Origin: a virus
Strand: one strand, 5' to 3'
Length of the DNA stretch: 46,584 nt
Virus record (IMG/VR): IMGVR_UViG_3300005613_000114
Span: 1-46,584 of that record
Every line of letters begins with the position of its first letter. The first letter of the stretch is position 1. This document shows positions 1-46,584 of the stretch, one piece after another. The notes beneath the pieces were generated by a model. The model ran no database searches, had not been told where the DNA came from, and worked only from the letters and a program-made list of their open reading frames with translations. The translations under genes and the position numbers were made by a program.

Positions 1-1096
1 GTCTACAAGCTATCATTATCTTACCGGACCCCGAATCAAAACATACATCGTCAATATAAGTCAATGAAGAGCTCACTAAAACCGGAGAATCGTAACTAAC
101 ACTTCCGTCGGCATTTATTGTACCCGCTATCGCATGTACCTGGTTTGACTGCAAAGAATCTAAATATACATGTACTACCTTATTATTGATAAAATCATAG
201 ACTGTTTTCGGACCACTAATAGAACTATTAGCAAATTGTTGAGATGTCGTAGAGTATACAAAACTATCAGTAGTTGTGAAAGTTCTAACTGCGCTCCAAG
301 CTGAGTCACCATAAGCTGTATCAGTGTGTCTTACTCTAAGTATGTATTCAGTACTAACTACGAAGTCTTCACTATCTAGAGTTATTGCTTCTAAGTTCAC
401 TGCATCATCTAGACTTTCAAAAACTAGGCTTGAGAAAGTTGGATCTGAGCTTAGAGCTATTTGCCAGTCAGTAGAGACGTGATTGTTAGCTCCATTGACT
501 ACATTGAAAGTACTAGTTGTGAAGTCAGTTTTAAAGTCTACATCAGTTAGATCTGGACTAGTAGTTGGATAAGTAACAACTGGAGTTTCAACGTATATAG
601 CAGTTGTTGTAAAATTAATGTACTCGCTAAAAGTGCTCGTGTAACCTTTAATATCTTTATATTGAACTCGCCATTTATAGTTAGTACCTAATGTTAGACC
701 AGTAGCTAATATAGTCGTTAAATTTACTGCATCGTCTATACTTGAAAATATTAAGTTATCTCCAGCATCTCTTACTTCCCAAGTTGAGCTAACATGAGTA
801 TTAGCCGCGTAAACACCTAAAAAATCTGAACCAACTAATGTAGCTTGAGTTAAACCAGGAACTGTTGAACCTTCAGTAGGCGATACGGCACTCGGTATTT
901 CTATTCTATCTAATCCACTTCCGTCACTTAAGCTTAAATTCTGAACAGCTGCTCCATCCCAAAACTTAAGATCATTAGACGTAGTATTAATCCAAATTTG
1001 ATTAGTTATTGGTGATCCTGGATCAGATGCAACAACTTGTACTGCTAACTCAGTTACGCCTTCTGTAACCTTAGCTATATGTGTTCTAATTGCCAT
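1..1096 (-). CDS. Tail fibre-like protein with fibronectin III-like domains (partial, 3' end off window)
   Basis: An open frame starts at ATG 1096 behind a good Shine-Dalgarno (GGAGGAATAA) and runs to the left edge without a stop, so at least 365 codons are visible. The start is MAIRTHIAKVTEG. Two beta-sandwich repeats follow at roughly residues 75-165 and 175-265. Each ends in a fibronectin III-like pattern: T-x-Y-x-W/L-R-V-x-Y/H before a W or Y and a TTT strand. After them comes a region resembling a beta-propeller blade (DDVCFDSGSGKIMIACR at the edge). Such arrays are typical of phage tail fibres or adhesins that contact the host surface. It is the last visible gene of the minus-strand virion block. 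The exact role and C-terminus are unknown because the gene is cut by the window. Confidence 0.75.
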   Translation of the reverse strand, partial: MAIRTHIAKVTEGVTELAVQVVASDPGSPITNQIWINTTSNDLKFWDGAAVQNLSLSDGSGLDRIEIPSAVSPTEGSTVPGLTQATLVGSDFLGVYAANTHVSSTWEVRDAGDNLIFSSIDDAVNLTTILATGLTLGTNYKWRVQYKDIKGYTSTFSEYINFTTTAIYVETPVVTYPTTSPDLTDVDFKTDFTTSTFNVVNGANNHVSTDWQIALSSDPTFSSLVFESLDDAVNLEAITLDSEDFVVSTEYILRVRHTDTAYGDSAWSAVRTFTTTDSFVYSTTSQQFANSSISGPKTVYDFINNKVVHVYLDSLQSNQVHAIAGTINADGSVSYDSPVLVSSSLTYIDDVCFDSGSGKIMIACR

Positions 1097-1131
1097 TTAT
1101 TCCTCCAAACGTCATTATATTATTTTTATAT

Positions 1132-1494
1132 TTATAGTATTTCAGTTGTGGTAATTTGGTCCATGCTATTTACGCCTATTCTAAAGACTTTTCCACCACT
1201 TAAACTTCTTATTCTAAAATCGTCATTCAAGACTTCGCCACCAACCGGTGTACTTAGTACTTGTAATTCTCCATCAGTGGTTATAGCAAAAGCAGCTTCA
1301 GAATTAGATCCACCTGTTACTTTTAAATTAGATACTACTGCACTTGCAGAGGTTTCTTGTGTATATAGCACTCCATCAGCTGTGCATTTAACTAACCATT
1401 TCTGTGTATTTGAATCTTCAAGCACAAAAGATGATACAGGTGTCAAACCGGTACCCTGTAAATTCCTATTTGAAAGTCGTCTTATAAAACCCAT
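1132..1494 (-). CDS. Small fibre-associated structural protein
   Basis: A 120-residue protein that starts at ATG 1494 with AGGGAGA seven bases upstream. It contains the stretch FVLEDSNTQKWLVKCTADG, which matches in pattern the repeated module F-I-L-x-x-P-D-x-x-x-W-x-F-T-V of the gene immediately upstream (1513-3609). The C-terminal part (FRIRSLSGGKVFRIGVN) also resembles that protein's segments ending in PLFQVRE. It therefore looks like one stand-alone copy of the same beta-rich module. It lies 18 bp after the upstream stop and is probably co-transcribed with it. A virion role at the fibre is inferred from context; no named family is recognised. Confidence 0.7.
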   Translation of the reverse strand: MGFIRRLSNRNLQGTGLTPVSSFVLEDSNTQKWLVKCTADGVLYTQETSASAVVSNLKVTGGSNSEAAFAITTDGELQVLSTPVGGEVLNDDFRIRSLSGGKVFRIGVNSMDQITTTEIL

Positions 1495-1512
1495 ATTAAT
1501 CTCCCTATATTA

Positions 1513-3609
1513 TTAAACTGCAGAATTGTCATTCATATATTTCCAAGTTGCATCAAATGTATCAAAATAAATCAATCTAATACCTGATCCAGTATCATAC
1601 ATTGCTATTGGCGCTAATCCTGTTACTGTAGGTGGTGGACTTATTGATGCTAACTGTGCCGTACTTATTATCTTAACATAAGCCAATGCTCCAGCATCTT
1701 GAGCAACCTCTTTTACCTCAAAAAGTGGCGTATTTTTCGCATTCTTAATTTGAAAATTATAACCTAAGATAGTAGATCCATCTAATGTAGTTATGATATT
1801 TACATTACTGACTTGTACTTTCCATATATATTCGCCACTTGACTCAAGGAAGAGGTTATCTATCTCATATGCACTAGGGTCTGCTGGGTATACCACGGAT
1901 AATGCACCTGAATTCGACGTTTCAAAAGAAACAAAATTACCATCTGGTCGCTTAATCTTAATATTGGTTTCATCACCGTGTACACCAACGTTAGTTGACT
2001 GTATAGTGCCAGTATCAGTCACTGTAAATCTCCATAGCGTAGAGTCCGGAGATCGCAATATGAAGTCAGTTATTTCAGGTTTCAGCTTAATTGATAGATC
2101 TTCTTTTTCGATTCTATTGACACTAGTTATAGCAGCGTCATCAGTGGGATATTCACGCACCTGAAAAAGAGGTTTATTTTTATCATTTATGACTTTAAAG
2201 CGATTATTCCACGTAGCATCATCTACAGTAGCGATAACATCACTATTATTGACTGTTAATTCCCACATAGTTCCTTCAGGGGCTTCTAAATATATAGCAT
2301 CGACACTTACTGCTGAAGGATCAGCTGGAGATACTGCTTGTATTTCTCCACTATTATCGACTGAAAATGAAACTTCAACACCATCAGGTCTAGTTATCTT
2401 ATACAATGATACATCGCCGCCAGCTCCAGAGGTTGCAACAATTTCACCTAAATTACTCACAGTGAATTGCCATTTAGTTGTATCTGGTGCTTGTAGGATA
2501 AATTCTTTAACCACTGGTTTTAATTGCACTGTAAGATTACCATTGTCATCAGTAATACGTGTGGTATTAATATCAACTTCTACAATACCATCAGCAACCT
2601 CAGTAACTGTACCAGCGGGAAACCGCATAGTTCGTACATCGTTAGAGACAGGCGAACCATCAACTTCTTGAATTTTTAAGACATCTTCAATCCCTGTACC
2701 AGGTTCAAACTGATGTATATCGTCATTCTCAATATTTTGTATTGTCCCTGCATTGTTATATAGCTCGATATATCCGATAGGATATCTCTCATTGGTGAAG
2801 CTTGGTATTGTTGCATTATTAATGACACCGTTTTGCACACCATATTTAGCGGAAATTAATCCAGCTTCATCAATTTCAAATAAGACTTTAATGTAGTTAC
2901 CTGGATCTACATTTAAAACTGGTACTCCACCAGCAGATGTGGGATTAACTACGACAGCTCCACCTGTCACCGATGGAAAAGTTATTGTTACACCACCAGC
3001 GAAATCTGGTGCCGTTCTAGAATTTATATGCCTTTCAGTTACTGGATGCTGGATTGATGCAGAGCCGATATGGACAGTTAAGTCACCGCTATCTACACCT
3101 TGTTGAGTGACGGTGAAATTAAAACCAGTTCCAGCATCTACGATATCAGTTACTTCTCCACCATGTATATTAGTTACTATTATAGTAGATCCAACACTAC
3201 TAGCACTAAAATCAGCCACTTTATTTAAAGTATTTCTAGTTATACTGGCTATATCTTCAGCTGTTGCATCTGCGTTGATGCTCACTCCAATCCCTATTCT
3301 TCCAGCGATTGCAGGATCAGTACCTAGGCCAGCTACACTATACCATATATAATATAAATTAGCTGGATCATCAATTTGAAAATATGTATTATTTAAACTA
3401 CCAGCGACATCAGCAACTGTAGTTATCTGAGTTATTTCAGGGATTGCAGGAGAGGCAGTAATATCAAACGGGAATCTACCTAAAATACCACTATTGGTAT
3501 CTATTTTTTCAAATATTACATCTAATTGTTCATTAGAAGAAGTACCTATATTAGGTAAGGCGTCTCTATTTTTAATTTGCCTCGCTGTAGTTTTTGTTAT
3601 GCCTGCCAT
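1513..3609 (-). CDS. Tail fibre/appendage protein with tandem beta-modules
   Basis: A 698-residue protein. The N-terminus (MAGITKTTARQIKNRD) looks like an attachment segment. Residues about 75-165 hold a module of type F-x-I-x-x-x-x-x-x-Y-x-x-W-Y with a later helix (AEDIASITRNTLNKV), also found in the sheath and J-like proteins of this phage. The C-terminal half holds two copies of a repeat: FILQAPDTTKWQFTV, IKRPDGVEVSFSV and PLFQVRE in the first, and FILRSPDSTLWRFTV, IKRPDGNFVSFET and PLFEVKE in the second. This modular, repetitive build is typical of fibres. The preceding 64-bp gap carries an extended -10-like box. A receptor-binding or fibre-shaft role is inferred, not shown. Confidence 0.75.
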   Translation of the reverse strand: MAGITKTTARQIKNRDALPNIGTSSNEQLDVIFEKIDTNSGILGRFPFDITASPAIPEITQITTVADVAGSLNNTYFQIDDPANLYYIWYSVAGLGTDPAIAGRIGIGVSINADATAEDIASITRNTLNKVADFSASSVGSTIIVTNIHGGEVTDIVDAGTGFNFTVTQQGVDSGDLTVHIGSASIQHPVTERHINSRTAPDFAGGVTITFPSVTGGAVVVNPTSAGGVPVLNVDPGNYIKVLFEIDEAGLISAKYGVQNGVINNATIPSFTNERYPIGYIELYNNAGTIQNIENDDIHQFEPGTGIEDVLKIQEVDGSPVSNDVRTMRFPAGTVTEVADGIVEVDINTTRITDDNGNLTVQLKPVVKEFILQAPDTTKWQFTVSNLGEIVATSGAGGDVSLYKITRPDGVEVSFSVDNSGEIQAVSPADPSAVSVDAIYLEAPEGTMWELTVNNSDVIATVDDATWNNRFKVINDKNKPLFQVREYPTDDAAITSVNRIEKEDLSIKLKPEITDFILRSPDSTLWRFTVTDTGTIQSTNVGVHGDETNIKIKRPDGNFVSFETSNSGALSVVYPADPSAYEIDNLFLESSGEYIWKVQVSNVNIITTLDGSTILGYNFQIKNAKNTPLFEVKEVAQDAGALAYVKIISTAQLASISPPPTVTGLAPIAMYDTGSGIRLIYFDTFDATWKYMNDNSAV

Positions 3610-3648
3610 ATGTTTACCTTATCTGACTTTTACTATGTTACTACTATT

Positions 3649-3657
3649 ATTATATCA
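3649..3657 (-). promoter_or_regulatory. Candidate extended -10 promoter for the distal fibre genes
   Basis: On the minus strand this reads TGATATAAT, a perfect extended -10 (TGn plus TATAAT), in the 64-bp gap between the 124-residue gene and the 698-residue fibre gene. No good -35 is visible. The same TGnTATAAT form occurs at 37241, 41833 and 41899. Assigned by sequence pattern only. Confidence 0.4.
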
Positions 3658-3673
3658 GTAAAACAATTAGCTA

Positions 3674-4048
3674 TTAACTTCTATCTACTCGAAAACGAAT
3701 GCGATCACCAACTATAGTATCGAAAGTTAGTGCTATTTTTGTGTATTTAGTTGTGGTTGTGACCTCTCCATCAGTATTGGAGCCGACTTGCCACGTTGCG
3801 GGATCGGGAGTTACGAAATTATAATCAGTTATTTCATCTAATAGGTCACCATTTAACCAAACCTCTAGATTATTTTCCTCGTATGTTCCTTTATTAGGTA
3901 GAGTAATTGAATCTCCAGTTTCTGCATCAGCTAAATTTATTTGATTTTCTCCAGACGCACCACTAGATACGATGTCTATAAAGTCATCATAAATCTCAAT
4001 ATCTGTCATACGAGGTATGCCATTAATTAATGATAAGCGTTTAACCAT
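3674..4048 (-). CDS. Small virion protein with C-terminal beta-module
   Basis: A 124-residue protein (MVKRLSLINGIPRMTDIEIYDD). The second half (NLEVWLNGDLLDEITDYNF, then a segment ending VGDRIRFRVD) matches in pattern a domain of the 1099-residue fibre-like protein at 8809-12108 (LELFLNGQPLTLGKDWEEV, then VGDELRIRID). The two therefore share a beta-sandwich module, probably a small structural or fibre-assembly component. It is preceded by a strong terminator (4067-4093), so it must depend on read-through or on its own promoter. Shine-Dalgarno GGGAA precedes the ATG at 4048. No specific function is recognised. Confidence 0.7.
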   Translation of the reverse strand: MVKRLSLINGIPRMTDIEIYDDFIDIVSSGASGENQINLADAETGDSITLPNKGTYEENNLEVWLNGDLLDEITDYNFVTPDPATWQVGSNTDGEVTTTTKYTKIALTFDTIVGDRIRFRVDRS

Positions 4049-4066
4049 AGATTATTCCCGTAATAC

Positions 4067-4093
4067 AAAAAAAAGGAGCACCGAAGTGCTCCT
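4067..4093 (-). terminator. Rho-independent terminator with tetraloop
   Basis: On the minus strand, an AGGAGCAC / GTGCTCC stem closed by a TTCG tetraloop is followed by eight T residues. It lies just after the stop of the long coiled-coil fibre gene (4114-7242) and before the 124-residue gene. This is a textbook intrinsic terminator. Confidence 0.93.
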
Positions 4094-4113
4094 CTTATTA
4101 TACTTAATAATTA

Positions 4114-7100
4114 TTAGTTAACACCCATAACCTGAATGCCAGAAACTAGAATCTTAGCTGTTCCAGCTGCACCGACTTTAGCTACAACACCGACTTTCAC
4201 AACAGCTTTATCATTAGCTGAAGGAGGAGTAAGAGTGATTGCACCAGAAGTACTTAAGAAAACTGGTTTTCCTTCATCTTGAGATGCTGTAAAAGCAACA
4301 CTTGAAAGAATTTCACCAGTAAGAACAACGTCAATATCATCGCCAGCAGAGATAGCAACTGTTGGATATACTAGTCCAATAACATGAAATGTATCAGTTG
4401 TAGCAGCATCTTCATCAGCTTTGTAAACTCTAGTGTCAGTTTCACCATTCATACTCATTCTAACAGCAAATACAGTATTAGCTGCATATGCTTCACCAGC
4501 AACCATAGTCTTAACAACCAATGATGCGTCGCCAGCTGCTTCGAGTTGAGTTTCTAATTCTTGTAAAGCACCTTTTATGCTAGAATTATCAGTGATAATT
4601 GTACCAGTAAAGGCTCCAAGATCAGTTGCATTTTCAGCAACACCAGATAATGAAATTAAATCATCGACATTGCTATCGGTTTCTTCGTAAGCTGTTTCTA
4701 AATCTTGAAGAGCTTCTTTAACTGTTCTATTATCAACAATTGTTGAGCCAGTAAAAGCGCCAAGGTCTGTAGAGTCAACTGCTACACCAGAAAGAGAAAC
4801 TAAGTTCCCAATGTCATCAGTGTTAGCAGAGATGTTTCCAGCGTTAGTTGAGATGTTACCAGCATTAGTTGAGATATTTCCAGCATTAGTTGAAATATCA
4901 TCAGCATTAGTCTTCATCTGAGTATCAAGATCAAGTAGATCTTCTGTGATATCAGCATTACCATCAATATAGTTACTTCCAGAATGAGCAACGTAATCGC
5001 CGTTGGCATCAACTGCTGCGCCCATAGCTGCTTCAATAGCATCTATTTCAGATTGAGCACTACTGATATTACCAGCATTAGTTGATCCAGTATCAGCATT
5101 AGCTTTAACTTGAGTATCAAGATCAAGTAGATCTTCAGTTACATCAGCATTACCATCAATATAATTAGTACCAGAATGAGCAACGTAATCACCATTGGTG
5201 TCTATTACTGCACCCATAGCTGCTTCAATAGCGTCTATTTCGGATTGAGCACTACTAATATTTCCAGCGTTAGTTGAGATGTTACCAGCATTAGTTGAGA
5301 TATTTCCAGCATTAGTTGAGATGTTACCAGTATTAACAGAAATATTTCCGTCTAATTTTTCAATAGCAGCTTCAATGCTATCACCACCAGCGACAACACC
5401 AGCAGCAGCACTATAGCTAGTTGTTAAATCAATTCCATCTGCGAAATTCCAATCAACATCACCAATCTTAATTAGATCAGTTCCATTAAATGCATAACTT
5501 GCAGAATTTTCTTGTCCTGCGGGGCTATCTGGAAGATCATAACGAACATAAAAAGTATGACCAGCAGCTAGAGCTTCCATTGCAACACCGGCATGGTTTG
5601 AGCCGGTATCGTCTTCAACTTTTAGTGTTCCACCATCGTCATAAACATAAAATAGTTTATCAGCACCAGATGTGTTTACAGAAAGAATAAAATCCCCTGC
5701 AGCGAAGTCCCCAACAGCTAACTGAGGAGATTCATCATCAGAGAAAGGAAGTAAAGATGAAAGTGTATCACCATTAGAAGCAGTATTTAAATCTGCATCT
5801 GCAGTTATAGCTTTAGCATGGGTTTTCCAATCAAGTCCAGAACTAACTGTACCAATTGCATCCTCTAAATCCTGTAAAGCGCCTTTGACTGTTTCGTTAT
5901 CAGCAATAACTGATCCAGCAAAAGATCCAAGATCAGTTGCATTTTCAGCAACACCAGAAAGAGTTACTAAATCGTTAACATTAGTGTCAACCTCTTCATG
6001 GGCAGTTTCTAAATCTTGAAGAGCCTCTTTAACTGTTCTATTATCAACAATTGTTGAGCCAGTAAAAGTACCAAGATCAGTTGAATCTACAGCTACACCA
6101 GAAAGAGTAACTAGATTTCCAATATCATCAGCATTAGCTGAAATATTGCCAGCATTAGTTGAAATATTCCCAGCGTTAGTCGAAATGTTTCCCGCGTTAG
6201 TTGAGATATCATCAGCATTAGTTTTTGCTTGAGCATCAAGATCAAGTAGATCTTCAGTAACACTTGCATTACCATCGATGTAGTTGCTTCCAGAATGAGC
6301 AACGTAATCACCATTGGCATCTATTACTCCGCCCATAGCTGCTTCAATAGCATCTATTTCGGATTGAGCTGCAGCACCATTTCCGTCTAATTTTGCAATA
6401 GCTGCTTCAATAGTATCACCATTAGCTACTGTACCAGCTGATGCTGCGTAACCACTAGTTAATACAAAAGATTCAGCATCAACGCCGCCATCAACATTAT
6501 TTAATTCATTCTCACCAATTCCACCGGCTTTAACTTGAATAGTGCTTCCACTTAATTCAATTGAAGAGTCATCAAGAGCTCCCCAAGATGGAGCAGCTGT
6601 ACCACCGGATAATAGGATCTCTCCAGCATTACCGACAGGTCCCATTTCCATAGAATCAGAATCAGAATAAACAATTGATCCTGCAGAAGCTGCTAAACTG
6701 GCTCCAGTTCCACCTTCGCCTAAGCCAAGGAAGCCATTATTACTAAAACCTCTATATTCTTTTCCAGTTTCGCCAGAGTCATATAGGAAGGATACATAAG
6801 TCTTAGAGTCAGCACCTGTATTAACAGATACATCAGCATTTTCAAATTGAACGTCACTAGGAAAGTCAACTGAAAAACCACCAGTCGCGTCTTGGTTGAT
6901 TACCAATAGATATTCACCAGAGTCTTTTCCGTTAGCAAAAGTCAATACGGTATTTGCTGTAATTTCAATTTCTTGGATATTCCCATTATCCCAATCAATT
7001 GTTGCGGCGGCACCAGAGTCGCCATTGGCATAGATAGCATCTTGTGCTAATTGCCCTTTTAACGTAAGATCTTTTACGTTAGAAATGTTTTTATCTCCAA

Positions 7101-7242
7101 ATAAAAACCCATCAGCATCAGCTGTAATCTCTAAATTAGATGCACCAATTTTAATCGAACCAACGACTAGTGCATTAGATGAGAGATCTACTTGTCTCTG
7201 AATACCATTGAGTAGTCTGGAAAGTCTACTAATGTCTGCCAT
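4114..7242 (-). CDS. Long tail fibre with heptad coiled-coil arrays
   Basis: A 1042-residue protein. After a beta-rich N-terminus it has three arrays of the seven-residue repeat NAGNIST. In this repeat Ala and Ile alternate at 3/4 spacing, so they can fill the a and d positions of a coiled coil, as in trimeric fibre stalks. Between arrays lies a module (EIDAIEAAMG, NGDYVAHSG, NYIDGNA, TEDLLDLD) present three times, and a second module (LSGVAVDSTDLG, DNRTVKEALQDLE) repeated four times. The last ~140 residues resemble the 150-residue protein at 7455-7907. The gene starts with ADISRLSRLLNGIQ behind GGAGGAAATT and ends at a strong terminator. A trimeric fibre shaft is likely; the binding target is unknown. 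Confidence 0.8.
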   Translation of the reverse strand: MADISRLSRLLNGIQRQVDLSSNALVVGSIKIGASNLEITADADGFLFGDKNISNVKDLTLKGQLAQDAIYANGDSGAAATIDWDNGNIQEIEITANTVLTFANGKDSGEYLLVINQDATGGFSVDFPSDVQFENADVSVNTGADSKTYVSFLYDSGETGKEYRGFSNNGFLGLGEGGTGASLAASAGSIVYSDSDSMEMGPVGNAGEILLSGGTAAPSWGALDDSSIELSGSTIQVKAGGIGENELNNVDGGVDAESFVLTSGYAASAGTVANGDTIEAAIAKLDGNGAAAQSEIDAIEAAMGGVIDANGDYVAHSGSNYIDGNASVTEDLLDLDAQAKTNADDISTNAGNISTNAGNISTNAGNISANADDIGNLVTLSGVAVDSTDLGTFTGSTIVDNRTVKEALQDLETAHEEVDTNVNDLVTLSGVAENATDLGSFAGSVIADNETVKGALQDLEDAIGTVSSGLDWKTHAKAITADADLNTASNGDTLSSLLPFSDDESPQLAVGDFAAGDFILSVNTSGADKLFYVYDDGGTLKVEDDTGSNHAGVAMEALAAGHTFYVRYDLPDSPAGQENSASYAFNGTDLIKIGDVDWNFADGIDLTTSYSAAAGVVAGGDSIEAAIEKLDGNISVNTGNISTNAGNISTNAGNISTNAGNISSAQSEIDAIEAAMGAVIDTNGDYVAHSGTNYIDGNADVTEDLLDLDTQVKANADTGSTNAGNISSAQSEIDAIEAAMGAAVDANGDYVAHSGSNYIDGNADITEDLLDLDTQMKTNADDISTNAGNISTNAGNISTNAGNISANTDDIGNLVSLSGVAVDSTDLGAFTGSTIVDNRTVKEALQDLETAYEETDSNVDDLISLSGVAENATDLGAFTGTIITDNSSIKGALQELETQLEAAGDASLVVKTMVAGEAYAANTVFAVRMSMNGETDTRVYKADEDAATTDTFHVIGLVYPTVAISAGDDIDVVLTGEILSSVAFTASQDEGKPVFLSTSGAITLTPPSANDKAVVKVGVVAKVGAAGTAKILVSGIQVMGVN
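4831..4893. repeat. 21-bp tandem repeat array (C-terminal side of fibre gene)
   Basis: Three consecutive units of 21 bp (GATGTTTCCAGCGTTAGTTGA and near copies), flanked by degenerate units on both sides. They encode the heptad NAGNIST on the minus strand. Confidence 0.85.
5257..5342. repeat. 21-bp tandem repeat array (central)
   Basis: About four units of the same 21-bp repeat as at 4831-4893, encoding NAGNIST heptads. The end unit is degenerate. Confidence 0.85.
6121..6222. repeat. 21-bp tandem repeat array (N-terminal side)
   Basis: Four to five units of the 21-bp repeat with more third-position variation than the other arrays. They encode the same heptads of the fibre stalk. Confidence 0.85.
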
Positions 7243-7260
7243 AATTTCCTCCGGCTGTTA

Positions 7261-7446
7261 TTATTTATCTTCCTCAATGACTATCTGCATTTTAGTTGAG
7301 TAGCCATAAACCTTTAATATTTTATTTGCTTCTATTACTGCCTCGTCAACGATGGTTCGTAACTTAGCACCAATTTTTTCTTCTAATTTTTTTAAATCTT
7401 GCTCACTTAATTTGTCTACATTAACCTTTCGTTGTCTATCTTTCAT
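7261..7446 (-). CDS. Small conserved-looking phage protein, 61 residues
   Basis: A 61-residue, highly charged and mostly helical protein (KLSEQDLKKLEEKIGAKLR, then IVDEAVIEANKILKVYGYS). It lies between the 150-residue beta protein and the long fibre gene, separated by 8 and 18 bp, so it is probably in the same transcript. No signal peptide, membrane segment or cysteines. Its predicted helices could act as an assembly factor for the neighbouring fibre, but that rests on position alone. I do not recognise a characterised family. Confidence 0.7.
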   Translation of the reverse strand: MKDRQRKVNVDKLSEQDLKKLEEKIGAKLRTIVDEAVIEANKILKVYGYSTKMQIVIEEDK

Positions 7447-7454
7447 TATAACTC

Positions 7455-7907
7455 CTATAGTTGCCCAATCACTTGAATATGCAGAATCAAGTCTTTTTTG
7501 AGTGGGTCAAAATGGTTCTTAGCGATAACGCCGATTCTTATGACAAAATCTCCAGCTACGAAACCACCTAAGCCGATACTAGGAAGAACATTTGTTAATC
7601 CTCCAGTTTTATCGACATAAATAGTGTCACCAAAATCTGCAGCAGTTGTCACTTCTTCGATTGTACCATTATATGCTAAATACCCACCTGCAGAAACAGC
7701 GATAGTTTCACTATTAATTACACCTACACACGCAAGTGCTTCAGCTTCTATAGATACATTAATTTTTTGATAAGTTCCATCAGAGTGGATCCTAACTGGT
7801 GTATAACGTGTTAAAACTGCACCAGTCTCGTTGATAATCTTCATTTCAACAGTTTTACTGGGAGTGGTATCAAGACCGCGACTATCCTTTCTGCTTATAT
7901 ATGTCAT
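7455..7907 (-). CDS. Small beta-rich virion/fibre protein
   Basis: A 150-residue protein. Its core (ETGAVLTRYTPVRIHSDG, VGVINSETIAVSAGGYLAY, IRIGVIAK) resembles the last ~140 residues of the 1042-residue fibre (ANTVFAVRMSMNGE, VIGLVYPTVAISAGDDIDV, VKVGVVAK). It therefore looks like a free-standing copy of a fibre-end or decoration-type domain. Start ATG 7907 has AGGAGATATA directly upstream. That ribosome site lies inside the 3' end of the endonuclease gene at 7882-8805, whose last codons overlap this gene by 26 bp. Structural role inferred from homology and position. Confidence 0.7.
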   Translation of the reverse strand: MTYISRKDSRGLDTTPSKTVEMKIINETGAVLTRYTPVRIHSDGTYQKINVSIEAEALACVGVINSETIAVSAGGYLAYNGTIEEVTTAADFGDTIYVDKTGGLTNVLPSIGLGGFVAGDFVIRIGVIAKNHFDPLKKDLILHIQVIGQL

Positions 7908-8805
7908 TATATCTCCTAGAAAATTGTCTAAAAATATATCCCTCTAAATCGTCTTTTTTCCAATATGGGATACGAATTAGAACTATTCCATGCTCTTTAC
8001 ATAATTTATTTTTTAACTCATCTCGCTTTTTAATTTCTTTTAAGGTTTTATTTTTTTGAAACCTAAAAGTAAAATCATGATAATGCTGCTCACCATCATA
8101 TTCAAAAGCTAACTTTAATTCTTCACAGTAACCGTCTAATTCTAAATTGTAACCAGTGGCTGGGTTTTTAAGGAAATCTGGCCTAACTGTTGGAAATTGT
8201 TTATTAAATTTAGTTTCAAATATTTTTCTTACTTGTTTTTCTGTTTTATTTGTATTACATTTTGGACACCAATGTTTCTGTTGTATTGAATTAAGACTTG
8301 CTTCCCAAATATGCCCTTTATTACATTGCCACTTCATTTTAGTATAATTATTAATATATTCATTAGATAAGCATTTACCATTATTCTTTTTAGCTATATT
8401 ATAACAATACTGTATACTTAATCGTTTATTTTTTGCACACTTTGGGCACCAAGAGCCTTGATAAATATTACTATAAGTTGCTTCCCAAATATGCCCTTTA
8501 TTGCATTGCCACTTCATTTTAGTATTGGCATTAAGATATTTATAAGACAGACACTTTCCTTTATTTTCTTTAGCAGCCTCATTACAATTGTGCATTGTTA
8601 ATCGCTGACTTGCTCCTTTTATATTCTTTGCACACTTTGGACACCAGCTACCTCGTTTAATACTGTCAAATATAGCTTCCCAAGTATGTCCTTTATTGCA
8701 CTGCCACTTCATTTTAGTTTTGCAATTATAGTAGCAATATGATAAGCATTTGCCATGACGCTTTAAAGCTATATCATGGCAATATTGTATATTTAGCTTG
8801 CCCAT
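7882..8805 (-). CDS. Free-standing endonuclease: three zinc ribbons plus Vsr-like nuclease domain
   Basis: A 307-residue protein. Three tandem ~60-residue treble-clef/zinc-ribbon repeats share KMKWQCNKGHxWEA...SWCPKC. Their likely ligands are C36/H40/C55/C58, C101/H105/C120/C123 and C161/H165/C180/C183. The C-terminal ~125 residues hold a nuclease-like domain: RPDFL, LELDGYCEEL, FEYDGEQHY and a final IVLIRIPYW strand, as in Vsr-like/PD-(D/E)XK enzymes. This combination fits a mobile, homing-type endonuclease with DNA-binding repeats. No Shine-Dalgarno is visible before the ATG, which follows the 1099-residue gene by 3 bp. Its 3' end overlaps the next gene by 26 bp. It interrupts the virion gene order. 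The catalytic assignment is by motif only. Confidence 0.8.
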   Translation of the reverse strand: MGKLNIQYCHDIALKRHGKCLSYCYYNCKTKMKWQCNKGHTWEAIFDSIKRGSWCPKCAKNIKGASQRLTMHNCNEAAKENKGKCLSYKYLNANTKMKWQCNKGHIWEATYSNIYQGSWCPKCAKNKRLSIQYCYNIAKKNNGKCLSNEYINNYTKMKWQCNKGHIWEASLNSIQQKHWCPKCNTNKTEKQVRKIFETKFNKQFPTVRPDFLKNPATGYNLELDGYCEELKLAFEYDGEQHYHDFTFRFQKNKTLKEIKKRDELKNKLCKEHGIVLIRIPYWKKDDLEGYIFRQFSRRYNDIYKQKG

Positions 8806-8808
8806 ACG

Positions 8809-11800
8809 TTAAATTATAAACCAAGCTGCTCCGTTACTTACTACTGTTAGTGAATCCCATTGCTGTTGTAAACGCGTTTTATCAACTGTATAAGAGGGAT
8901 GAGCTTCACTATCAATAGTTTGAGTTCCAGATCCTCTAATTAGTAAATCACCAATATCACTACTAATCCGTTTAATATCAATTACTCGGCCACTATTAGT
9001 TGTAGCATCTGGTAGTGTAATTGTTTTATCTGTTGCTCCTGCATCAACTAAAACCACATCTACTCCATCTTCTATTACATAACTAGCTGTTTTAGTTACT
9101 ACATTCTTCTTAAACGATGGTGTTATTGCAGATAATTCAATTTCATTACCAATTGTATTGATATTAATATTATCGCCCGCTCTCAATGTTCTGAAATTCA
9201 TAGTACTAACAGTTACATCTCGAAAGACTTCTCCAACACCGGCACCAACATTGTTACCACCAGTTACAGCAGAACTAGGACCACCAACATTTACATAACC
9301 ACCAAAAGTGTCAATCCTAATTCTCAACTCATCGCCGACAACTAGATCTTGAAGTATGGTAAACTGAGCTGAAGCAGTGTTAGGTGTTCCAACCTCTTCC
9401 CAATCTTTTCCTAGAGTCAATGGTTGACCATTTAAGAATAGCTCAAGAACTGCCTTACCTACTATATAGAACTGAGGAACTTCATTGTCTCGACTATCAT
9501 TTGGAATTGTTAGAGTTTCACCTGATGAGATAGGTGCACTAATGTCATTATCGTCTGCAGCTGGACCAGCAACTACTGTTAGTATTTCATCATATGCATT
9601 TTCATTGATCATTTCTGATATACTGATCATGCTATGGTTTTCGCCTTCTAGTAACTCTGTTCCATTCCAGAGCCATACAGACTCAGTGGATAATCTATAA
9701 GCGAAAATAAAGATATTTTCGTCTAGTGGGCAATCTTCAACTGAAGATACTACTAAACCAGCTAAACTAGATATTGATGTTGCATTATTTCTATCAATTT
9801 GAAAATATGCTACTTCGTTAGCTGCTAAGGATAGTGCTGGAGCGCTTAAATTAATTACTGATGAACCTACTGAACTTGGTGTGCTAACATGTAAAAAAGG
9901 CGTCACTATATTTGCAGGAGTTGCTTCATCATAATTTATAAAGGTAATATCTTGATTTAAGCCGTTTGTTGTTTTAACACATATCTTAAAATCTTCTAGT
10001 AATCCTATTGTTTTATCTTGAGCTTTATCAGCAGTCATTGCAGTTAAGCGAGCTGCTCTATCTGTTAAACTCTCTCCGTCAACTGAATTATAGTTAGCTT
10101 GACCATCGATTGCATTATTGTATGTACTTGGTAAAGTAGGTACGCGATATACTGGTGCTAATTGACCAATATTATCCATACCAATATACTGTTTAATATT
10201 ATCTGTGTCAATCTCACCTACATATCTAACTTCACCTTGTATTATTTTTGCTTTACCAATAGCTGTTCTAACATGTAATTTAGCTACAGTAGCGGATCCA
10301 GTGCTTTCGGCTACTGGTGCAGAACTTAATGGGATAGTAAAAGATGTATCATTTCTAACATATAAATCATAGGATCCATTAAAATTAGTAGTATCCGTTA
10401 TATGTACTTTTTGGTCAGTTTCAAAATTATGATTTGCAGATTCTAATTGAATTCCACCCGGTGTACTAGCAACAGTTGTGGTAGTAACTAAAGCATAATA
10501 ACCGAATACACCAGTTTCGTTAGTTGTTACTGCGGTTTGTATATAGAAAATATCATCAGTCTCTTTCTCTATAACATAAGTTCCATCATAGCTAGCTGAT
10601 CCTGAGATAGTGATTCTTTCTCCATCTGATAATCCATGAGCTACAGACGTACATTTGGCAGTTTTACCATCGCTTTCAGTGATATCAATGGTTAATTGAG
10701 TTGCGGCAATATTGGTTAATCCCTGTTTAGAATCACTACGTATTGCCATCCAGAATAGGTTACCAGCAGCATCATCTAATGGTGTATCAAAACGATTTGC
10801 TTTTTTAACATCAGTTAATGATGAATATACACCTTTACAGTACATACCAAAAGTGGTTTCAGTACTACCAGCATAAACTGTATTTAATATGACAGATTGA
10901 GCTTGATCAGCTGTTGTTAATATACCACCACCGTTTGTTGCAGACCAAAATTGCTCTACCCTTACATAATGTGGATCAGTATCTGCTTTCTTTTTGATCC
11001 AATCACCTGCTGATAAGTGCTCAAAAGCACCGATTTGACCGTTTATATAATTCGTATTATTTTTGAAATCTACGGTGACATTAGTATCATTAATAGGTAA
11101 GTCACGTTCAAATTCAACATATAATACTTGTCCATCATCTAAGGTTTGATCTCCACCGCGTATAACATACTCTCGTGAATCGTGTATGCTTTGATAAACG
11201 ATATCTTCTGACCAAGTAATAAAACCAGGAGTTGTACTACTATGTTCCCATGTGCCTTTTGATCTAATATTAGAACCAAGGCTATCTAAAAATAAATGCT
11301 TTAAACTATAACTGCCTGTATCTTCATACCAAAAAGTGGTTCCACCTATTTCAGTGAATTTAGTCATTACAGCATCCATCCACTCCTTAAGTGAATGAAT
11401 ATTCTTATCTCCACCGAAAAATGGATTTGGATTAAGACTATTAGACATTGTAGTAGATGGTTCTAATCTAGAGTATGCTGCATCAGGAACTGAACGGAAA
11501 TTATATCTATTAAACGGGTCAACGCCTTGTCCACCTGTACCTAATCTAAACATCATGTCACGAGCATCTTGAATAGATTCAATAAAGTTGCTACCCATTA
11601 CTATTTTAGCAATAGGTATTGTGTTATTTGGGAATGACGAGTTAGAGACATTAATAACCGCAACTAACGTAGATTCAGTTTCAATATCTTGAGTAAACTC
11701 TCCACCTTCTCCACCTTCTTTATCGGGATCCCAAAAAGACCGTGTGTCGCTTGTGGTATTCTGAGTACTTAAAGTTAAGTACACGTAATTAGTAGCATTT

Positions 11801-12108
11801 CTTTTTAAATCTGGAATTAATGGTTGAGATAATACATTACCTTCTTCTAAACCATGGAAAAAAGATCCAGCAGATGATCCAGGATAAAATACGACCGAAT
11901 CAGCTACTCGTATAGAAACACTAGTAGAACCAATACTTTGATCTGGATCAATAATATCAAATCCTTTCAATACATATGGGTTATCATCTCTAACTAGCGA
12001 TTTAATGAAAAATTTAAAATCGCCAGCTGAATAGGAGTCAATACTGAGAAAATCAGGTAAATCTAATCTTTCTGCAGAACTCATTAATAAACGACCTAAT
12101 ACAGCCAT
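8809..12108 (-). CDS. Large tail fibre/baseplate-attached protein
   Basis: A 1099-residue protein without membrane segments. The N-terminal ~300 residues (LLMSSAERLDLPDFLSID, DAAYSRLEPS, HSLKEWMDAVMTKFTEIG) look like a baseplate-attachment region. The middle carries two domains of the form H-G-L-x-x-G-x-x-I-x-I-S-G...Y-D-G-T-Y (AHGLSDGERITISGSASYDG and a second with DTTNFNGSYDL). A segment with LELFLNGQPL and VGDELRIRID is shared with the 124-residue protein. The last ~110 residues (TITLPDATTNSGRVIDIKRI and TIDSEAHPSY) are typical of trimeric phage fibre C-terminal domains. It is preceded by the HNH gene and followed by the zinc-ribbon endonuclease. Fibre identity is likely; receptor unknown. 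Confidence 0.78.
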   Translation of the reverse strand: MAVLGRLLMSSAERLDLPDFLSIDSYSAGDFKFFIKSLVRDDNPYVLKGFDIIDPDQSIGSTSVSIRVADSVVFYPGSSAGSFFHGLEEGNVLSQPLIPDLKRNATNYVYLTLSTQNTTSDTRSFWDPDKEGGEGGEFTQDIETESTLVAVINVSNSSFPNNTIPIAKIVMGSNFIESIQDARDMMFRLGTGGQGVDPFNRYNFRSVPDAAYSRLEPSTTMSNSLNPNPFFGGDKNIHSLKEWMDAVMTKFTEIGGTTFWYEDTGSYSLKHLFLDSLGSNIRSKGTWEHSSTTPGFITWSEDIVYQSIHDSREYVIRGGDQTLDDGQVLYVEFERDLPINDTNVTVDFKNNTNYINGQIGAFEHLSAGDWIKKKADTDPHYVRVEQFWSATNGGGILTTADQAQSVILNTVYAGSTETTFGMYCKGVYSSLTDVKKANRFDTPLDDAAGNLFWMAIRSDSKQGLTNIAATQLTIDITESDGKTAKCTSVAHGLSDGERITISGSASYDGTYVIEKETDDIFYIQTAVTTNETGVFGYYALVTTTTVASTPGGIQLESANHNFETDQKVHITDTTNFNGSYDLYVRNDTSFTIPLSSAPVAESTGSATVAKLHVRTAIGKAKIIQGEVRYVGEIDTDNIKQYIGMDNIGQLAPVYRVPTLPSTYNNAIDGQANYNSVDGESLTDRAARLTAMTADKAQDKTIGLLEDFKICVKTTNGLNQDITFINYDEATPANIVTPFLHVSTPSSVGSSVINLSAPALSLAANEVAYFQIDRNNATSISSLAGLVVSSVEDCPLDENIFIFAYRLSTESVWLWNGTELLEGENHSMISISEMINENAYDEILTVVAGPAADDNDISAPISSGETLTIPNDSRDNEVPQFYIVGKAVLELFLNGQPLTLGKDWEEVGTPNTASAQFTILQDLVVGDELRIRIDTFGGYVNVGGPSSAVTGGNNVGAGVGEVFRDVTVSTMNFRTLRAGDNININTIGNEIELSAITPSFKKNVVTKTASYVIEDGVDVVLVDAGATDKTITLPDATTNSGRVIDIKRISSDIGDLLIRGSGTQTIDSEAHPSYTVDKTRLQQQWDSLTVVSNGAAWFII

Positions 12109-12125
12109 GCTAATTCCTTATTAAA

Positions 12126-12665
12126 TTAATATTTGTTACTTTTCTTTAAATTATCTTCTGCCCACAATGGTTGTAAGTTACTATAATGACAAGCTTTCTT
12201 AAACTGCTCAGGATCACTTAAATCAAAACTACTTAATGGCTTGATGTGATCTATATGCCAGCCATATTTACTCCAATTATCCCAAGTCATACCTTCTTGG
12301 AATTGAGATTCTAAATATAACTTAAGTTCCTTAACTGAGCAACCTAAATTATCAATAGCTGAGCCCACTTTTTGATTATTGTTAATCGCATGATATAATC
12401 TAGAGCGCAATGTAGTTGCTATTTTAAATTTAATATCATTTTTATATCTATAATTAACACGTTGCAGCTTGCGTTCTGAGTTAAATAAATACCACCGCTT
12501 GTTGCGTATCTTCTCTTCGTTAGTGTGCTTTTTCTTATATAAAGAATTTTTATAGTTTTTACATAGCTTGCAAAGTGAATAAAAGCCATCTGATGATGCC
12601 ATATTCTTGGGAAAATACTCTAATTCTTTGCTTATATTGCAACTTCTGCACACTTTAGTAGCCAT
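12126..12665 (-). CDS. HNH endonuclease (free-standing, homing type)
   Basis: A 179-residue protein. N-terminal zinc finger CRSCN...CKLCKN, a basic helical middle, then an HNH core (GWHIDHIKPLSSFDL) ending in NLQPLWAEDNLKKSNKY, a C-terminus characteristic of phage HNH enzymes. A second family member is at 40383-41012 and a remnant at 14818-14899. It sits between the gpI-like and 1099-residue fibre genes, 24 bp and 17 bp away. No clear Shine-Dalgarno precedes its ATG at 12665, so expression may be low. It most likely cleaves an intron-less cognate site nearby and spreads itself; the target is not known. Confidence 0.9.
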   Translation of the reverse strand: MATKVCRSCNISKELEYFPKNMASSDGFYSLCKLCKNYKNSLYKKKHTNEEKIRNKRWYLFNSERKLQRVNYRYKNDIKFKIATTLRSRLYHAINNNQKVGSAIDNLGCSVKELKLYLESQFQEGMTWDNWSKYGWHIDHIKPLSSFDLSDPEQFKKACHYSNLQPLWAEDNLKKSNKY

Positions 12666-12689
12666 CTATTAATTATACTTGATATTAAC

Positions 12690-14831
12690 TTAAAATAATT
12701 CTGGATGTGATGCTTGATAATATGTATCATCAGGATCAACATTACTCTTGTAGACGTCTAAGGTGGAATAATTTAATACTGGGTATCGAACTAAGAAGTT
12801 TAGAAATACACCAACGGATTTCACTTCTTCCATTAATTCTTTTAAAACCTCTCTTGCTACAGCTGGATCAGTTATATATGGTGCACGCTCTGATCCAAAT
12901 CCGTCAAATACTATGCCTCCACGTCGTCTAATCATTGTTACTGATGATCCCACATCGTGTGTTCTTAGAAAAACATACGCTGGATCAATGCTGATTGTGT
13001 TAGTTGATGGCTTAAAGAAATACTTAACAGGTCCTTCTTCTTTTTCCGTTCCAAAATCAAAAACTAATTGCCCACTTTCATTAGGTATATCATTAGCTTC
13101 AACTAATATATTTCGTTGAGTTACACCTGCTTGTATTGAGGTGGTTAAATTGGTTGTAAAAGATGATAATACGAAATCTGCATCTTCGTCCCAAACATAT
13201 GGTCCAGGTGTCTCTGACTGTAATGTTGAACTTCTAAGAATTACTTTTGTGTTTTCGGTCAACATGCCGATTCTTTCTACTCGTATGGATCCAGCTGCAC
13301 TCGTTGTTGAACCATCATCTCCAGGACTCCAAACTTTGAATGAAGTGGAATCGATTACTTCAGTAATTTCCCAAGTACCATCCAGTGGTACAGATCCTGG
13401 GAAACCAACAGTACCCTCTAATATAGCTGACTCATTGACTAAAAAATTATGTGCGGTAATAGTTGTAACTAATAACTCATTAGATGCACGTGTTACTGAG
13501 GCCACATCGACCTTATTTAATGCAGCTTCTTTTGGTAAATCTGGAGAAATACCAGTTAATGTGTTTCCAGATTTACCAGTGTAAGTAAAATACCCTTGAT
13601 CACTGATTAGTCTACTATTATAGTTATGATTAGCAACAGATGAATCAATTAGTTCTGATTTTATTTGCTTCAATTGTTCAATTAAAATCTTGCCACCAGT
13701 TTCTGGAAAATCTGTAGCATCAACTAAAGTTAATTCAGTATCGCTCACTCTAATAGTAGATAATGAAACTGTACCATTGATATGTGCTGCACCACGGCGA
13801 TTTCGTTTCACTATTGGAGGTGACGGAGGTAATTCAACTATTATCTCTCCAGGCGTAACTTCCCAACTAACAGCTCGTTTATCTCTTGTATGTACTCGTT
13901 CAGTTTCATCATACATGAATTTAACATCTGTGGTACTTGTCTGCGTTAAAGTACCCGCCGTAGCGAATACGTTCCTAAATTGAAAAGAATTATCATTAAT
14001 ATTAACTGATTCAATAGCGAAAGTTCCTTTATTGCCAGCTACATTAATCATAACAATGTCATCAACTTCTATAGAGTTTACTCTAGGATCATCACCACCA
14101 ACATATTGAAATGTAACTAAGTCACCAACTTTAGTGATATTCCATTCAGTGTTTATTCCGTTGCCTGAGTCAGTATTAAAATTATTAAATTGTAAACCAA
14201 TATTTGCTAATCCACCAGTTATACGAATTGATCCTTTAGAACCAATAGTATCCGTGAATATCCTTATATAAGTTTTTTTAGTAATACTGTCATAGTGAGC
14301 AATACCATAGCTTCCAGTAGTTTGACGATTGATAGCTGCAACTATTTCGTCTGCAGTTGCCTCTGCAATATTGGTAAAATCTTTACTATTGAATTGTATT
14401 CGTTCTGTCTTATAAGCATCAACTTCATACTCTAACGTCCAACCATCTTCTAAATAGAAATCTTCAAATGCAATTGTTTGTGTAAAAGATGTTGTTGAAT
14501 CTTTAATGAAAAATAAATCTAATAATTTATCAAATACTAATTTAACTTGTTTAGGATGATAGCTCATTATTGGAATAAAGGTACGAAAGTCTGGATCACG
14601 CATACCAATAAAGCGAGGTCGCTGCACCTTATATTGAGCCCCTAATCGATCTATATAAGGACGTGTTGCTGTCTTTACGAAAAACTGCTTTCGTACATTT
14701 TCAATCAGATCAGCTACTTCCTGATCTGATTCGCCTAGGGCTTCAACTATTGCCTTCCAATTGGGATTTTCTTTACTATTATAGGCTCTAGGGAGAGCTG
14801 AATGAAAACTTTCTACTTTACGCTTTGCCAC
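12690..14831 (-). CDS. Baseplate protein, gpI-like with extra beta-modules
   Basis: A 713-residue protein directly downstream of the baseplate J homologue, where P2-type phages carry gpI. The N-terminus (FHSALPRAYNSKENPNW, VADLIENVRKQFFVKTA, YIDRLGAQYKVQRPR, MRDPDFRTFI) fits the gpI-type pattern in which a short helix is followed by L-x-x-L-G and D-x-x-F/Y-R. P2 gpI is about 180 residues. Here several beta-modules follow, including FNSKDFTNIAEATADEIVAA (also in the J protein) and two H-N-F/H-G-type domains. Start codon is GTG at 14831 with AAGGAAAGG upstream; that ribosome site lies within an HNH remnant. The gpI assignment rests on position and weak pattern. Confidence 0.65.
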   Translation of the reverse strand: MAKRKVESFHSALPRAYNSKENPNWKAIVEALGESDQEVADLIENVRKQFFVKTATRPYIDRLGAQYKVQRPRFIGMRDPDFRTFIPIMSYHPKQVKLVFDKLLDLFFIKDSTTSFTQTIAFEDFYLEDGWTLEYEVDAYKTERIQFNSKDFTNIAEATADEIVAAINRQTTGSYGIAHYDSITKKTYIRIFTDTIGSKGSIRITGGLANIGLQFNNFNTDSGNGINTEWNITKVGDLVTFQYVGGDDPRVNSIEVDDIVMINVAGNKGTFAIESVNINDNSFQFRNVFATAGTLTQTSTTDVKFMYDETERVHTRDKRAVSWEVTPGEIIVELPPSPPIVKRNRRGAAHINGTVSLSTIRVSDTELTLVDATDFPETGGKILIEQLKQIKSELIDSSVANHNYNSRLISDQGYFTYTGKSGNTLTGISPDLPKEAALNKVDVASVTRASNELLVTTITAHNFLVNESAILEGTVGFPGSVPLDGTWEITEVIDSTSFKVWSPGDDGSTTSAAGSIRVERIGMLTENTKVILRSSTLQSETPGPYVWDEDADFVLSSFTTNLTTSIQAGVTQRNILVEANDIPNESGQLVFDFGTEKEEGPVKYFFKPSTNTISIDPAYVFLRTHDVGSSVTMIRRRGGIVFDGFGSERAPYITDPAVAREVLKELMEEVKSVGVFLNFLVRYPVLNYSTLDVYKSNVDPDDTYYQASHPELF

Positions 14832-14899
14832 GATTGCCTTTCCTTAAATTATCTTTAGCCCATAATGGTTGTAAGTTGATATAATTATATGTTTCTCTA
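14818..14899 (-). pseudogene. Remnant of an HNH endonuclease C-terminus
   Basis: In the gap between the J-like stop (14909) and the gpI-like GTG (14831), an unannotated minus-strand frame reads ETYNYINLQPLWAKDNLR followed by KGNRGKA and a stop at 14818-14820. It matches the last ~20 residues of the two intact HNH proteins (CHYSNLQPLWAEDNLKKS and LNNLQPLWAKDNLKKGNK). The DNA also matches closely. No start codon or HNH catalytic part remains. The stop lies 11 bp inside the gpI-like gene, and the Shine-Dalgarno of that gene is made from the remnant. Confidence 0.88.
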
Positions 14900-14908
14900 C
14901 TTGTATCC

Positions 14909-17900
14909 CTATGCAATACTGATATCTGAGCTTTGTATAAAAGCTTTTTCGTTATCTGCAATACTAATTCTTTCAGTAGACGGTACCGGTGTAACAAATG
15001 TCACAGCTGCAACGCCATCGATTGTCATAACCTTCACAATAATATCTGATAATATTACATCATCACTTACACCTAAAGTATTAATGTGATTAATAACTGC
15101 TGATTTAATTTCATTTGTTATTTCACTTAAATTAACACCATCTTTAGTAGTTACATCAATTACAACACTAACCTGTCTAATCAGTGGTGGTAATATTTCA
15201 ATTAGACTACCAACTGCTTTTCTACCTGAGTAAGTTGCTTCATCTGGTTCAAATCCGTCTACAGTTCGCTGTATTGTTCTTAATAGTCCAGTATAGTATA
15301 AATAGCCGTCAACACCTGCCACAACATCAGAAGAGTATCCTATTTTCCCCAATGAATTGATTGAAGTTTTATTGGTTTGGTTCCATTTATATGATCTATT
15401 ACCTGGTGTTAAATACACGGCTCTTCTCTCATTATTGAAATCATCAGTCACAACATATGAGATTTTTTTAATAGATGTAAATCTATTATTATCGCCTTCG
15501 TTTATATGAAACGATGTATTATCTATATTCATTTTCTTATTTGATTCAGTTAATCCATTAGTATTAACAACTCTTATAAAAGGACTAAAACTTGTTGGAT
15601 CAATCCCAATATGTGTAATTGCAAAAGTTCCGCTATTCCCAGCACTAAACCAGTCATTATCTATTAAACTAGATACATATAGTGAATCTCCAACTCTTAC
15701 TGCATCACCTTCATAAATACGTATATCCGATGACGTATGTAGGAATTGACCTGCTCCAACATGATTGTATTGATCAAATGAAACACCAACAGATGTACCA
15801 GAAGTACCTTGATATAATCCACCTAATGTTACAGAGGTTGCTGTTGTAAAATCACCTGTATTGCTACCGAGAACTTGTAAATATATTACGTCTTCATCGT
15901 CTCGTTTTTTAACCCATGTTCCAACGCTTAAATTTCTAAAAGACCCAGCAGAACCAGTAATAACATTAGCGTTACTTGTCCATGTTACTGCAGTTAGCTC
16001 ATCATTAAAAGGAAGAATGGTATCAAGCTCTTCCTGAGTAGAAGTACTTTGAAATAATATAGCATCGTTCTCTATACCTAGAATTCTAAATTCACCATTA
16101 TTTAAACTTTTAAAAGTTTGACCACTTATGACTAATAAATCATCCACTGCTGCACCACAATCAACAAATCTTGGAGAATCACCTGCAACCGCACGCAATC
16201 TAAACATATCTTTATATCCAAGACTTTCTATTTTATATTGAGTACGAGTTTTTGTAGATTTTAATATATATCCACCTGTGTACGCACCAATTGCAGCAGA
16301 ACTTTCGTATCTAAAACTAAAAGCTGAATCTACTTGATTGACTATACCTGTAGTAGCTATCGCGTTATTATCAACTAATGTAAAGCTGTCTCCTACATTT
16401 AGATTATGTTCTATTAATGAGTTAAAAATTGCACCAACTGGATCGCCAGAAATTGACACAACAATTTGATTTACCCATGTCGGTGCTGAATGAGATGGTT
16501 TCCACTCAATGATAGGAGTTGGATAAAAGTTCACAAAGCCATTTAAGCCAATAGCAGTTGATGCCATTGCTTTGCCATCTGGATTAACAACATCAAAAAA
16601 GTGATTAGCTGCATCAACATTAATTATGGTCATTTTAGAGAATTGATCATCACCAGTGCTACCAATTTTATTAGTGTTATCCCATGCGACATCTTCACTA
16701 TATGCTGCTACAATATCACCAGCTTGCACACGAAACAGTGTCTCAGTCCCTGCAAAACTATGTGTCCAACGCCAAACAGGTTTTCCACTATATAACCCTG
16801 AAACATCAGTAATTGTAATTGTAGTTGTATCATCGAAATTTGTTGTTTTTGCATTGTATCTATATTCAAATGAAGAGCTTGTTGTTTCAACTACATCAAT
16901 ACTGTCGTCACTTGTCAGCCTATCAAAACGTTGAACTAAACCATCATTTTTTAGCAACACATGGTCGTCAATTGTTAATGTGTTTGGAAAAGCAGATGTT
17001 TTAACTGTAAGTATATCTTCGCCATTTACATTACTAACATCTGAGTCACCAAAAATAAAAAATTGTGTTTCATTTGCTCGTCCACCAACAACCTCAATAG
17101 CTCCTTGCGAACCTAATAGTGTTGATTTAATTTGTATTTTTCTCAAATTATCACTAAAATCAATGTTAGATACAATTTCTAATTGAGACAATGCTTTATG
17201 CGACATATGGTGTTTTAAATTATCTAGAGTAATTGGCACAAGTTTAAATAATTCACCTAATTCTGTTTCATCATGTACAGGTGTTGTATCCATTTGATAA
17301 ATACTAGGATCTGGTGAAGCTGTTGGTAATACCAATGACGTCTTTAAATCAAAATTGTATGCAGGGGCAACATCATTTCTAAAAGTCTTAACATAGCTAA
17401 TTCCATCATATAATTGAATATAATTATCTATACCAGCTGTGTGACCATGCGCAACACCTGTTACATTTTCTTCACGCGTAGCTTTAACTATGTTTCCAGT
17501 ATTGATTTCTACAGCTCTTAATAAGTCACTTGTATTAACTTTAAGTGCTATTTCTGCAGTAGTTGTTTCAGCTATTGGGAAGATATTAACTGATGTTGCA
17601 ATGCTTACTTGCTCATGTGTCGAATCTACACCTTCAATTAAGGTAGTTATTGACCATGCATTCCCTAAATTCCCATTAACAGCATTAATCGCAGTACCAA
17701 CATTTGCATCTGTACAAATAATTGTATCTGTTCCACTCACTGGACATGAAAAATCAATCAATGCATTTAATTCAAAAGCTAATTTACCAGCTACATCAAT
17801 TGCTGTAATTTCATTAGATATATCTATTTTTAGTAGAGTTCTACCAGATGAAGGTGGTTGAACTACATCAGCACCAGTGGTATCCATATATATTCTATAT

Positions 17901-20900
17901 GCTGTTCCACTAGCAGCATTAATATCAAAATATTCACCATCATTAGTATTAACTAGTGCGTCAGCAATAAACTGAGTTTGCTCTGCAATACCAGCATTAG
18001 TAGCTACACCATCAGCATTATACACGTCAATAGTATTATTTGCTGGAACAAAGTCTATAATATGGAATGATCCACGGTTAGCTGCTGAAAAACCGCTATC
18101 ATTTGCAATTGCTAGTACATCATCACTTTCAATATCTATGCCAAAAGTCACAGTATTAGGAAATGTGTATCGGAATATGTTACCACCTAAATCTGTAACG
18201 CTAACCTGATCTCCTGCTTGTATGCCAGCACTTCGAGCGACTCCCGAAGCAAATGTGTAAGTTACAAGGCTGTATTCTGGTGTATTTACGTGTGAAATTG
18301 TTGATGCTCTATTAGGGAATAATGGATGTTCGATTTGAAAACGAAATTTCTCGCCAACTGGTCCGTATGTGTTAGCACGAAACATTAATGATGGCTCAAC
18401 ACTTGGGGCACTGTATCCGCCAGATATATACCAATTTCTAGCCATAAACCATACAGCATAATTATCGAAATTAGTGTTTCGTTGATTCACATCTGTTCCC
18501 CAAACTGATAATGTGCTAAAATCAGTATTAGATTCTCCCTCTGCATCGTCTGCAGAAAATGATGATCCAGATGGGATAGCTCCAGATCCAGATCCTAATC
18601 CATTAGATCCAGAGTTAACTCGACCTGTTCTAGAAAAACTCATATCAACTGTTTTAGCAACAGAATCGTCATCTAAAATAATAACCATATTGTCTTCAGA
18701 TGATATTTCAAAGTTTTTAACTACATGGTATTCGTCTCCGAGTCGATAATCATTTAATAGTTTAGGTAACTCAGTGTTACTTGTTTTAACTGTATTAGTA
18801 CTGCTATCAATAACTTTAGGATCTCTAAATATTGTTTTATTACCGCCAGATGTAATGTGGATTGAATCTTCGTAAGTAACCTTAGTGTCAATAGGATCAC
18901 CACCAGTTTCTTCTAGAATTTCACCATATGATGGATCAGTATACGGCTTATGATTAGCTGTTAAACTACCTTTTAAATCTGTATATGTAAAGCGATCTAA
19001 CCATGCATTAGTTGGTTGAGTTCTTTCAAATGTTGTAAAACCATCTGTTTCTGGTCGTTTATTTGCGACATGTGATTGATTACCTTCTTGTAAACTCCCA
19101 TTAGTTGCAAATACATTGACAGCTGATCCGATAGAAACTGGAGTAGTAATACTTCCACCTTCTTCAGTTGTTGATGTGATACGAATTGAGTTAGTTCTAT
19201 AAATAGAGGCTGCTAAACCCTTGATGTTAGCATTTAATGAGTCTACAATCTCTGATAAAGTTGCAGCAGCAGGTGTCGCAAGCGACGATGTATCCCAAAT
19301 TTGAGGATATACATCTGAAGCAAAAGCTTGTAAATCAGCTGAATCTAATACACTATATGATCCCACTACCATTCCGCTTGCATTGTAATTTATTACTTCA
19401 ATAAAAGTATCTGTTCCAGCGACGGTGTGTGATCCTTTAGTGACGATCTTAAATAATCCACTTGATGTTTCATCAATCCAAGCTTCTATACCTGTTCCAG
19501 CGTTATGTCCACGATTTGCAATATATAAATAATCTCTAGGCTGTATATTTTTAAAGGTTGATAACGTGCTCGACATTATCCGCATGACACTGTTTCCCTC
19601 ATCGGATAGTGTGATCGTACTGCCAATTGGCGGATTAACAGTGCGAGGTACAACTTCTGTACCGTCTACGCATATGATAGTTTTTGCTGCACGGCCATTA
19701 CTGTCATTAGAGACATTAAAAGCCCCTGATGCACTAGCTGCAGAAACAACAGAGCCTTTTGTATCACTAGATCCTGCCGTAATAACATCACCAGCTACAA
19801 TATCAGATAAAATTTGTAAATTACCATTTTGACGATTTAACTTAAACTTAGAATCTTGACCAGTTGAAGCTAATGACACACCAGAAAACATCTTATCTAC
19901 TAGCGAACCACTTAGTATTTCTAATGAAGATTCAGTACCTTCTTTATTGGATGTTATAAGTAATTTATCAGAAGATGTGGCTGTTGCTGTAATACCTGCA
20001 AACTTGCTATTAAAAGCAGTAACATAATCTGATAAAGTTAAGGATGCAAAACTTTGTCCAGCGAAATCTGTTGTATTAAAAGTTTGATCTTGTGGCGGCG
20101 TGCCATCAACTGAAATAACAATATTTCCACTAGCAATAATATTCCATGACGAAAACTCAATACTAGTTAATGAGGCTGCTTTTTCTTTTTCAGTTAATAA
20201 ACTGTTATTTTGATATAGCTTAATATGTGAAAATTCATTAATAGGGAATTTAAGTTCAGTATTAGCAGTACTATCTCCAATAACTTGTATAGTTTCTACA
20301 TCATGCGCTAATGGATAAATTAATAATTTAGTACTATTTGCAGTTAATCTGCATCTAAATAAATCTGCTTTATCATTAATAGCTGTAACTACTTCTACTA
20401 AGGTAGCTGAAGATATATTACTGAAATCCGTAGAATTAAATGTAATACTTTCTTCAACACTGTCAATTAGTACTTTAAATGTCATACCCTCAGTTAATTC
20501 ATATGGTGCTTCTGCAACATTTATAGCTTGTGGACGTGGAATTGGAAAATTAGCTAATTGTAAAAACTCTTCGTTACCTGTAGCTTCTTTAATTAGAGCA
20601 TCAACTGATTGACCTGCGAAAGAAGGCTCAAATCCTGATCCATCATCTACATAAATAATTGATGGATCACCAATAGCAACTGGTTCAGTTATTACGGCTG
20701 ATGCAACTCGTTTACCTTCTGTAGGATCAGATAATCCATCAATAGCTGTTAAAATAGATGCTTTAGTTCCTCTAGCTAAACTGCTTGTATATGATTTTAT
20801 TCTTTCTCGTAAATCTATATCAGTTTCTATATCACTACCAGATGTGAAAGCTGTAGTATTAGTTGCTGTTGCAGTAGGGAATGGTAGACTTTGAAATTTA

Positions 20901-21655
20901 CTAATAGTCCCTATACCTGCATTTGCAAAACTACCAGCTTTAGTTGCTGATACTGGAACGTCTATTACACTATCTTCTCCAGCAGCGATAATAACATCTT
21001 GAATAGTTGTAAAATTAACTTCTGGCGTAATATTATTAGATGGAATGCTTACTATAGTTCCAGAGTTAATTCGTCTATCAGTTGTTCCTTGAGCCCAAAT
21101 AACTGTTTCTGATATTAAGTGATCATAGTTTAAAGCTGAATCTAAAAATATAGCATAAAAAGTTCCATAGTTGATTATCCCTTTATCAACGCCAACAGTA
21201 CCAGTATTTCCGTACTCTATGGGACCTTCAAAATTTTGAGTTCCACGTCCAATATATACTTTACCAATTTGATCCCAATCGCTTGCATCGTTTACGTATA
21301 CAACTCTTGAACCTTTAATGGGTGCAGATTTAATAGGGTATAAAGTAGAACTTTTCTTTGTTATTGATGAATCAGATATTTTAATAAAACCAGTTGCTTT
21401 TAATGCTGATAATCTAGATAATCCAAAGTTTGATGCTAGAGCATCTAAGTCATTATTAGCTGTAGAATCGATATTTAATAATTCCAATACATTTAAAATT
21501 GCAGTATTATTTTCGAAATCATTTGCTGCCGCTGCTTCTAATAGCGTTAATAATACTGCACCGACATGTATATCATTAACAGGTGTATCTGCTATGATTT
21601 TACGGATCATGTCTCCTAACATCTGATTATAACTCTTAATATTAATGTCTGCCAT
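14909..21655 (-). CDS. Giant baseplate J-like wedge protein with ~1,750-residue insertion
   Basis: A 2248-residue protein. The first ~340 residues follow the baseplate J pattern: N-terminal helices (MLGDMIRKIIADTP, LLTLLEAAAAND), VSATKAGSFANAGIGTI, then FTSGSDIETDIDLRERIKSY. The last ~110 (RQVSVVIDVTTKDGVN, VILSDIIVKVMTIDGVAAV) are the usual J C-terminus. Typical J proteins have 300-500 residues (T4 gp6 has ~660), so roughly 1,750 residues are inserted. They consist of beta-modules, including FNSTDFSNISSATLVEVV, FNTTDFAGQSFASLTLSDYV and, near residue 1240-1325, a module also present in the sheath and a fibre. Start ATG 21655 follows the gp25-like gene by 8 bp. J proteins form the wedge ring that triggers sheath contraction; the insert may build peripheral or fibre-holding parts. 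Confidence 0.85.
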   Translation of the reverse strand: MADINIKSYNQMLGDMIRKIIADTPVNDIHVGAVLLTLLEAAAANDFENNTAILNVLELLNIDSTANNDLDALASNFGLSRLSALKATGFIKISDSSITKKSSTLYPIKSAPIKGSRVVYVNDASDWDQIGKVYIGRGTQNFEGPIEYGNTGTVGVDKGIINYGTFYAIFLDSALNYDHLISETVIWAQGTTDRRINSGTIVSIPSNNITPEVNFTTIQDVIIAAGEDSVIDVPVSATKAGSFANAGIGTISKFQSLPFPTATATNTTAFTSGSDIETDIDLRERIKSYTSSLARGTKASILTAIDGLSDPTEGKRVASAVITEPVAIGDPSIIYVDDGSGFEPSFAGQSVDALIKEATGNEEFLQLANFPIPRPQAINVAEAPYELTEGMTFKVLIDSVEESITFNSTDFSNISSATLVEVVTAINDKADLFRCRLTANSTKLLIYPLAHDVETIQVIGDSTANTELKFPINEFSHIKLYQNNSLLTEKEKAASLTSIEFSSWNIIASGNIVISVDGTPPQDQTFNTTDFAGQSFASLTLSDYVTAFNSKFAGITATATSSDKLLITSNKEGTESSLEILSGSLVDKMFSGVSLASTGQDSKFKLNRQNGNLQILSDIVAGDVITAGSSDTKGSVVSAASASGAFNVSNDSNGRAAKTIICVDGTEVVPRTVNPPIGSTITLSDEGNSVMRIMSSTLSTFKNIQPRDYLYIANRGHNAGTGIEAWIDETSSGLFKIVTKGSHTVAGTDTFIEVINYNASGMVVGSYSVLDSADLQAFASDVYPQIWDTSSLATPAAATLSEIVDSLNANIKGLAASIYRTNSIRITSTTEEGGSITTPVSIGSAVNVFATNGSLQEGNQSHVANKRPETDGFTTFERTQPTNAWLDRFTYTDLKGSLTANHKPYTDPSYGEILEETGGDPIDTKVTYEDSIHITSGGNKTIFRDPKVIDSSTNTVKTSNTELPKLLNDYRLGDEYHVVKNFEISSEDNMVIILDDDSVAKTVDMSFSRTGRVNSGSNGLGSGSGAIPSGSSFSADDAEGESNTDFSTLSVWGTDVNQRNTNFDNYAVWFMARNWYISGGYSAPSVEPSLMFRANTYGPVGEKFRFQIEHPLFPNRASTISHVNTPEYSLVTYTFASGVARSAGIQAGDQVSVTDLGGNIFRYTFPNTVTFGIDIESDDVLAIANDSGFSAANRGSFHIIDFVPANNTIDVYNADGVATNAGIAEQTQFIADALVNTNDGEYFDINAASGTAYRIYMDTTGADVVQPPSSGRTLLKIDISNEITAIDVAGKLAFELNALIDFSCPVSGTDTIICTDANVGTAINAVNGNLGNAWSITTLIEGVDSTHEQVSIATSVNIFPIAETTTAEIALKVNTSDLLRAVEINTGNIVKATREENVTGVAHGHTAGIDNYIQLYDGISYVKTFRNDVAPAYNFDLKTSLVLPTASPDPSIYQMDTTPVHDETELGELFKLVPITLDNLKHHMSHKALSQLEIVSNIDFSDNLRKIQIKSTLLGSQGAIEVVGGRANETQFFIFGDSDVSNVNGEDILTVKTSAFPNTLTIDDHVLLKNDGLVQRFDRLTSDDSIDVVETTSSSFEYRYNAKTTNFDDTTTITITDVSGLYSGKPVWRWTHSFAGTETLFRVQAGDIVAAYSEDVAWDNTNKIGSTGDDQFSKMTIINVDAANHFFDVVNPDGKAMASTAIGLNGFVNFYPTPIIEWKPSHSAPTWVNQIVVSISGDPVGAIFNSLIEHNLNVGDSFTLVDNNAIATTGIVNQVDSAFSFRYESSAAIGAYTGGYILKSTKTRTQYKIESLGYKDMFRLRAVAGDSPRFVDCGAAVDDLLVISGQTFKSLNNGEFRILGIENDAILFQSTSTQEELDTILPFNDELTAVTWTSNANVITGSAGSFRNLSVGTWVKKRDDEDVIYLQVLGSNTGDFTTATSVTLGGLYQGTSGTSVGVSFDQYNHVGAGQFLHTSSDIRIYEGDAVRVGDSLYVSSLIDNDWFSAGNSGTFAITHIGIDPTSFSPFIRVVNTNGLTESNKKMNIDNTSFHINEGDNNRFTSIKKISYVVTDDFNNERRAVYLTPGNRSYKWNQTNKTSINSLGKIGYSSDVVAGVDGYLYYTGLLRTIQRTVDGFEPDEATYSGRKAVGSLIEILPPLIRQVSVVIDVTTKDGVNLSEITNEIKSAVINHINTLGVSDDVILSDIIVKVMTIDGVAAVTFVTPVPSTERISIADNEKAFIQSSDISIA

Positions 21656-21663
21656 AACTAATC

Positions 21664-23277
21664 CTATATATTGACTTTAAATGATATTGGTATTACTACA
21701 TCTGAACCAGCTAATTTTACGCTCATAGATATACGAAAAGCACTACCTGTTCCACCAGAAGCATTATTAAAATAATTAACATCTAATCTCTCTATTCTAT
21801 CAAATCGTCCATCACGTTGTATATTTTTTCTTATAGATTCTATTAATTTCGCTTTACTTGTAGCAATATCTTGATTTCTAGCGCCTGGTATTATTGTTAA
21901 TCCATATTCAGGGTGTCTAGATAATTCATTCTCTTCGATAGAGAACAAAAGCTTTAATGCTTGTATAGAGTTATTAACACCATATGATAAGCCTATGTCA
22001 TGAGATGAATTAATTGCTATATCTCCGTCATCTGTTAATAATAAGTCAACTTTTTGAGCTTTTTCACTTTCACTACTGGTCTGCAAGAACCAAGGTGTAT
22101 CACCTTCTATATATTCAGTGCTTGGTTCTTCAACATTAGGTATCAACACATAAAATGAACTATTTATAGTACTAGGTTTAAATACTCGAATATGTGCGTT
22201 CTCACTTAGTTTATACTTATCTAAGTCTGCTTCACCATCTAACTCAATAATTAACTCACCACTTACTGGTGCTTGCTTAATATTAACTATTACTCTAGAC
22301 TCGGGTAATGGTTGTGTATCAGATTTAAGTATTATTACTTGATTTATAAAAAGTTTATCAAAATTTAAATTACCTGAGGTATCAGTTCCAGCTATATTAA
22401 TTAGATTCCCATCAGCTGTTGCTAGTAAGGCAACTTTTTCACCTACTTCGTCAATATATGGTGGCTTCAACCCATTAGCTATCGCAATATCAATCCACTT
22501 ATCAGGATCACCGAGTAATCTACCTGCTAAAGATTGTAAATTTTCACCATAATGTAGTTTAACTAACTTACCAGAAGCGTATTGTCCAATATCAATCTCA
22601 CTATTGTCTGCATTAGCTCGTGCTTGAGCAAAAGGGTCAATAGTTGATATATCTAATGTGAATATATTAGCTAATATGAAGTCAATACTGCGAATAGTGT
22701 TTTGAATATGGTATATATCATTAACAGTCTGAGTGCTTAAATTAATATATCCTTCTGCAGAACTACGATTATATACACTATTGTAAGATTCATCAGATGC
22801 ACTTAAATAATCTGTAAAATCATCACGTTGAGTTACTAACTGAGCGCGTAGTTCTAAAAAATCATTACGAGAGAAATTACTTACTTCTAATATTTTAGCA
22901 TCTAATAGTAATTGCTCATCATATGTTAAGATTATTTCTGTTATTTCAGTTACATCAAAAATTGCATAAAAACGATCTTGTGTATTAGTACTAGACAATG
23001 GATTACTAGTTCCAGCTAGAGTTCTTTGTGTGGTAATAAAAGATTCAAAATCTTGAATATGGCGAGCTAACATATCGGGGTCAACATATGTGTTTATTTT
23101 TGCATCATATTTAGGGCGAATGAGATTCCAATTGTCGCGGAAATACGACCATCTAAAACTTATTAATTCGGGGATATCAGTTAATACAAGTGTTTCCCCT
23201 GCGCGTAATTTATACCACATATTAACTTGACGTGTAGCCTCAAATCCTTTATCAAAATCTAGTGCTGTGATTTTCAT
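21664..23277 (-). CDS. Baseplate wedge protein: LysM domain plus gp25-like C-terminus
   Basis: A 537-residue protein. Residues ~237-275 form a LysM-like domain (VKLHYGENLQSLAGRLLG then DPDKWIDIAIANG). Residues ~409-537 match the GPW/gp25 wedge family (DGDIAINSSHDIGLSYGV, IQALKLLFSIEENELSRHPE, YGLTIIPG, then the IRKNIQRDGRF helix). In T4 the LysM-bearing wedge subunit gp53 and gp25 are separate proteins that pack together at the hub. Here both features are in one chain. The N-terminal ~220 residues are mostly helical and unassigned. It lies directly upstream of J, as gp25/W genes do in P2-type clusters. A wedge/sheath-initiation role is well supported; the gp53 equivalence is inference. Confidence 0.82.
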   Translation of the reverse strand: MKITALDFDKGFEATRQVNMWYKLRAGETLVLTDIPELISFRWSYFRDNWNLIRPKYDAKINTYVDPDMLARHIQDFESFITTQRTLAGTSNPLSSTNTQDRFYAIFDVTEITEIILTYDEQLLLDAKILEVSNFSRNDFLELRAQLVTQRDDFTDYLSASDESYNSVYNRSSAEGYINLSTQTVNDIYHIQNTIRSIDFILANIFTLDISTIDPFAQARANADNSEIDIGQYASGKLVKLHYGENLQSLAGRLLGDPDKWIDIAIANGLKPPYIDEVGEKVALLATADGNLINIAGTDTSGNLNFDKLFINQVIILKSDTQPLPESRVIVNIKQAPVSGELIIELDGEADLDKYKLSENAHIRVFKPSTINSSFYVLIPNVEEPSTEYIEGDTPWFLQTSSESEKAQKVDLLLTDDGDIAINSSHDIGLSYGVNNSIQALKLLFSIEENELSRHPEYGLTIIPGARNQDIATSKAKLIESIRKNIQRDGRFDRIERLDVNYFNNASGGTGSAFRISMSVKLAGSDVVIPISFKVNI

Positions 23278-23280
23278 ATG

Positions 23281-24249
23281 TTATCCACCAAAGCCTTTAA
23301 CAGCAGCAACTGTAGAATAAGCAACATTTTTAGCTTTTCTAACAGCGTTTGACATTCTAGCAAACCATGACACACTATCAACACCATCTAATCCAAGATC
23401 ACTACGTAGCTCATCGTAATCTGTGTATTTCTCATTTGCAGTAGTTAATCTATATCCCCTCATAACTATTGAGTAATTATATAACATCGGGTCATCAGCA
23501 GATCGAGTTAATTGGAAAGTCTGTATAGCTACATTATACTGATTATTGTCTTTATTATTAATGAACTGTAAAGGATGATTGTTTTCAGTTTTGCTAGATT
23601 TCCTACTTTGATTATTGTCATCTGCAGATACTTCTTGTTTGTATTTAAGAAGAAAACGATAAAAGTTATGAAAAGCCACATAACCTGATGCCCTTTCATT
23701 TACACCGCTTGTTTCACCAGGTGACCCTATAATACTAAGATCTTGACCTAATGATGCAGCCGAATTCAGTGTTCCTTGGACTAATTCAGCCGTTCTTCCA
23801 GCAAATCCACCAGTTTTTTGTGATAGCGATTCAACGATTTCAAAAGATCGTCGACCTGGTGCAGGTAGATCAGTATCAATTTCACTAGATGATTGAAAAT
23901 ATTTTGGAGCTATTCCAGTGGTGCCACTAATAGTTATATCAAAGTAACGTTGTTCAGAGTGTTCTTCTATAGTTCCATACATTGTTGGTATGATATTAGT
24001 GGCAAAATGAGTCGTGATCTGCAGATTACTAGGTGCAATAGGTAAATGGAAAAATTCATCAAATCCATCTTTTGTTCTATATTGGAAAGTATATGGCATT
24101 AATCTATACCAATTATGCCACTTTGTATCATCGATAGTGTAAATTAGATCCAGTTGCGTTTCTTCGATACTACGAAGATTACCACCAGATGCATTTGCTG
24201 CACTGTTTAAATCTGATAAACCAGGCACTAAATCATTAAAGAAACCCAT
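23281..24249 (-). CDS. Baseplate/tube-adaptor structural protein
   Basis: A 322-residue protein located between the hub/spike genes and the gp25-like gene. The core (FFHLPIAPSNLQITTHF, IIPTMYGTIEEHSEQRYF, DITISGTTGIAPKYF) has the pattern of tube-fold hub or tube-initiator proteins: P-x-x-L-x-I then G-x-x-E-E then I-x-I-x-G-x-T-G. A helical FYRFLLKYKQEV segment and a second beta part (YNYSIVMRGYRL) follow. This is the expected site of a T4 gp48/gp54-like or XkdP-like connector between hub and tube. Start ATG 24249 has a perfect AGGAGGAAAT upstream. Adaptor role is inferred from fold pattern and position. Confidence 0.6.
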   Translation of the reverse strand: MGFFNDLVPGLSDLNSAANASGGNLRSIEETQLDLIYTIDDTKWHNWYRLMPYTFQYRTKDGFDEFFHLPIAPSNLQITTHFATNIIPTMYGTIEEHSEQRYFDITISGTTGIAPKYFQSSSEIDTDLPAPGRRSFEIVESLSQKTGGFAGRTAELVQGTLNSAASLGQDLSIIGSPGETSGVNERASGYVAFHNFYRFLLKYKQEVSADDNNQSRKSSKTENNHPLQFINNKDNNQYNVAIQTFQLTRSADDPMLYNYSIVMRGYRLTTANEKYTDYDELRSDLGLDGVDSVSWFARMSNAVRKAKNVAYSTVAAVKGFGG

Positions 24250-24305
24250 ATTTCCTCCTATATATATTATATAGTATTTTTTATTAAATCTATGATTAGA
24301 GAGAA

Positions 24306-24800
24306 TTAGCTAATAACACCACTTTCAACTTCAGCGTTATTCACAATATGATTACAGATAGCTGTACATTTTGCAAGTAGTTCTTTACTTACATACGGAA
24401 AAGGAACAAAAGATGCTACAGTTGAGGCCATCGCCGACCCAACTAATCCTGAAATAGTGCCTTCTAAGAACCAAGCTTTATCTGGTGGAGTTGGTGGGCT
24501 TTCAGGTGAAGCATATGTAACGATACCAGAAGCCATTATATATGTAGCAACACCAGTACAATATTGAGTTAATTCAGGTGATGCATAACCATATCCAGCA
24601 TATGTTGCTACTAATTGCGCCATATTAGGTCCAACAATAGCGGAAATGGGATGTGGTGTAGGGACTAAATTAAATGTTGCTGTTCCATTTCTAACTTCCT
24701 CAATGATGCCTTGAGCAAAACCTTTTAGTTGCTGCGTTACATGTGAATGACCCATTGCTTGAGCAATTTCACTAGCTAAAGCATCTTTATCCATAGCCAT
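24306..24800 (-). CDS. Baseplate-cluster protein with internal duplication, 164 residues
   Basis: A 164-residue protein between the spike gene and the adaptor gene; its start overlaps the spike stop by one base. The N-terminus is helical (LASEIAQAMGHSHVTQQLKG). It contains what looks like an internal duplication: MAQLVATYAGYGYASPELTQ followed by YCTGVATYI, and MASTVASFVPFPYVSKELL followed by AKCTAICNHI. Each copy has one conserved Cys-Thr pair. No membrane segment or known catalytic motif is visible. Its position among hub genes suggests a baseplate component or an assembly chaperone. I do not recognise a named family. Confidence 0.65.
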   Translation of the reverse strand: MAMDKDALASEIAQAMGHSHVTQQLKGFAQGIIEEVRNGTATFNLVPTPHPISAIVGPNMAQLVATYAGYGYASPELTQYCTGVATYIMASGIVTYASPESPPTPPDKAWFLEGTISGLVGSAMASTVASFVPFPYVSKELLAKCTAICNHIVNNAEVESGVIS

Positions 24801-25939
24801 TATAACGTTCCCTTAATTTGAAGTAATTTCTGTTTAAGTTGTTCAGCGACTGGAACACTCAATTGAGGGTACCCTAAGTTACCTAAATCTGAAGCTAGAG
24901 CCGTTAGTAATAGTTCAAATAACTGAAGTAATTCAATCCCCATGGCTTTATTACCAAGGGCAACTTTACCATCTTCAATGTTAATACTCCCCTTAGATAA
25001 ATCTGTAGCATTGAAATTACCTGTTTGCTTGAATATACCTTTAGTTTTAATATTTTCAGCTTTAGCATCTATTAAACTACTAGAATCAATTAATGTTTTA
25101 GTTGTTTTTATGTCAATTAATTCTGAGGAATCAACAGTTGTTGTTTTAGTATTTAATGTAAAAGTTTCTTCTGAATTAATTTCAGTGTGCTTATTAACTA
25201 CTGTATATTTTTCTTCATTTTTATCTATAGTTAAAATGGTATCACCAGATGTAATTACAATTTTACCATTCGGCTTATCCATAAAGAAGGTCTGTGGTTT
25301 TTCAGTTGCATTATCAGATAAAGTCCATGAACCCGTTTTATCCCATTTACTAAACGATGTACCAATTTCTTTATCATATTCGGCTTCTGGTAATTTAGCA
25401 CCAGCAGTAGGTTCTTTTAGTAAATCAAGGTTTGTTGGTTGCCCTCTAAAAGTTTGTATATATTCACCATCAGCGTTAATTTGTGTTTCAATACCATTGA
25501 ATTCACAAATATATTCGACACCAAAATCGCCATCAGGTTGTATAATCTTTTCCTTACGTCCTCGGTGATTAATATTAGTAAGTATCACTCCTTCTCTAGA
25601 GTCACCATAGAAGAAAGCTACTACCACTAAATCGCCCGATAATATATCTGGGATCCCTTTAGATGCTGGAGATTCCCCAGGTGTAAAACCTCTTTGAGTG
25701 TATTCTTCATAATTATATATACCACCAAAACGACTACCACGTATGCATATTACTGGAAAAGAACCAGATTCACCGTGTACTTCAACTGTATAACGAGTTT
25801 CAGTTTCACCACCTTTACGTTCAATTAGAAAGTTATTACGAACAACTCCTAATTTTACAGACATATCTCTTGTGTACTGTAATTGTTTACTTGTGTTATT
25901 GGCCCAAATTGAGCTGTCTCTTACTGTATAATCTTGCAT
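24800..25939 (-). CDS. Central spike protein (gpV/gp5-like OB-fold plus beta-helix)
   Basis: A 379-residue protein directly after the hub gene. Residues ~80-130 (GIPDILSGDLVVVAFFYGD then SREGVILTNINHRGRK) fit the OB-fold of phage spike/gp5 N-terminal domains: G-D-x-V-x-V-x-F...G-x-x-x-x-x-I-L. From about residue 220 there is a regular alternation of short strands (TLTIDKNEEKYTVVNK, TLNTKTTTVDSSELIDIK), as in triple-stranded beta-helix tips. No lysozyme domain is visible, unlike T4 gp5. Such trimers form the membrane-piercing tip under the hub. The last ~50 residues form a helical tail (LLQLFELLLTALASDLGN) that may belong to trimer capping or tip attachment. Confidence 0.78.
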   Translation of the reverse strand: MQDYTVRDSSIWANNTSKQLQYTRDMSVKLGVVRNNFLIERKGGETETRYTVEVHGESGSFPVICIRGSRFGGIYNYEEYTQRGFTPGESPASKGIPDILSGDLVVVAFFYGDSREGVILTNINHRGRKEKIIQPDGDFGVEYICEFNGIETQINADGEYIQTFRGQPTNLDLLKEPTAGAKLPEAEYDKEIGTSFSKWDKTGSWTLSDNATEKPQTFFMDKPNGKIVITSGDTILTIDKNEEKYTVVNKHTEINSEETFTLNTKTTTVDSSELIDIKTTKTLIDSSSLIDAKAENIKTKGIFKQTGNFNATDLSKGSINIEDGKVALGNKAMGIELLQLFELLLTALASDLGNLGYPQLSVPVAEQLKQKLLQIKGTL

Positions 25940-25940
25940 A

Positions 25941-27716
25941 TTAGAACCCCGTTAATTTATCTTTATCAGGATCTAAGTCTGATGACGTTCCTATAACTTT
26001 ATTATTTTTCTCTTTTGGTACGCTTACTGCTTGTACATCTTGATCAAGTAGTCCAACACCTACACCAGATTGCAGTTCACCCTCAATATTAGTTACTATG
26101 CCACGAACAAATTGTATTTCAGTAATAAAGCTTCTAGCACCTGCAGCATTTACATTAACAATATGAGATACATTTTCAATATGTGCAGTGATATATGCAT
26201 TGTCTTTTGCTCTAACATGATCAGCATTTATATTTAGACCAGGAAACAGTGTCGATGCTTTAACCATAATGTTATGACCAACTGGCACATACTGAGATTG
26301 ACCCATTACTGTTAATGTGCCATTAATCATTCTATGGGTATTAAAATACCATTCTTTTAGTAAATATTTATATCCAATTATTTGTGTTACATCTACCTCG
26401 TTGCTAGAATCTTGAGGAATAAACTTTGTTCCCATAATCATTGGTTTAAAGCCATCCCGTTTAATTGATTTTTTATCAAAGAACTGAGAATCTAACTTAA
26501 CTTCTGAACTTAGTCCATCTTCTTCTAAACTCTTATCATATTTAACTTCTATGAAATTAAATCTATCTCGCCAGTTATTCCCAGCGTTAAAGCTAATTAA
26601 CTCATTACTAGGTAACTCTACTCTTTTGATATTAGAAAAACGAGAGAAAAACTTTCTTGCCCCTGTTACCTTGGAATTAGTTACTATATTCCCTTTATCA
26701 CCGACTTCTTTATCGTCTGCAAAAACATTATCTGGACCATGAACACAAAATGGTTTAGCGCGTTTAACTAAAGTCAGTTGAGCTTCACCATTTTTAAAAT
26801 AGATTTCACAAAACATCTCATTAATCATAGAATTAGAGACATCATTTAAGATTTGCCATAAATTATAACCACCAAATAATCCACTACCAGACATCTGAAT
26901 GAAACCATCATCAACATCGGTGTAAGTATCTGGTCCAGTTAACACACCAGATTTAAAGAACAATAAGTCAGCAATCCTAGTAGCAATATTACCGCTCCTA
27001 TCACGCAACCCTAAATATTTTGCTAACTCTATTGGAACTTCAAAAGCATGTTCTGGTTTAATTAAGGTTCCAGTTTTGAATTCTATGTTGGCAATAGTTG
27101 CATTAGATCGTCCCCATAAAACAGTAACAGCTTTCATAGAATCAGTAGATGAGGGTAAACGACCTCTATGTGTTTCAATAAATTCATCAAATAGTAATCG
27201 CTCTGCTTGACCAATTGCTGATTCTTTGTCATCTCTTGCTAAAACATCTATATATAAAAAAGTATTAAATACTGTTCCCCAATCAACGCCAGATACGATG
27301 AATTGAGTTTGTCTAGCACCGGTAGTAGGATTCATATTTGATGCAACACGTACACTCTCTATACGCCCTAACATTTTAAATTTCTCTGGATCAACTTTAG
27401 CATGGCCGGCTTTTGTATCTTTATATGTTATCTTTTTTTGTGATGCTAAAATAACACACCAACTACCAGGCGTTATCACATTTAGCCAATTTTTAGTTGG
27501 TGCTAAAGTGATTTGAAATTGTCCATCTGGAGAACTTTTACTTTTACTAGTCTGTATCGAGATTAGTGATGCAGTATTTAAGATTACTTGATCTGTTGCT
27601 TGAGATGGTATATTATCTTTACTTTCAGTTCCAAATCGATCACGGTAGTTGTATATCATAACTGCTGCATGAGGATTTGAAATTGAATGTGTTTTAGTAT
27701 CTCGTACTTTTCCCAT
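25941..27716 (-). CDS. Baseplate hub protein (gpD/gp27/gp44-like)
   Basis: A 591-residue protein between tape measure and spike, the standard site of the hub. The N-terminal region (SPDGQFQITLAPTKNW, ITPGSWCVILAS, LGRIESVRV) has the characteristic hub pattern in which a test F-x-I-x-L-A-P is followed by I-x-P-G-x-W-x-x-I and then R-I-x-x-V, as in Mu gp44/P2 gpD-type proteins. Hubs form the trimeric base of the tube and hold the spike. Later segments (LLFDEFIETHRGRLP, YNLWQILNDVSNSMINEMFC) are helical inserts. It lies 5 bp after the tape measure stop and 1 bp before the spike gene, so it is translated with them. Confidence 0.8.
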   Translation of the reverse strand: MGKVRDTKTHSISNPHAAVMIYNYRDRFGTESKDNIPSQATDQVILNTASLISIQTSKSKSSPDGQFQITLAPTKNWLNVITPGSWCVILASQKKITYKDTKAGHAKVDPEKFKMLGRIESVRVASNMNPTTGARQTQFIVSGVDWGTVFNTFLYIDVLARDDKESAIGQAERLLFDEFIETHRGRLPSSTDSMKAVTVLWGRSNATIANIEFKTGTLIKPEHAFEVPIELAKYLGLRDRSGNIATRIADLLFFKSGVLTGPDTYTDVDDGFIQMSGSGLFGGYNLWQILNDVSNSMINEMFCEIYFKNGEAQLTLVKRAKPFCVHGPDNVFADDKEVGDKGNIVTNSKVTGARKFFSRFSNIKRVELPSNELISFNAGNNWRDRFNFIEVKYDKSLEEDGLSSEVKLDSQFFDKKSIKRDGFKPMIMGTKFIPQDSSNEVDVTQIIGYKYLLKEWYFNTHRMINGTLTVMGQSQYVPVGHNIMVKASTLFPGLNINADHVRAKDNAYITAHIENVSHIVNVNAAGARSFITEIQFVRGIVTNIEGELQSGVGVGLLDQDVQAVSVPKEKNNKVIGTSSDLDPDKDKLTGF

Positions 27717-27721
27717 ATTTC

Positions 27722-30544
27722 TTACCTATACTTTGGTATTCTGCTACCTACAGTAACATCATTTCCATTATTTTTTGGAGTTGGTATAGCTGGAGTAGGT
27801 GTCTCTACTCCCATTTGTTTCAACGTTGCTGCCATTATACTTGCAGCTCTTTCGAAGACAATTCCAGCACCCTCAATTTTTTTAGCACCGTCTGTGAAAC
27901 CCTTAGGTACTGTAAAAGTTGTAGCAGAGTCAATAACATCTTTTTGTGCAGTATCCGGCATATTAACTTTTCTAAAAGCCTCTAATACAACTGCAACTCG
28001 TTCTAATCCGCCACCTAAGCTTTTTAATCCTGACGCATATTTATCAAATTCACGCGTTGCTTGAGTAGATTCTATAGCTCGTCCGGCTTCTACACCGGCA
28101 ACATTAGTGTTGATTGTACCTTTTGTGCTATCTTGATATAAACCAGACAGTGCTTCAAGGCTAATATTTTGAGAAGCAAACTTGGATCGTATAGGTCCTG
28201 CAATTTTATCTATGTCACCGCGTTGAAAAGATTTAAAGCTTGCATCCATTTTTTGCCTAGGCATAGCGCGACCAGCTACTTGATAAAAAACACCTTCAAC
28301 ACTGGCATCCTTTATAGTTTTAATTTTGTCAGTTCGTAGTTTTCCCTCGCTGTCATATAACTGATCTTCAATACCAAAACGTTTAGCTAGCTTTCTAGAT
28401 TCCTTATTATCTTGTTCAAGTATCTTTATCTGCTCAGATGATAATTGCTGCATTGCATTAACTTGATATATATGCGCCCCTGGAAAAGCTTTTCTAAGTT
28501 GCTGTCGCTCAATGACGTTACCTAAATTCATTTGACCGCTAGTGGCCTCTTTATTCCAATTCTGAATAGCTGACGCTGTTGTTTGTGATGCTATGTTTTT
28601 ATTAACTCCAGTTGCCATTAATGATTGTACGCCAGCACCAACCATACTAGATGCAGCTGCTCCAGCACTAATTCCAAGTTCTGCACTTCTACTAGCAATA
28701 CTAGTAGTTGCCGTTACCATTTGTGCTATATTTTTAGAATTATCCATTCCAGCAGTAACAGCATTTCGCATGTTGTCTATTAAATCTTGAGTTCCACCGC
28801 CTACTGATGATAATTGTTTAGTTAAACCAATAAATTGTTCAGGGGCAAGGATCCTTGCCATTTTGGCTTGACCGGCAGCTGTCATAACATCTTTTATACT
28901 CTCTTCGCCACCAACAGCTTGCACTATTTGTGGGAGTGCTCGTTGACGCTCTTGTGTTCCAAGTGTTAATCCAGCATATTCTTTGATATTCTCTTCATTG
29001 GTCATATCTCGAATCATTTGACCTGATCTACTACCTAATCCAATGCCATCTTTATATGCACCAAATTGCACACCATATATTTGTTGTCTTACATCAGCAG
29101 GTATTGCAGTAGTTTGTTGAATTAAACCTCTAATTGATTGCTCTGCTGTTACTGCTGTACTAGATTTTTCTAAATCTTTATTAATTCGAGCAGCTAAAAC
29201 TGCAATATCAGAACCGCTAGATACTGCACTATTAATACCGCTAGTTACTCCACCAAATATCATGCCAGCTTTACCCATTTTAGCGCCACCTACTACACCG
29301 CTAGTCACATCATTTAAAAGTTTACCACCAGCTCCAACTATCTTACCGGTTACTTGTCCTTTAGCATGCTTTTGAGCGCTTGCACCTAATTGATCTGTAA
29401 ATGCTTTTATGAAATCTTGACCTTGCATTTGCTCAGTCATTGCTGACATGTCACCACTAATAGCGCGATCAACTCGTCTATACTGTTCAACGCCCATTTT
29501 TGCAAATTGTGCTCGTCGTTGAGTTTGTTCTATATTTTGATCTACATTAATTGCTCTAGAGGCACCAGCAATTGTTTCTATTGTACGACCTACTGTCTGC
29601 AATCCTATTCCAGCATATTGCAGCATATTTAATTTATTAAAACCAGATTCACTTCCGCTCTGCTTGTTTATGGCGTCCATGGTATCGCCAAGCTCTTTAA
29701 GTCGATTAATATACTTATCGTGCATTCTATTAATTAAATCTAAATTACCTAATTGTTTTTTTTCTGCACGTAATCTAACTTTTTCTATTTTCTCTAAATT
29801 TTGCAATGTAGATGTGTAATCTTTTTTAACGGTATCAATATTACCTAATTTACCACTCTGTACTTGTTGTTTTAGTTGATCTTTACCTAAACGAGTGCGT
29901 GCTGTATTAATAGCTTGTTCTGCTACAATGGTACGACCACGTGGATCTAATCTTAATCGTCGCTGTTCTTTAATCACTGCTTTGTCAATACCTTGCTCAC
30001 GTTCTAACAGCATCATTTTCTTTTCTAAGTTTTCAAGTTGACTTATAGTTTTTTCAGGTGCTTGTTGACTAGTGGTGGTACTTCGTATTTGTTGATGCAC
30101 TTCACTTAATTGTCTTTCCCTACTAGCCATTCTTTTATGGATATCAGTCGTAGAAGTATTAACATGCTGTCTAGCACTAATAAAAGTAGATGGCTCATTA
30201 GATAAACTAGTGATACGCTGCTCTGATTTACTACGTTGTGCTTGTGTTCGAATTAATCCGCCATATTTAATTCTATGAGCATCTTGCTCTCTTCGAGCTA
30301 CACCATAATCTTTAACAATGTCAGCTAATTCAGATCCCTTCTCTCTAATTTCAGCTTCTGATAAATTTTCATCACGAAGTTCTGCCTCTAACTCGGCTTG
30401 TCGTCCTCTAGAAAAATCAACCCATTCCATCGTGTGTTCTTGCTGCTCTTTCCAGCGTTGTAACCGATCAGCTACTTCACTTGGTTTTTGCCAAGTGTTT
30501 GCAACTGGTCGATCTGATTGATTGACTTTCTTTTTCTTTGCCAT
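27722..30544 (-). CDS. Tape measure protein
   Basis: A 940-residue protein immediately after the tail assembly chaperone genes. The N-terminal ~330 residues are strongly charged and coiled-coil-like (ELEAELRDENLSEAEIREKG). The middle is rich in Gly/Ala and hydrophobic (VTGKIVGAGGKLLNDVTSG, VVGGAKMGKAGMIFGGV), as in other tape measures. The rest is helical. If about 0.15 nm of tail per residue applies, the tail would be near 140 nm; this is a rule of thumb, not a measurement. It sets tube length and is ejected during infection. No lysozyme or peptidase motif was seen. Confidence 0.9.
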   Translation of the reverse strand: MAKKKKVNQSDRPVANTWQKPSEVADRLQRWKEQQEHTMEWVDFSRGRQAELEAELRDENLSEAEIREKGSELADIVKDYGVARREQDAHRIKYGGLIRTQAQRSKSEQRITSLSNEPSTFISARQHVNTSTTDIHKRMASRERQLSEVHQQIRSTTTSQQAPEKTISQLENLEKKMMLLEREQGIDKAVIKEQRRLRLDPRGRTIVAEQAINTARTRLGKDQLKQQVQSGKLGNIDTVKKDYTSTLQNLEKIEKVRLRAEKKQLGNLDLINRMHDKYINRLKELGDTMDAINKQSGSESGFNKLNMLQYAGIGLQTVGRTIETIAGASRAINVDQNIEQTQRRAQFAKMGVEQYRRVDRAISGDMSAMTEQMQGQDFIKAFTDQLGASAQKHAKGQVTGKIVGAGGKLLNDVTSGVVGGAKMGKAGMIFGGVTSGINSAVSSGSDIAVLAARINKDLEKSSTAVTAEQSIRGLIQQTTAIPADVRQQIYGVQFGAYKDGIGLGSRSGQMIRDMTNEENIKEYAGLTLGTQERQRALPQIVQAVGGEESIKDVMTAAGQAKMARILAPEQFIGLTKQLSSVGGGTQDLIDNMRNAVTAGMDNSKNIAQMVTATTSIASRSAELGISAGAAASSMVGAGVQSLMATGVNKNIASQTTASAIQNWNKEATSGQMNLGNVIERQQLRKAFPGAHIYQVNAMQQLSSEQIKILEQDNKESRKLAKRFGIEDQLYDSEGKLRTDKIKTIKDASVEGVFYQVAGRAMPRQKMDASFKSFQRGDIDKIAGPIRSKFASQNISLEALSGLYQDSTKGTINTNVAGVEAGRAIESTQATREFDKYASGLKSLGGGLERVAVVLEAFRKVNMPDTAQKDVIDSATTFTVPKGFTDGAKKIEGAGIVFERAASIMAATLKQMGVETPTPAIPTPKNNGNDVTVGSRIPKYR

Positions 30545-30552
30545 TATTTTTC

Positions 30553-31412
30553 CTATTCATTGAAATCTAAGTTAAGATCTTCTCCAAAATCAACACCATG
30601 TTCTTGTTTGGCTTTTTCAATCTCTTGTTCCATCCATTCTTGGTTAGCTTTTTTCTCTTCAGCTTCTTTCTCTTCAGCTAACTGCTGTTCATACTCTTCG
30701 CGTTCCTTGCGCTCTTCTTCTTCTGCCCAAGCCATGTTATCTTGTATCCTTCTATCTTCTATTTTATCAGATTCTTCCTCAGCTGCTTCTTCTATAGCTT
30801 TTAGTCGTTCTATTTTATCATGATATTCATATACTAACTCTTCTAACGTATATGACTGCAATAAAGGATCCTTCAATGGGCGGTTATAATGCTTAGACCA
30901 CCAACTCTTAAGAAACAATAGGAGATTATCTTCAGAATCTAGGTCTGAAGATACATTGGATTTAACCAATTCATGAATAAGTTCGATATTGGAGAGTTGA
31001 CTAAATTTTAAGTCTAACTCTCCTTCTGGGGGTTTCCCTGAGTTTTCTCCGCTTTTGCTTGAGTTTTATTTCGTAGTTCTTCACGCCATAAATTGCCCTG
31101 CTCAACTACTTTATCGTATAGCGCAATAATCACATCTTCATCATCTAAATTAAAACCACCTAAGCTTTGTTCCCACCATGTTGGTGCTTTAATAATATGC
31201 ACCCTAAGAGTAGCAATAATATGACATAGAGATTCTAACATGTTAGTTGGATTTTTAGTATCAGCAGCTAATATTGTCTTTTCTAATTCTAAATCTCGTT
31301 TTTCCATGATATTTAGGATACTCTTAACAGTGAATTCGCCATCATATGTGATACCAGTTTCACTGCCGGTGTGATTAAAAGTAAATGTTCGTTCTTTTTT
31401 TGGTAAATCCAT
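30553..31412 (-). CDS. Tail assembly chaperone GT, -1 frameshift fusion product
   Basis: The T part is open in the -1 frame from the slippery site to the stop at 30553. Reading from ATG 31412 and slipping at GGGAAAC (31032-31038) gives 127 residues of G plus 159 of T, a 286-residue fusion. The T region continues without stop as PPEGELDLKFSQLSN then IELIHELVKSNVS. It then has WWSKHYNRPLKDPLL, YTLEELVYEYHDKIERL and a Glu-rich helical tail. No good start or Shine-Dalgarno exists for T alone, only an internal TTG at 30969. Such G/GT pairs sit just before the tape measure in many phages and chaperone it during tail assembly. The fusion is predicted, not shown. Confidence 0.85.
31014..31412 (-). 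CDS. Tail assembly chaperone G
   Basis: A 132-residue protein. The ATG at 31412 is chosen over an upstream in-frame ATG at 31463 because a good AGGAGA lies eight bases before it and the upstream 17 codons look non-coding. The protein (MDLPKKERTFTFNHTG, ILNIMEKRDLELEKTIL, SLCHIIATLRVHIIKAP, TWWEQSLGGFNLDDED) has the helical make-up of lambda gpG-type chaperones. The zero frame ends with GNPQKES. The slippery heptamer precedes the stop by five codons. Most ribosomes would make this short form, and a minority the GT form. Confidence 0.82.
   Translation of the reverse strand: MDLPKKERTFTFNHTGSETGITYDGEFTVKSILNIMEKRDLELEKTILAADTKNPTNMLESLCHIIATLRVHIIKAPTWWEQSLGGFNLDDEDVIIALYDKVVEQGNLWREELRNKTQAKAEKTQGNPQKES
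31032..31038 (-). other. Programmed -1 ribosomal frameshift site (GGGAAAC)
   Basis: On the minus strand, in the zero frame of gene G, the sequence is CAG GGA AAC, so the heptamer is G GGA AAC (X XXY YYZ). Lambda G/GT uses the closely related GGGAAAG. A CCCCC run follows. The -1 frame is then open for 159 codons. Confidence 0.88.
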
Positions 31413-31481
31413 ATAGTGTCTCCTACGGTAATAATACTTTAGACTATTATACTTAGATATCACCTATTAAGAGGATGGATT

Positions 31482-32072
31482 TTAAAATACTGAGAAATCT
31501 GTTGCTTTAGTTACTGCTTCGTCATAATCAAGAGGTCTTTTTGGCTCTAATTCATCTTTCCAACCAATAGCTCGCCATTGTAGAGTTACATTACCTATTT
31601 GTTCTGCACGTAAATCTTCCGCTCTAGAGACGATCATTGCCTTATTAGTAAAAAACAATAAGTTATCAGATTGCGAATCTCTCACTTCAATGGTGATATA
31701 TTTTTGTTGTAAAAAACTTAAAATATGTGATTGATGACCAGATTTAGATGGACCTTCACCAGGGATATGGAACTCACCAAGAGTGCCTGTTACAGTTACA
31801 TGTTTTGGTGCTAATTCATGAGGAACATAGTTATCAATAGTTCGTATTTCAGTAACTGAAGTGCTTATGTTCCAAGACACATTAAAAGCAAAACCAACTA
31901 ACTTATTATTGATTTTAAGCTTAACGCGTGCACCAGAGGCATATTTAGCAATAGGTACAGCAGATAAAATACCAGTAACATTACCTAGTAAATTTCTACC
32001 CACAGTATCAACAGCCCCACCAAAAGTGGCACCTTCATCTAATTTATTATGATTTTTAGATTTTTCAGCCAT
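31482..32072 (-). CDS. Tail-tube-fold protein, third paralogue
   Basis: A 196-residue protein. After a ~45-residue leader (KYASGARVKLKINNKLVGFA) it follows the tube-fold pattern: FNVSWNISTSVTEIRTIDNY, then HVTVTGTLGEFHIPG, a helix (SHILSFLQQKYITIEV), then AMIVSRAEDLRAEQIGN and LQWRAIGWKD. It resembles the two upstream tube-like proteins but is more divergent. It may be a distal-tail or tube-terminus form rather than the main tube. RBS AGGTGAAAT precedes ATG 32072. It is next to the chaperone genes. The division of labour among the three paralogues is unknown. Confidence 0.7.
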   Translation of the reverse strand: MAEKSKNHNKLDEGATFGGAVDTVGRNLLGNVTGILSAVPIAKYASGARVKLKINNKLVGFAFNVSWNISTSVTEIRTIDNYVPHELAPKHVTVTGTLGEFHIPGEGPSKSGHQSHILSFLQQKYITIEVRDSQSDNLLFFTNKAMIVSRAEDLRAEQIGNVTLQWRAIGWKDELEPKRPLDYDEAVTKATDFSVF

Positions 32073-32079
32073 ATTTCAC

Positions 32080-32679
32080 CTATGCGAATTGTTGCCCTAT
32101 TCCAGATGCATCTGCTATAAAAGTATCTTCATCTATATAAATTGCAGTAAAAGCAAATGTTTCTTGAGCTGCACTTTTTTTTGATATAGAGAAATCAGCT
32201 TGAGTAATTCTAGCATTACGAATTTTAGCTGCACCTCTAAAATTACCATCACCTACATCTTGAAATACTTCTATTACAAAACCGGATGCTTTATGTAATT
32301 CTTTAGGTGTTAAACTATCATAAGCTCTAGCATCGAAGCCATTCTTAAAATCAAATCCACCTAACCATTTTTTAAAAGTACTATCTTCTTTAGACCATGA
32401 ACCAACACCATTACCACGTGCACTTACTCCATCGGGGGCAACCTGCTCACCACCAATATCATATACTGCATCAGCTACATATTTTATAATAGTGAAAGTC
32501 CCACTAACTTTGTAGGCTGTGGGTTCTATACTAGTTGCCTCATACATCCCCAGTACATGTGGAGTTGCATGAGTAACTTGTACAGAATATGATAAATTAG
32601 TGCAAAATGCTAAGGTTACTCCGTTAACCTTAATTTTTGCATTTGCACCAGTTAAGAAAAATGGTTTCCTTCCAGCCAC
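32080..32679 (-). CDS. Tail-tube-fold protein, second paralogue
   Basis: A 199-residue protein with a GTG start at 32679 and AAGGTAAACT upstream. The N-terminus (FFLTGANAKIKVNGVTLAF) and the strands YSVQVTHATPHVLGMYEA, EPTAYKVSGTFTIIKY and later RNARITQADFSISKK with FAFTAIYID are those of a phage tube protein. It is closely similar to the 175-residue protein at 32693-33220 (FVTGANAKIKVGNRTLAY). One of the pair is probably the major tube subunit, which stacks as hexameric rings inside the sheath. The other may cap or interlace. Which is which is not decided here. Confidence 0.78.
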   Translation of the reverse strand: MAGRKPFFLTGANAKIKVNGVTLAFCTNLSYSVQVTHATPHVLGMYEATSIEPTAYKVSGTFTIIKYVADAVYDIGGEQVAPDGVSARGNGVGSWSKEDSTFKKWLGGFDFKNGFDARAYDSLTPKELHKASGFVIEVFQDVGDGNFRGAAKIRNARITQADFSISKKSAAQETFAFTAIYIDEDTFIADASGIGQQFA

Positions 32680-32692
32680 AGTTTACCTTATA

Positions 32693-33220
32693 TTATGAGA
32701 GATCTTGATCGCCTGAACCTGATACATTAAAACTATCATCGTCTGCTAAGATAGCATTAAAAGCATATTGTTCTACTAGAACGCCACGTTTGTTAATTGC
32801 TCCACCTTTTCTAGTGAAACGACAATTAAATAATCTAATAACAGCATCAACATCTGCACCATCAGTTTTTTGAAAAATTTCTAGATCCCAGGTTTGAGAA
32901 GCTAATAGAGCTCCAGGATTGAAGTGCTTTGCTGCTCCTCCATCCTCTTCATGAATATCCCAATTACCAATTCCGTTTCCTTCAGCATTGGTTTTATCCA
33001 TGTTAACAGCTGCTTTTGTATATCGGATAACACTTAATGTTCCATCAACAAAATAAGCAACGGGTTCATTAGATACAACTTCATAACGCCCCATAGTTTC
33101 AATAGGGATAGTAGTTACAGTTACACTGTAAGATGCATCTTGCGCATATGCAAGAGTTCTATTCCCAACTTTAATTTTTGCATTTGCACCCGTGACGAAT
33201 GCAGGTTTAATTCCGGCCAT
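32693..33220 (-). CDS. Tail-tube-fold protein, first paralogue
   Basis: A 175-residue protein. The start was set at ATG 33220, behind AGAGG; an in-frame upstream start at 33247 would add nine residues (MEPNHKEVE) that look like the ribosome-site region. The protein (GIKPAFVTGANAKIKVGN, YSVTVTTIPIETMGRYEV, EPVAYFVDGTLSVIRYTK, RGVLVEQYAFNAILADDD) has the tube pattern shared with the next gene. Upstream is a 150-bp gap with a terminator and a possible promoter, so tube synthesis may be separately controlled. Major-tube identity is a good possibility. Confidence 0.78.
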   Translation of the reverse strand: MAGIKPAFVTGANAKIKVGNRTLAYAQDASYSVTVTTIPIETMGRYEVVSNEPVAYFVDGTLSVIRYTKAAVNMDKTNAEGNGIGNWDIHEEDGGAAKHFNPGALLASQTWDLEIFQKTDGADVDAVIRLFNCRFTRKGGAINKRGVLVEQYAFNAILADDDSFNVSGSGDQDLS

Positions 33221-33293
33221 TTCTACCTCTTTGTGGTTTGGTTCCACTTACCTATAATTTTTAAAGTAAGTAAACAGTTATTACTTTCATTTA

Positions 33294-33302
33294 ATTGTAT
33301 CA
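33294..33302 (-). promoter_or_regulatory. Weak candidate promoter for the tail-tube operon
   Basis: The minus strand reads TGATACAAT, an extended -10 variant, in the gap after the terminator and before the tube gene. No convincing -35 is present. The evidence is weak. Confidence 0.25.
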
Positions 33303-33312
33303 TGAACTCAGT

Positions 33313-33344
33313 TAAAAAAAGAAACCCCATTCATAAGAATAGGG
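33313..33344 (-). terminator. Rho-independent terminator upstream of the tube genes
   Basis: On the minus strand, CCCTATTC pairs with GAATGGGG across a TTAT loop (with one G-T pair), followed by TTTC and seven T residues. It lies ~30-60 bp after the stop of the 139-residue gene (33373-33792). Confidence 0.85.
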
Positions 33345-33372
33345 CTTTTAACTTCATAGATTTTTGATCAAC

Positions 33373-33792
33373 TTATTCTTCGTCTTTCTGGTCTTTTTTC
33401 TTTTTCTTATCATCTTCTTCTTTACCAAACATTCCATCAATTGCTGCATCCATTCCATCTTGTGGAGTAGAACCAGATCCTTCAATTCCAGCTGTAATAG
33501 CATCACCAAGACTACCTTTTGAAAGTGCTGTAGCAGTGTCGTCCATTTCACCCCAGTTCTTTAATAGTAATGCTGATTCTCTATGTCCAGCATCATTAAG
33601 CGCTTTGATTAGATCATCTTTGCTCATTTCAGCTACTTCATCATTTTTTTCTAATGATTGATCTTTAAGATCTTTAATTACTTGTACTATTGCTTTAAAC
33701 TCAGAAATTTGCTCTTCAGTTAATTCTTCGCTTTTCTTTAGTTCAATGATAGTTTCTTTAAATTTCTGAATATCATCTATTATCTTCTTCAT
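33373..33792 (-). CDS. Helical charged structural-cluster protein, 139 residues
   Basis: A 139-residue, strongly charged helical protein (IIDDIQKFKETIIELKKSEE, ISEFKAIVQVIKDLKDQS) with a hydrophobic-Gly patch (SLGDAITAGIEGSGSTPQ) and a highly charged Lys/Asp tail (EEDDKKKKKDQKDEE). Start ATG 33792 has AGGAGTTGTT upstream, inside the 3' end of the HNH gene. It lies between sheath and tube genes, where small assembly factors are common. It ends before a terminator. No family recognised; a chaperone or assembly role is only a guess from its position. Confidence 0.68.
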   Translation of the reverse strand: MKKIIDDIQKFKETIIELKKSEELTEEQISEFKAIVQVIKDLKDQSLEKNDEVAEMSKDDLIKALNDAGHRESALLLKNWGEMDDTATALSKGSLGDAITAGIEGSGSTPQDGMDAAIDGMFGKEEDDKKKKKDQKDEE

Positions 33793-34480
33793 AACAACTC
33801 CTAAAAATTAAATATTGCTTTTCAGTATTAGGTGTATCTCTACCAGGGCCATATACAGAATGAAAGCGATTATGACAATCTATACATAGGCATACTAAAT
33901 TACTCAATTCATATACCTGTGTAGGAAAGAACTTCTTGTTATTCATGTGATGTGCATTAAGAGTGATCCCTCGTTTTTTACAAGTATCGCATGAATAATT
34001 CGCTTCTTCAAAACATATTTTTCGCATTTTCTCTAGTCTATGGTAATCATAATCATAAACTCTAGGTACATAATCTGCAATTGATATGTCATTTTTTTCA
34101 CAGTAATAATAACGAGTTGAGCAAGAAATAGAACAGAAAAGATTCTTACCTTCTACCATGCTAGAGTACTTATTTACTTCTTTTTCACAAAAAGCACAAT
34201 TATAAGTAGTTTTACCGCCTATCCATTGACTATTATTAGAGCCAATAGTAAACTTTTTATAGCATTCATTATTACAAAAGTTATTATACTGTTTTTCACC
34301 CTTATTGATATGCGTTTTCTTGCCACAAGTCTTACAATATTTAGGAGCTCGGCCATTATGTAATAGTAAGTCTTCTTTATATTGTATCTTTTTTATGTCA
34401 GCATGGGCTTTCTTATAATGCGATGACATCATAACATTGAGTTTAGTTTCCAACTGACATATATGGCATTGATAGTTCAT
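33773..34480 (-). CDS. HNH endonuclease with several zinc fingers
   Basis: A 235-residue protein. The N-terminal part has many cysteine pairs (CHICQ, CKTCGKKTH, CAFCEK, then CSISC), suggesting zinc fingers. The C-terminal core is an HNH nuclease: YSCDTCKKRGITLNAHHM then LVCLCIDCHNRFHSVYGP, followed by GRDTPNTEKQYLIF. This is a free-standing, homing-type gene lying between sheath and the 139-residue gene. Its last 20 bp overlap the next gene's start and its ribosome site. Only a weak AGG precedes its ATG. It is a different HNH type from those at 12126 and 40383, so it was acquired separately. Confidence 0.9.
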   Translation of the reverse strand: MNYQCHICQLETKLNVMMSSHYKKAHADIKKIQYKEDLLLHNGRAPKYCKTCGKKTHINKGEKQYNNFCNNECYKKFTIGSNNSQWIGGKTTYNCAFCEKEVNKYSSMVEGKNLFCSISCSTRYYYCEKNDISIADYVPRVYDYDYHRLEKMRKICFEEANYSCDTCKKRGITLNAHHMNNKKFFPTQVYELSNLVCLCIDCHNRFHSVYGPGRDTPNTEKQYLIFRSCYEEDNR

Positions 34481-34498
34481 ATCTTATACAACCTATTC

Positions 34499-34533
34499 AA
34501 AATAGAAAGGGGAAATATATCCCCTTCTATTTT
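34499..34533 (-). terminator. Probable terminator after the tail sheath gene
   Basis: On the minus strand, AAAATAGAA-GGGG and CCCCTTTCTATTTT form a 13-bp stem with one bulge around ATATATTT. There is no long external T tract; the T run is inside the stem, so efficiency is uncertain. It could work in either direction. Confidence 0.6.
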
Positions 34534-34541
34534 AAAACCAA

Positions 34542-37184
34542 TTATGCCTCACTAACTTTTCTTGATAATGTGATATCAGCGAGAACGAAATCAATACCTT
34601 CAACAAGTTTTACTATTACAGAAATATTGATTGTAGTTCCTACGATACTCACAACCAACGATTTAAACCCATTAGGAGCATCGTCTGATGTTACTGTTAT
34701 ACCTTGAGCTAAGTAGTTAGCTAAGATTGACTCTGCGGTTGATCTAACTTCAGCAGCACTAGCTGTGTTCTTAGTTCCAACATAGATCTTTTCCATTTGA
34801 TCTCTAAAGTCATATGCTAAAACATCAGCCGCATAGATGATGTTACCTCTATTCCATACCCAGTTTCCGTCTTTACCGTAAGTTGTATTATCAACAACTA
34901 CTTTAAATCCACCAGATTGAGGATTTTCAAGGAATGTTAACCCTTGTTGAATTGCTTGCTCAAATTGAGTACGTGGATTAAAATCAACTACAATATCTTC
35001 TTCAGCTGTTCTCATTGGTTGAGAAGTATGTCTAATTCCAGCAACATTCATATACTTATTAGTTAATGGTGTTCCAATTGGTGAACCACCTCTTGCTCCA
35101 GCAAGATTACAGGCTAGCGCCCATGGCTGATACCATTTAATGTTTCCTTGCGAGTCAACATTTTTAGTATCTTGTATAGTTAATTGAACACGTCCAAAAG
35201 CTAAATCATTAGAAACATCTAAAGAAGAATCTCCGCTAGTATAGCCAGTAGAAGTCGTAGAATAAAATCCCTTAAATGATAAATATCCTTGTCGCTCTGA
35301 ACGACTCTTGGTTGTAGCTGTTTTACTTAGATGAGATTTAACACCTTGATGTATAGCTGCAATACTATATGATGAATTAACATCAGTTAGACCATCAGCA
35401 ATATCATCAGTAGCATCTCTAGAAAATAGAGGTACTATAGCATTCAATCGGATTCCTTCAAATTCTAGTAATCCATTGGTTATATCAGCACCACTAGTTG
35501 CACCAGTACTACCAACAACTGAGTTTAAGAACGTTTCAGCTTGAACTTCAGGAAGACCAATAAGAGTTGGACTTAATGATACTTCATCATGAGAAATTAT
35601 AGATGATTCAATAGTAAAATCAACAAATTCAGAGTAATCTTTCTTAATTCGCAATGGCTTATTATCAATTGTATGCGCTGAAACAGCTGACACAGGATCT
35701 AAACTACTTGCAGACATCTGATTATAAAGACTTGATGATAATGCAAAAGACCAATCAGCTTTCACATTCAAATCATTGACTAATTCAATTAAAGTTGAAT
35801 ATGTGCTGATTTTATAATCACTATTTACTGCGTCTTCACTTAATCTAAAGAGATCATTTTCATGATCAATTGTAACGGTTGCAGAAGTAGCAGAACCAGT
35901 ATAACCACCGGTTAACACAACGTTTCCACCAATAACATCTTCTTCAGCGAGTAATAGTTGCCTTTGTTCCAACATTAAATTAGCAGCTGATTCAACGCTA
36001 GAGAATGAAATACCCTTTACTAACCCCAATACAGCTAAATCACCAACATTTAATTCTGCTAATTCAAGGCTTTTTCCATAACCATTTTGATGAGCTGTTA
36101 AATCACTATCAACTGTAAGAACTAAAAAGTCATTAGTATTAAAAGATGCAACCGCGCCAGTTAATTGGCCGTTGATTTCAGCTAATAATTTAGCTTGACT
36201 ATCATGGTCACTTTCAAGGCCTGAAAGAGTAATTACCTGTTGTGCAGAACCACTAATGTAAATACCAAAAGTTAAATTATTATATGGAGTTCCATCACCT
36301 GGATCAAGATCTGCACCGTCAACATTTAGCACTACGATAAAAGCACCAGCTGCAGTTTCATCTGCATTATGGACTGAAGCGTCTGCACAAGCACCCGCGT
36401 TATCTTGTGTGAAAATAATATCAACGCCACCAGCTGGGTCAGTAACACTAACACCTGTAATAGAGCTATTAACTGCTGCAAATATTTTCGCAGCAACTTC
36501 AATAGCTGTATCAGTACTTAAGATACTAACTTGAATGGCACTAGAAGCTGCAAGATGTGCAGCACCTGTTGGAGCTGTACCGTTAGCATCTATATCAAGC
36601 CATACAGAGTAATCTAATCCTGCTTGATTCTTGATAATGAAATGATCAGCTTGAGTATGTATAGCACCAGAAGCGCATGTGATTTGCTCTATTTGAGCAA
36701 CTGCTGGAACAGCTGTAAAAACTATTGGAGATGTCCCAATAACTTCAGGAGCAACTTCAGCTACATGGTCACAAGAATAAACTATTCTATTACCTTGCTC
36801 ACCGTAAACTAACGCTGTTAATGTTCCATAACTATTTGCTAAATTTAAAGCTGCACGTGTAGATGCATTTGTCTTATAGATATAGACAGCTTGAGCACCT
36901 GATGGAATTGCACCATCACTTGCAGGAGCAAATAGGAAGTTACATGCATCAACTATGTTACCTGATCCATATTTTTCAATGATTTCAGGCACTTGTGATG
37001 CTGTAAAAAAATTCTGTGAAATATCTACTTCTAAAGAACCTGGTGTTCCACGTGTAGATTCGCCCAATATACCAATAAGACCAGTAGGACCAAGTGGAAA
37101 AGCTCCACCAAGATCAATGTTTATCTTAGAATACGCCCCTGGTTTGTATATTGTGGCTCCGTTAAAGCTTACATTGATTGCCAT
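34542..37184 (-). CDS. Tail sheath protein (880 residues, with inserted beta-module)
   Basis: An 880-residue contractile sheath. The N-terminus (KPGAYSKINIDLGGAFP, TGLIGILGESTRGTPGS) and C-terminus (HTSQPMRTAEEDIVVDFN, VVDNTTYGKDGNWVWNR, EGIDFVLADITLSRKVSEA) match the sheath pattern. Sheaths are commonly 400-700 residues. The excess here includes a module at about residues 180-275 (DYSVWLDIDANGTAPTG, TDTAIEVAAKIFAAVNS) also found in a fibre and in the J protein. Such insertions decorate the sheath surface. The 76-bp upstream gap has an extended -10 and a TATAAATA box. The ATG at 37184 has AAGGAGAGC upstream. A strong virion product is expected. Confidence 0.88.
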   Translation of the reverse strand: MAINVSFNGATIYKPGAYSKINIDLGGAFPLGPTGLIGILGESTRGTPGSLEVDISQNFFTASQVPEIIEKYGSGNIVDACNFLFAPASDGAIPSGAQAVYIYKTNASTRAALNLANSYGTLTALVYGEQGNRIVYSCDHVAEVAPEVIGTSPIVFTAVPAVAQIEQITCASGAIHTQADHFIIKNQAGLDYSVWLDIDANGTAPTGAAHLAASSAIQVSILSTDTAIEVAAKIFAAVNSSITGVSVTDPAGGVDIIFTQDNAGACADASVHNADETAAGAFIVVLNVDGADLDPGDGTPYNNLTFGIYISGSAQQVITLSGLESDHDSQAKLLAEINGQLTGAVASFNTNDFLVLTVDSDLTAHQNGYGKSLELAELNVGDLAVLGLVKGISFSSVESAANLMLEQRQLLLAEEDVIGGNVVLTGGYTGSATSATVTIDHENDLFRLSEDAVNSDYKISTYSTLIELVNDLNVKADWSFALSSSLYNQMSASSLDPVSAVSAHTIDNKPLRIKKDYSEFVDFTIESSIISHDEVSLSPTLIGLPEVQAETFLNSVVGSTGATSGADITNGLLEFEGIRLNAIVPLFSRDATDDIADGLTDVNSSYSIAAIHQGVKSHLSKTATTKSRSERQGYLSFKGFYSTTSTGYTSGDSSLDVSNDLAFGRVQLTIQDTKNVDSQGNIKWYQPWALACNLAGARGGSPIGTPLTNKYMNVAGIRHTSQPMRTAEEDIVVDFNPRTQFEQAIQQGLTFLENPQSGGFKVVVDNTTYGKDGNWVWNRGNIIYAADVLAYDFRDQMEKIYVGTKNTASAAEVRSTAESILANYLAQGITVTSDDAPNGFKSLVVSIVGTTINISVIVKLVEGIDFVLADITLSRKVSEA

Positions 37185-37216
37185 ATTGCTCTCCTTTAAT
37201 GCCGTTTACCACTAAT

Positions 37217-37249
37217 TATTTATAAAATATCTAATATAATATTATAACA
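37217..37249 (-). promoter_or_regulatory. Candidate sheath promoter (extended -10) with late-like TATAAATA
   Basis: On the minus strand, TGTTATAAT (37241-37249) is an extended -10, and TATAAATA (37217-37224) matches the T4-type late promoter core. Both are in the 76-bp gap before sheath. Either could drive sheath transcription; no -35 is clear. AT-rich gaps can produce such words by chance. Confidence 0.4.
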
Positions 37250-37260
37250 TGATAGCTCAG

Positions 37261-37518
37261 TTAGAGCTTAATGCCATATTTTATCAACATGTTATCATAT
37301 GTTGCTACCAACTCTTTTTTCGATAGACCAACTGATTTAAAGTACGACCATATAATTTCTTTAATGTGGTGTGCTGGAATCTTTTCCTTTCGAATATGAA
37401 ACCAACTATCAAAACTAACTAATTCAGCGGGTTTTGCTACAACCTTTCTATTCTTCTTTTCCATAGCTTTGATGTTATCTTTCAAAGAAGGTGCTTTCTT
37501 ATCTCTTCGTTTAGCCAT
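37261..37518 (-). CDS. Small neck/tail-cluster protein, 85 residues
   Basis: An 85-residue basic protein (MAKRRDKKAPSLKDNIKAM). The second half (LVSFDSWFHIRKEKIPAHHI, then KEIIWSYFKSVGLSKKE and MLIKYGIKL) is a compact helical domain with a conserved-looking W-F...I-P-x-H-H motif. It lies 3 bp from the preceding gene's stop and 76 bp before sheath. Start ATG 37518 has AGGAGTAAAT. The lysine-rich N-terminus could bind nucleic acid, but this is speculation. No confirmed function. Confidence 0.68.
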   Translation of the reverse strand: MAKRRDKKAPSLKDNIKAMEKKNRKVVAKPAELVSFDSWFHIRKEKIPAHHIKEIIWSYFKSVGLSKKELVATYDNMLIKYGIKL

Positions 37519-37521
37519 AAT

Positions 37522-38205
37522 TTACTCCTGTATTTTTCTATCGGGGATTATTGATGGTACTAGTTCTTCATTTTCTACATCGTCAATTTTATTATTTTGT
37601 ATATCAATATTCATATTATCAATCTCATAATAATCATCACCATCAGCAAGGCGATTTTGAACTGTACATCTAAATCTAATCCATCGGCTCCAAATATTTT
37701 CAGCCATATATTGACTATCTTTATTGTAATCTGAAGCACTAAAGGTTGTTAACTGTAAACCTAATTCTCTCATTAATGGTTTTTCTCTATATAGTACGTA
37801 ATTCAATATATAATACATCCACAGCACATGATCCTTAGATTGCGTTGCATGTACTCCAACATCTAACATAACAGTCATAGGGTTAACTAACTCATCGCTG
37901 TATTCCTCAGGTCCTAAGTAATCTCCAATAGATGCTTTACTTTCATCATCTGCTTCAGAGGCTAAGTGTATACTGTAACAAGGTATTTTATCTGGATCAA
38001 AAGAAAAAGCTTGCATTATAGGTAATTTAGTCGCAGTAAACCATGTCCACATATCGTCAACGTAGCTTTCACCATAATGAGGATCTAAAATATCGCAAGT
38101 ATACTGCGAGAATATATTTCTAAAATTCGCTTCATTGCGTTTTAATTTTCCGATACCGTTTGCAATGGCTCGTTGAAGTGCGACTTCAGCTATTATAAAA
38201 CCCAT
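37522..38205 (-). CDS. Neck or tail-completion protein candidate
   Basis: A 227-residue protein; ATG 38205 is chosen over an in-frame TTG at 38226 because AGGG sits just before it and the previous gene ends at 38207. Features: an N-terminal helix (FIIAEVALQRAIANGIG), then FSQYTCDILDPHYGESYV, and a strand-rich middle (PNMTVMLD-like VNPMTVMLDVGVHATQ, LWMYYILNYVLYREKPLM). The C-terminus is acidic. Located just before sheath in the transcript, it occupies the place of tail terminator/neck proteins that cap tail tube and sheath. The role is inferred from position, not from a recognised motif. Confidence 0.6.
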   Translation of the reverse strand: MGFIIAEVALQRAIANGIGKLKRNEANFRNIFSQYTCDILDPHYGESYVDDMWTWFTATKLPIMQAFSFDPDKIPCYSIHLASEADDESKASIGDYLGPEEYSDELVNPMTVMLDVGVHATQSKDHVLWMYYILNYVLYREKPLMRELGLQLTTFSASDYNKDSQYMAENIWSRWIRFRCTVQNRLADGDDYYEIDNMNIDIQNNKIDDVENEELVPSIIPDRKIQE

Positions 38206-38206
38206 A

Positions 38207-38833
38207 TTAATCCCTATATTTATCAATAACTTGCTGTATTATATTATCAATTTCTGCTTCTAACCGGGCATTCATATCTGCTAATACTGGCCCCATATTT
38301 CCTTCTTTACCTGGATGAATCCACTTAGTACTAGCATCTTGTTTACTGGTTGCCATTCTAAAGTCAGTTGGAGCGCCACCGCTATATCGCTCATCTTTCT
38401 TACTTGCTTTATTTCTACTTCCACGTTTTAAATTGGAATTCATCTTCTTCATTGCATTGATACTAGAAACTTTTGTTTTTTGCTTCATTGGTATCTTCTT
38501 ATATAGTGTACCGTCTTTTGCGACCTTAGCGTTCTTTAATAATTTTGGTAACATAGGAAATGGCGGAACGGTGAAATCAGTTTTACCAGAAGTAGTTCCA
38601 ATATTAAATCCTGAGCCTATTTGTATTTCAGTTACCTGCTCAACAAAGTTATCTAACCCTTTTGCATCACCTATTTCTTTTGCTTCTTCTTTATACTTAT
38701 CTAATAAACTAGTAATCTCTAATTCTAATTCTGCTCGAGCTTTAGATGATATAATGCGTATTTCTTCTTCAGGGATTTGCTTAATCCGCATATATCCTTC
38801 TAATCTTTGTATTTCCATATATAGATCAAGCAT
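38207..38833 (-). CDS. Head-tail neck protein candidate (gp10-like)
   Basis: A 208-residue protein. The N-terminus is helical (IPEEEIRIISSKARAELEL, ITSLLDKYKEEAKEIG). The middle (FPMLPKLLKNAKVAKDGTLY then KKIPMKQKT) has the pattern of HK97 gp10-type tail-joining proteins, in which L-x-x-x-K-x-x-x-x-G-x-Y precedes an I-P strand. A Lys/Ser-rich stretch and WIHPGKEG follow. It lies between the Nudix-domain protein and the tail completion candidate, with 2 to 4 bp gaps, so they are translated together. The gp10-like assignment is tentative. Confidence 0.55.
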   Translation of the reverse strand: MLDLYMEIQRLEGYMRIKQIPEEEIRIISSKARAELELEITSLLDKYKEEAKEIGDAKGLDNFVEQVTEIQIGSGFNIGTTSGKTDFTVPPFPMLPKLLKNAKVAKDGTLYKKIPMKQKTKVSSINAMKKMNSNLKRGSRNKASKKDERYSGGAPTDFRMATSKQDASTKWIHPGKEGNMGPVLADMNARLEAEIDNIIQQVIDKYRD

Positions 38834-38835
38834 TA

Positions 38836-40332
38836 CTACTTCTTTATTACGCGAGCTCTCATGTCATTAAGAAAGTTACCTTTGTCATGATTATTCCACT
38901 CTTCGCCAAATACTATCTTAATTCTTCCATTGGGTTCGATAGTAATTTGTGGTTTAGGTAAGTAAAAGTATTCGTTATTGTAGACTTTATCAGGATTAAC
39001 TGGAGAGGCTGAATACGCTTCAACAGTTTTCGGTCCTTGATTCATTGAATCAACTTTTGATTGTAATTCTCGTAGTTTAGCTTCAATGGTATTAATCTCA
39101 TTACTAGCCATATCACATAGTTTATTATGTTGTTCAGCCATATCGTGGTTAAGTTTCTCTATTTTATCAAATAGAGTCATTAATCTAGCTTCTACTTGCT
39201 GGATATCTACAGCGTTACCGCTACGAATTTCAACACGCATGGTTTCCATTTCGTCATATATATTAGCGAGATTGTGTCTTTTGTAGTTATCCACTAATTC
39301 ATTGATACCACCAGATATAGCATCATCGGATAAATGATCATCTGTTAGCAATTCTAAATCCATATTGTCTTCTGGGAGATACCACTCAAATACACTCATT
39401 AAATCTGCGGTTAATGCAGGTAGAGATTTATGAGAAAACTGATGAACTAATTTTTGTCCATCATATACACGTCCAGAATATATATCATTTAAGTGTTTTC
39501 GAATATTTAATGTATATCCATCAATCTTTACTTCTTTAAAATCTTCATCATTCATTCCAATGACAGCATCTCTTAACATTCTAAAAGCACCATTACCCAC
39601 CAATCTAAGAGCATCACCATGACTTACATCAAATACAGCGTCTCTACCATCAGGTCCTCTAAGGACATTCTTTTGTAGTTTTTCAACAGCTATTAAGTGT
39701 TTTAAAGAGCTCTTCTTTAACATATTGTGTTGAGAGTTTAGATATAGATTCAACCCTTCTTTGCAGCATCCTCTTAATCGTATTTCATCTGCTAATAAAT
39801 GAGGTTCTATCCATTTCCAGTTTTTAACTTCATTAGAATTCTTAGGTTTACCTTTAAAATCAGTGCATACAAAGCACTTAGAATCATTCATTTGAGATCG
39901 CATCATTCCAAGTTCATGTAGTTCACCACAGACTATACCAGCTTCTTCTCTAGTCTCTCGATGTGCAGCTTCCATATAATCTTCACCTGGATCAACGTGT
40001 CCACCAGGAGTGGTGAGTTGACCAGATTCAGTGCATTCGCCTACTAAAATTCGTCCCTTATTATCTAATACAATAACTCCGGCACCTTGTCCACGGTAAA
40101 ATTGTTCAAAAGCTTTTTTGATTTTCTTTTTCTTTTTCTTGTCGCTCCAAGTACCGCCTTTACCTGGTCCAGCTTTACCTTTATCTTCTTCAACACCTTT
40201 ACCGGGTTTGCTGTATTTGCCAGCAATAGAGGCTGGTGGTCCACTATCACCACGAGCGGTTTTATTTTTATTCCCCTCATGGAGAATCGCCATCATCATG
40301 CGCCATTGCCTTTTACTTGTTGCCTGCGGCAT
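38836..40332 (-). CDS. Virion-cluster protein with N-terminal-half Nudix domain
   Basis: A 498-residue protein. Residues ~80-190 hold a Nudix hydrolase domain. The box is G111-x5-E117-x7-R125-E126-x2-E129-E130-x-G132-I133, with all acidic metal-binding residues present, so catalysis on a nucleotide-type substrate (X linked to nucleoside diphosphate) is plausible. The first 75 residues are a Gly/Lys-rich linker (KAGPGKGGTWSDKKKKKK). The C-terminal ~300 residues contain coiled-coil segments (MTLFDKIEKLNHDMAEQHN) and a final beta part. It sits inside a head-tail joining region, where a free hydrolase is not expected. It may be carried in the particle. Substrate unknown. Confidence 0.8.
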   Translation of the reverse strand: MPQATSKRQWRMMMAILHEGNKNKTARGDSGPPASIAGKYSKPGKGVEEDKGKAGPGKGGTWSDKKKKKKIKKAFEQFYRGQGAGVIVLDNKGRILVGECTESGQLTTPGGHVDPGEDYMEAAHRETREEAGIVCGELHELGMMRSQMNDSKCFVCTDFKGKPKNSNEVKNWKWIEPHLLADEIRLRGCCKEGLNLYLNSQHNMLKKSSLKHLIAVEKLQKNVLRGPDGRDAVFDVSHGDALRLVGNGAFRMLRDAVIGMNDEDFKEVKIDGYTLNIRKHLNDIYSGRVYDGQKLVHQFSHKSLPALTADLMSVFEWYLPEDNMDLELLTDDHLSDDAISGGINELVDNYKRHNLANIYDEMETMRVEIRSGNAVDIQQVEARLMTLFDKIEKLNHDMAEQHNKLCDMASNEINTIEAKLRELQSKVDSMNQGPKTVEAYSASPVNPDKVYNNEYFYLPKPQITIEPNGRIKIVFGEEWNNHDKGNFLNDMRARVIKK

Positions 40333-40382
40333 AGGTATCTCCTAGATATTTAGTTCTTTTAAGTATATTGTATCATTAATTA

Positions 40383-41012
40383 CTACTCAGAGTATTTATT
40401 ACCTTTCTTTAAATTATCTTTAGCCCATAATGGCTGTAAGTTATTTAAATCCCAGCTCTTTTTAAAATCTTTATCTGCAATAGACTTATAATTAAATAAG
40501 CTGTCTGGCTTGATGTGATCTATATGCCAGCCGTGTAAGCCATAGTTATCCCAGGACATACCGTCGTGGAACTGAGATTCTAAGTGCTCTTTTAAGTCAA
40601 TAATAGAGTAACCTAAGATTTCACTAGTACGCTGATTGTCTTTAGATATTTTTCTACTCTTTAATTTTTGATTTATCAAAGTTTTAATATTGTGTTTTAA
40701 TTTTCTTTGCATTGGCGTGTTATGAGTGATATATGTACGCCATGAATTATGTTCTACTTTTTGGCGAATTACTCTTTCTTTACGATTTAAAGCTGATATC
40801 TTCATTTTTCTTTTTGTACTTTCCTTAAGTGTCTTTCCTTTAAGATACTTTTCAGCTATATTTTGATTTGCACACATAATACATAGTTTATTTGCTTTAT
40901 TTTTATCTTTATATCCACGATCAGCGTTACATTGATTACATGTTGCTCTATATCTTGGTATTTTTCTACCAGATTTTAAAACAACATATTTCTTATCATC
41001 TAAGTCAATCAC
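40383..41012 (-). CDS. HNH endonuclease with NUMOD3-type motif
   Basis: A 209-residue protein. N-terminal Cys pairs (CNQCN, CIMC) suggest a zinc finger. LKGKTLKESTKRKMKISAL fits a NUMOD3 DNA-binding helix. The HNH core is GWHIDHIKPDSLFNYKS and the end is NLQPLWAKDNLKKGNKYSE, as in the 12126-12665 enzyme. It starts with GTG at 41012, overlapping the connector-like gene's stop by one base, with AAGGAAG upstream. It separates that gene from the Nudix-domain gene. Homing-type behaviour is inferred from family and placement. Confidence 0.9.
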   Translation of the reverse strand: MIDLDDKKYVVLKSGRKIPRYRATCNQCNADRGYKDKNKANKLCIMCANQNIAEKYLKGKTLKESTKRKMKISALNRKERVIRQKVEHNSWRTYITHNTPMQRKLKHNIKTLINQKLKSRKISKDNQRTSEILGYSIIDLKEHLESQFHDGMSWDNYGLHGWHIDHIKPDSLFNYKSIADKDFKKSWDLNNLQPLWAKDNLKKGNKYSE

Positions 41013-41812
41013 TACTCTTCCTTCTGCAATAAGAAGTCTCGCTTGACAAGTACTTGTTGCGGTAATCGTCTAGCTGTTTTTTGACCGGTAGCTATATCGT
41101 AATCCTGTGTTACTCTCATCTCGTGAAGAACATTTTGTACAGTATACACAGGATTAGCATTGTATACTATCGAAAACACTTGACCTAAATCATTCGCTGA
41201 ATCATAATAAGGCTTAATTAACCAATGAATTCCACCATCTACTATTTCATAATCAGTGCCTAATTGATATTCAGTTAATACACCATTTACAACTGCAGTT
41301 ATGTATTCAATATTAACTATTGGATATCTTAATTTTTGAATATCATTAGTAGTTGGTTCATACTTTAATAAATCATATAGTCGAACTTCAAAATCTGGAC
41401 AATAGAATTGATCAAAAGTGTTGAAATCCGCTTGTAATCCATTTGGGTATTCTGCTGGAAAAGTGATAACTGCTGTACCTAACTCCCAAACACCTTGCAC
41501 TTCAAACATTTTCTCTAATGAATTAGAAGTAAAAACTCCCCATACTTCTCGTTCATCAGTTGTTCCGGGAAAAGTCTCTTTATATAGCATCTGTGAATTA
41601 TCACATAACTGACAATTTGGCGCATGATTATTCTCATCTAACCCCTTCATATTGGGGCAAGGCATTGCAACTCTATGTATAAAGCGTATCCCACGATTCT
41701 GAATTAATTCGTCCCATGATGCTGCTTTAATGCTGGGATCAGGTAGTATCCCTGGCATGGGAGATGGGGTTGATCTAGTTGATTTTGGATACTGTTTATT
41801 TGGTTTTTTCAC
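41012..41812 (-). CDS. Connector-like virion protein with cysteine cluster
   Basis: A 266-residue protein, first visible gene of the minus-strand block. Start codon is GTG at 41812 with AGGAGCAAAT upstream. A cysteine cluster (AMPCPNMKG then HAPNCQLCDNSQML) could bind a metal. The rest is beta-rich (TFPAEYPNGLQADFNTFDQF, IVNIEYITAVVNGVLTEYQL, VDGGIHWLIKPYYDS) and ends in a helical basic tail. In this operon position a head-completion or connector protein is expected. No named family is recognised, so only the position supports the role. Confidence 0.6.
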   Translation of the reverse strand: MKKPNKQYPKSTRSTPSPMPGILPDPSIKAASWDELIQNRGIRFIHRVAMPCPNMKGLDENNHAPNCQLCDNSQMLYKETFPGTTDEREVWGVFTSNSLEKMFEVQGVWELGTAVITFPAEYPNGLQADFNTFDQFYCPDFEVRLYDLLKYEPTTNDIQKLRYPIVNIEYITAVVNGVLTEYQLGTDYEIVDGGIHWLIKPYYDSANDLGQVFSIVYNANPVYTVQNVLHEMRVTQDYDIATGQKTARRLPQQVLVKRDFLLQKEE

Positions 41813-41832
41813 ATTTGCTCCTATTCTTATAT

Positions 41833-41841
41833 ATTATACCA
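41833..41841 (-). promoter_or_regulatory. Candidate extended -10 promoter for the connector-like gene
   Basis: On the minus strand, TGGTATAAT sits in the divergent intergenic region, about 20 bp before the GTG. No good -35. It would start leftward transcription of the virion block. Confidence 0.45.
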
Positions 41842-41887
41842 AAATCTAACCTATAGGATTTATTACTAAGATCATTATATAAATCGG

Positions 41888-41904
41888 TATAATATTGATA
41901 TAAT
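41888..41904 (+). promoter_or_regulatory. Candidate promoter pair for the small-gene operon
   Basis: Two TATAAT boxes (41888-41893 and 41899-41904) on the plus strand; the second has an extended TGA just before it (TGATATAAT). The operon's first ATG is at 41927 with AAAGG upstream. -35 elements are not obvious. Confidence 0.45.
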
Positions 41905-41926
41905 ATTAATCATATAAAGGCGTTAA

Positions 41927-42238
41927 ATGAAAAATCCACCATCTAAAAAAGACATACTTAAAAGTATTATAGATAATGATGGCGATTGTGGCAATATACG
42001 TGATGAATACGAACGAGCATATCATAAAGATTTATGTCCTTTTGACACTTTTAAAAAACGAGATCAGTATAATTATCTTGGTTGCTATGAGGCAGTATTA
42101 AGCAATAGACGATTAACCTGGCAAGAAGCACATCAAGAATATAAAAAGATAGCAATACAATTATTAATGGATATACTCTTAGAAGAAGAGATTTTTGGAT
42201 GTGAAATTGAAAAAACAAAAAACGACTCAGATGAATAA
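41927..42238 (+). CDS. Small cysteine-containing protein, 103 residues
   Basis: First gene of the plus-strand small-gene operon; ATG 41927 with AAAGG seven bases upstream. The N-terminus (SKKDILKSIIDNDGDCGNI, then DLCPFDTFKK) shares the I-x-x-x-x-G-D-C ... C-P-F pattern with the next gene. Such small phage proteins with paired Cys and CPF are seen in several large phages and may bind zinc. The rest is helical (LTWQEAHQEYKKIAIQLL). Ends with an acidic tail overlapping the next ATG by eight bases. Function unknown; likely early or accessory. Confidence 0.75.
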   Translation: MKNPPSKKDILKSIIDNDGDCGNIRDEYERAYHKDLCPFDTFKKRDQYNYLGCYEAVLSNRRLTWQEAHQEYKKIAIQLLMDILLEEEIFGCEIEKTKNDSDE

Positions 42239-42479
42239 ACAGCAGTTTATTAAAACATTAGAGCAGATAGTAGAGCAGAATGGAGATTGTCTTCATCATT
42301 CGTTGTGTGAGAAATGCCCTTTTAAAAGTAAGTGTCTACCTACATTTATTAAATCAACAGGGACGATGACAAAGACTGAACGATTTTCATTAGCATTAAA
42401 TACATTAACTAATGAAGTACTACTGGAGACATACGATGACGACCACGACGATTTCTTTTCAAACAGAAACCGGTGTTAA
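42231..42479 (+). CDS. Small zinc-finger-like protein, 82 residues
   Basis: An 82-residue protein. ATG 42231 overlaps the previous stop by eight bases; an earlier in-frame start at 42195 exists but would lie in the previous gene. The motif is ENGDC-like (EQNGDCLHHSLCEKCPFKS followed by KC), a likely four-cysteine zinc site, matching the first gene. Then TFIKSTGTMTKTERFSLAL helix and an acidic Asp-rich end. Its 3' end overlaps the next gene by 44 bp, so expression is coupled. Function unknown. Confidence 0.72.
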   Translation: MNKQQFIKTLEQIVEQNGDCLHHSLCEKCPFKSKCLPTFIKSTGTMTKTERFSLALNTLTNEVLLETYDDDHDDFFSNRNRC

Positions 42480-42636
42480 TCTACATTGTGAAATAACATA
42501 TGATGATAAAGAAGATAATCCAACGGATATGAAGTATAAAATACAGTTATTATCTTTATTTTGTAAGCTATGCACAAAAGAACTATATCAAGAATATAAT
42601 GCCTTATATGGGGTTAATAATGAAGCAACCATGTAA
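42436..42636 (+). CDS. Mini-protein of the repeated L-x-K-L family
   Basis: A 66-residue protein; ATG 42436 is preferred because GGAG lies nine bases before it (an earlier in-frame ATG at 42412 lacks one). It starts with threonines (MTTTTISFQTETGVNLHCEI), followed by an acidic loop and the helix YKIQLLSLFCKLCTKELYQ. The block TGVNLHCEIT ... IQLLSLFCKL lines up with SGAHVYVEEI ... NLIQLFSKLDIV of the gene at 43667-43996, so these two appear paralogous. Part of the overlapping operon. Function unknown. Confidence 0.7.
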   Translation: MTTTTISFQTETGVNLHCEITYDDKEDNPTDMKYKIQLLSLFCKLCTKELYQEYNALYGVNNEATM

Positions 42637-42793
42637 TAAATTAACGTTTACCAACAATATGTGGAAGTACTTTACATTATTGAGTCTTTTAAAGACCTTT
42701 GAATTGTTAAGAATCACTAACAGAAATATAGTTCTACATTATTATAATGATAGTTATGGAGATTTCTCACATGCAAAATGGTTCGAACGATAA
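42620..42793 (+). CDS. Mini-protein, 57 residues
   Basis: A 57-residue protein from ATG 42620, overlapping the previous gene by 17 bp, with GGGG upstream. The segment MWKYFTLLSLLKTFELLRI is an amphipathic or hydrophobic helix similar in pattern to that of the neighbouring mini-proteins. It is followed by LHYYNDSYGDFSHAKWFER. A single short membrane-associated helix is possible but not clear. Coupled to the neighbours by overlap. Function unknown. Confidence 0.62.
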   Translation: MKQPCNKLTFTNNMWKYFTLLSLLKTFELLRITNRNIVLHYYNDSYGDFSHAKWFER

Positions 42794-42995
42794 AATAAAA
42801 TCTTTAAACCTTGGATTAACCTGGCACAGCAACTGTTGGAATGACGCTAATGAGTCTATTTTAATTATTATGGCTAAACTAGGGATTGAAGTTTATTGTG
42901 GTCCTAGTAACCCTAAAATGGGGGATGCTTACTACGATACTATAAAAGACTGTGCCTTTATATATGATGGCACTAATTGGATGGAGGCATTTTAA
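42771..42995 (+). CDS. Small protein, 74 residues
   Basis: A 74-residue protein. ATG 42771 has GGAG ~10 bases upstream; it overlaps the previous gene's end by 23 bp. The sequence has LTWHSNCWNDANESIL, IIMAKLGIEVYCGPSN (an L-x-K-L-x-I-like hit) and DTIKDCAFIYDGTNWMEAF. Its stop overlaps the next ATG by one base. No known family; no signal or membrane segment. Confidence 0.65.
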   Translation: MQNGSNDKIKSLNLGLTWHSNCWNDANESILIIMAKLGIEVYCGPSNPKMGDAYYDTIKDCAFIYDGTNWMEAF

Positions 42996-43141
42996 TGAAG
43001 CAAAAACAATGGTTTGAATCACGGGGATTATTTCTTTATGTGGCATTAGAACGAATACTAATGAAATTAGGTGTCTTCGATTATGGTAATGAACCTGATT
43101 TAGAACTTGTTAAAAAATGGATTTTTAAATTTAATCATTAA
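42995..43141 (+). CDS. Mini-protein of the repeated family, 48 residues
   Basis: A 48-residue open frame from ATG 42995, overlapping the previous stop by one base. It reads WFESRGLFLYVALERILMKL then GVFDYGNEPDLELVKKW. It carries the family pattern: aromatic patch, then I-L-x-K-L-G-V, then D-L-x-L-V-x-K-W. It is shorter than 60 codons but fits the family of its neighbours. Coding status rests on the family match, position and coupling. Confidence 0.68.
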   Translation: MKQKQWFESRGLFLYVALERILMKLGVFDYGNEPDLELVKKWIFKFNH

Positions 43142-43180
43142 TACTTAATTGAGAGTAAAAAGAACAGATAAAGAGTTAAT

Positions 43181-43336
43181 ATGATAGTGAAACATATTTA
43201 TAAAGTCGGTGCTTATTTATCATTTGAGTTCATACTGTATAAATTACGCATTATTAAAACACATAGCATTACAAGCTTACGACATGTGGCAAAATGGACT
43301 GAAAAACATGCAAACATAGATCAAAATAAAGGTTAA
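43181..43336 (+). CDS. Mini-protein of the repeated family, 51 residues
   Basis: A 51-residue open frame from ATG 43181 with AAGAG upstream, 39 bp after the previous gene. It contains IYKVGAYLSFEFILYKLRII then THSITSLRHVAKWTEKHA. It is clearly similar to the next gene (VYKIGIYFFFEDILHKLGII ... VVKWVEKC): both have Y-K-x-G-x-Y then F-E-x-I-L-x-K-L-x-I-I and V-x-K-W-x-E-K. This is the best pair for showing the family. Function unknown. Confidence 0.75.
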   Translation: MIVKHIYKVGAYLSFEFILYKLRIIKTHSITSLRHVAKWTEKHANIDQNKG

Positions 43337-43340
43337 CACA

Positions 43341-43517
43341 ATGTTAAAAGACGTTTATAAAATAGGTATTTATTTCTTTTTTGAAGATATATTACATAAA
43401 TTAGGCATTATTACAGTACATGAAATTGCAGAGTATCAAGAAGTAGTAAAATGGGTTGAAAAATGTACAAATAATGAATTTAAAAGATATCGACATGACA
43501 TCAAACGGTTTTCCTAA
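43341..43517 (+). CDS. Mini-protein of the repeated family, 58 residues
   Basis: A 58-residue open frame from ATG 43341, five bases after the previous stop. It reads MLKDVYKIGIYFFFEDILHK then LGIITVHEIAEYQEVVKWVE and ends in a basic tail (RYRHDIKRFS). It is a close paralogue of the preceding gene. It overlaps the next gene's start. A soluble two-helix protein is likely; no known function. Confidence 0.75.
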   Translation: MLKDVYKIGIYFFFEDILHKLGIITVHEIAEYQEVVKWVEKCTNNEFKRYRHDIKRFS

Positions 43518-43665
43518 AATGGGTAGTTACTTCTTACTAGAAGCCGTGTTGCGTAAACTTGATATTGTACAGTACCACACAGCTCCAGATTTACATCTTG
43601 TGATACGGTGGGGTAATAAATACGCAGACAGATATATAGAAGAGGCGACTGATAATGGGAGTTAA
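43495..43665 (+). CDS. Mini-protein of the repeated family, 56 residues
   Basis: A 56-residue version starting at ATG 43495; starts at 43474 (ATG) or 43456 (TTG) would add 7 or 13 residues. Comparison with the paralogues favours 43495, since ~12 residues then precede the helix YFLLEAVLRKLDIVQYH. It continues with APDLHLVIRWGNKYADR. It overlaps the preceding gene by 23 bp in another frame. The ribosome site is weak at any of these starts. Function unknown. Confidence 0.68.
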   Translation: MTSNGFPKMGSYFLLEAVLRKLDIVQYHTAPDLHLVIRWGNKYADRYIEEATDNGS

Positions 43666-43666
43666 T

Positions 43667-43996
43667 ATGGTGACTGCTCATAATACATATGATTACTATG
43701 AGGAAGATTCAGGTGCACATGTATATGTAGAGGAAATACTCCTTTATCCAGGTAGCGAAGATTGGAACTGGCATCGACATAGATTCAATTTGATACAACT
43801 TTTTAGTAAGTTGGATATTGTGCATTTTGAAGAAGCATTACCACTCTGCACTCATACGGTGTTTAATGGGAACTGTGTTGAGATGGCATATGCTACTTGG
43901 GATGCTCGTTACAATATAACAGTATCATTACCACATAACGATGGCATCCAACGCATTACTGCTTATCCTGGTAAAGTCGTTGTCACAGAGTTATAA
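43667..43996 (+). CDS. Larger family-related protein, 109 residues
   Basis: ATG 43667 is preferred: GGGAG lies six bases before it, whereas the upstream ATG at 43655 overlaps the preceding stop. The protein (NTYDYYEEDSGAHVYVEEIL, NLIQLFSKLDIVHFEEAL) has an N-terminal beta part, the family helix, then a C-terminal beta part (YNITVSLPHNDGIQRITAYP). The central helix matches the L-x-K-L-D-I-V pattern of the 43495 gene. It could be the full-length version from which short copies derive. Function unknown. Confidence 0.7.
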   Translation: MVTAHNTYDYYEEDSGAHVYVEEILLYPGSEDWNWHRHRFNLIQLFSKLDIVHFEEALPLCTHTVFNGNCVEMAYATWDARYNITVSLPHNDGIQRITAYPGKVVVTEL

Positions 43997-43999
43997 ACC

Positions 44000-44011
44000 T
44001 CCGGCGCCGGA
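44000..44011. repeat. GC-rich perfect palindrome (TCCGGCGCCGGA)
   Basis: A 12-bp perfect palindrome, very GC-rich against an AT-rich background, four bases after the stop of the 109-residue gene. Downstream is a direct repeat of GAAAAAG followed by CCC (GAAAAAGCCCC and GAAAAAGGCCC). It could be a hairpin or a protein site. Confidence 0.7.
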
Positions 44012-44042
44012 AAAAGCCCCGTTTCGAAAAAGGCCCTAAATA

Positions 44043-44213
44043 ATGTCAATACGCGATAACATAAGCGAATACAGCATATTCATAGATAGATGGGAATCAT
44101 ATAACAATTTCATCACTATCCTATATAAAATCAAGATCGTAAAAGCAACTGATAGAATTAATTGGATGGGTGATAAAATGGTCCATAAATACTTGGGGTA
44201 CACATATGTCTAA
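44043..44213 (+). CDS. Mini-protein of the repeated family, 56 residues
   Basis: A 56-residue open frame from ATG 44043. It contains FIDRWESYNNFITILYKIKI then VKATDRINWMGDKMVHKYL. It carries the F-x-x-I-L-x-K-I-x-I-V helix of the family, followed by a W-M-x-D-K segment like the W-K of the paralogues. A weak AAGG lies about nine bases upstream. It overlaps the next gene's start. Function unknown. Confidence 0.65.
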   Translation: MSIRDNISEYSIFIDRWESYNNFITILYKIKIVKATDRINWMGDKMVHKYLGYTYV

Positions 44214-44394
44214 AAAATCACAAACTCTGTTAATGGACCGTATAAACGTAACACATGATCTATTATGCACCATATATAAGCTTTTCCATCATAAGCCACC
44301 ACGATACGATGTCTTGGGTGATCTAGGTATCGATCAACTACTGGCCAACAACTTTCTACAACGATTTAAACCAACTACACGGGAAGATATATGA
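44206..44394 (+). CDS. Mini-protein, 62 residues
   Basis: A 62-residue protein from ATG 44206 with GGGG upstream; an earlier in-frame start at 44170 would lie inside the preceding gene. It reads INVTHDLLCTIYKLFHHKP then YDVLGDLGIDQLLANNF. The L-L-x-T-I-Y-K-L helix fits the family pattern weakly. It pairs with the next gene (FRFIQVLCKVIHNQQPHID then GITDAQIINFL): both end in a G-I-x-D-x-x-x-x-N-F-L segment. Overlaps the next gene by the ATGA form. Confidence 0.65.
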   Translation: MSKKSQTLLMDRINVTHDLLCTIYKLFHHKPPRYDVLGDLGIDQLLANNFLQRFKPTTREDI

Positions 44395-44570
44395 CTCCTA
44401 AATCAATCCTATATTCAACACACGTAACCTTCCGTTTTATACAGGTTCTCTGCAAGGTGATCCACAACCAACAACCGCATATCGACTGCAATACGCAAAT
44501 CGGCATCACAGACGCACAAATAATCAACTTTCTTAACGTCTACGCAACAACCCACACTACTAAATCATAA
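44391..44570 (+). CDS. Mini-protein, 59 residues
   Basis: A 59-residue frame from ATG 44391, with GGGAAG upstream and ATGA overlap with the previous stop. It reads HVTFRFIQVLCKVIHNQQP then IGITDAQIINFLNVYATT. It is a paralogue of the preceding protein. Codons are C-richer (ACC, AAC, ATC) than in the genes to the left. It is the last gene before a 600-bp non-coding stretch. Function unknown. Confidence 0.65.
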   Translation: MTPKSILYSTHVTFRFIQVLCKVIHNQQPHIDCNTQIGITDAQIINFLNVYATTHTTKS

Positions 44571-44840
44571 AAAACATAGAATCTTGCGCGTGCAATGCTG
44601 ATCTATAAGCAGACTACCCATCCGGGACGGATGATGAAATGCTTTGTAACCAGCAAGAAACGCGCAGGTCTTCACCCTTAAAGATCCCAAGCCCCAAATC
44701 TAGAGAACTCAGGATGGCACTTCATGGAAGTACCGCGTTTAGCATCGAGATATGGCCGAGTCAGCAATGATCTTGGGTGTGAAGCTGTGTAGTCCGTTGT
44801 GTGGCCGGATATTGTGTATGGGTTTATCTAGGGGTGAGGA

Positions 44841-44900
44841 ATATAGTGAATTATATTTTATATATTTTGGGGTACATGTACCTTGGTGTTTTCACTATAT
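44841..44900. repeat. Nested inverted repeat
   Basis: ATATAGTGAA (44841-44850) and TTCACTATAT (44891-44900) are perfect inverted repeats, 40 bp apart. Between them is the palindrome GGTACATGTACC (44871-44882), preceded by G so as to form GGGGTACATGTACC. Confidence 0.75.
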
Positions 44901-45040
44901 AGGGGTATTGAGACATATGCTGATCTGTTGTTCTTAGAAAATAAAAGATTCGGTAGAAGAGATGGAAATGATGATTAAAGATTATTAAGGTATGGTTAGT
45001 ATTGTGATTAAATCGTGATTAAGTTGTGAGCCAGATTGTT

Positions 45041-45058
45041 GTGGGTACGTGTACCCAC
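45041..45058. repeat. Perfect palindrome GTGGGTACGTGTACCCAC
   Basis: Seven to eight base pairs closed by CGTG or GT. It shares GGGTACRTGTACC with the palindrome at 44871-44882. It lies ~125 bp before the 72-residue gene and could be an operator or an RNA hairpin. Confidence 0.72.
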
Positions 45059-45087
45059 CAGCAGAAAGTAAGGTTCAACCCTACCGA

Positions 45088-45147
45088 GGCTACCGGGCCC
45101 GTTATAGCAGACTCTGGGGTGATATAAACCGACTCGATAGTTACTTA
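45088..45147 (+). repeat. Intergenic repeat element, divergent copy 1
   Basis: Contains GCTA...TAGC pairing in GCTACCGGGCCCGTTATAGC, then AGCAGACTC and, after TGATATAAACC, GACTCGATAGTTACTTA, which matches GACTCGATAGCTACTTA of copy 3 at 46326-46343. It precedes the 72-residue gene. More divergent than copies 2 and 3. Confidence 0.6.
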
Positions 45148-45181
45148 CAACAAAACAACTTAAAAACTTTGGAGGTTGATT

Positions 45182-45400
45182 ATGGAAATTCAATTTAATC
45201 AAAAGATTTTACTTCATACAGGTAGGACTGCAACTATAGTGAAGCAAAATGGATATGAACCAGATTTTTTTGTGTGGTACATCATTGATGGAGCAAGTGG
45301 AGTATTTGCAAAGCAAAACACAACAAGACCATGTTTAAATTGGGATGATGATAAGCAGATGTGGATTGAAGAAGAACCTGAAAACTTAATGGGGGTTTAA
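45182..45400 (+). CDS. Small protein, 72 residues
   Basis: ATG 45182 with a strong TTTGGAGG seven bases before it; an in-frame TTG at 45176 is not needed. The protein (MEIQFNQKILLHTGRTATIV, NGYEPDFFVWYIIDG) is beta-rich and resembles small SH3-barrel-like proteins in its alternating strands, but this is only an impression. An acidic Trp-rich end follows (WDDDKQMWIEEEPENLMGV). It starts a series of widely spaced, well-initiated small genes that follow the intergenic repeat. Function unknown. Confidence 0.72.
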   Translation: MEIQFNQKILLHTGRTATIVKQNGYEPDFFVWYIIDGASGVFAKQNTTRPCLNWDDDKQMWIEEEPENLMGV

Positions 45401-45420
45401 TTATAAGACCCAGTGTGCAC

Positions 45421-45494
45421 CACGCAGCGTCGAGCTGCGTGACACTGCTACGCTGGATAGCAGACTCTATAGCTGATAGCAGACTCGATATATA
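45421..45494 (+). repeat. Intergenic repeat element, copy 2
   Basis: A variable hairpin CACGCAGC-GTCGA-GCTGCGTG (45421-45441) is followed by the conserved hairpin CTGCTA-CGCTGGA-TAGCAG (45445-45463) and ACTC. A partial duplicate (GCTGATAGCAGACTCGATA) follows, then an AT-rich stretch. It precedes the 55-residue gene by ~30 bp. Confidence 0.85.
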
Positions 45495-45521
45495 ACCACA
45501 ACAACTAACAGGGAGTACAAC

Positions 45522-45689
45522 ATGACACCACGATACAATATGAAGACCTTCAATGACCACCGACCAACAAGACTTGAGAAGTGGCAGAAACTAGTAGAGT
45601 GTGTGATGATTGACCACTTCTATCTAACTATTAGTGTGGGAATGTGTATGATGTTTGTTGGTATGTGGTTAGAGATTTGTTTAAAGTAA
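45522..45689 (+). CDS. Small protein with C-terminal membrane helix, 55 residues
   Basis: A 55-residue frame from ATG 45522, with GGGAG eight bases upstream. The N-terminal half is polar and basic (RYNMKTFNDHRPTRLEKW). The C-terminal half is a single hydrophobic segment (FYLTISVGMCMMFVGMWLEI) ending CLK, typical of a one-pass inner-membrane protein. Such proteins in phage early regions often act on the host envelope, but no homologue is recognised. It follows the repeat element. Confidence 0.7.
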   Translation: MTPRYNMKTFNDHRPTRLEKWQKLVECVMIDHFYLTISVGMCMMFVGMWLEICLK

Positions 45690-45728
45690 CAGAATCGAAG
45701 AGTGATTATCATTAACAAGGAGAATTAC

Positions 45729-46109
45729 ATGAGTGTATTAACACAGAAGCAAGCAGTATATGACTTGATTGATTTAATCAAAGTTATTGATCCTAATAAA
45801 CAAGTGATGCTTACCCACATGGAAACTGAATGGATAGTAAAGAATTTAGTGATCCAGTTCAATAAAGGTATGATAAGTAACAAACCGGATGTAGATGATC
45901 TTAGTGAGTATTGTGGGAGGTTACTAGGTAATTATTTAAAGAAGGACTCGAGGTTGAATGGTGGGAGTACTTTCTATGCAGGGTTATTCAAAGAAACAGT
46001 TGATCCTACTTGTCCGTCAATGAATACCCCGATCTGTGAGTGTGGTGCTAAGCATACTGCCTTTCCTGACCACCACTCTAGTTACTGTCCTTTAAATAAG
46101 GGGAAATAA
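45729..46109 (+). CDS. Small protein with C-terminal zinc motif, 126 residues
   Basis: ATG 45729 is chosen because AAGGAGA lies just before it; an in-frame start at 45702 would add nine residues. The body is helical (TQKQAVYDLIDLIKVID, IVKNLVIQFNKGMISN). The C-terminus has CECGAKHTAFPDHHSSYCP, with two Cys, His-His and a last Cys that could bind zinc. The last gene of the window has the same end (CECGAKHTSNHHYHSDWCP). Function unknown. Confidence 0.78.
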   Translation: MSVLTQKQAVYDLIDLIKVIDPNKQVMLTHMETEWIVKNLVIQFNKGMISNKPDVDDLSEYCGRLLGNYLKKDSRLNGGSTFYAGLFKETVDPTCPSMNTPICECGAKHTAFPDHHSSYCPLNKGK

Positions 46110-46174
46110 TCAATGTAGTAATACTAAGTGCACTATTAGTTAGCTTTGTCCTGTTAGTTGGGGCACCTTTCTAA
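46106..46174 (+). other. Possible hydrophobic micro-peptide without standard start
   Basis: A frame of about 20 codons (VVILSALLVSFVLLVGAPF) overlaps the previous stop. It is a clear single membrane helix with a plausible GGGG upstream, but the only start-like codons are ATA (46106) or ATC (46109). May be a fortuitous frame. It is listed only because the hydrophobic stretch is clean. Confidence 0.25.
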
Positions 46175-46185
46175 AGGGGGGAGTT

Positions 46186-46278
46186 ATGGAAAGCAGACAA
46201 GACCTGATAGAAGCAATGGAACGGATAGAAGAGTTATTGCGGGAATTGGATGAAGACAAAGGGGAAACAGAAGAGTAA
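46186..46278 (+). CDS. Very small acidic peptide, 30 residues
   Basis: ATG 46186 with a strong GGGGGGAG six bases upstream and a stop at 46276. It encodes MESRQDLIEAMERIEELLRE followed by LDEDKGETEE, a probable single amphipathic acidic helix. The short length makes it uncertain, but the excellent ribosome site and its place between genes favour it. Copy 3 of the intergenic repeat follows directly. Confidence 0.6.
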   Translation: MESRQDLIEAMERIEELLRELDEDKGETEE

Positions 46279-46289
46279 GTAGGTGATCG

Positions 46290-46344
46290 GCAGCAACAGC
46301 TGCTGACACTGCTACGCTGGATAGCAGACTCGATAGCTACTTAT
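46290..46344 (+). repeat. Intergenic repeat element, copy 3
   Basis: A variable hairpin GCAGC-AACA-GCTGC (46290-46303), then CTGACA and the conserved hairpin CTGCTA-CGCTGGA-TAGCAG (46309-46327), then ACTCGATAGCTACTTATATAA. It precedes the AAGGAGG ribosome site of the next gene by ~10 bp. Confidence 0.88.
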
Positions 46345-46364
46345 ATAAATAACAAGGAGGAATT

Positions 46365-46538
46365 ATGGATGAGGATCTTATGAAGAAATTAGCCCTTGAA
46401 GAGTTAGATGCATATCTAGAGAACTATAAGGGTGGTCTGTGTGAATGTGGAGCTAAACACACATCTAATCACCACTATCATAGTGATTGGTGTCCAGCAA
46501 ATGAAGACACTTGGGATGAGAACGAGAGTGTATTTTAA
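46365..46538 (+). CDS. Small protein with zinc motif, 57 residues
   Basis: ATG 46365 with AAGGAGG five bases upstream. The N-terminus is helical (DEDLMKKLALEELDAYLENY). Then CECGAKHTSNHHYHSDWCP, the same zinc-ligand pattern as the C-terminus of the 126-residue protein at 45729-46109. It therefore looks like a paralogous mini-zinc domain. It follows copy 3 of the repeat and is followed by copy 4. Function unknown. Confidence 0.75.
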   Translation: MDEDLMKKLALEELDAYLENYKGGLCECGAKHTSNHHYHSDWCPANEDTWDENESVF

Positions 46539-46554
46539 AACAAAAGTGTTAAGT

Positions 46555-46584
46555 CGGTAGTCCTAACTACCGGCTGACACTGCT
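46555..46584 (+). repeat. Intergenic repeat element, copy 4 (cut by window edge)
   Basis: A variable hairpin CGGTAG-TCCTAA-CTACCG (46555-46572) followed by GCTGACACTGCT, identical to copy 3. The conserved hairpin itself runs off the right edge. Confidence 0.82.

Follow-up and report, generated by a model that had tools for sequence, protein, structure and literature searches.

A conserved locus of small overlapping phage genes whose products share a short helix

Eleven small genes form an array beside the structural genes

The sequence analysed here (the window; 46,584 nucleotides, IMG/VR record IMGVR_UViG_3300005613_000114) belongs to a group of uncultured tailed phages with arrays of tiny, overlapping genes, numbering 5 to about 30, at one fixed locus. 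In the window, positions 42436-44570 hold 11 small overlapping ORFs, all of which start with ATG and lie on the + strand; the array adjoins virion structural genes, and its operon is transcribed away from them. With the two preceding ORFs (g1 and g2) included, the distances between successive ORFs across 41927-44570 are -8, -44, -17, -23, -1, +39, +4, -23, +1, +46, -8 and -4 (negative values being overlaps). The initial annotation had described tightly packed, related mini-genes, several of which would be missed by the usual 60-codon limit. Both observations hold, with spacings of -44 to +46 and seven ORFs of 48-59 aa (48, 51, 56, 56, 57, 58 and 59 aa), but the short genes number 11 rather than ten. 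The array and the neighbours that recur with it are listed here with the method by which each was recognised.

41927..42238, + strand: g1, 103 aa, Cys-containing, opens the operon, with ILLEEE (ORF; homolog at 876-1247 of L026)
42231..42479, + strand: g2, 82 aa, Cys-rich (CxxxxxCxxCPFxxxC), marks the start of the array locus (tblastn)
42436..42636, + strand: g3, 66 aa, weak member (QLLSLFCKL; HMM from six other phages)
42620..42793, + strand: g4, 57 aa, member (SLLKTFELLRI; HMM from six other phages)
42771..42995, + strand: g5, 74 aa, SILIIMAKLGI helix followed by the virion-protein-like hairpin GDAYYDTIKDCAFIYDGTNW (motif search; PHROG)
42995..43141, + strand: g6, 48 aa, core paralog (ALERILMKLGV ... 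VKKW; pairwise shuffle tests, HMM)
43181..43336, + strand: g7, 51 aa, core paralog (FEFILYKLRII ... VAKW; pairwise shuffle tests, HMM)
43341..43517, + strand: g8, 58 aa, core paralog (FEDILHKLGII ... VVKW; pairwise shuffle tests, HMM, AlphaFold2)
43495..43665, + strand: g9, 56 aa, core paralog (LEAVLRKLDIV ... VIRW; pairwise shuffle tests, HMM)
43667..43996, + strand: g10, 109 aa, motif (NLIQLFSKLDIV) within a longer unrelated protein (HMM, motif search)
44043..44213, + strand: g11, 56 aa, member (NFITILYKIKIV; HMM)
44206..44394, + strand: g12, 62 aa, divergent member (DLLCTIYKLFH), pairs with g13 (pairwise test, HMM)
44391..44570, + strand: g13, 59 aa, divergent member (RFIQVLCKVIH), pairs with g12 (pairwise test, HMM)
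45729..46109, + strand: 126-aa homolog of the QKEAV ... NNWLRKD..LNGG protein (comparison with related phages)

Homologs of g1 lie upstream of the array in related phages (L026 and others), g2 has tblastn matches in eight of nine related records (E 1e-9 to 1e-22), and the QKEAV ... NNWLRKD..LNGG protein is found downstream of the array in related phages; the 126-aa protein itself had no match in Pfam, PHROG or phage records. Within the array, residues 45-73 of g5 (GDxYYD..YDGtnW) match the virion structural hairpin of phrog_20787 (E 1.9e-4), a match confined to the C-terminal part. A scan of the locus for Rfam families, promoters and terminators yielded nothing above chance, and bacterial genomes searched for the host contained no relative.

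The array proteins resemble one another beyond chance

In pairwise shuffle tests, every pair among g6-g9 was significant (p from 6e-4 to 3e-11), as were g7-g11 (p=0.0013) and g12-g13 (p=2e-4), the remaining pairs being weak or not significant. The initial annotation had seen a common helix in at least seven of the short genes, and a leave-one-out HMM built within the window recovers seven of the 11 (g6-g11 and g13) above all 300 of their own shuffles; g3, g4, g5 and g12 fail to beat all of theirs. A second HMM left the window proteins out and drew on six other phages, whose arrays supplied 80 proteins. With this six-phage HMM, ten of the 11 ORFs outscore 98% or more of their shuffles, and among 542 window ORFs ranks 1-6 are all array ORFs. 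The top match is g11 (13.2 bits); g4 reaches 10.3 bits (0/500 shuffles), while g3 (3.3 bits, 1.8% of shuffles equal or better; 5.3% in leave-one-out) and g12 (1.2% of shuffles) score closer to background. The helix of g5 was found by motif search and is not significant by HMM (12% of shuffles). A profile made from a close relative alone has g9 as its top window match. Because direct DNA repeats are negligible in the window array, the resemblance lies at the protein level.

No described family was found that accounts for these proteins, in agreement with the initial annotation. The array DNA had no match among phage records; for the helix module, nothing in Pfam came near the cut-off, and the sole PHROGs match was that of g8 to phrog_11750 (E 0.0012, one of 20 members). 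None of ten array proteins matched a PADLOC anti-phage defence family at E<=1, and a literature search, largely outside subscription journals, returned no description of such arrays.

Arrays occupy the same locus in related phages

Related phages were gathered using the neighbouring structural gene as bait. A search for the same arrays among them, as the initial annotation had suggested, revealed one at the same locus in every related phage read past it, with 5-14 ORFs, or about 30 in the closest phage, which has some 15-20 dispersed copies beyond its array. A more distant phage group retains 2-4 ORFs at the locus. By leave-one-out scoring, the ORFs above at least 98% of shuffles were 24/27 in L026, 13/14 in L053, 12/13 in L054, 6/10 in L046, 4/11 in L045 and 5/5 in L048. 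When arrays were aligned independently and compared profile to profile, 18 of 21 pairs exceeded all 126 shuffled comparisons; the window scored 17.1-20.3 against L026, L045, L054 and L046, compared with 14.1 for the best of 40 non-array small-protein sets, and its comparisons with L053 and L048 were not significant.

The locus is conserved, with lineage-specific expansion and with turnover between near-identical strains: an 84-bp deletion that distinguishes L052 from L065 loses one motif and truncates the next gene. The diversity of the arrays seems to arise from gene gain, loss and turnover. The initial annotation had offered diversifying use as part of its explanation; diversifying selection within genes is not supported, seven orthologous mini-ORFs of L052 and L061 being under purifying selection (dN/dS of 0.10-0.30).

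Because orthologs evolve at such ratios, the mini-ORFs are real genes. Sites resembling Shine-Dalgarno sequences precede 54% of window starts and 36% of L026 starts, compared with 6% for the remaining ATGs of the L026 array. Codon usage gives the called frame weak support in g3 and g5-g10 and none in g4 and g11-g13. These last ORFs, not clearly coding-like, and the lack of significance of most single pairs are what one would expect if the array were an artefact, made up either of short spurious ORFs with amphipathic helices arising by chance or of decaying, functionless duplicates. We regard this as extremely improbable given the dN/dS values, the enriched Shine-Dalgarno-like sites, the conservation of the locus across many phages and an array-wide motif far above both shuffles and real non-array small proteins.

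One helix is carried by otherwise dissimilar proteins

A de novo motif search of 91 array proteins from seven phages returned one helix, x-[LFI]-[LFI]-x-[TLM]-[LMF]-x-[KR]-[LF]-[GED]-[IVL], with a log-likelihood of 556 against 188-205 in eight shuffled sets. The motif is shared among the array proteins, and beyond it they have little in common. Its distance to the N-terminus varies from 2 to 45 residues and that to the C-terminus from 1 to 76, and its positions are very different in L053, L054 and L045. Some transmembrane proteins end with the helix, and elsewhere it follows a low-complexity linker; the remainders to which it is joined include transmembrane tails, a beta-strand domain and a C-terminal tail after a linker. 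One protein, L054_3261, contains two copies. In L026 the most conserved Leu is encoded by five synonymous codons (CTA5 CTC3 TTA7 CTG3 TTG5), so that its conservation is old and at the protein level.

The V-x-K-W element that the initial annotation placed after the helix equals [FY][VI]x[RK][WHY]G, a second element of the array in the close relative L026, but is absent from many arrays. In g6-g9 and L026 the resemblance spans two helices and is nearer to that of ordinary paralogs than to a bare motif. AlphaFold2 predicts g8 to be a plain two-helix hairpin (3-20 / 29-57) with modest confidence (mean pLDDT 77.7, pTM 0.38). Fold searches gave no significant match for the helical hairpin in a viral library or, in the PDB, for a 116-aa beta-strand family from the close relative.

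The earlier proposal of serial duplication is supported in part: g6-g9 clearly arose by duplication and g12/g13 probably did. Most members have in common only the helix of roughly 10 residues. As most carry this one helix on otherwise unrelated sequences, "paralogous mini-proteins" is too simple a description. An ordinary lineage-specific paralog family would have a two-helix hairpin duplicated serially, its copies diverging to different targets (as counter-defence or host-inhibitor proteins, for example), with the helix serving as fold core or as a homo- or hetero-oligomer interface. The plain paralogy of g6-g9 and g12/g13, the predicted hairpin and the retention of both elements in L026 fit this account. 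We nonetheless consider it unlikely, if a serious contender, because L053, L054 and L045 share so little past a helix of shifting position, which can sit at transmembrane-protein ends, follow a linker or occur twice in one chain.

Discussion

We tentatively favour the reading, at somewhat less than an even chance, that the locus is an accessory microprotein array with a shared docking helix for one common partner. Each small protein would carry one amphipathic helix of about 11 residues, followed in some arrays by a second helix with [FY][VI]x[RK][WHY]G. The first helix would dock all members onto one partner, phage- or host-made, and the unrelated remainder (a short peptide, transmembrane anchor, small beta domain or virion-like hairpin) would set the client or location of the individual member. 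The arrays suggest a changing set of small proteins plugging into the same putative partner; this common partner, together with adaptor-like action, timing and role, is what we infer. Host takeover or counter-defence is a plausible role and would be the likely use, with members quickly gained and lost as the opposing target changes. The flavour of the motif is phage-specific, likeness within phages exceeding that between them (0/500 label permutations reach the difference). Sets that each track a partner of their own should show this pattern, but it would also follow from recent duplication or gene conversion inside each genome, or from helices that bind each other as hetero-oligomers.

A short peptide joining small, variable, otherwise unrelated proteins is familiar from the internal proteins of phage T4, in which the prohead protease cleaves off an N-terminal capsid targeting signal. 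By this precedent the array helix might mark internal head proteins ejected with the DNA, a reading to which the virion-type hairpin of g5 and the adjacent structural genes lend some appeal. It is lowered by the position of the motif, which can lie anywhere in the chain, often internally or near the extreme C-terminus (as little as 1 residue away), rather than at the N-terminus; no shared cleavage site was seen by eye in the aligned arrays, and transcription runs away from the structural genes. We judge it very unlikely. The ankyrin/PRANC F-box host-range families of poxviruses have numerous paralogs in which the client part varies and one docking end is constant. They resemble the array in this build by analogy only, with no homology implied, and differ in virus, host and machinery.

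The gene beside the array in this group is a distant homolog of SPO1 gp6.4 (26% identity). The stretches of SPO1 and of Myxococcus phage Mx1 near the homologous genes contain no such array, and none lies beside gp6.4. The six-phage HMM reached at most 6.4 bits in the SPO1 stretches read, host takeover module included, with shuffles reaching 6.0; for relatives of SPO1 genes 37-60, the maximum in SPO1 1-14000 was 4.1 bits against 6.0 in shuffles. Mx1 gave one weak 10.6-bit match on the strand opposite the annotated genes. The SPO1 host takeover module likewise groups accessory genes of a myovirus, most of them small, but its genes are not known as shared-motif paralogs and it sits in the terminal repeat.

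SPO1 Gp53 is a small host-takeover protein that binds ClpC in an adaptor-like manner and, as with bacterial Clp adaptors, docks on a common machine that it can redirect (PMC6873191). It differs from the array proteins in being the product of a single gene, of 25 kDa, with no array and no sequence match to them. This precedent, from a distantly related phage, raises the idea that array proteins are protease adaptors or decoys. Their helix would recruit an AAA+ protease of the host, of Clp or Lon type, and their variable part would pick the target to be degraded or protected. The modular pairing of helix and variable part, membrane-anchored versions included, would suit such a role. We consider it decidedly unlikely, as the six-phage HMM found no match that rose above the background of shuffles in those parts of SPO1 that were read, host takeover module included.

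A tag-based system, in which a docking helix on up to about 45 largely unrelated microproteins per genome loads exchangeable effectors onto a single hub, and a second, separate C-terminal tag (ILLGE/ILLEE) marks a further large group of small proteins in that genome, seems to us possible but somewhat unlikely. If true, the phage proteome would be organised by short docking tags, of a kind that we did not find described.

Annotation pipelines drop many tiny genes of most phage genomes, and the helix unites many of these across lineages into one testable class. One partner, once found, would give the role of the whole set. If the docking reading holds, a phage could turn over its accessory proteins fast with the attachment part kept constant.

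A run of small genes beside a contractile tail

The 46,584-base window (IMG/VR virus record) encodes a contractile tail, with a baseplate J-like protein as well as a sheath among its genes. The minus strand carries the large structural genes, as far as 41812. Comparison of the sheath and the 41012-41812 gene, which matches SPO1 gp6.4 and phrog_1004, showed that the nearest named phages, Myxococcus phage Mx1 and SPO1-type Bacillus phages, are distant. Also among the structural genes is a 498-aa protein (38836-40332) with a NUDIX domain (Pfam E 7.7e-17), over which a portal-labelled PHROG matches too. A 209-aa HNH-like ORF (40383-41012) placed between structural genes resembles an inserted homing endonuclease, because its flanking genes adjoin directly in the closest relative (L005 6013-6822 and 6864-8369; L-numbers denote stretches of related phage records).

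34542-37184, sheath, 880 aa (phrog_279)
41927-42238, plus strand, g1, ORF preceding the array
42231-42479, plus strand, g2, ORF preceding the array

After g1 and g2 come eleven ORFs of 48-109 aa (g3-g13), ending at 44570 and directed away from the structural genes. Neighbouring ORFs overlap by at most 44 bases or are at most 46 bases apart, and called genes cover 89% of the plus strand versus 22% of the minus strand. The tight, overlapping layout noted for 42436-44570 in the initial annotation stands, with eleven ORFs rather than ten short genes. Pairwise shuffle tests identified g6-g9 as paralogs and g12/g13 as a second related pair; as repeated DNA is almost absent, the resemblance of the array ORFs lies at the protein level. 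The roughly 600 bases past the array (44571-45181) hold no convincing gene, and an Rfam scan of them gave no match.

Arrays at the same locus in related phages

To collect relatives, the sheath and the 41012-41812 gene served as baits. The closest relative is IMGVR_UViG_3300027985_000872 (166.6 kb; sheath 71%), where about 28-30 mini-ORFs come one after another behind homologs of g1 and g2 (L026 1445-6107). As the initial annotation had suggested looking for, arrays occupy the same locus in many other relatives (L045, L046, L047, L048/L049, L050-L052/L065, L053 and L054; further, L055, L056, L058, L060, L061 and L063), with a homolog of one protein, 'QKEAV', downstream wherever the contig extends to it. 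A more distant group (L027-L032) has only two to four motif ORFs, identified by eye and with weak HMM support, and in SPO1 and Mx1 the homologous gene has no array beside it. The array is thus an expanding, lineage-specific feature of the phage group.

The array members are real, tightly packed genes. By a simple Nei-Gojobori count, dN/dS between L052 and L061 is 0.10-0.30 for seven mini-ORFs (37-87 aa) that are orthologous in the two. Shine-Dalgarno-like sites lie upstream of 54% of the starts in the window and 36% of those in L026, compared with 6% of the remaining ATGs of the L026 array. Window codon usage supports coding weakly. The most conserved Leu in L026 is encoded by five codons: protein-level selection has kept the motif over long divergence.

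A shared helix in otherwise variable proteins

The shared motif is an amphipathic helix of about 11 residues. In leave-one-out HMM searches, 24 of the 27 mini-ORFs in the L026 profile outscored 98% or more of their shuffled versions, as did 13/14 in L053, 12/13 in L054, 5/5 in L048, 6/10 in L046, 4/11 in L045 and 7/11 in the window. An HMM of 80 proteins from six phages other than the window recognised ten of the eleven window array ORFs at that threshold (at least 98% of shuffles), bearing out the similarity that profile comparison of the 42.4-44.6 kb frames had been proposed to reveal; across 542 window ORFs, ranks 1-6 were all array ORFs. When separately aligned arrays were compared profile to profile, 18 of 21 pairs scored above all 126 shuffled comparisons (maximum 11.45). 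The window scored 19.0 with L026, 20.3 with L045, 17.9 with L054 and 17.1 with L046, and the highest score from 40 sets of genuine small proteins not taken from the arrays was 14.1; the window-L053 and window-L048 pairs were not significant. A de novo search of 91 sequences with phage labels withheld reached a log-likelihood of 556, versus 188-205 in shuffled sets, with the consensus x-[LFI]-[LFI]-x-[TLM]-[LMF]-x-[KR]-[LF]-[GED]-[IVL]. An artefact is scarcely credible.

In the window core and in L026, the helix is accompanied by a second shared element, [FY][VI]x[RK][WHY]G, to which the V-x-K-W first noticed in the window corresponds. The AlphaFold2 model of g8 is a two-helix hairpin (pLDDT 77.7, pTM 0.38). 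Little is alignable outside the helix in L053, L054, L045 and L046. The distance of the helix from the N-terminus ranges over 2-45 residues, and that from the C-terminus over 1-76. One L054 protein has two copies, and L052 6799-7026 ends in the helix after a Ser/Glu-rich linker. The helix also turns up in the close relative away from the main array: among 375 non-array small ORFs, 22 attain a score for which shuffles yield 3.0. These include transmembrane proteins that end in the helix (L026 13293, L026 14043, L041 1560) and a ~115-aa family with a three-strand N-terminal part, whose model (pLDDT 85) found no match in a PDB fold search. In the window, g5 combines a KLGI-type helix, whose HMM score is not significant, with a hairpin resembling that of virion proteins (phrog_20787). 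Three array proteins from different phages (L048_2013, L053_1977, L054_2570) have a common N-terminal F-x-G-x-x-I-x-x-P-G-x-x-G before the helix.

Other repeated features near the arrays

An ILLGE/ILLEE-type motif lies within the last 12 residues of 38 of the 227 small proteins (60-170 aa) in the close relative (L026, L035, L037, L041), compared with 1.5% in shuffles, 0.4% mid-protein and 1/78 larger proteins; this end is a second tag-like feature. The Cys-rich g1/g2 proteins (C...C..CP....C; window 41927-42479) form their own repeated family there (L026 8652-9821, 11969, 13478, 14214 and 16804-19465), usually with this end; window g1/g2 also have the string (ILLEEE, VLLE), not at the very end. 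The 'QKEAV...NNWLRKD..LNGG..Y..KNPGSR' protein (window 45729-46109), which matched no Pfam or PHROG family, is duplicated in several phages (L052 3663, 4693 and 6074; L041 4139). Lipoprotein-like proteins with collagen-like G-x-N/D-G repeats lie near arrays on the reverse strand of the locus (L026 15532-16152, L046 14684-15265).

Turnover and possible function

The nearly identical strains L052 and L065 differ by two deletions, one of 74 bp just upstream of the array and one of 84 bp inside it that takes out a motif together with the beginning of the following gene; this is direct evidence of turnover. Motif similarity is higher within than between phages (0/500 label permutations), with the flavours T-L-x-R-L-x-L in L053, L-L-x-x-L-x-V in L054 and M/T-L-x-K-L-x-I in L026. 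The results show a conserved locus, one helix common to its proteins, a variable remainder, gain and loss of members, and a lineage-specific flavour.

It is known in principle that phages can carry clusters of small genes that change fast, and likewise that several phage proteins can have a short signal in common. Pfam and PADLOC returned no family for the array proteins and PHROGs only isolated weak matches, in keeping with the earlier remark that no described family with this layout was known; a literature search with partial journal coverage found no description of it.

We tentatively read the locus as a docking array, in which the helix would bind one common partner and the remainder of each protein would set its client or location. 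Copies drifting together within a phage fit a shared partner; gene conversion, recent duplication or mutual helix binding would produce the identical pattern, and a plain paralog family, although rather unlikely, is the alternative we take most seriously. That the small proteins are protease adaptors seems improbable, and that they are internal head proteins more improbable still. The role of the array may be host takeover or counter-defence, a suggestion based on where it lies, reading away from the structural genes, on the small size of its proteins and how quickly they turn over, and on the SPO1 precedent (PMC6873191).
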